Origin: a virus
IMG/VR virus record: IMGVR_UViG_3300034954_001020
Coordinates: 1 to 26,663 of that record
DNA length: 26,663 nt
Reading direction: 5' to 3' (one strand)
Position numbers and translations under genes: made by a program. Within the stretch, counting starts at the first letter, position 1. Every line of letters starts with the position of its first letter. Under the pieces are notes generated by a model that saw nothing but the letters and a program-made list of their open reading frames with translations, was not told the DNA's origin and did not search any database. Of this stretch, positions 1 through 26,663 are shown piece by piece.

Positions 1-3000
1 TGTCCGCCGTGATGTCGGTGGAAGTAATCGGTTGGTTGAATTGGACAGTACCCGTGACGCTGTGAGCATCCCCAGCAGCATTACCGATAGTCGTGTTGCC
101 ATCAACCGTGAGCGTTCCATCAATCTGTGTATTGCCATCAACATTGAGGTTACCGTCTACGTCAGCATTATCTGTAATGTTGACAGTACCGCCTGCTGAA
201 TCCAGGATCAGGTTACCAGCAAGAGTGCCGATTTCATTTGCAGCATCAGTACCGATTTTCAGGTCACGAATGTTTGCTCTCTCGCCAACAGTCAGTGCCT
301 GGTTGAACTGAACAGTACCAGTGACAACGTGTGCATCACCAGAGGCATTACCAATGGTGGTGTTGCCATTGACTTGTAATGTGCCAGCAGCAAATGTATT
401 ACCAGTCTGTGCATCTACTGTAAAGGTAGCAGCAACAGCAAAGTCATCGGTGACATCCAGAGTGCCAGTAATATCTACGTTTCCACCAAAGGAACCGTCA
501 TCAGTGACAATCAGATCATCACCAACGCGAAGGTCAAGACCAATACCAACACCACCACCAACGATCAGAGCGCCGCTAGAAGGAGTTGTAGTGTTAGTGG
601 AGTCAAAGATTTTCAGACTACCAATATCCAGACCAGATCTCGTACCAGCGAATGCTTCGGAAGAGTTGGTTGCATTGTGATAGAAAGCATAGCGAGAAGC
701 AGAGTTATCCCAACCGAAGAAACCAACCTTCGCTGAGGAATCATAATATCTAAACTCAATACCTCTGTCCTTAGCATCTCCGCTTGAAGGAGCAGTGTCA
801 CCACCCAGAGTGAAGACGGGATCGTCTAGGGTCTGTGTAGTGGAGTTAATAGTTGTAGTTGTACCATTAACAGTCAGGTTACCTTCCAGAATTGTGTTGC
901 CATCAACAGTCAGATTCTGGTTGATAGTGACGCTATCAGTAAATGTACTTACAGAGTTGACTGTAAGAACGTCAGTATTTGCATCACCGATAGTTACATC
1001 GTCAGTGAAGCGTGAGTGATCGTTAAAGGTTGCATCACCATGGACTGTCAGTGTACCAGTGCCTTGACCAACACGACCGATGATAGTATTACCATTGTCG
1101 AAGTCAATAGAGAACTGAGTCTGTGCAGCACCGTTATTAACGTTGAATACTTCGTTGTTGCTCTGTAAGATTACAGAATCGTAGATAGTTGTTTGACCAT
1201 CGACCACCAAAGTAGAATTGAAATCAACGGCACCGTCAACGTTAAGAGTGGAATCAAAATCGACAGTTGCGTTGACCGTAAGGTCGTCGGTGAAAGTAGT
1301 ATCCGAATTAATAGTGAGGGTGTCAGAAGCAGCATTACCAAGGGTAATGTTTCCGTCAACTTGTAGAGTAGATTCAAAGTGTACACCAGATCCTACGTCA
1401 AGTGTACCACGGATGTCAGTTGAACCGTTGGTAGACAGAACAGTGAACTTATCTTGTGATCCGTTGGTAATCTTGAAATACTTACCAGTGGTGTCGAGAG
1501 TAATGTCATCGTGGAAAGTAGCATCCAGATCAACATCCAGAATGTCGTTCAGTGTTGTAGCACCATCAACATCTAACGTGTTGTTGAATGTTACTCCACC
1601 ATCAACATCAAGGGTGCCATCCGAATGAGTGTTACCGTTATCAGTATCGATAACAAACTTCTCGGCAGTTCCATCAGTAATAGAGAAGACAGTGTTAGGA
1701 CCAACGATCCTTACGTCATCTTCAAATGTAGTGTCAGAGTTGACCAGTACAGTATCACTAGATGCGTTACCAAGAGTAACGTTGCTATCTACTTGTAGGT
1801 CGCCCTGAGTATAGATGTTGCCGTTAGCGGCAGTAACAGTAAACTCACCAGAGTTAATATCAAAGTCATTAGCGATGTCAACAGTACCACCGATGTATAC
1901 GTTCTCGGAGATACCAACACCACCAGTGACTACCAGGGTGCCAGTCGAGGTAGATGTGGATCCTGTGTTTGTTGTGAGCCTGAGGTTACCAGCAATGAGA
2001 GGAGCGTCAGTACCAGCATAAACCTCATTGGTGTTAGTCGCGTTGTAGAGGAACCGATACCCGCCAGTGCCAGTCCATATGTTAGCGTCTGCATAGTCTT
2101 CATCCCAACCAAAGAAACCGAATCTTTCCTGGGTATCATAATATCTGAACTCGATACCACGATCCAGGTTGTCATCTAATGTTAACGTATCTTCACCACC
2201 AAGTGTGATGATGGGATCTTGGATAGTCGTCGTGACACTGTTGACGGTAGTAGTCGTGCCATCAACTTGCAGGTCACCACGGACTCTTACCAGTCCAGTA
2301 ACATCGTCATCATCATTAGGATCCAACACCATTGTAGCGTTGGTGGTGGATAGAACGTTGTCTTGGAAGTGGTAATCTTCCACGTTCACTCTGTTGTCTA
2401 CGTGAGTAGCAGAGATAGTAATATCATTTTCAGCCGTAATGTTCAGCAGAGCATCACCAGAACCAGCATTAGTTGCCTGAATAAGGAACGTACGATCGGT
2501 AGCAGTGTTCTGAGTATGCTGGATGGTTAGGTTACCATCGCCGTACTTATCGATGATCTGAGCAGTAGCGCCATCCAGATCGATATTGGGATCAGAATAA
2601 TAGGAACGGACGTTGACATCAATCTCACCAGCGCCAGAGTCCCCTGTATTGTTAGCCCCAAACAGAAGATTACCGCTCGTATCATTAACTTTGATATAGT
2701 TAAGATAGTTGAATCCTCTGTATCCAGTGGTTGCAGTAAGTTCCTGATCAAGTTCAAAATTTTCTACGGTGTTACCGTCAGCGAAACCAATACGATTGTT
2801 TTGCAGTTGCAGGTTATCGACACCACGTTCTGCAATCTTGACGAAACCACCTTGGATATCATTACCATGATCCCATGCAGTTACATCAAAGTCTTCTTGG
2901 GAGAAGGATGCAAGACCCTTCTGAGGAGTCAGAGCAGATCCGAGATATCTCCAAGAGCCTGTATCGGAGGTGTCTGTGTGTGTCGGTTCACCGCCGCCAG

Positions 3001-3961
3001 CGTTAATAGGAAGGATAGCCTCATACAGGCGATCATTCGAGTTCTTGACCTTATCATATCGAACGTATGCAGTAGCATTATCATAGAGAGGTGCCAGAGT
3101 ACCTTCTCTTGCAGTAGAGATAGGTGCAGTCTGGGCATAGGTCAAACGACCATATCTGTCAACAGTAAACTCAGTAGTGTTAACAGTCTGGTGAATAGAT
3201 GCAGTCTCAGCAACAGAAGTTTCTGGTTGATCCAGAGATACAGAACCAGTCGGGTTGTAAGAACCAATAACGACAGGAGTATCTGCCAGGTCTACCAGCG
3301 GGTTACCAGACTGACCGTTAGCGTTAGAGGTAATAATACGACCAGGAGCACCTGTCACCTGACGTGTGGCGTATGTACCAGATCCAGTTCTGGTCAACAT
3401 ACCGATGGTTGTGATACCAACGATAGCAGTCAGGTTAGGGTCTAAGGTCTGTGCATCAACGATGCCATATCCAGCAAGAGTTGTGGGGTTGTCACCTGTA
3501 ACAACACGACCACGAGAGTCAATAGTAAGTCTTGTGTAGGTTGCCTGAGCAGTTAGATCGTTAGGATCGTAGTGTGGCAGACCAGGTTGGTAGTTCAGTT
3601 CTGCCGTGATGTTGATGTTGGCGGAACCGTCAAACGATGCAGAACCTGACATGTCACCCGTCAGGGTGAAGTTTCTAGCGTTGGCAAGTCTGGTCGCAGT
3701 AGCAGCGTTACCGATAAGTGAGGCAGTAATGGCACCTGCTTCAAAGTTACCGTCAGCGTCTCTCTTTACCAGAGTGTTAGCGATGTTGGAGTCTGCTTCC
3801 AATGGTCGCTCATATTTAAGCGAGTTCCATTGGGTAACACCGTCACCGATTTTCAGACGCGAGGTATCTAGTTCGATACCAAGTTCGCCTTGGGCGAGGA
3901 TTGGGTTGACGTTTGCCCACTGCTGTGCGCCGTCACGTCTTAATTGGATTCTATTTGCCAT
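1..3961 (-). CDS. Long tail fibre protein with MTD-type N-terminus (partial, 3' end outside window)
   Basis: I translated this frame from the ATG at 3961-3959 to the window edge and found it open throughout (1,320 codons); the stop lies outside. The N-terminus (residues 1-50: QLRRDGAQQWANVNP, AQGELGIELDT, LKIGDGVTQWNSL) matches the Major-Tropism-Determinant N-terminal fold that anchors many phage fibres to the baseplate. Next come GNAATATRLANARNFTLTGDMSG and LAGYGIVDAQT, typical T4 gp37-like fibre repeats. From about nt 1900 down to 1 the protein is mostly short beta repeats of the type LxVDGNxTxGNAxxD and VTGTVQFNQ, expected for a trimeric beta shaft. A block with RGIEFRYYD and GFFGWD occurs twice. 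No Shine-Dalgarno is evident before the ATG; a TATAAATA box lies 38 nt upstream. The role (host recognition or adhesion fibre) is inferred from family. The receptor-binding tip would lie beyond position 1. Confidence 0.88.
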   Translation of the reverse strand, partial: MANRIQLRRDGAQQWANVNPILAQGELGIELDTSRLKIGDGVTQWNSLKYERPLEADSNIANTLVKRDADGNFEAGAITASLIGNAATATRLANARNFTLTGDMSGSASFDGSANINITAELNYQPGLPHYDPNDLTAQATYTRLTIDSRGRVVTGDNPTTLAGYGIVDAQTLDPNLTAIVGITTIGMLTRTGSGTYATRQVTGAPGRIITSNANGQSGNPLVDLADTPVVIGSYNPTGSVSLDQPETSVAETASIHQTVNTTEFTVDRYGRLTYAQTAPISTAREGTLAPLYDNATAYVRYDKVKNSNDRLYEAILPINAGGGEPTHTDTSDTGSWRYLGSALTPQKGLASFSQEDFDVTAWDHGNDIQGGFVKIAERGVDNLQLQNNRIGFADGNTVENFELDQELTATTGYRGFNYLNYIKVNDTSGNLLFGANNTGDSGAGEIDVNVRSYYSDPNIDLDGATAQIIDKYGDGNLTIQHTQNTATDRTFLIQATNAGSGDALLNITAENDITISATHVDNRVNVEDYHFQDNVLSTTNATMVLDPNDDDDVTGLVRVRGDLQVDGTTTTVNSVTTTIQDPIITLGGEDTLTLDDNLDRGIEFRYYDTQERFGFFGWDEDYADANIWTGTGGYRFLYNATNTNEVYAGTDAPLIAGNLRLTTNTGSTSTSTGTLVVTGGVGISENVYIGGTVDIANDFDINSGEFTVTAANGNIYTQGDLQVDSNVTLGNASSDTVLVNSDTTFEDDVRIVGPNTVFSITDGTAEKFVIDTDNGNTHSDGTLDVDGGVTFNNTLDVDGATTLNDILDVDLDATFHDDITLDTTGKYFKITNGSQDKFTVLSTNGSTDIRGTLDVGSGVHFESTLQVDGNITLGNAASDTLTINSDTTFTDDLTVNATVDFDSTLNVDGAVDFNSTLVVDGQTTIYDSVILQSNNEVFNVNNGAAQTQFSIDFDNGNTIIGRVGQGTGTLTVHGDATFNDHSRFTDDVTIGDANTDVLTVNSVSTFTDSVTINQNLTVDGNTILEGNLTVNGTTTTINSTTQTLDDPVFTLGGDTAPSSGDAKDRGIEFRYYDSSAKVGFFGWDNSASRYAFYHNATNSSEAFAGTRSGLDIGSLKIFDSTNTTTPSSGALIVGGGVGIGLDLRVGDDLIVTDDGSFGGNVDITGTLDVTDDFAVAATFTVDAQTGNTFAAGTLQVNGNTTIGNASGDAHVVTGTVQFNQALTVGERANIRDLKIGTDAANEIGTLAGNLILDSAGGTVNITDNADVDGNLNVDGNTQIDGTLTVDGNTTIGNAAGDAHSVTGTVQFNQPITSTDITAD
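535..880 (-). repeat. Fibre RYYD/GFFGWD module, copy 2
   Basis: This in-gene repeat encodes NGTTTTINS, DDPVFTLGGD, DRGIEFRYYD, VGFFGWD, ATNSSEAFAGT and GALIVGGGVGIG. The same order of motifs occurs at 1915-2280 in the same reading frame. The copies are clearly related but have diverged at both DNA and protein level, so this is an old duplication and not a recent tandem repeat. Confidence 0.8.
1915..2280 (-). repeat. Fibre RYYD/GFFGWD module, copy 1
   Basis: This copy encodes DGTTTTVNS, QDPIITLGGED, DRGIEFRYYD, FGFFGWD, NATNTNEVYAGT and GTLVVTGGVGI. It precedes, in the protein, the second copy at 535-880 by about 1.4 kb. The insert between GFFGWD and NATN is longer here (it includes a GTGGY stretch). 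The closing TGTLVVTGGVGI motif is a familiar fibre-shaft element. Confidence 0.8.
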
Positions 3962-3999
3962 TGCTTATTAACGCTAGCAGGGTCAAGTGTCTCTTTGTC

Positions 4000-4007
4000 T
4001 ATTTATA
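4000..4007 (-). promoter_or_regulatory. T4-type late promoter (TATAAATA) for the tail-fibre gene
   Basis: Read on the minus strand this is TATAAATA followed by G, a perfect match to the T4 late promoter -10 box recognised by the gp55 late sigma factor. It lies 38 nt upstream of the fibre ATG, in the only intergenic gap of notable size, and just downstream of a strong terminator. Transcription is expected to start roughly 5-7 nt downstream, near 3994; that position is inferred. Confidence 0.85.
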
Positions 4008-4010
4008 CCC

Positions 4011-4039
4011 AAAACAAAAGAGGACCCGAAGGTCCTCTT
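4011..4039 (-). terminator. Intrinsic terminator with UUCG tetraloop
   Basis: On the minus strand a perfect 9-bp stem (AAGAGGACC paired with GGTCCTCTT, 4039-4031 with 4026-4018) closes a TTCG loop with a C-G closing pair, which is the extra-stable UUCG tetraloop. It is followed by TTGTTTT. It starts 4 nt after the stop of the 70-residue gene. It should end the transcripts running through the baseplate operon before the fibre gene. Confidence 0.93.
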
Positions 4040-4043
4040 ACGT

Positions 4044-4256
4044 TCATTCTTCGGTTGTTTCGGTTGCTTCTTCTTCGTCAGGGGGATTCAGATATTCCAG
4101 AGTCTCGATAGCACCGAGTAGTTTGAGTGCAGTCTGTTCGTTTTCACGAATCTTTTGCTGCATGTCTTTGGTTTCTTGAATAATCCTAGCATAACGATCT
4201 TTGAACCCTTTGAGTAGTTCTACGGGGTCCTGAATTTCTGTCACATCAGCAGGCAT
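4044..4256 (-). CDS. Small coiled-coil protein, function unknown (70 aa)
   Basis: This short gene encodes 70 residues. The start at 4256 shares one base with the stop of the gene upstream (TGATG), which suggests translational coupling. The middle (about residues 12-52) is charged and heptad-like and is predicted to be a helix or coiled coil. The tail is strongly acidic (DEEEATETTEE). I see no signal peptide, membrane segment or catalytic motif. It is the last gene before the terminator at 4039-4011. I do not recognise a characterised family. Position suggests a small virion or assembly-helper protein made together with the DUF4815 protein, but this is inference. Confidence 0.75.
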   Translation of the reverse strand: MPADVTEIQDPVELLKGFKDRYARIIQETKDMQQKIRENEQTALKLLGAIETLEYLNPPDEEEATETTEE

Positions 4257-4507
4257 CAGTTCTTCTCCTTGTTAACTAATTGTAAAAGTAGACTTTTAAT
4301 GTCCGACACATCAGATTTTAGAGCATTAACTTCACTTTGTAAAGTGTTGAACTGCTCCTTCTTCTTTTGCCTTTCATTATAGGAGGACATATAGTTGTCA
4401 TATATGTCCTGGTCACGGAGGAGGATAGCGTTAGAATCCTTGTCTCGGAAGAGACCCTTATTCTCGTCCCCCTCCACTGGTATGTATTTAGGTACTCCTT
4501 TCTTCAT
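4256..4507 (-). CDS. Small protein with C-terminal coiled coil, function unknown (83 aa)
   Basis: The ATG at 4507-4505 overlaps the TGA of the giant upstream gene (ATGA, 4-nt overlap), so translation is probably coupled to it. Residues 1-35 contain a compact segment (KYIPVEGDENKGLFRDKDSN) of the sort seen in short conserved cyanophage proteins. Residues about 45-80 show a regular heptad pattern (FNTLQSEVNALKSDVSDIKS) and probably form a coiled coil. There are no cysteines, membrane segments or enzyme motifs. The next gene begins at its stop codon. I cannot assign a function. A structural connector, or a chaperone for the long neighbouring proteins, would fit the location. Confidence 0.77.
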   Translation of the reverse strand: MKKGVPKYIPVEGDENKGLFRDKDSNAILLRDQDIYDNYMSSYNERQKKKEQFNTLQSEVNALKSDVSDIKSLLLQLVNKEKN

Positions 4508-7500
4508 GATGCAAATGCAATCGCTCTCATATCTTTGATCAGTGGTACTTTCGCTTGGTTCTTAGACTTCATCACGATCTTGATTTGGAATGCTTGGAAT
4601 TCCTCACCTTCGACCACGTACTCGAAGTCTTCCCACTCTTCCTCACCGACGTTAGTTGAGCCGATTTCAGGAACAGGGATCTTAACGAATCCAATATCAT
4701 TTATCTGTTTTTCGGAACCAGGTTTCTGGGTACGATAGTAGAGATCGATGTTGGAATCACCATAGCGTTGCATGGAGATCATCACTCGGATAGATCTAGA
4801 CACGTTAGCGAGTCTAGCAACTCTGGTCAAGTAAACTGCATCGTTCTGATCGCCATAAGGCAGTGTAGATACATCACCTTGTGGGTTGATTTCAGATTGC
4901 AGACCCAAGACCTGAGGACCGCCAGCCCAGGCGTTGATTCTGTTAGAAGTAGTGATAACAGAAACACGGTCAAGGTCGATGATGGGCGACAGGTTATCAA
5001 CACTTGTATTCATGTTGATCTTCATAGTCAGAGACTTACTACCTTCCAGTTTATTATCTTCGTTCAGCTGCGAGCAGATAATTCTTGGGTTGTCGTAGTA
5101 GTTCTCCTCATTGATCTGGATTTCATCATATGCACCATTGTTCACGAACGACGCTTGGTCAGTGATAGTGCTGCCACTACCGATAGATGTACCAGACGTT
5201 GTGTTCAGACTAGGAACAACTCCTGTCTCCTTGAACTGCATGATCTGAATGGTAGGTGTAATCAATTCAAACGGAATGTTCTTAGTTGCTTGCACCTTAT
5301 GTCCACCTGTTCTGATACCAACGTTAGCAACAGATTGTGTCACGATAGCGTAAGAATCGAGAGTAGGATCTTGAATACCACTGTGGACCTTGTTGATTTC
5401 TGTCAGAGGAATACCGTCAAGGTTGTAGCATTCGACCTTAGCACCTGTTGCCCATTCCTGAGCAGCAGTACCACCAACACCTCTACCAGAAGGAGCAACA
5501 GTAATTGTTTGACCGTCGTCACTGATAGCAGAGTATGCAATGATCTCGTCGGGAGCAAACTTACTGATATCAGTCCATGCTTCCGTACCACCATCTGTGC
5601 CAGGTAGAGCACCAACAGGCATAGGCATTGCAAACACATCACTAGTAATTCTCACGTAACCAGGGTTAGTAGTAGAGATAGGTCTACCATTAACGATCTT
5701 GTGGAAGGAACCAGCGTTGCTTACACCAATCTGTGTAGCGGTACTAGACAGAGTTTGTGTGGACTCAGTAGGTGGCATTTCAGATACAACACCCGTAATC
5801 TCAACGTTGTTGGATCTGTTGTGCATACCATGGTTAGGATGAATCATCACAACCTTCTTATCCACGGAACGTGTTGTAGGCGTAACGGCAGGGTATGCAG
5901 TGTAGGAGTCACCACTGTATGCAACAGCAGAGTAACCAGATACCTGAATACTACCACCAGCGATGTTCAACTGTTCAGTAGAGGAATCAAACGCTTTGTC
6001 AACATAGTTGGCAATAATAGTACCGTATGTACCAACAGCAGGATCATACGATGTAATAGTACCAGTTGCACCAGAGGTTGCACCAACGAAGGTGTCACCA
6101 GCAGCAGGAGTACCGTTTGCAGGTGCTGCTGACAGAGTGAAGGTAACGAGAGACTGAGAAGACTTCAAGGACTGGAATGGGTTACCATTACCATCAAGGA
6201 AACCTTGCTCAAAGGTGCCAACAATACCCTTAACTGTCAGGGTTTGTGGGTTGGAAGTAGAATCAAACTCTTCAATAGTTGCCTCAGCATTAGAAGGAGT
6301 CTGAATAACACGAGCACCAATGGTGAAGTTGTAAGAGTTGCCAGTAGGCAGAGTCAGTGTCTGCTTAGGTTCAATAGTCAGAACAGGGTTGACAGTCAGT
6401 GAACTGATACCGTCGTTACCAGATCCAAGTTCAGCATTGACGAAGGTGGCATTACCAATGACATTCTTATTAAATACAGCACGATAGAGATTGAACTTCA
6501 AGTCTTCATACTGGTCAGCGGTCCACGTAGATGCGTTCTGTGATTTGAAGAGCACACCAGCGTAGGGCTGTTCAGAGATCGTTCTTGTACCAGTGATGTC
6601 GATATCACCCATACGTGAGATCCAAACCTTGTATTCGTTAGAGTCAGAGAACAGCACGAAGCAATGTTCTTCGGACTCAGGAATGTATACAGGTGCAGGG
6701 AAGTTAAATCTAGTGGAGATAGAAGCGTTATCAGACACTTCAACCTCAGAAGGTTTCAGAGTAACGTCAGAGAAAGGAAGGATGTCCTTAGTAGGATAAC
6801 CATTCTCCATAGGACGGATCTGCATCGAGATAGGAATCTTTTGATCCTTTGTACCGAAGAAGATGTCCACACCTGTCACAAATGTACCACCTTGCTCTTC
6901 CAGCAAGAAGGATTGTGCCAGAGGGTCCCACCAACCAACCTGTCTGGTGTTGGTACGAACAGAACGAACGGTTCTTCTTTGTGTAACGGTATCTCTAACA
7001 ACCGCAGCGTTACGAACGGCAAGAATGTTTTCTTGCAGGGTATTCAGTGTACCTCTTGCTGTGTATTCTGCCTCAGCAGCAGAGTCAACAGCACCTGGCA
7101 GTCTGCTATCAGTCTCAGAAGAGGACAGACGGAAGACTCTGGAACCAGTTGCCCAACGTGGGTTAGCATCGTTAGCAGGGTTAGGAATCCAGAATGCACC
7201 TCTGATAATACCAACAAGGTCAGATACCAGACGACGGTCCTTAACCACAGCACGAGCACCAGAGGTTGCACCAATCAGAACCTCACCCACAGCAAAGTTG
7301 CCATAGAAGTTAGGGTTGACAGTAGCGGAAAGAACCTCAGTGTCGATGTTCAGAATACCAGTCTGCGATGCATAAGAGTCAGGCAGAGGATCGTTAGTTG
7401 CACTATATGGATCAGTTGTCAGACCATCGTTAGGTGCAGCAACACGGAATCTACAACCAGATTGCACACCATACACAGTCTCACCAATAACAAAGGGAGT

Positions 7501-10500
7501 TTCATTAGTGCTGCTATCTTCGGAAGAGTTCTTAACGATCTCAATCAGTTTAGGAATGATATAGTTTGCGATGTTATCGTTGTCGAAGAACGCATACATT
7601 CTTGTCTTAGGCTTCACACGCTCAACGTCGAATCCGACATTACGAGAGCGGATCCATGGGATGAATGTGCTATCGATGACGCTATCACCCAAGGAACGAC
7701 GGTCAATTCTAGGAACGACTCTAAGTCGAGTACCAGATCTAACCTGACGACGTGTCGTAGTAATAGTCTGACCTTGCAGAACACGTCTCGGTACACCACG
7801 AGCGAATGAGGTTTCTCTCCATGTTCTAGTGCCAGTTCTTCTCTGACCAGTCCAGGTAGTTCTCCATGCTCTCCACTGAACAGGGGCGAAACCTCTGTTG
7901 TTAGTGCCGAGTCTCTCACGAGTTGCACGGAAGTTACCTTCAATAGTAGTAACACGAGCAGGAACACGACGTGTATCTGTCCAGTCATCAGATGCAGGCA
8001 GAAGGTCGATACGTCCGATGAAGGTAAACACGTTGAACGGGTTCACGTTCTCCATACGAGAAGCGTAAGGCTGGACGATGATCGGATCCTCTTCATAAGG
8101 AAGAGTCAGAACATTACCACCAATCTTTCCACCCAGTGCAGGGTTCTGTCTCCACCAAACAAGGTTGGAAGACAGAGAAGTGCTGTATTGCAGAGCAACG
8201 TTAGTAGTGTAGTGAGACGGTCTAAGGATGCCCTCAGTAAAGTCCATCGAACACTTGAAGTCCTGATTCTCTACATCAGAAGAGGAGTGATCAGTAAAGT
8301 CATCCACCAGGAATCCATTCTTCAATCTGTCGAAACCATCAGAGTCAAATGCTTTGAGGTTTCTGGCATCAGATTCAAGGAGTGACAGAGAGGTGTAGTA
8401 TTCCAGAGACTGCAATCTACGGTCCATGTTACCGATGTCTTCCATCGTGTAACGACGCTGCTGGTGCAGTGTGATCAGAATGTCTTCTTCTACATCATAG
8501 ACATATGGCTCGTACTGGATCTTCGCCAGCAACATAGCGTTGTCAATGTCATCTGCTTCTGGGGGATCCTCAGCAGGAACACCCTTAGACAGTTTGAGGT
8601 CACCATCATGTGCCATGAACAGTTTGTCCTGTCTAGGCAGATAGTATTCATAGTCAAGACGGATTTGTTCTTCTACCTTAGGAATGTTGAAGATGGTAGA
8701 ACCACCTGCACCACCAGCTGAGGTAAAGACACGAGAATCGAAGTCAAGAGATTTACAGTTAGTGAAGAAGGGTTGTTCAACAGTACCAGAACCAGATGCA
8801 AGTTCACCAACAGCAGGACGGAAGTCCAGAGTGTCAGTCAGATACTGACTGTTACGATCTCCACGAACTCTGGGAATCTCAGAGAAGTTGATACCAGTAT
8901 AAGACTGGTTGGTGAAGTAATCACCAGATGCTTCATGGATAAAGTAGTCAAACACAACTGCCAACTTACGCTTGGGCTCAGACGTGCCTGCTTTTCTTAC
9001 AAGTTTAGATACACTGTAATAGTAAGAAGTAGTATTTGTGTCGAGGTAATAGTCCTGAGTGATGTTCTTAGAACCAGTTTCCAGAGCATTCTCACCATCA
9101 TCTACAACACCAACCAGAGCGTTCAGGTCATCATCGAAACCATCGATGGTTTCACCAGTGTTAAAGAACTCAGTAGAAACAGGAACAACATACAGTCTGT
9201 TGTTTGCAGCGTTGAATGATACAACACGAGCTCTGGCGTTAGAAGTTCTACCAATAACAACAGAACCAGGATCAAAGTATACGTTCTCGGTAAGAGTGAT
9301 GTAAGGAACCTTAGCATCGTCATCGTCAGCTGACTCGAATACAGCGTGCAATGCATACACGTCGTTCAGAGCAAATGAGAGTTCCTCATCCTCAATACGG
9401 GTGCCATACAGGTTACCATATGCCAGACCATAATTGATAACATCATTTTGATTTCTGGTGCGAATGACCTTCATGGTCCTCATCTTCGCAGCAGTCTTAA
9501 TCTTCTTAGATACTGTGTTCACAGACACAGCAGCAGTCAGTGTTACCTGAGAGATGTTGTTGACTGTACCACCAGAACCATCATTCAGACCAGTAACCTG
9601 CAAGGACTGTCTGTTAGCACCAAAGGATACACCGATAGTTGGGTTCTGCTTTTCAGACTCATTTTCGATGTCAAGGTTAGTACCAACTGCCCAACCATAT
9701 CCTGTGTTGTCGTTAGCACCAACAGTAATAGTCAGGTTATAGTTCTCACCATCAAGAGTAGTAAACTGCTCGTTCTCAGGCAGCGTGAAGGTCACGTCAC
9801 CAGAAGACAGCGGCTTGTTAGCAAAGGTCTTGATAGTAATAAATGATTCGTCAGCAACAGACTTGATAGCACGCTTCGGCATGTCGATAGCGAGCTCACC
9901 ATCTCTATTAAGTTTCTCAGTGAAGTAAGGACGGAGACGTGTTACCTGAGTAGCAGGATATTCAGCGTCAGTAACACTACCCTTAGTCAGAGAGGTGTCA
10001 AGTTTTGCCTCTTGTGATCCAAAATCGAAGACAGGAGTCAGACCAGTATTCTTTCTGTTGTTAGCAGTATATGCAACGTTAGCAGGATCGATTCTCTTAA
10101 TACGGAGAGAAGTAGAACCTTTCTTATCTGTTGCAGTTGGAGAAATAACATCACCTGCACGGAGATCAGCAGAGAACTCAGTGTCAAAACCAGTGATGTC
10201 TTGTCCACTTGCTTGATCAACAGTAATAGTCTTACCAATCAAGGTAAGAGATTCTGTCAAAGCAAGAGATGCTGTAAAGATAGGAGTAGCGTTGCTGGAA
10301 GATTCATAACCAACCAACTGACGAACGTCTGATCTTTCATATGCATAGACAGAGTTCAATACATCAAGAACTCTTCCGTCACGCTCGATAACTTCACCTT
10401 GCTGGAACTGACCAGATACCTGGTGAACCATTGCATAGTCAGCAGCGGCAGAATAAACGTAACCTCTTGCACCAGAAGAACGACCAACAAGAAGTTCACC

Positions 10501-11940
10501 GTCGATGATGCTCTGAGAAGATGCAAAGTTCAGAGCAGTGAACATCTGGATATCGAAGAGGAAGCAGTTATACTTATTGCCATCCTTTTCGAGTTGAAGG
10601 ACTCTTGCCTTACCAATCAGATTACCTTTAATAGTGTTAGAAGGACCAGTTCCCAACCAGTCATCTCTAAGGTCAACAGTCTGATAGCACTCAGTTACGT
10701 TCTCACCAGAGATACGAGGCCATCCCCAAACATCATATACTTCTACTGCCTGAGACAGGTCAACAGGAACGATTTGGTTCTGACGACCAACAAAGGTACG
10801 AGGTTTCGGAGTGTCCACATAAGTAGGTGCCAGAATTTGTGTTCTGTAACCTTTTACATATGCTTTACCAGGTCCAACTTCAATAGCAGCGAAGTTCTCG
10901 GATGCAACTTGTCCCTCAGGAGAGATTTGACCAGGGGTATATACACCATTGTTGAAGTTATCGTTCAGGTGCTCTCTGGCACGTACGTCGAACGTATCGA
11001 CAACATAGTCACCATGCGTTTCGTACGTTCTACGAGCAATCGACTTCTCGATCTCGTTATATTCCGTACGGTCAACAAAGTTCTCAACAGTCGAGTTCCT
11101 GATGCGAAGCAGTTCGATGAAGTTCTTATCGGTTTCATCGTTGATTGGCTTTTTAACAAGTTGAGTCTTGATTCTGAATCGGTGAGCACCAGGTGCAGAG
11201 TAGTTGGACGCACCAATGGCATTATCCGTAAGTGACGGATCATCCTCTGGTGTAATAATTGATTCGCTAACTTCAAATCCAACTCTGTAACTTGGGTTGT
11301 TCGTATATTGGTCAAGGATGATATATTCAGAAGGAATATCAACGAAGTGTCCACGGATGAAGTACACACCTTCACTGATGTATGCAGTAGAACCAACCTG
11401 TGCAGCGTCTACTGGCAGCATCTGAGCAAACGGAGAACCAGTTTCGATCAGGGTGTTACCAAAGGTAATTTCCTGTTCAGCAACCAACTGTTCGTTGTTT
11501 TGGAATCTCTTAGTTGTAGTGCTAGATGTAGTGTCCCCAGATTCTACATACTTCACATAGAAAGTGATGTAACCACGATCACTTTGAGTAGCAGGAATAG
11601 TATAAAGAACCTTTGCCTTAATACCTGTGGTCAGACCTTCAATGATCTTACCTTCAAGTTGAGTTCTATAAGTTTCAACGTCTACACCCAGGAATGCCTG
11701 CTGAATCAGAATACAATCAACGTTCAGGTCATAACCCACCTGACCAGGGATGACCATCGCACCCTCTTTGAAGAGGTGCTGACCCATTGCTTCGATCTGA
11801 TTCTGCAAGATCGATTGCATAGTCGTAAGTTCCCTTGCTTGGATTGGGAATCCAGGGCGGAAGAGAACTCTGTAAAAGTTTTTATCCTTATCGAAATCGT
11901 CGAAGTAAGGAGAAATGTTTAGGTTAGTATTCTGGGGCAT
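4504..11940 (-). CDS. Giant DUF4815-type baseplate/tail structural protein (2,478 aa)
   Basis: The N-terminus (FDKDKNFYRVLFRPG, QARELTTMQSILQNQIE, KEGAMVIPGQVGYD) is typical of DUF4815 phage proteins. At about nt 8360-8465 it has the conserved helix YTMEDIGNMDRRLQSLEYYT. Around residues 1330-1420 (nt 7690-7950) is an unusually Arg/Thr/Trp-rich stretch, followed by KPKTRMYAFFDN. Near residue 1670 is the conserved module WWDPLAQSF, then VDIFFGTKD, IRPMENGYP and VWISRMGDIDITG. At least four GxTSGAxAxV-type modules lie near nt 10480, 9240, 7260 and 6070. The C-terminus (LYYRTQKPGSEK, FQAFQIKIVMKS) is beta-rich. It has no signal peptide or membrane segment. It starts 4 nt after the gp8 stop and overlaps the next gene by 4 nt. 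It is probably a peripheral baseplate or short-fibre component; the exact role is unknown. Confidence 0.9.
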   Translation of the reverse strand: MPQNTNLNISPYFDDFDKDKNFYRVLFRPGFPIQARELTTMQSILQNQIEAMGQHLFKEGAMVIPGQVGYDLNVDCILIQQAFLGVDVETYRTQLEGKIIEGLTTGIKAKVLYTIPATQSDRGYITFYVKYVESGDTTSSTTTKRFQNNEQLVAEQEITFGNTLIETGSPFAQMLPVDAAQVGSTAYISEGVYFIRGHFVDIPSEYIILDQYTNNPSYRVGFEVSESIITPEDDPSLTDNAIGASNYSAPGAHRFRIKTQLVKKPINDETDKNFIELLRIRNSTVENFVDRTEYNEIEKSIARRTYETHGDYVVDTFDVRAREHLNDNFNNGVYTPGQISPEGQVASENFAAIEVGPGKAYVKGYRTQILAPTYVDTPKPRTFVGRQNQIVPVDLSQAVEVYDVWGWPRISGENVTECYQTVDLRDDWLGTGPSNTIKGNLIGKARVLQLEKDGNKYNCFLFDIQMFTALNFASSQSIIDGELLVGRSSGARGYVYSAAADYAMVHQVSGQFQQGEVIERDGRVLDVLNSVYAYERSDVRQLVGYESSSNATPIFTASLALTESLTLIGKTITVDQASGQDITGFDTEFSADLRAGDVISPTATDKKGSTSLRIKRIDPANVAYTANNRKNTGLTPVFDFGSQEAKLDTSLTKGSVTDAEYPATQVTRLRPYFTEKLNRDGELAIDMPKRAIKSVADESFITIKTFANKPLSSGDVTFTLPENEQFTTLDGENYNLTITVGANDNTGYGWAVGTNLDIENESEKQNPTIGVSFGANRQSLQVTGLNDGSGGTVNNISQVTLTAAVSVNTVSKKIKTAAKMRTMKVIRTRNQNDVINYGLAYGNLYGTRIEDEELSFALNDVYALHAVFESADDDDAKVPYITLTENVYFDPGSVVIGRTSNARARVVSFNAANNRLYVVPVSTEFFNTGETIDGFDDDLNALVGVVDDGENALETGSKNITQDYYLDTNTTSYYYSVSKLVRKAGTSEPKRKLAVVFDYFIHEASGDYFTNQSYTGINFSEIPRVRGDRNSQYLTDTLDFRPAVGELASGSGTVEQPFFTNCKSLDFDSRVFTSAGGAGGSTIFNIPKVEEQIRLDYEYYLPRQDKLFMAHDGDLKLSKGVPAEDPPEADDIDNAMLLAKIQYEPYVYDVEEDILITLHQQRRYTMEDIGNMDRRLQSLEYYTSLSLLESDARNLKAFDSDGFDRLKNGFLVDDFTDHSSSDVENQDFKCSMDFTEGILRPSHYTTNVALQYSTSLSSNLVWWRQNPALGGKIGGNVLTLPYEEDPIIVQPYASRMENVNPFNVFTFIGRIDLLPASDDWTDTRRVPARVTTIEGNFRATRERLGTNNRGFAPVQWRAWRTTWTGQRRTGTRTWRETSFARGVPRRVLQGQTITTTRRQVRSGTRLRVVPRIDRRSLGDSVIDSTFIPWIRSRNVGFDVERVKPKTRMYAFFDNDNIANYIIPKLIEIVKNSSEDSSTNETPFVIGETVYGVQSGCRFRVAAPNDGLTTDPYSATNDPLPDSYASQTGILNIDTEVLSATVNPNFYGNFAVGEVLIGATSGARAVVKDRRLVSDLVGIIRGAFWIPNPANDANPRWATGSRVFRLSSSETDSRLPGAVDSAAEAEYTARGTLNTLQENILAVRNAAVVRDTVTQRRTVRSVRTNTRQVGWWDPLAQSFLLEEQGGTFVTGVDIFFGTKDQKIPISMQIRPMENGYPTKDILPFSDVTLKPSEVEVSDNASISTRFNFPAPVYIPESEEHCFVLFSDSNEYKVWISRMGDIDITGTRTISEQPYAGVLFKSQNASTWTADQYEDLKFNLYRAVFNKNVIGNATFVNAELGSGNDGISSLTVNPVLTIEPKQTLTLPTGNSYNFTIGARVIQTPSNAEATIEEFDSTSNPQTLTVKGIVGTFEQGFLDGNGNPFQSLKSSQSLVTFTLSAAPANGTPAAGDTFVGATSGATGTITSYDPAVGTYGTIIANYVDKAFDSSTEQLNIAGGSIQVSGYSAVAYSGDSYTAYPAVTPTTRSVDKKVVMIHPNHGMHNRSNNVEITGVVSEMPPTESTQTLSSTATQIGVSNAGSFHKIVNGRPISTTNPGYVRITSDVFAMPMPVGALPGTDGGTEAWTDISKFAPDEIIAYSAISDDGQTITVAPSGRGVGGTAAQEWATGAKVECYNLDGIPLTEINKVHSGIQDPTLDSYAIVTQSVANVGIRTGGHKVQATKNIPFELITPTIQIMQFKETGVVPSLNTTSGTSIGSGSTITDQASFVNNGAYDEIQINEENYYDNPRIICSQLNEDNKLEGSKSLTMKINMNTSVDNLSPIIDLDRVSVITTSNRINAWAGGPQVLGLQSEINPQGDVSTLPYGDQNDAVYLTRVARLANVSRSIRVMISMQRYGDSNIDLYYRTQKPGSEKQINDIGFVKIPVPEIGSTNVGEEEWEDFEYVVEGEEFQAFQIKIVMKSKNQAKVPLIKDMRAIAFAS

Positions 11941-11944
11941 CTCG

Positions 11945-13480
11945 TTAGAACTCGATTACGATTTTGATATCTTCAATTTGGTCACCAGCACGACTGATCG
12001 CGCCTCTATTATCTATATAGATGATCTCGCCAGAGTTCGGTTCGATCTCTGACTTAGCATAACCATTGGTGAACGACATACCAAGATCGTACTCAGTGTT
12101 GTTGATAACACGAGTAGAAATACCCGACACAACAGGGAAGTTGATGTCTGGGTCTGCCGATGTACCTGAGGTAGAACCTGTTACAGGGTTACCACCTTCA
12201 AACTCTGTGAGGTTACCAGTAATCTCAGGGAACACACCGTCAATTCTGTTCTGATAGTATTTCAGAACTTTGGTAATGTTATTCCAAGAGATAACTCGAC
12301 CACGAGCAGTTACCTGCTGACCACCAACCGTTCTAGACTGGGTAATAATCTCATCAGTCTGGAACTGACCAGTAAAGGTTGGAGAGAAGATAACAGCTTT
12401 TGTAGCAGACAGAGTAACAGCGGATGTAAGTTCTGTCGTGCCATACTGATTCGGGTTGATCACAAGACCAATACGACGGTAGTCGTTATCAGTCGGGAAG
12501 TCACCTGATCCTTCATCGTAGGTAAACTTCGTGTTGATCATCACACGATAACCGCCCAGTTCTTTGGCGGGGTTTGAACCATGACCAGTGTCGGGAGGAA
12601 TGATAACGTCAATGGCAGCACCAGTACCTGTACCAGCACCAATACCGTTGACCTCATCAATAACAACCTTACCGAAAGTATATCCAGAACCACCAGAGGT
12701 CACTGTGGCGTTTACAATTTTACCACCGTCAACCACCAGAGAAACACGACCACCAACGCCGTCGCCCTTGATAGGTACGTTCTCATAAGTACCGTTGTTA
12801 TAACCAGTACCAGATGCTTGGATCACAACACTGTCAATCTCACCACCAACGGCATCACCAGTCACAGCAACATCGCTGAGCACAGGCATGTAGTCGTTGG
12901 AGAAGAATTTCAGAACTTGTCCAACAGGAATCGTATACAGATACTTCCAGCGGTAACCATCAGCAGTTGTGATAATTGAAGTGGAGGTGCCAGTAGGCTC
13001 AACAGTAGAAGGTTTGCCGTTAGGATCAGAAGGACTTGTCCCGTTGTAGATGCACTTATAAACCTGATACTGCGAGTTAACGACGTAGAAGTCCGCGTCG
13101 TAGAGTTTCGTAGCACCAGACGATGCTGTTTTGGTCGAAGAATAGTCATGGCGATACATATCATAAACGTAACCCAGACCACCAGTGGTCTGTTCTGGGG
13201 GAGTCCAGTCAATACGACGAATAACTTGAATTGTGTCGCTAGCAAGCACACGCTTCAAGGAAATCATATCGGAGAATGTATCCGAGAACTCTTGGAACGA
13301 ATCCACAGGAGTCGGGGGAGCATTCTCGTTATCCCACTCTTGGGGACGACCGATGAAGACATAGAGTCTGTCACGGGACGAACCTGCAACTAGGTCAGAC
13401 TGCGTGGGATCGGCACCCTCTAACGACTTAATAAATCGCTTCGCAGTAAAAATTCTAAATTGATCTGTTAGAAGTGCCAT
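11945..13480 (-). CDS. gp8: Baseplate wedge subunit gp8 (T4-like), enlarged
   Basis: Homology to T4 gp8 is visible by eye at matching positions: YVFIGRPQEWDNENAPPTPV (T4 has a FGRSEPW element), DGYRWKYLYTIP at 174-185 (T4 DGYVWEYLFEIP), YRRIGLVINP at 334-343 (T4 FRQISIITNP), and a C-terminus GEIIYIDNRGA..DQIEDIKI at 484-507 (T4 GEMIYMENRPP..DQTEEINI). In T4, gp8 is a dimeric wedge protein linking gp7, gp6 and gp10. This protein is 511 residues against 334 in T4. The excess sits in two blocks: residues about 203-305, with GTGY and GGSGY glycine repeats, and residues about 350-475, with a TARGRVISW module. A promoter-like box and an AGGAAGG Shine-Dalgarno precede it. Confidence 0.9.
   Translation of the reverse strand: MALLTDQFRIFTAKRFIKSLEGADPTQSDLVAGSSRDRLYVFIGRPQEWDNENAPPTPVDSFQEFSDTFSDMISLKRVLASDTIQVIRRIDWTPPEQTTGGLGYVYDMYRHDYSSTKTASSGATKLYDADFYVVNSQYQVYKCIYNGTSPSDPNGKPSTVEPTGTSTSIITTADGYRWKYLYTIPVGQVLKFFSNDYMPVLSDVAVTGDAVGGEIDSVVIQASGTGYNNGTYENVPIKGDGVGGRVSLVVDGGKIVNATVTSGGSGYTFGKVVIDEVNGIGAGTGTGAAIDVIIPPDTGHGSNPAKELGGYRVMINTKFTYDEGSGDFPTDNDYRRIGLVINPNQYGTTELTSAVTLSATKAVIFSPTFTGQFQTDEIITQSRTVGGQQVTARGRVISWNNITKVLKYYQNRIDGVFPEITGNLTEFEGGNPVTGSTSGTSADPDINFPVVSGISTRVINNTEYDLGMSFTNGYAKSEIEPNSGEIIYIDNRGAISRAGDQIEDIKIVIEF
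12581..12874 (-). repeat. Glycine-rich GxGY insertion inside gp8
   Basis: This codes for residues about 203-300 of gp8 and has no counterpart in T4 gp8. It contains QASGTGYNNG, KGDGVGGRVSLVV, TSGGSGYTFG and GAGTGTGAAIDV. The pattern (GxGY, a short strand, GGxGGxA, a strand) is the same as the repeats in the gene just upstream at 14628-15293. Confidence 0.75.
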
Positions 13481-13493
13481 CTTTAAGCAATTA

Positions 13494-13500
13494 CCTTCCT
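13494..13500 (-). promoter_or_regulatory. Ribosome binding site of gp8 (AGGAAGG)
   Basis: Read on the minus strand this is AGGAAGG, 13 nt before the gp8 ATG at 13480-13478. The match to the anti-Shine-Dalgarno is strong but the spacing is long. It is the clearest Shine-Dalgarno in the window and supports the ATG at 13480 as the start. Confidence 0.55.
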
Positions 13501-13502
13501 TT

Positions 13503-13510
13503 TATTTATT
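13503..13510 (-). promoter_or_regulatory. Late-promoter-like box (AATAAATA) before gp8
   Basis: Read on the minus strand this is AATAAATA, preceded by T (TAATAAATA), one mismatch from the T4 late box TATAAATA. It sits in the 34-nt gap between the 615-residue gene and gp8, 22 nt before the gp8 ATG. The position matches the boxes before the gp10-like and YHYH genes. Here the box is followed by AAAGG, not by G. Confidence 0.55.
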
Positions 13511-13514
13511 AGGT

Positions 13515-15362
13515 TTATTCTGGTTCAGTTCTGACCAGGTTAGTATATTCTTGTCTGTTGAACACAGAGGTAGCACCAGATGTCTGCCCAGACAGAGTAT
13601 CTGAGGTAGTAAACTTGTAGGTGTTACCATTATTTGTAATGCTGCTGAGTTCTAATATCCGATATCCGAAAGCATCAGCGGTCTGATTAAACGAAACAAC
13701 CGTTGCCGTAACACCTGTGCTGCTACCAGTAACAGTTTCACCGATTTGATATGGAGTATCATTCCAGGTCTGTACTTTGACAGCAGTAGTAGATGTGTGA
13801 TCAACACCATCACCCAGAGCACCAGCAGTATTGATAGTGGCAGTCAAAGGAACAAGGTTGGAGTCATAAATCTGATCACCTTGCTGGAACAGTGTAGTGT
13901 TCTGTCCACCAACAGTCTCTTCAATACCATACAGAGATGATGCAATACCACCATCAAGGTTGATCTCATCTTCAAAGTCTGTATCAGTATTTACCAGATC
14001 AATGATACCGTCGCCAGCACCATCAACTTCATCATCATCTTCAAATACAAATCCTTCTAAGGTTCCGATAGGATCAGTAAAGGTAATAATGCTTCCTTCG
14101 GGATCTTCCAACAGAACGTGCGGATTGACACCTGTACCAGAAGATGCAGCAGAACCTGCAATGAACTGAATAACAGCAGTCTTCTCGTTAGATCTACCAC
14201 CGTCAATGAATGCCAATTCATCAACTTCAAATGTAAGGAATAGTTCCTTAGTGTCAGGACGCCAGTCATAAACAATAGCAACCTTGTTGGACTTATCCTC
14301 TTGTACTCTTCTAACACGGTCTGCGACAGTGAAAGAGTAACCAGAGATGCCAGTATTAGGATCAGTTGCCAGGTTATCAAGGATCACACGCTGGTCATAA
14401 CGGAAGTTAATACCTCTATCACAACCAGTGAAAGAGATAGGTGTCTTACCCGTATATCTAATAATCTCTCTGCCGATCTGGAACTTACCAGAACCAGGGA
14501 AAGCGTTAGTAGTTTCTACATACAGAGTTGTGTCAGCAGGTGCAGCGTCTCTAATCAACGCTGTCATATTGAAGAATGAGGACACCAGAGAGGTTCTATT
14601 TCTCTGTGTTCTGATCAGGTTGGTATCACGAGTGAAGATAACATTAGGTGCAGATGTATATCCACCACCAGGGTTCAACAGTGTGATGTTTGAGATACGA
14701 CCCAAGTTGATCTCTGCCTTTGCTTCGGCACCAGATCCACCACCACCAATAATTTGTAGGATAGGAGGAGTTTCAAAGAACTCACCTTCTGATGTAACTC
14801 TAATGTTTTCGACAACACCGAACTGATTAACTTCGGCAACACCACTAGCACCAGATCCACCACCACCAGAAATAACAATAGTAATATCTTCGGAAGTATA
14901 GTTTCTACCGTTGTTCTCAACAGACAAACCAGTCACACCACCAGTAACAGGGACTAGTTCTGCACCAGATCCACCACCACCTCTTAGGTATGCCTCAGCA
15001 TTAAAATATCCATCACCAGGTTGATTAACCTGCAAGAAACTAACAGATCCATCGGGATTCAAATAGATGTTAGCGTCTGCATCAACGATACCTTCATCAT
15101 TACTAACAATATCCAAACGGAGAGGATCATAACCCTCACCAGGGTCAATCACATCAACAGACAGGATCTCACCATTGTCTGCAATGTTTGCTCTTAAAAC
15201 AGCATCCCTGATAGGAGTACCACAGTTGCCAATAGACAACTTCGGTGGATCGTTAGGGTCATACCCACTACCACCATTAGTTACGATAACGTCCTTAACT
15301 CCGTAGACAGAGTTAAAGACGGGTTCGATAGATGCACCTGATCCAGGGACTGTTCTTGGCAT
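13515..15362 (-). CDS. Glycine-repeat virion structural protein (615 aa)
   Basis: The start overlaps the stop of the gp10-like gene by one base (TAATG), implying coupled translation. Residues 24-245 are repeats of the form GxGYxxxP followed by a strand and GGGGSGAxAxAxV: for example TNGGSGYDPND, DPGEGYDP, QPGDGYF, GGGGSGAELVPV, GGGGSGASGVAEV and NPGGGYTSAP. Residues about 274-327 hold a known phage-structural pattern (TTLYVETTNAFPGSGKF, IGREIIRYTG, SFTGCDRG). Residues about 438-470 are very acidic. The C-terminus carries two TSGA-type modules (GSSTGVTATVVSF and SGQTSGATSVF). I see no enzyme motif, signal peptide or membrane helix. Lying between the gp10-like gene and gp8, it is most likely a baseplate wedge or peripheral protein, but I cannot match it to a named T4 protein. 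Confidence 0.87.
   Translation of the reverse strand: MPRTVPGSGASIEPVFNSVYGVKDVIVTNGGSGYDPNDPPKLSIGNCGTPIRDAVLRANIADNGEILSVDVIDPGEGYDPLRLDIVSNDEGIVDADANIYLNPDGSVSFLQVNQPGDGYFNAEAYLRGGGGSGAELVPVTGGVTGLSVENNGRNYTSEDITIVISGGGGSGASGVAEVNQFGVVENIRVTSEGEFFETPPILQIIGGGGSGAEAKAEINLGRISNITLLNPGGGYTSAPNVIFTRDTNLIRTQRNRTSLVSSFFNMTALIRDAAPADTTLYVETTNAFPGSGKFQIGREIIRYTGKTPISFTGCDRGINFRYDQRVILDNLATDPNTGISGYSFTVADRVRRVQEDKSNKVAIVYDWRPDTKELFLTFEVDELAFIDGGRSNEKTAVIQFIAGSAASSGTGVNPHVLLEDPEGSIITFTDPIGTLEGFVFEDDDEVDGAGDGIIDLVNTDTDFEDEINLDGGIASSLYGIEETVGGQNTTLFQQGDQIYDSNLVPLTATINTAGALGDGVDHTSTTAVKVQTWNDTPYQIGETVTGSSTGVTATVVSFNQTADAFGYRILELSSITNNGNTYKFTTSDTLSGQTSGATSVFNRQEYTNLVRTEPE
14628..15293 (-). repeat. GxGY / GGGGSGA repeat array in the 615-aa protein
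   Basis: About six degenerate protein-level repeats of roughly 35-45 residues each contain a GxGY turn, mostly with hydrophobic strands, and three copies of GGGGSGA (near 14968, 14858 and 14738). The three GGGGSGA segments are similar at DNA level too (repeated ccaccaccacc and gcaccagatcc on the plus strand). Confidence 0.75.
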
Positions 15363-16846
15363 TAGACTACAACGATATTACCGACCATGTTTCCATGAAT
15401 GTTGCACTGATAGACATACGTCGTACCAGCAGCAAGACTTTGTGGAACTGTCCAGTATTGGACTCCATTGATAGAACCACTAGTTCCACTGATCTGAGAA
15501 CCACCAGCACTCACTCTCAATTCAAGAGGGTGTCCAGATCCAGTAGTGTTATCAAATCTGTATGTAAATCCACGATACACATAGATCGTAGGATCCGCCT
15601 GATCATCAATACCAGGACCAGTTACCTGATATGCATTGGTGTTGTTAGAAGAGAATGCATAACTTAGGACAGGAGATGCTACTGCTTCGTATGCAGATGA
15701 TCCACGAACCAGGGACTGTCCTTCTTGGGCAGAGGGTAGCGCGACAGTGTTAGTAATAGTAAGCGTTGACCCAGATACCGCAGTAGTGATCCCAGTGCCA
15801 CCAGCAATCGTGACAGTAGAATCAGCGGCGTTAGCAGTATACGAACCAGTATCTCCTGCAAGGGTTTTAAGGACATCTTGGACTACGTTGGGAGAATCGT
15901 TGGTGATAGTAATAGCACCAGCGTTCAGGTTGGTAGAGATACCAGACCCACCAGTGAATGTCAGACTGTCAGTAACAGTAGTTGCAGTCGTAGTACCGTT
16001 ATCAGCACCAAAGGTGGTGAACACATTTTGGTCCAGGTCACCCAAGGTGCCTGTCATATCAATAGTAAGAGTATCACCAACCAGAGTAGTGGAGATGTTA
16101 GTACCACCTGCAATAATGAGGGTATCGTTAGGAGCAGAAGCAGTAGTAGTACCAGTATCGGCATTGACACTCTCAAAAAGATTCTGTGTGGTGCCACCGC
16201 TACCACCAGTTCCTTGCTCATCATTAGCAGGAGACCACTTACCAGTGGATTCAACCCATTTCAGAACCTGACCGTCAGACGGACCACCATTTACTGTGGT
16301 ATCAACGTCGTTCAGAACAGTAATACTTTGGTTCTCGTCTACAAGGGGAACCCAAGCAGCAGAGTGAGCAAAGTATGCCTTGCCAGTGCCGTGAACATGA
16401 GCAAGCATACCATGATGGTTAGTCGCATCAGGAAGGTCGCCCAGAGTAGCGTAAGGAGCGTACCATTTGAGGTATCCATCGTCTCCATCAATATAGGTAT
16501 ATGCAGAACCAGATCCACCTGCCCACAGTTGGATATCGCCAGTTCCTGTTTGTTTGATGACAATGTTGTCTGTGGCATCACAAACAATATCATTGCCGTT
16601 GGTATCCAGGTTACCAGTTAGCAGGTTAAAATCTGCACCACGGAAAGCAGGAGTCGGACTACTGCTCCATTGCAGCACCTGACCATCGGTAATACCAGCA
16701 CCAATATCAATCAGGATATTAGTTTGGTTACCCAATGCCTCATAAAGTTCATCAAAGTTGGCATTAAATTTAATGGCACCATCTCTTAGGGTATCACCAG
16801 TACCATCATTTGCCGAAGATCCAATACCAACTAGCTGTTTTGCCAT
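15362..16846 (-). CDS. gp9/gp10-like baseplate protein with C-terminal cupredoxin-like domain (494 aa)
   Basis: Residues 1-40 (VGIGSSANDGTGDTLRDGAI, KFNANFDELYEALG) closely parallel the start of T4 gp10 (DDGTGDYLRKGGIKINENFD) and resemble gp9, so this end probably plugs into the baseplate. Two DGQVLQW/DGQVLKW motifs follow at about 54 and 191. Residues 144-161 are His-rich (HHGMLAHVHGTGKAYFAH). Three tandem beta repeats occupy about 224-268, 275-317 and 324-366. Residues about 400-494 form a cupredoxin-like domain: a His at 439 (SGHPLELRV), then Cys481, His484 and Met487 in YQCNIHGNMVGNIVVV, the normal order of type-1 copper ligands. There is no signal peptide. A CATAAATAG box precedes it. 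Structural role is fairly sure; copper binding is predicted only. Confidence 0.9.
   Translation of the reverse strand: MAKQLVGIGSSANDGTGDTLRDGAIKFNANFDELYEALGNQTNILIDIGAGITDGQVLQWSSSPTPAFRGADFNLLTGNLDTNGNDIVCDATDNIVIKQTGTGDIQLWAGGSGSAYTYIDGDDGYLKWYAPYATLGDLPDATNHHGMLAHVHGTGKAYFAHSAAWVPLVDENQSITVLNDVDTTVNGGPSDGQVLKWVESTGKWSPANDEQGTGGSGGTTQNLFESVNADTGTTTASAPNDTLIIAGGTNISTTLVGDTLTIDMTGTLGDLDQNVFTTFGADNGTTTATTVTDSLTFTGGSGISTNLNAGAITITNDSPNVVQDVLKTLAGDTGSYTANAADSTVTIAGGTGITTAVSGSTLTITNTVALPSAQEGQSLVRGSSAYEAVASPVLSYAFSSNNTNAYQVTGPGIDDQADPTIYVYRGFTYRFDNTTGSGHPLELRVSAGGSQISGTSGSINGVQYWTVPQSLAAGTTYVYQCNIHGNMVGNIVVV
15749..16177 (-). repeat. Three tandem ~45-residue beta repeats in the gp10-like protein
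   Basis: Each unit has the pattern GTTTA....DTLTIAGGTGISTT..G.TLTI. The three units cover residues 224-268, 275-317 and 324-366. They look like a fibre-shaft segment between the baseplate-anchoring N-terminus and the C-terminal cupredoxin-like head. Confidence 0.8.
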
Positions 16847-16868
16847 GATCGTTCTTTTTTTACAGTTC

Positions 16869-16876
16869 TATTTATG
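16869..16876 (-). promoter_or_regulatory. Late-promoter-like box (CATAAATA) before the gp10-like gene
   Basis: Read on the minus strand this is CATAAATA followed by G, one mismatch from TATAAATA. It lies 22 nt before the ATG at 16846 and contains the TAA stop (16874-16872) of the YHYH gene, so stop codon and promoter box share bases. Confidence 0.6.
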
Positions 16877-18476
16877 TTGCGTCAAACGAGATAGATGTAG
16901 TATCGAACTTAGTATCCGTAGATGAGAAGTCCGCATCTCCTTGACCATCACCAATACCCGTTACAGTCAATGTCACCACGTCCGACATTAGCGGTGAGTT
17001 TGTTGCGGGAGTAACGCCCAGTCCAAGAGGACCACGCACCTCACATCTGAACTTATATCCAGACATGTAATTCAATGCAGTGAATTCATATGTGCTATTA
17101 GTAGCACCAGTCAACACTGCAAACGAGAATCCACCATCAGTAGATCTGAACCACTGATATGCCTTAGGTCCATCCTCAGGACTGATAGTTGCAGAAATAC
17201 TAAACGTAACAGTTTGACCAACGTTATGTGTGGCATTCTGCGGTTGATTAGTAATCTGGATAGTTGCAGGGGCAACAGTACCACCACCACCTTGATCAGG
17301 AGGAGGAGGTGTAGCAGCACCATTATTAGGTGGTTGATTTAGTACCTCACGAGATGTCAAACCAACCAGGTATGGGAACACTGGAAGTAGGTTCTGCTCA
17401 CTATCTAATTCAGTAGAAAGGAAGTAAGCATATGTACCATCTTGGAACTCAGGTGTGACACAAAAACGTCCATTATGGTAGTCGAGGTTACCAAGACCCT
17501 CAGCATACTCCCAGTCCGCCATCAGAGCGCCTGCTGGGGGGTTCTGCTGACTATCTCCATAGGATGGTCTATTCTCTGCTTCTTCTGATTTAACTCTGTA
17601 TGAACTAGTTGCAAGACCAATATCACTATCGTTGTTCCAAGGATCGGTATACATGTATGGTCCGTATACAGGGAACCCATCAAAAGCATAACCAAGAATC
17701 TTAGAGTGACCATCTGGATGTCTCAGGTTGTCACCGTTGTACTGAGATGCTCCATAGTAATCGTTATATGATGCCATCACAGAATCTGCTTTCCAGCAAC
17801 CAAGAAACTCAGTGTCATGATAGTGATACTGACCAGTTACTTCTGGATGACCACCACAATTATCATCACCAAAGTTTACTGGCGACCCTTCAAAATGTGC
17901 ATTCCATTGGAATCCAGTCGGAGGATTTCCTCCTGCTCCTGCACTGGGATTGAAAAATACAACGCCATTAGCAGCAACCCCAATAGCGCCCAACGGTGTT
18001 TCGGACCTTCCATTACGTTGATCATAATATTCGTACGTGCCGTTATAACCTGATCTTTGGAAATCCATAATCAGTTCTAGATACTGATCACTTGCTCTCC
18101 AAAACTCACCAGCAGTGGCAGTCTGCTCAGTGCCTTTATATACAAATACTTGCTTCCTTTCGTTGACAGTATTCTCATCGAATACAAACAAGATTCTGTC
18201 ACCAACTCTGATAGCAGAACCTAGAAGAGTATTGTCAGCAACCGATAATGGAATCTGAATAAAGAACCCATCATGGACAAAGGTGTTAGCATCAAACGTC
18301 CTAGTGACGCCAAAAGTCCCACCCCTGTAATAAAAAGTATGTTCAAAATCCTGCTCAGTTACCTGGTTAGGATTATTGGCATTGGGAAAAGTACCATACA
18401 GTACGGGGTTTGGAAGTCCATCCCCGTCCACTGTAAGGTTTCTAGTACCAGCGTTATATTCAGCGGTTGCTGTCAT
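16872..18476 (-). CDS. YHYH-domain protein with C-terminal Ig-like domain (534 aa)
   Basis: Residues about 60-360 show the hallmarks of the bacterial YHYH family: LGAIGVAANGVVFFNP (162-177), DDNCGGHPEVTGQYHYH (204-220, giving the family its name), Cys227, and GHSKILGYAFDGFPVYGPY (256-274), with Cys339 further on. The family is common in marine bacteria and its biochemical role is unknown; the conserved His and Cys residues suggest metal binding. A Pro/Gly linker (381-403) leads to an Ig-like domain at about 405-508 (QPQNATHNVGQTVTFS, AYQWFRSTDG, YKFRCEV), like the one ending the neighbouring giant protein. There is no signal peptide, as expected for a virion part. The ATG is only 13 nt after an AATAAATA box and has no Shine-Dalgarno. 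The location in the baseplate operon implies a structural or host-surface-binding role. Confidence 0.9.
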   Translation of the reverse strand: MTATAEYNAGTRNLTVDGDGLPNPVLYGTFPNANNPNQVTEQDFEHTFYYRGGTFGVTRTFDANTFVHDGFFIQIPLSVADNTLLGSAIRVGDRILFVFDENTVNERKQVFVYKGTEQTATAGEFWRASDQYLELIMDFQRSGYNGTYEYYDQRNGRSETPLGAIGVAANGVVFFNPSAGAGGNPPTGFQWNAHFEGSPVNFGDDNCGGHPEVTGQYHYHDTEFLGCWKADSVMASYNDYYGASQYNGDNLRHPDGHSKILGYAFDGFPVYGPYMYTDPWNNDSDIGLATSSYRVKSEEAENRPSYGDSQQNPPAGALMADWEYAEGLGNLDYHNGRFCVTPEFQDGTYAYFLSTELDSEQNLLPVFPYLVGLTSREVLNQPPNNGAATPPPPDQGGGGTVAPATIQITNQPQNATHNVGQTVTFSISATISPEDGPKAYQWFRSTDGGFSFAVLTGATNSTYEFTALNYMSGYKFRCEVRGPLGLGVTPATNSPLMSDVVTLTVTGIGDGQGDADFSSTDTKFDTTSISFDAT

Positions 18477-18489
18477 TGCACTTTTTGAC

Positions 18490-18497
18490 TATTTATT
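18490..18497 (-). promoter_or_regulatory. Late-promoter-like box (AATAAATA) before the YHYH gene
   Basis: Read on the minus strand this is AATAAATA followed by G. It contains the TAA stop (18495-18493) of the giant upstream gene. Its end is only 13 nt from the YHYH ATG, so a transcript from it would have a leader of under about 10 nt. Confidence 0.55.
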
Positions 18498-21400
18498 GGA
18501 AGATCTGAGTCGGGTTGAAGTTGGTGACGATAGTAGCACCAGTCTGAACTGTGAGGATCACAGAGTTGGAGTAGACAGGTGTAGCACCAGCAGCAGTGAC
18601 TGCGACACGGAATTCATCACCATCATCTGCCTGTTCAGCAGCGTTAGATGTGTAAACCGAGAGTGTGGAACCAGTGATGTTGTTCCAATCAGTTTCACCG
18701 TATTGCTTGCGCTGCCACTGATAGTTCAGTGCAGTTGTTCCAACTTGATTGTCAGAACTGTTAACGAACTGAGCGATGATAGTGAACTGTGCAGTCTGGT
18801 CTTGGTTCACGGTCACGTTCACAGGTTGTGAAACGATGTTGATGTAACCAGGTGTAATAACGATCGGGTTACCCTGAGCGTCAGTACCCTCACCAGCGTA
18901 GGTATCGAAACCTTGGTTGACAGCAGGTCCAGTAGGAACAACGAAGTCGTCATCAACGGTAGTCTCGACAGTAACTGCGGGTTGTGCGTAACCAATACCA
19001 GGAGTCTTCACGTCGATTCTCATCAGACCCATCAGAGCGCGGACACGACCGTCGAAACCAGTCGAGGAAACCACGTCCACGTTCGGGCGTGAGGTGTAAC
19101 CATCACCAGGTGCGGTAATGATTGCCTTGGTGATCTCACCAGACTTGATGTCAGCAAGTGCCTCAGCGTTACGACCCTTGACGGTTCCTGTGTACTCGAA
19201 GGTAATCAAGGAGTTTGAGGATTCGATCAGAGCGACTTCACGAGGATCTGCCTCACCTTCGATTTGCAGGATGTCACCAGCCTCAATCGGAGGTACGACA
19301 GTCGCCGCGATCACGTCAGCATCAGAACCGATGTAGGAGAAGGCAACGAACGTAGATCCTGCGCGAGGAATCTCAGCGAAGATGATTCTAGAACCAACCA
19401 GTTCATAACCAACACCAGGTTCCTGAATCACACCATTGAGCGAGACGATGATGTTGTTCTCAGGCAGGATAGTGTTGGACGACACACCTTCTGTCAGAGT
19501 CAGGGAGTAGAAACCACCCTGATACTTCAAGTTGAAGGAGGAACGCAGAGAGTCAAACTCGAAACTGATGTCATCGAGTTGTCTCAGTTTACCCACGTAG
19601 TAACCAATGAATTCGGAACCAATGGTGGGAGGTTCAGTAAACTGGATCTGGTCAGAGAACGCAGTGTAGGCGTAGTTTGCACCAGGAGGTTGCAGCACAC
19701 CGTTGACGAACACGAGCAGGTGTCCAGCGGGATCTGGGAAGTAAGACTCGCCGTTGTTGACAGTGAGTTTGAAGGAATCAGCAGTGCCGTCGAATCCACG
19801 GAAGAAGCGATCACAACGTCCGAGAAGACCCTTAGATTGAGATACAGCAGCGTACCAACCGTAGTCAGATCTGATAGTGAGGTTGCTGGGGAAGTCGCCA
19901 TTTACATCTTCCAACCAGATGCGACCAGTGTTACCACTGATTGCTTTACCTGCGACCTTACCGTATGAGGTGTAGTTGGTAACAGTCTGACCGATGATGT
20001 CACAAGAGATAATCGGGAAGTTGTTGAGGTTCTCAAATCTACCAAGTCCAGTACCACCTGCGAGCAGCTCAGCGGGGTCAACAGTTGTAGATCCGTCAGC
20101 ACCAGCGCCATAGGGTTGCAGGTTTGCAATCCAGATCTTGTGGATGCCATTGTCAGGATCATAGACGTAATCCGTAACCATAGCAGTCCAACCAGGGATC
20201 TTAGGTACAGAACCCGACAGGAGATAAACTAGATCACCAGCAGAGAAGTCACCTTCAAAACCTTGGTCTCTCAGGACATTATTAACATCACACTCGACAA
20301 CCTGGGTCGCGTGTACGAACTGGTTGAGTTCGATATCTTGGAATCCGACCTTAGTGATGTTACCGATATCAAGGATCTTATCAGTGATAGAACCGTAAAT
20401 GATGTCGCCATCAATGAAGTTATCTTGCAGAGTTTCAATGTCAATCGTAATACGACCACCCAGGTTGCTAGTCAAGGAACCAGCAGAGTTTTCGTAGGAA
20501 ACGATGGTTGCCTCAGCGCCATTACCTTTGTTGAAGATAATCTCACCGTTAGCGAATGCACCGCGATCGATGTTGATCAACATACGATCAGTTCCTGTGC
20601 CAACCAGTTCTGCGGTTTCACCACTATCAACACCTTCCAGAACCTGAGTGGCACTGAACGAACCAGTGATATTCTCTACATAAATCCAACCTTCATCGGA
20701 GTTATCACCCGTGAGGGTAGAGGTTTGAAGGACGATACCGTAGTTAGAACCAGCACCTTGAACTTGGACTCTTTCACCAACAGTGAATCTGCCCGTAGCA
20801 ACTCTGATCTCATATCTGCGGTACATCTTGACGATTTCCGCTTCGTTGTTTCTAGTTCTGACAATCTCAGAAGAAGCGTTAGATGTAGTACCAACAACCA
20901 CGTCAGCAAGGTTGAAACCACCACTGATGGGGTTATCAACGTCTCTGGTGCCATATGTAGTTGCCTTACGATGGATGCCAGAGCGTACAGGAGATGACAG
21001 TTGCTGAGCACCAGTCAGTCTGGTGTCAACTGCGAATCTTCTAAATCTAGCGTCATGACGAATCTCAGTTGTAACTTCAAACTGTGAAGGAGTTGCATTC
21101 AACACATAGTAATAAGGTTGCGATCCGAATGCAGACTCAACGTCACCAGATGCAATCGCGTAAGAAAGAACATCACCACGGGAGTAGAAGTTAGGACGCT
21201 GGATGATAATCCTATGCTCTCTGTTCTCAAATCCAACTTCAACAGTCGGAGTGTTAATGATCAGGTCAGGATCAGTGTTCCAGTCAGTACCTTCGTCAAA
21301 CAGGTTACGTTGGTTAGTGGCATGAACGTTGTTAGTCCACTGAACGCTGTTTTGTGCAGGAGGTGTACCTCTGCTGATAGCGAAGTATGCAGCATTGAGA

Positions 21401-24400
21401 GAACTATCAATCTTGAACTGAGTAGACTCTTTCTCATATTCAAAGCGGTTATCAATCGCACCCGTACCAAAGTGGGTCTCATCTTGATATATGTCATATC
21501 CGAAGAACTCACCACCCACGAGCACGTCATTGTAATCATCAAGAATACGCTTGGCGTACTCACTGACTCTGGTCACATACCAGAGCAAGTGTTGCTTGGT
21601 AACATCAGGGAATGCGATGAAGTTGCCCTCACCATCAAACCAGGTGTTGACGAGTCTCAGGATACCAACGTTACCGCCAGTGTTCAGGTCATACAGCAGA
21701 CCCTTGACCAGTTCCTCACCGAAAGCGAGGTCGGCAGTTGTAGTCGGATATGCAGTTTGTACCTCAGCAAATGCCTTGCCTGCGACAACATGACTGTTGA
21801 ACAGGATACGTCTAGCAGCAGTCTTATCGGACTTACTACCACCACCCAACGATTCGCTCATGAGATCAAACAGAGTCTCAGAGGCAGACGTTACGTTGTA
21901 GCAAGTGTAATACTGATATGCAGCGTTGCTGTTGTAACCAGTGTTGCGGGTAACAGTAGTGAGGTGACTTGGGGCAGGAGATCCAGAGGCAGCAACAGTG
22001 ATGGTGTTAAGAACAATATCGAAGAGAGATTCGATGTTAGTTGCCTGTGTCTGACAAGTCTGATTCCATTCGCTACCACCTTCGTAGGTAACAGTAACGT
22101 CACGCTCAACCATCTCAGGAGAATACTTGACAGGCCAGATGTATGGCATTGTCTTAGTAATAGTCCCGTCAGTAATATCAGTAGGTGTAGTGATTGTATC
22201 GGTTACGATTGTCATCAGCGTAGTGATGGCATCAGCAACGTTGACGCACTTGGGATTAGCAGTATCCGCAGTGATGCTATAACCACCATCGCTATATGGA
22301 GGATAATCCAGATCAGCGTAGAACTTCTGAGTGTAACCATGACCAGCGGTGACAGTAATAGTCTCACCTCTCATGGATTGGATTGCAAGATCTCTTGCTT
22401 TCTCCAAGATCCAGATAGACTCAGTAGAAACACCTACGATGTGTGCCAGGTTAGATCCAGAGACATACAGTTCAGATGCCATGAACACCTTGTTGTTACC
22501 ACCGTATTTGAGGTTCCAAACCATCGCTTGGAGAACGTCGGTAACGTCATGGACACAATCAATATAACCGTTAGTGGTGATAGCGTTTTGCTCAGCACTT
22601 ACGAAGGTGTGTGCGTACTGGAATTCAGCAGCAGCAACACCGACGTTAACGGTCAGTGTGTTTGCATCAACAACTGTGACTGCCAAGGAAGAACCCCATG
22701 CAGGGTCACTGGCGCGAGGATAAGAATGCTCAGTAGCATTAGAGTCCTGTGTGCAAGTGAAAGTCAGAGAACCAGGTCTGATGGTAATTCTGTTACCAGT
22801 AGACAGTCCATGATTTGGGGTTGTGTCGATAGTCAGCAGACCACTAGTGTGGTTGTAAGTGACGTTACTAGGAGTCAACTCAACACCACCAGATCCACTC
22901 TGACCATTGATGTTCAGTGAGGGGAACTGTGCTCTACCCTGAGCGACTGCTTCCTCAGCAATGAAGCGGATGTTTCTGTCGATGATATTTGCAGCATCGA
23001 TAAACCTGTCAGCAACAGCGTTTCTCTCATAGGTTTGAACGTCAACCTGTTCAATGGACTCACCGCCACTCAGAGGTTCACCAGTTACAGGATCAACACC
23101 ACCGCCTTCGGGATCATAGATGTAAAGGTTATCACGACCGAAACCATTACGGATTGTCAGAATGCAGATCTCAGCAGCGATCTTCATAGTATCGAGAGCA
23201 GCATCGAGTTCAGCCTCAACGTGCTTCAAGCTGCTATCCTCAGGATTCAGATAGAGATTTGCAGCATCCCATGTGCGAGAGTTACCACCAAATCTGAGGT
23301 CATGGATCACAGCATCGATAACATCCATAACGTCATCAACGCAGTTCTGAGCACCGCCAGGGATTGCCAAGTCAAGATACTTGGACATTCCGTTCATTGT
23401 GTAGACTGCTTCCTTAGCAATTACATGCTTGTTTCTTTCAAGCATATCGGCAGCATCAAGGTTCTTAGTGATATCAGAACTACTACCAGACTCATAACCT
23501 TTGGTGTCGATAGTAATTGTGTCATCTCTATATGCTGGAACCTGAGTGTATTGAGCAACATAATAATCATCTTGATACTCAGGCGACACACCAATACCAG
23601 CAGCAGTAGTACCGAAGGACAGGAGAGTGTTATTGATAGCGTGATGTACTAACTTCTTAGTGTAGTCAAATGCATCCAGCATAGGACCAAGTTCATTCTC
23701 AATGTGGATGATCTGAGAGTTAGGATCGATATACTGATCAATTACATACTGAGTAGCAGAGTTACCACCAGTGATCAAGTCAGTGATGACAGCAGGCAGG
23801 ATGTGCTGTTTAAGGTCACGGAGGCAGTAAGGTTCACCATAACCAGGCATGACGAGTTTGTCATACACATTGCCGTTAATATCCTTAATATATGTTGCTT
23901 GCAACCAACCGACAACTTCTTCTGAGATGTAATCGCGGTTCTTCCAGATAGCATCGCCACCATCACGGAATCTGTCACCAGTAGGTCCGATGATATCTGC
24001 AATGGTGTTACAGAGATCAGTAATCTCATTAGTTACCAGAGAAGATGCAGGAGAAGTAAAGTTATTAGGAATACGAAGCAGTTCAGTGTACTTAGTACCG
24101 TTGAAGGTTTCGAGGTCAGCACTGGTAGTAGTGATAACGAAGTTAATAACGTTGGCAAGTTCTGTCCAGGTGTAGATAGATTGGAGCAGTTCATTGCCCA
24201 CATAGTTCAGTCCACCTTCCTTAGTCAGGTAACCTCTACCAGCGATAACGCTGTTGTAGTTACCACCATAACGAATGTCCTCTACAACTGCTTTCAGGAT
24301 GTACTCTTTGGTGTCACGCAGACACTTGTTAGTACCCTGTTGTACGCCAACACCATCAGCACTGTCGCCAGGAATGATGAAGTCAGAATACTTCTCCTTC

Positions 24401-26663
24401 ATCAGACCAACAGCAACCTCAGAGATCCAATCGTAGTTCAGTTCGATAAGATCAGCACATCTACGATGCTCGTCACGAGAAAGGTTGATGTCCTCAATGA
24501 TGAACTGCTTATTATCGTAGTCAACACTCTTAGCGGTAGCAGTAGAGTTGGTTTGACCAGTGTAAACACCATAACGCTCACGATCGCTCAGGATGAACGG
24601 CAGTTCCATGCTCATACCGAACGAGATGTTGTTCGTAGAGGTAGGATATGTGAAACCAGGTGTGAAGGTAGCAGTGTAGTCAGAGACTCCCTTCTTGAAG
24701 ATGATATTATCAACCCAACCAACAAAGTTGTTAGATCCAGCGTAGTCAGAACCAATCTTGAATGCACGCTCCAAGTAGTTGTTGTTGTCAGTGTAGTCAC
24801 CACCAACTTGTGTGCCATTGACCCACAGTTTAGTGATGTTAGTAGTTCTGGTAACAGCAACGTGATGCCAGGAGTTTGTACCCAGGTTATGAGCAGCAGA
24901 GATTTGATCAGAACCGTTATACCACCAGTTGATAGTAGAACCATTCAAATACAGAGCAGGAGATCCTGTCTCAGTAGATCCACTAGTGCGGCAATCCCAG
25001 AGGAACTGCACACCACTCAGAGTGGTAGGACGGATCCACATTTCGATGGTGAAGTCACCAGTCTCAAACTTCTGTACATCAGAGATCGGAGAAGAAATAT
25101 AACCACCAGCATCAATTCTCAGTGACTTGGTGCCAGATTTCTTTTGAAGACCAGTCAGAACTGCATTGTTAGCAGTCAGTACACTGTTGGTAATATACTC
25201 TCTGTCTTGCAGAGTTCCAGTGATAGAGTCAGTGAACAACCATTTCAGACCAGAGTTAGTGCCCTTCGCCTCAAAAGATGCACCAGAAGTTACACCTCTG
25301 ATAGTGTCACCAGGTGTGAAGAATCCAGTGGCACCAGGATCCTTGTAGGATACCTTGAACACACGGAGGTTCTCATTCTCTTGGTAAGATCCATCTGAGA
25401 TAACAGGGAGTGCGTTGATAGTAGCGAGACTACCAGAAGCGATAGTAGTTGCTGCCAATTCAACCAGGGTATGAATGCCTGCCTGAACGTCAGCACAGTT
25501 ACCAATGCTCTCGTTTCTACCAGAGTAGTAGTTAGGATCGTAGTATGCAGCAGCAGTGCCACCACCAGTGAATACAGCGTTAGATTCTGCATCAATGAAG
25601 GTATGTGCATAACCACCACCAGAGGAGATAGCGTTATTAGTAGCACTTACAAAGGTGTGTACATACTGATCACCAGCACCAGAAGCACCAACGTTTACCG
25701 TGATGGTATTTGAGGTGACCGAGGAGATAGAGAGGTATGCACCATTTGCAGGGTCACTAGCACGAGGATATGTGTGGTTTGAACCATTGTCGTCCTGTGT
25801 GCAAGTGAAGGTCAAACTATCTTGTGCGATAGTGATGCTGTCACCGATGCTCAACGAGTGAGTACCGATAGTCAGTACCATTACACCAGTTGCGGGGTCA
25901 TATGTAGCGCCAGTAGGTGTAAACTGTACCAGTGCAGATGCGCCAACGTTGACCTGAATAGTTGTTGCAGTTACTGCGGCAATAGGTAGGTCAGTATTGA
26001 AAGCAGGATCCCCAGTACGAGGATAAGAGTGGAAAGAAGCATCTCCGTCAGAAGCACATGTGAAGCGCAAAGCATAGGGCCTAATGCGTACGCTGTCACT
26101 AGTTGTGAGGGTATGAGAACCGATGGTCAGGGTCATCAGACCACTGGACGGAACATAGGCCGCGGCGGATACATCAAACTCTTCAAGTTCGGTAGTTCCA
26201 GCAGCAGAACCAAGATACGGACCAGCATAAGTGGTCGGATCATTGAGCATGTAACCAGTCTCAGAAGTTCTGGTGTTGACCTGAACATAGAGAAGGTTGT
26301 TGATTGCCTTACGGCACATCTCACCTGCTTTTCTGAAAGCAGTGATAGATTCTGCAAGTTCTCCAACCAGACCATTGGTGATAGGAACACCAGCATTGTC
26401 GAAGTATTTTCTAGCGAACTCAACAGTCTGGTAGTTACCGTCTCCTGCAATATCCAAAGCAAGAGCATCAACCATCAGACCAATGTCACGACGGCACTTC
26501 GCTTCGTTAGCACTGTATGCAGTAGGTTCTGTAAGATCAATCAGATCGTTCAGTGAACCTGCAAGCAGAACCTCAGATACGTTGTCAAACAGAGTTTGCA
26601 GCGCAGATTGTACGTCAGAGCAGTTATTGGTTCCATAGTTCTGAGTGTTAGAACCAGGGGTGC
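18493..26663 (-). CDS. Giant modular virion protein with LamG-like and Ig-like domains (partial, 5' end outside window)
   Basis: The ATG at 26475 is internal: the frame stays open to the window edge, and the upstream codons (NNCSDVQSALQTLFDN, DLTEPTAYSANEAKCRRDIG) match motifs repeated inside the protein. At least 2,723 residues are visible. Parts in order: a helical CRRD motif (26500); two beta modules with HxYPRxxDPA (25640-26150); a LamG/concanavalin-like domain (24640-25130: FTIEMWIRP, SWHHVAVTR, KLWVNGTQVGG); about five helical modules of ~110 residues ending in DLxxGGN (21635-24480), with a third HxYPR module at 22590-22870; TSGA-type modules (20590-20910); two NGVxQxPG modules (19330-19800); GxGY repeats (18980-19130); and an Ig-like domain (18520-18840). 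No enzyme motif is visible. It is probably a peripheral baseplate or fibre plate with carbohydrate-binding potential. I cannot equate it to a T4 gene. Confidence 0.88.
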   Translation of the reverse strand, partial: TPGSNTQNYGTNNCSDVQSALQTLFDNVSEVLLAGSLNDLIDLTEPTAYSANEAKCRRDIGLMVDALALDIAGDGNYQTVEFARKYFDNAGVPITNGLVGELAESITAFRKAGEMCRKAINNLLYVQVNTRTSETGYMLNDPTTYAGPYLGSAAGTTELEEFDVSAAAYVPSSGLMTLTIGSHTLTTSDSVRIRPYALRFTCASDGDASFHSYPRTGDPAFNTDLPIAAVTATTIQVNVGASALVQFTPTGATYDPATGVMVLTIGTHSLSIGDSITIAQDSLTFTCTQDDNGSNHTYPRASDPANGAYLSISSVTSNTITVNVGASGAGDQYVHTFVSATNNAISSGGGYAHTFIDAESNAVFTGGGTAAAYYDPNYYSGRNESIGNCADVQAGIHTLVELAATTIASGSLATINALPVISDGSYQENENLRVFKVSYKDPGATGFFTPGDTIRGVTSGASFEAKGTNSGLKWLFTDSITGTLQDREYITNSVLTANNAVLTGLQKKSGTKSLRIDAGGYISSPISDVQKFETGDFTIEMWIRPTTLSGVQFLWDCRTSGSTETGSPALYLNGSTINWWYNGSDQISAAHNLGTNSWHHVAVTRTTNITKLWVNGTQVGGDYTDNNNYLERAFKIGSDYAGSNNFVGWVDNIIFKKGVSDYTATFTPGFTYPTSTNNISFGMSMELPFILSDRERYGVYTGQTNSTATAKSVDYDNKQFIIEDINLSRDEHRRCADLIELNYDWISEVAVGLMKEKYSDFIIPGDSADGVGVQQGTNKCLRDTKEYILKAVVEDIRYGGNYNSVIAGRGYLTKEGGLNYVGNELLQSIYTWTELANVINFVITTTSADLETFNGTKYTELLRIPNNFTSPASSLVTNEITDLCNTIADIIGPTGDRFRDGGDAIWKNRDYISEEVVGWLQATYIKDINGNVYDKLVMPGYGEPYCLRDLKQHILPAVITDLITGGNSATQYVIDQYIDPNSQIIHIENELGPMLDAFDYTKKLVHHAINNTLLSFGTTAAGIGVSPEYQDDYYVAQYTQVPAYRDDTITIDTKGYESGSSSDITKNLDAADMLERNKHVIAKEAVYTMNGMSKYLDLAIPGGAQNCVDDVMDVIDAVIHDLRFGGNSRTWDAANLYLNPEDSSLKHVEAELDAALDTMKIAAEICILTIRNGFGRDNLYIYDPEGGGVDPVTGEPLSGGESIEQVDVQTYERNAVADRFIDAANIIDRNIRFIAEEAVAQGRAQFPSLNINGQSGSGGVELTPSNVTYNHTSGLLTIDTTPNHGLSTGNRITIRPGSLTFTCTQDSNATEHSYPRASDPAWGSSLAVTVVDANTLTVNVGVAAAEFQYAHTFVSAEQNAITTNGYIDCVHDVTDVLQAMVWNLKYGGNNKVFMASELYVSGSNLAHIVGVSTESIWILEKARDLAIQSMRGETITVTAGHGYTQKFYADLDYPPYSDGGYSITADTANPKCVNVADAITTLMTIVTDTITTPTDITDGTITKTMPYIWPVKYSPEMVERDVTVTYEGGSEWNQTCQTQATNIESLFDIVLNTITVAASGSPAPSHLTTVTRNTGYNSNAAYQYYTCYNVTSASETLFDLMSESLGGGSKSDKTAARRILFNSHVVAGKAFAEVQTAYPTTTADLAFGEELVKGLLYDLNTGGNVGILRLVNTWFDGEGNFIAFPDVTKQHLLWYVTRVSEYAKRILDDYNDVLVGGEFFGYDIYQDETHFGTGAIDNRFEYEKESTQFKIDSSLNAAYFAISRGTPPAQNSVQWTNNVHATNQRNLFDEGTDWNTDPDLIINTPTVEVGFENREHRIIIQRPNFYSRGDVLSYAIASGDVESAFGSQPYYYVLNATPSQFEVTTEIRHDARFRRFAVDTRLTGAQQLSSPVRSGIHRKATTYGTRDVDNPISGGFNLADVVVGTTSNASSEIVRTRNNEAEIVKMYRRYEIRVATGRFTVGERVQVQGAGSNYGIVLQTSTLTGDNSDEGWIYVENITGSFSATQVLEGVDSGETAELVGTGTDRMLINIDRGAFANGEIIFNKGNGAEATIVSYENSAGSLTSNLGGRITIDIETLQDNFIDGDIIYGSITDKILDIGNITKVGFQDIELNQFVHATQVVECDVNNVLRDQGFEGDFSAGDLVYLLSGSVPKIPGWTAMVTDYVYDPDNGIHKIWIANLQPYGAGADGSTTVDPAELLAGGTGLGRFENLNNFPIISCDIIGQTVTNYTSYGKVAGKAISGNTGRIWLEDVNGDFPSNLTIRSDYGWYAAVSQSKGLLGRCDRFFRGFDGTADSFKLTVNNGESYFPDPAGHLLVFVNGVLQPPGANYAYTAFSDQIQFTEPPTIGSEFIGYYVGKLRQLDDISFEFDSLRSSFNLKYQGGFYSLTLTEGVSSNTILPENNIIVSLNGVIQEPGVGYELVGSRIIFAEIPRAGSTFVAFSYIGSDADVIAATVVPPIEAGDILQIEGEADPREVALIESSNSLITFEYTGTVKGRNAEALADIKSGEITKAIITAPGDGYTSRPNVDVVSSTGFDGRVRALMGLMRIDVKTPGIGYAQPAVTVETTVDDDFVVPTGPAVNQGFDTYAGEGTDAQGNPIVITPGYINIVSQPVNVTVNQDQTAQFTIIAQFVNSSDNQVGTTALNYQWQRKQYGETDWNNITGSTLSVYTSNAAEQADDGDEFRVAVTAAGATPVYSNSVILTVQTGATIVTNFNPTQIFQ
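21635..24480 (-). repeat. Helical DLxxGGN repeat modules in the giant protein
   Basis: About five related units follow the pattern: a helix with N...I..EAV, then (often) IPG, then C..D....(V/I)..AV..DL..GGN, then A..Y. Clear GGN ends are VVEDIRYGGN (~24265), VITDLITGGN (~23770), VIHDLRFGGN (~23290), MVWNLKYGGN (~22500) and LLYDLNTGGN (~21680). A more distant copy lies at ~26430 (DALALDIAGDGN). Divergence between copies is high, so the array is old. Confidence 0.78.
22590..22870 (-). repeat. HxYPRxxDPA beta module, third copy
   Basis: This unit encodes SGLLTIDTTPNHGL, SLTFTCTQD, EHSYPRASDPA, TLTVNVG and YAHTFVSAEQNAI. It matches the module at 25640-25920, including a near-identical DNA stretch around CTCCTGT/GTCCTGTGTGCAAGTGAA, though it lies about 3 kb further along the gene. 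Confidence 0.8.
25640..26150 (-). repeat. HxYPRxxDPA beta modules, first and second copies in tandem
   Basis: Two adjoining ~75-95 residue units share this pattern: G.MTLTIGSHTL, a D.(V/I).I strand, LxFTCxxD, H(S/T)YPRxxDPA, and IxVNVGAS. The first has HSYPRTGDPA (~26015) and the second HTYPRASDPA (~25765). The second ends with YVHTFVSATNNAI, also found after the third copy. Confidence 0.8.

Follow-up and report, generated by a model that had tools for sequence, protein, structure and literature searches.

Genomic setting and architecture of gp9

The window, that is the whole stretch of DNA analysed, is a virus record of 26,663 bases whose nearest known viruses are the T4-like cyanophages. 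Its long open reading frames (ORFs) are encoded by the minus strand, and their family matches are to tail and baseplate proteins (Table 1). DUF4815 and Laminin_G_3 matches are found in its two giant structural proteins. The gp9/10-like protein, hereafter gp9, belongs to phrog_677, a family named 'baseplate wedge tail fiber protein connector', and its best relative is the baseplate wedge protein of phage S-WAM1. S-WAM1 is also the nearest phage record over the C-terminal domain of gp9 (79.6% identity), followed by P-TIM40, P-RSM6 and S-SZBM1, and the immediate neighbours of gp9 are identical in kind in S-WAM1, P-RSM6 and S-SZBM1. The S-SZBM1 counterpart (tag 207) of the YHYH-domain protein is represented by one peptide in virions, as given in the available text of PMC9146016.

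The N-terminus of gp9 matches PF07880 with 36.3 bits, above the curated cut-off of 25, and the PDB chains of T4 gp10 and gp9 match residues 3-40 and 3-59, respectively. The gp9/10-type anchor assigned to this end by the original prediction is hence well founded. Further along the protein, the β-repeat stretch appears as paired short strands in the whole-protein model, and the domain of interest follows it at the C-terminus, a position read from the gp9 sequence that agrees with the one first proposed. That domain had been delimited as residues 400-494 of the 494-residue ORF, to which positions 15365-15649 of the minus strand do correspond, with His, Cys, His and Met at positions 439, 481, 484 and 487. 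The domain begins slightly before this, the first strand covering residues 394-399 and the start being placed at about residue 392. His439, Cys481, His484 and Met487 are the sole His, Cys and Met residues between positions 400 and 494, and the whole of gp9 contains just one further cysteine, C89. No signal peptide was seen in gp9 by eye.

Table 1. Features of the window and of gp9, with the evidence for each assignment
Feature	Position	Strand	Evidence or remark
Mtd_N protein		minus	family match
gp8-like baseplate wedge protein		minus	PF09215
Giant structural protein, 2478 aa	4504-11940	minus	
gp9/10-like baseplate protein, 494 aa + stop	15362..16846	minus	phrog_677, E 8.1e-142
C-terminal cupredoxin domain, residues ~392-494	15365..15673	minus	AlphaFold2, Foldseek, VIA-align
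Met487 codon, axial ligand	15386..15388	minus	alignment with amicyanin
His484 codon, second His ligand	15395..15397	minus	alignment with amicyanin
Cys481 codon, thiolate ligand	15404..15406	minus	alignment with amicyanin
His439 codon, first ligand	15530..15532	minus	aligned with amicyanin ligand His
β-hairpin repeat stretch, ~residues 222-375	15722..16183	minus	three similar repeats, by eye
N-terminal baseplate anchor, residues 3-51	16694..16840	minus	PF07880 T4_gp9_10_N
YHYH-domain structural protein	16872-18476	minus	PF14240, E 1.4e-35; directly upstream of gp9
Giant structural protein, at least 2660 aa, open at window end	18493-26661	minus	

Fold of the C-terminal domain

The domain was modelled with AlphaFold2 from an 86-row alignment composed of the window domain and loci from viral contigs. 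The model (pLDDT 97.3, pTM 0.89) is all-β, with His439 before a strand, Cys481 at the end of one, and both His484 and Met487 in the loop before the last strand. This arrangement of strands and ligands is the usual cupredoxin layout. Searched against the PDB with Foldseek, the model had 40 matches at E <= 0.001, all of cupredoxin fold and nearly all copper proteins, among them rusticyanin, amicyanin, plastocyanin, purple cupredoxin, copper nitrite reductases, laccases, other multicopper oxidases and SufI, with moderate TM-scores (0.43-0.62). The best match was 2dv6 (E 2.0e-5), in the cupredoxin domain of the Hyphomicrobium nitrite reductase. Alignment with VIA-align gave Z 10.7 for 2dv6 (rmsd 2.3 over 92 residues) and Z 9.5 for rusticyanin 2cal (rmsd 2.3 over 89 residues), the program's own note being that a Z below about 8 may reflect merely a common arrangement. 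Hence the closest fold is that of the nitrite reductase cupredoxin domain of Hyphomicrobium denitrificans (residues 25-131), and rusticyanin is also close; both differ from the gp9 domain in sequence (about 20% identity) and in setting, one being an enzyme domain and the other a soluble carrier, whereas the gp9 domain belongs to a virus particle.

Model and fold searches together give the domain the Greek-key β-sandwich of the cupredoxins. The structure prediction proposed in advance as a check has thus been carried out and supports the anticipated fold: the model is confident, its best fold matches are type-1 copper proteins, and plastocyanin is among those retrieved. When the whole-gp9 model was searched the top families were again cupredoxins, and T4 gp9 was absent among the 50 matches listed. 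In a library of viral structures the domain matched gp9 of other cyanophages, tail fibre proteins and giant-virus 'beta-sandwich' proteins. Copper-free cupredoxin folds exist, and SufI, one of the matches, is not known to bind copper.

The ligand set and its relation to known copper proteins

Profiles of the domain were compared with the PDB, and amicyanin was the best match. A variant chain was retrieved with E 5.6e-4 by the 18-row profile and 8.6e-5 by the 86-row profile, and the wild-type chain with E 1.9e-3 and 3.5e-4, respectively. The hhalign alignment with amicyanin (E 2.3e-6, probability 89%) places H, C, H and M column on column, so that a complete type-1 set, His...Cys-x(2-4)-His-x(2-4)-Met, is found in register with known members. 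The ligands had been described as plastocyanin-like. The completeness of the set was confirmed, while the implied loop spacing has to be revised: C-x2-H-x2-M is the spacing of amicyanin, with the same loop length, and the plastocyanin loop is spaced differently.

Recognition of the domain depends on profiles. The single-domain sequence has no Pfam match at E <= 10, PF00127 Copper-bind (plastocyanin/azurin) included, and phmmer with this sequence found no copper protein in the PDB; profiles alone retrieve them. Among the 86 alignment rows, two Pfam families give weak matches, PF00127 to 12 at E <= 0.01 (best 0.0012) and PF25489 At5g54830-like to 10 (best 1.9e-4).

Two sequence features are marks of the family, a proline after His439 and Tyr-Gln before the cysteine. 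The proline is present in 83 rows of 86, the tyrosine in all of them and the glutamine in 82. In place of this proline, Asn is found in plastocyanin, azurin and amicyanin, and in the first two of these the backbone NH at that position is bonded to the Cys sulphur. Proline would remove that bond, which should shift the reduction potential. The Paracoccus amicyanin, a periplasmic soluble electron carrier, therefore resembles the gp9 domain in its loop and in its four aligned ligands, and differs from it both at the residue after the first His and in its setting, since the gp9 domain is part of a tail protein in which no signal peptide is seen.

Conservation of Cys481 for an intradomain disulphide was rejected, as 85 of the 86 rows contain no other cysteine within the domain; a disulphide between subunits or with C89 could still be formed. 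Plastocyanin itself, encoded by the host-derived metabolic gene petE, is another cupredoxin of cyanophages. The gp9 domain, unlike petE, is structural, and its amicyanin-like loop together with the lack of a PF00127 match for the window domain does not favour its origin in a captured host plastocyanin. The available text of PMC3037559 lists petE for 10 of 16 cyanophage genomes.

Conservation and selection on the site

A set of homologues independent of the ligands was obtained by using only the first ~117 residues of gp9 (alignment A2, 15 rows) as the query against viral contigs; at least 580 relatives were confirmed and the best 80 were kept. Among these best 80 of at least 580, 71 ORFs are complete, and 70 of them end in the cupredoxin domain, L195 being the one that does not; the other nine are cut by contig ends, and three of these contain part of the domain. 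H-C-H-M is complete in 69 of the 70 C-terminal domains, a count that kinship prevents from meaning 69 independent events (the 73 ORFs with the domain comprise 70 distinct sequences), and the equivalent of Met487 is kept in all 70. A chance motif is rejected by these figures. The one exception, L194:3001-3924, keeps the anchor, a recognisable domain and the Met, and has lost both His and the Cys. Since L194 retains the domain after losing three ligands, a metal would be dispensable in some lineage or lineages.

Other samples give a similar picture. All four ligands are invariant in a 63-row alignment of full-length gp9, most of whose rows were found through the domain, and they occupy conservation ranks 5 to 8 of 103 positions in a set whose members were selected in part by the ligand motif. 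The 86-row set, also found in part through that motif, has H-C-H-M in 84 rows, one loss and one axial Gln, the latter in a row that comes from another tail protein. Phage records with a domain match amount to 306 of 50,697, a phage with several records being counted each time, and the four ligands are kept in all 17 of those examined through such matches. Three further phages were reached from the N-terminal end of gp9: S-P4 contains the domain and its four ligands, Enterobacter phage SonariX gave no domain match, and in the gp9-like protein of S-B05 (L225) the anchor is present and no cupredoxin domain was found. Nearly all gp9 homologues examined contain the domain, which is nothing peculiar to the window.

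Considering (i) the fold class, (ii) the ligands in register with those of amicyanin and (iii) their near-invariance, we call the domain a true cupredoxin; that the C-terminus of gp9 is a cupredoxin domain with a complete type-1 (blue) ligand set is near certain.

Around the ligands the domain varies. In 67 distinct, nearly full domains of gp9 and neighbouring ORFs, pairs are identical at a median of 47% of positions; alignments of shorter length had been dropped from this set, one with Gln in place of Met among them. Against 12 close relatives the domain is lower in identity than residues 60-391 in every case, and in the same 12 comparisons, which are not independent because all share the window sequence, its dN/dS is always the higher, 0.16-0.38 versus 0.10-0.26 for residues 60-391, though well below 1. 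Relative to residues 1-60 its dN/dS is not higher in every pair. As judged from the sequences, variation around an unchanging metal site agrees with an exposed head.

Place in the particle

The gp9 of S-SZBM1, linked to the virion protein by its locus tag SSZBM1_206 and its length of 498 aa, was detected in virions purified on CsCl, with 9 peptides covering 24.9% of the sequence, according to Table 1 in the available text of PMC9146016. The predicted presence of gp9 in the particle is thus supported through the virion proteome of a relative. The same text describes S-SZBM1, S-WAM1, P-RSM6 and P-TIM40, the holders of the nearest relatives of the window's domain, as devoid of long tail fibres. 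Since its nearest relatives are without such fibres, the head in the window's clade is not likely to be a long-fibre socket and by analogy is probably turned towards the host.

Likeness to T4 gp9 and gp10 lies in the N-terminal anchor: the sequence match ends by residue 59, and the C-terminal domains of the T4 proteins gave no sequence match. By extension from T4, gp9 is probably a trimer. The whole-gp9 model has a pTM of 0.36 and does not predict the placement of head versus shaft. Within phrog_677, the cyanophage gp9 family, the domain alone matches profile positions 313-409 with E 1.1e-34; the window's gp9 is longer than the members of ~407 aa and otherwise ordinary, and the family name cites only the baseplate-fibre connector.

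The cupredoxin as a module of tail proteins

Some relatives of gp9 are only 217 aa long and consist of the anchor and the cupredoxin with about 65 residues between them (L204:3001-3651, L208:379-1029, L210:3001-3651 and others). Because of these minimal proteins, the cupredoxin is regarded as the constant part of gp9 and the shaft as the variable one. A cupredoxin copy is also found near the start of a tail protein of the podovirus P-GSP1. That the module is common to several tail proteins supports a general head function over a dedicated electron-transfer pair.

Further copies were noticed in other relatives. Proteins of ~640 aa (L025:2378-4291, L035, L036, L037, L039, L043, L044) have, in addition to a C-terminal copy with Met, a second, internal cupredoxin-like stretch with an axial Gln, as in stellacyanin; the first His of this internal copy is aligned by the profile in L025 alone. 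In L050:1907-3496 and L167:4225-6336, from other cyanophages, the large structural protein of the next gene downstream of gp9 contains a weakly similar, cupredoxin-like H-C-H-M stretch. The downstream protein of the window (13515-15362) has no match to the domain profile, and a six-frame scan with this profile found no second cupredoxin elsewhere in the window (best other E 0.5).

A model for the metal site

With moderate confidence we propose a joint model in which a complete type-1 cupredoxin, anchored through gp9 in the baseplate, forms an outward head that is loaded with copper after lysis and whose loop is stiffened by the metal. The N-terminus of gp9 would anchor in the baseplate wedge as in T4, and the β-repeat shaft, probably trimeric, would carry the cupredoxin heads outward. 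While the particle is assembled in the copper-poor cytoplasm the heads would be free of copper, which they would take up after lysis. The bound metal would most likely lock the Cys-His-Met loop, stiffening a head whose surface is free to vary, and the head would touch the host surface, or the fibre in phages that have long ones. Both Cu(I) and Cu(II) are tightly bound by type-1 sites, and the presence of copper in the virion is a likely prediction. Against copper, gp9, with its lack of a visible signal peptide, would have no route to a copper-loading compartment before lysis; the proline after the first His, the moderate TM-scores, the existence of copper-free cupredoxin folds, the loss of ligands in L194 and the S-B05 protein also count against the model. 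The available text of PMC4192464 ranks copper and zinc far below manganese in availability within the cyanobacterial cytoplasm. Because copper is scarce there and no signal peptide is seen, uptake after lysis would be the simplest route.

Occupation of the site by another metal has to be weighed against copper. Type-1 sites bind zinc well, and the site could bind such a metal in a purely structural role, zinc or Cu(I) acquired in the cell being the likeliest. Assembly in a cytoplasm where copper is kept scarce points in that direction, but the available text of PMC4192464 puts cytoplasmic zinc availability even lower than that of copper, and a zinc site would hardly need the Met487 kept in every complete domain. 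The Met may also be kept for packing, since L194 retains it without the other three ligands. We consider a metal other than post-lysis copper rather doubtful.

Type-1 sites carry electrons in the well-studied cupredoxins, and the copper of gp9 might swap an electron with the host surface at adsorption, its redox state gating attachment or baseplate triggering. The intact ligand set of nearly all homologues and the photosynthetic hosts of the nearest relatives agree with such an element, but a homologue without ligands exists, and the recurrence of the module in other tail proteins, even near the N-terminus in P-GSP1, argues against one dedicated partner. A redox role of the head is possible and less supported than the joint model, and gating of this kind seems unlikely. 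Also quite improbable is the combined reading that type-1 centres at the tips of T4-like cyanophage baseplate proteins, empty at assembly and loaded in sea water or from lysing hosts, then use the copper or its redox state to license adsorption; if this were true, a phage particle would sense being outside the cell or at a living photosynthetic surface. An empty site in a fossil fold, with residues kept for packing, would suit the loss of three ligands in L194, but packing hardly explains why all four ligands are near-invariant, and the Cys solitary, in an otherwise variable domain, and we regard this reading as very improbable.

If the joint model is right about copper in the site, the particles of most marine T4-like cyanophages, a group that ranks among the abundant marine viruses, would contain copper. 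This would have a bearing on adsorption, on sensitivity to copper chelation and on trace-metal accounting. The domain is present in about 300 of the phage records searched, and among the records seen the protein names make no mention of it. A literature search judged by titles and abstract openings, and covering few subscription papers, recognised no description of a cupredoxin domain in phage particles; among the titles found on cyanophage cryo-EM and myovirus baseplates, none is of a marine cyanomyovirus structure.

Matches in cellular records

In a scan of genome contigs the domain profile matched 14 records of bacteria or archaea. Most are metagenome bins, and a gp9-type N-terminus is present in at least 6 of the 14. 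A flavobacterial assembly (Nonlabens; L229, L241, L242) has a cyanophage-type gp9 and a photosystem reaction-centre gene on one contig. Occurrence of the domain in phages of other bacteria was rejected for this record, the reaction-centre gene on the same contig indicating that it is most likely a misplaced cyanophage contig. Two short proteins from bacterial bins (L239:3622-4317 and L240:4737-5111), whose ends match the profile weakly with Cys-His-Met, may be ordinary cellular cupredoxins.

Follow-up and report, generated by a model that had tools for sequence, protein, structure and literature searches.

The window, by which we mean the whole stretch of DNA analysed, is a virus record, 26,663 bases long, and appears to be part of the genome of a T4-like cyanomyovirus (Kyanoviridae); among isolates, Synechococcus phage S-WAM1 stands closest to it, with S-SZBM1, P-RSM6 and P-TIM40 next. 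The gene under study (the YHYH-Ig gene) is an open reading frame that starts with ATG and encodes 534 aa; its limits are exactly those given in a preliminary description of the sequence, which left unstated that it lies on the minus strand (Table 1). In the order of transcription, it is preceded by a giant gene with a Laminin_G_3 domain and followed by the genes of a gp9/10-like connector, a 615-aa baseplate protein, gp8 and a DUF4815 protein, the gaps on its two sides being of 16 and 25 bp, as in a tight baseplate operon. The same order is found in S-WAM1, P-RSM6, P-TIM40, S-SZBM1 and ACG-2014d; the gene is thus a member of the gp6-gp8 baseplate cluster, syntenic in relatives, and its placement inside a baseplate operon, already proposed in the preliminary description, is borne out by the gp9/10-like, gp8-like, DUF4815 and wedge-type giant neighbours.

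Table 1. Features of the YHYH-Ig gene and of its neighbours in the window
Feature	Position	Strand	Basis
YHYH-Ig gene, 534 aa	16872..18476	-	ORF, PF14240, phrog_25852
YHYH N-terminal segment, residues 10-57, DGLPNP...NANNPNQVTEQ...YRGG	18306..18449	-	alignment to bacterial YHYH starts and insert-free phage copies; predicted strands 13-18, 44-49
Inserted mostly beta domain of ~93 residues, residues 58-150, inside the YHYH domain	18027..18305	-	missing from insert-free copies; model
YHYH core, residues 151-380	17337..18026	-	PF14240 162-357; model
His-triad hairpin (predicted), residues 207-227 (C207, H210, H218, H220, C227)	17796..17858	-	conservation; strands 209-211, 217-219
Pro/Gly linker, residues 381-402	17271..17336	-	sequence; mean pairwise identity 0.35
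Ig-like domain, residues 403-508	16953..17270	-	Ig_3 21/28, Ig_7 21/28 orthologs
C-terminal tail with conserved FDxT-type repeats, residues 509-534	16875..16952	-	alignment A4
Upstream giant, C-terminal 2722 aa in window, Laminin_G_3 domain and Ig-like C-terminus	18493..26661	-	S-RIM14 counterpart has PF23786 Baseplate_wedge
gp9/10-like baseplate wedge-tail fibre connector, 494 aa	15362..16846	-	PF07880 E=7.7e-9, phrog_677
615-aa baseplate protein	13515..15362	-	phrog_708 relative
gp8-like baseplate wedge subunit	11945..13480	-	PF09215 E=1.4e-17, phrog_438
DUF4815 protein, S-WAM1 annotation 'baseplate wedge tail fibre connector'	4504..11940	-	PF16075 E=4.2e-63

Some properties of the neighbours may be recorded here. 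The upstream giant runs off the window; the proteins of its group have lengths of about 6600-8600 aa, with 6737 aa for the one in S-WAM1 and about 8570 for that of P-RSM6. At the C-terminus of the gp9/10-like protein (15362-15640, minus strand), GHPLELR...YVYQCNIHGNMVGNIVVV resembles a cupredoxin type-1 copper motif (His, Cys-x2-His-x2-Met), and Y.C..H..M is present in 98 of the 149 complete gp9/10-like ORFs of the fetched loci; neither Pfam nor PDB sequence searches gave a match for a cupredoxin assignment. Positions 2-3961 (minus strand) encode a long repetitive structural protein (phrog_697) with many VDGNTTIGN/TLxVDG-type repeats, probably tail fibre-like.

Domain architecture and predicted structure

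The profile search of the protein places the YHYH domain (PF14240) at residues 162-357 with 123.5 bits, for a curated cut-off of 25, and E=1.4e-35, and phrog_25852 ('virion structural protein') matches it from residue 1 to 534. The features of the family are present, namely the H-x7-H-x-H triad, DG[FY]P, N335 and Y351, and the YHYH domain, the Pro/Gly linker (NQPPNNGAATPPPPDQGGGGT) and the motifs and residues singled out beforehand (C207, H210, H218, H220 and C227) are all where the preliminary description had put them. The domain exceeds the core quoted there, since an inserted domain separates its first ~50 residues from the rest: the bacterial YHYH domain opens with a P-x-NPN-x-EQ segment, and the Pfam match misses that segment here because the insert, of ~93 residues, comes after it. 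This insert is missing from the stand-alone YHYH genes of 281-288 aa (L140, L148, L152) and from ACG-2014d, and G20, P22, P24, R51 and G53 are nearly invariant with or without it in a diverse alignment (A3). Among orthologs, mean pairwise identity is 0.70 in the YHYH core, 0.66 in the Ig domain, 0.53 in the insert and 0.35 in the linker.

The Ig-like domain, which had been read from this one sequence, is weak in it (Ig_3 at E=0.03, under the curated cut-off, in a region modelled at low confidence); the assignment is supported instead at the level of the family, as Ig_3 matches 21 of 28 orthologs (E<=0.1, best 1e-4) and Ig_7 likewise 21 of 28. Beyond it, the C-terminal tail carries the repeats DFSSTDTKFDTTSISFDAT, which in relatives take the form RFDSTxSTFDSTxQTFDGT, and is possibly a docking tail.

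A prediction of residues 1-385 with AlphaFold2, from an alignment of 77 sequences that includes divergent viral relatives, reached a pLDDT of 93.8 and a pTM of 0.92 (an earlier one from 28 close orthologs, with a pLDDT of 39.6, was discarded), and within it the insert is predicted as beta strands and one short helix at a pLDDT of about 90 or more. With Foldseek, this model gave no match in the PDB at E<=0.001, and viral models of the same family match it at 1.5e-57; the PDB matches at E>=0.096 are partial, with TM 0.06-0.16 by query length, and were left uninterpreted. No sequence relatives were found in the PDB. As modelled, residues 1-385 appear to adopt a fold that has no clear solved relative in the PDB library searched, and in the absence of a fold match at E<=0.001 no enzyme class is suggested by structure.

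The histidine triad and the cysteine pair

Among 169 unique full-length viral YHYH-fold domains, His210, His218 and His220 are all kept in 112, all lost in 42, and partly kept in 15, whereas with the same marginal frequencies and independent positions 57 and 4.6 would be expected in the first two classes; as the sequences are related, these figures are not a formal test. Such a pattern fits one functional site lost as a unit, after which the replacements are diverse (RRR, KTR, KRR, FTQ, SSR, LVY). In the bacterial YHYH sequences that cover the site, the three His are present in 21 of 21. The predicted strands 209-211 and 217-219 carry H210 and H218, and H220 comes directly after, so that the three could lie on a single beta-hairpin, H210 opposite H218 and H220 on the same face, in a register that we infer from the limits of the strands. 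It is highly likely, in our judgement, that the triad binds a metal.

With regard to further ligands, phage YHYH domains were predicted by Iyer et al. 2021 to be tail-associated hydrolases that bind zinc through three His and an Asp, with AOO14285.1 as the example (PMC7824862). Of the conserved ligand set that marks a metal-dependent hydrolase, the co-conserved His triad supplies three putative ligands here. D266, H257, D332, N335 and Y351 are kept in triad-intact and triad-less domains alike, which points to a structural or other role for them, and D266, which could be the Asp of the published proposal, persists in every one of the 42 triad-less domains and therefore need not be a ligand. The preliminary description had added Cys207 and Cys227 to the metal site. 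Of its five candidate ligands the three His hold together as one site, but not the two Cys, which in the 112 triad-intact domains are both present in 95, both absent in 16 and single in 1, and which most bacterial YHYH proteins lack. Since they vary together as a dispensable pair, they were rejected as core ligands and look, from their distribution, like a disulfide.

As a separate observation, small YHYH genes that lack the triad exist in other marine phages (L157:2995-3843, L160:2911-3642, L241 and L234, with F/T/Q, K/T/R or R/R/R), and the gene after them, where seen, is a different one, of the MAKVITENF... type.

Relatives and variants of the slot

The closest relatives in isolates are SSZBM1_207 of S-SZBM1 (UNH61324.1), BOW92_gp158 of S-WAM1, CPXG_00127 of P-RSM6 and AU107_gp100 of P-TIM40, of 526-534 aa, with 71.5, 81, 72 and 61.5% identity respectively; these four are the ones with insert and Ig domain among the isolates searched (>=80% coverage, >=61% identity), and they have the same neighbours as the YHYH-Ig gene. 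Orthologs are annotated as 'virion structural protein', no functional description of the four was found in the literature, and support from virion mass spectrometry was found for SSZBM1_207 only. In the scan of a genome collection, most matches were phage contigs that had been binned as MAGs (Euryarchaeota, Flavobacteriales), and for this reason bacterial relatives were drawn instead from a family search in the phylum of a Phycisphaera match. The secreted bacterial members (planctomycetes) share with the phage protein the domain, all the positions of the triad, D266, N335 and Y351; they differ from it in that most have signal peptides, in lacking the beta insert, and in mostly lacking the Cys pair and the RHPDGH segment. 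Four of the contigs filed as Euryarchaeota and Flavobacteriales MAGs (L087-L090) carry the YHYH-Ig phage gene, and look like misbinned cyanophage.

The preliminary description had stressed that the phage protein lacks a signal peptide, and had taken this as a sign of packaging. The contrast is real, as no N-terminal hydrophobic stretch is present, the best 12-residue mean hydropathy being at most 1.16 in 78 phage orthologs and about 2.1-3.2 in most of the bacterial YHYH proteins examined; export by a signal peptide, which is typical of bacterial YHYH proteins without defining them, is accordingly not a property of this one. Yet phage proteins leave the cell through lysis, and so the missing signal peptide is not in itself much of an argument for packaging.

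The family had also been presented as functionally unexplored, which overlooks the prediction of Iyer et al., who in addition noted that phage YHYH domains are often fused to tail or baseplate proteins (PMC7824862). That prediction and the present case have in common the domain family, the type of baseplate operon and the reasoning on the triad. The cited example can, nevertheless, be refined. AOO14285.1 is the 6198-aa giant of cyanophage S-RIM14, with the YHYH domain at about residues 1429-1563 of the open frame (core profile), and H-x-H is absent from that domain and from the whole protein; in the gene that comes next, AOO14286.1, GGHPEQNGRYHYH is intact, and this gene occupies the same slot as the YHYH-Ig gene; a third copy, in AOO14288.1 (1184 aa), is split and lacks H-x-H. 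In other words, it is the small gene beside the cited giant, and not the giant, that has the intact site. Half-YHYH matches recur across cyanomyoviruses in proteins annotated as gp7, wedge initiator or structural protein, so that the fold is a building block of the baseplate, and its triad-intact copy is typically the small gene.

The slot itself is occupied by YHYH alone, by YHYH with Ig-like domain and beta insert, or by YHYH with a PHA-depolymerase-like half. This last form is that of ACG-2014d (AAJ59_gp072, 587 aa), which shares the position between the giant and the gp9/10-like gene and a YHYH domain (E=1.4e-40), but lacks the insert and has, in place of the Ig-like region, a C-terminal half that matches the extracellular polyhydroxyalkanoate depolymerase NF050058 (E=5.7e-6, under the curated cut-off), with GxSxG present. 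The depolymerase-like region of this counterpart suggests that the slot carries domains of hydrolase type. The display function attributed beforehand to the Ig-like domain is unproven, given that the same slot of other cyanophages has YHYH without it. Decoration of the head in the manner of Hoc was considered as well and rejected, on account of the gene context in a baseplate cluster and of the weak Ig match to phrog_4069 (E=0.0024).

Presence in the virion and possible role

SSZBM1_207 (532 aa), a locus tag tied to the ortholog through position and product, was detected in CsCl-purified S-SZBM1 particles with a score of 245 (p=3e-25), one peptide, 2.6% coverage and an emPAI of 0.12, the third-lowest of the virion table; gp8, the gp9/10-like, 615-aa and giant proteins gave more peptides, and both flanking genes are well covered (PMC9146016, Table 1). 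The presence of the YHYH-Ig protein in virions, as anticipated in the preliminary description, is thus indicated only through an ortholog, by one peptide in a relative at 71.5% identity; the protein is therefore either scarce in the particle or poor in peptides that can be detected. We hold it as very probable that the protein belongs to the virion, and the gene context makes a location on the baseplate likely.

In the reading that we prefer, this would be a minor component of the particle of a T4-like cyanomyovirus, one that most likely sits on the wedge of the tail baseplate, beside the gp9/10-like fibre connector and the wedge-type giant, with His210, His218 and His220 placed on one hairpin of the YHYH domain for binding a metal ion and with the Ig-like C-terminus and the tail acting as docking or adhesive parts. 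The site would have an active job at the cell surface, because the ortholog group keeps the triad and related baseplate copies lose it but keep the fold, and the first choice for that job would be the metal-dependent hydrolysis of the cyanobacterial envelope during attachment or entry. As a whole, a baseplate metalloprotein that hydrolyses the envelope is our leading, and still tentative, candidate; catalysis is plausible, and an enzyme, as against a structural metal site or an adhesin, is put forward with the same reserve.

The persistence of the fold in baseplate proteins that lack the triad also allows a purely structural role, in which the His-bound metal would only stabilise the fold or an interface of a baseplate subunit. 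The recurrence of YHYH in cyanophage baseplate giants even where the triad is gone agrees with this, as does the company of the triad, in that a gp9/10-like gene follows triad-intact YHYH genes in 166 of 188 testable cases and triad-less ones in 1 of 73, figures from loci that were not deduplicated, in which lineage probably plays a part and may be all that they reflect. However, the 42 viral domains that keep the fold with no triad indicate that folding does not generally depend on the metal, and all the secreted bacterial members examined have the triad. We regard a structural metalloprotein as rather improbable.

YHYH and the Ig-like domain together could otherwise form an adhesin, binding a receptor or carbohydrate such as the glycans of the host surface, which we deem unlikely. 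The giant next to it bears a concanavalin-like Laminin_G_3 domain, and long tail fibres, or the genes for them, are reported to be missing from the close relatives S-SZBM1, S-WAM1, P-RSM6 and P-TIM40 (PMC9146016), for which reason baseplate proteins may do the recognition. Against this, it is the YHYH core and the Ig domain that are conserved among orthologs, and the variable parts are the insert and the linker. Receptor-binding tips usually diversify. Lastly, a protein of the operon that merely co-purifies at a low level, to which the single peptide and the third-lowest emPAI next to well-covered flanking genes might point, is very improbable in view of the score and p value of the detection, of a gene that keeps its place within the baseplate operon in the related phages examined, and of the YHYH domains built into larger structural proteins.

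Neither the family nor the context of the YHYH-Ig protein is new; what is added here is the inserted domain, a confident model with no match in the PDB, the retention or loss of the triad as a unit, the reading of the Cys pair, and which of the baseplate proteins has the intact site. For PF14240, a family of unknown function, the solved structures searched gave no match by sequence or by fold; the ortholog group offers a compact member with the triad intact, natural controls without it and a confident model, and with these three, metal binding and activity become directly testable.

On a longer scale, and more speculatively than the hydrolase reading itself, cyanophage baseplates could have been built in part from a captured secreted metalloprotein, whose copies in the giant wedge proteins would have lost the metal site and turned into scaffolding, while the small YHYH-Ig subunit would have kept a working site as an envelope enzyme, all of this with a fold that has no solved representative. 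The association of YHYH with an Ig domain is not confined to the small gene, as it is also found within larger proteins (S-BM3, L156).
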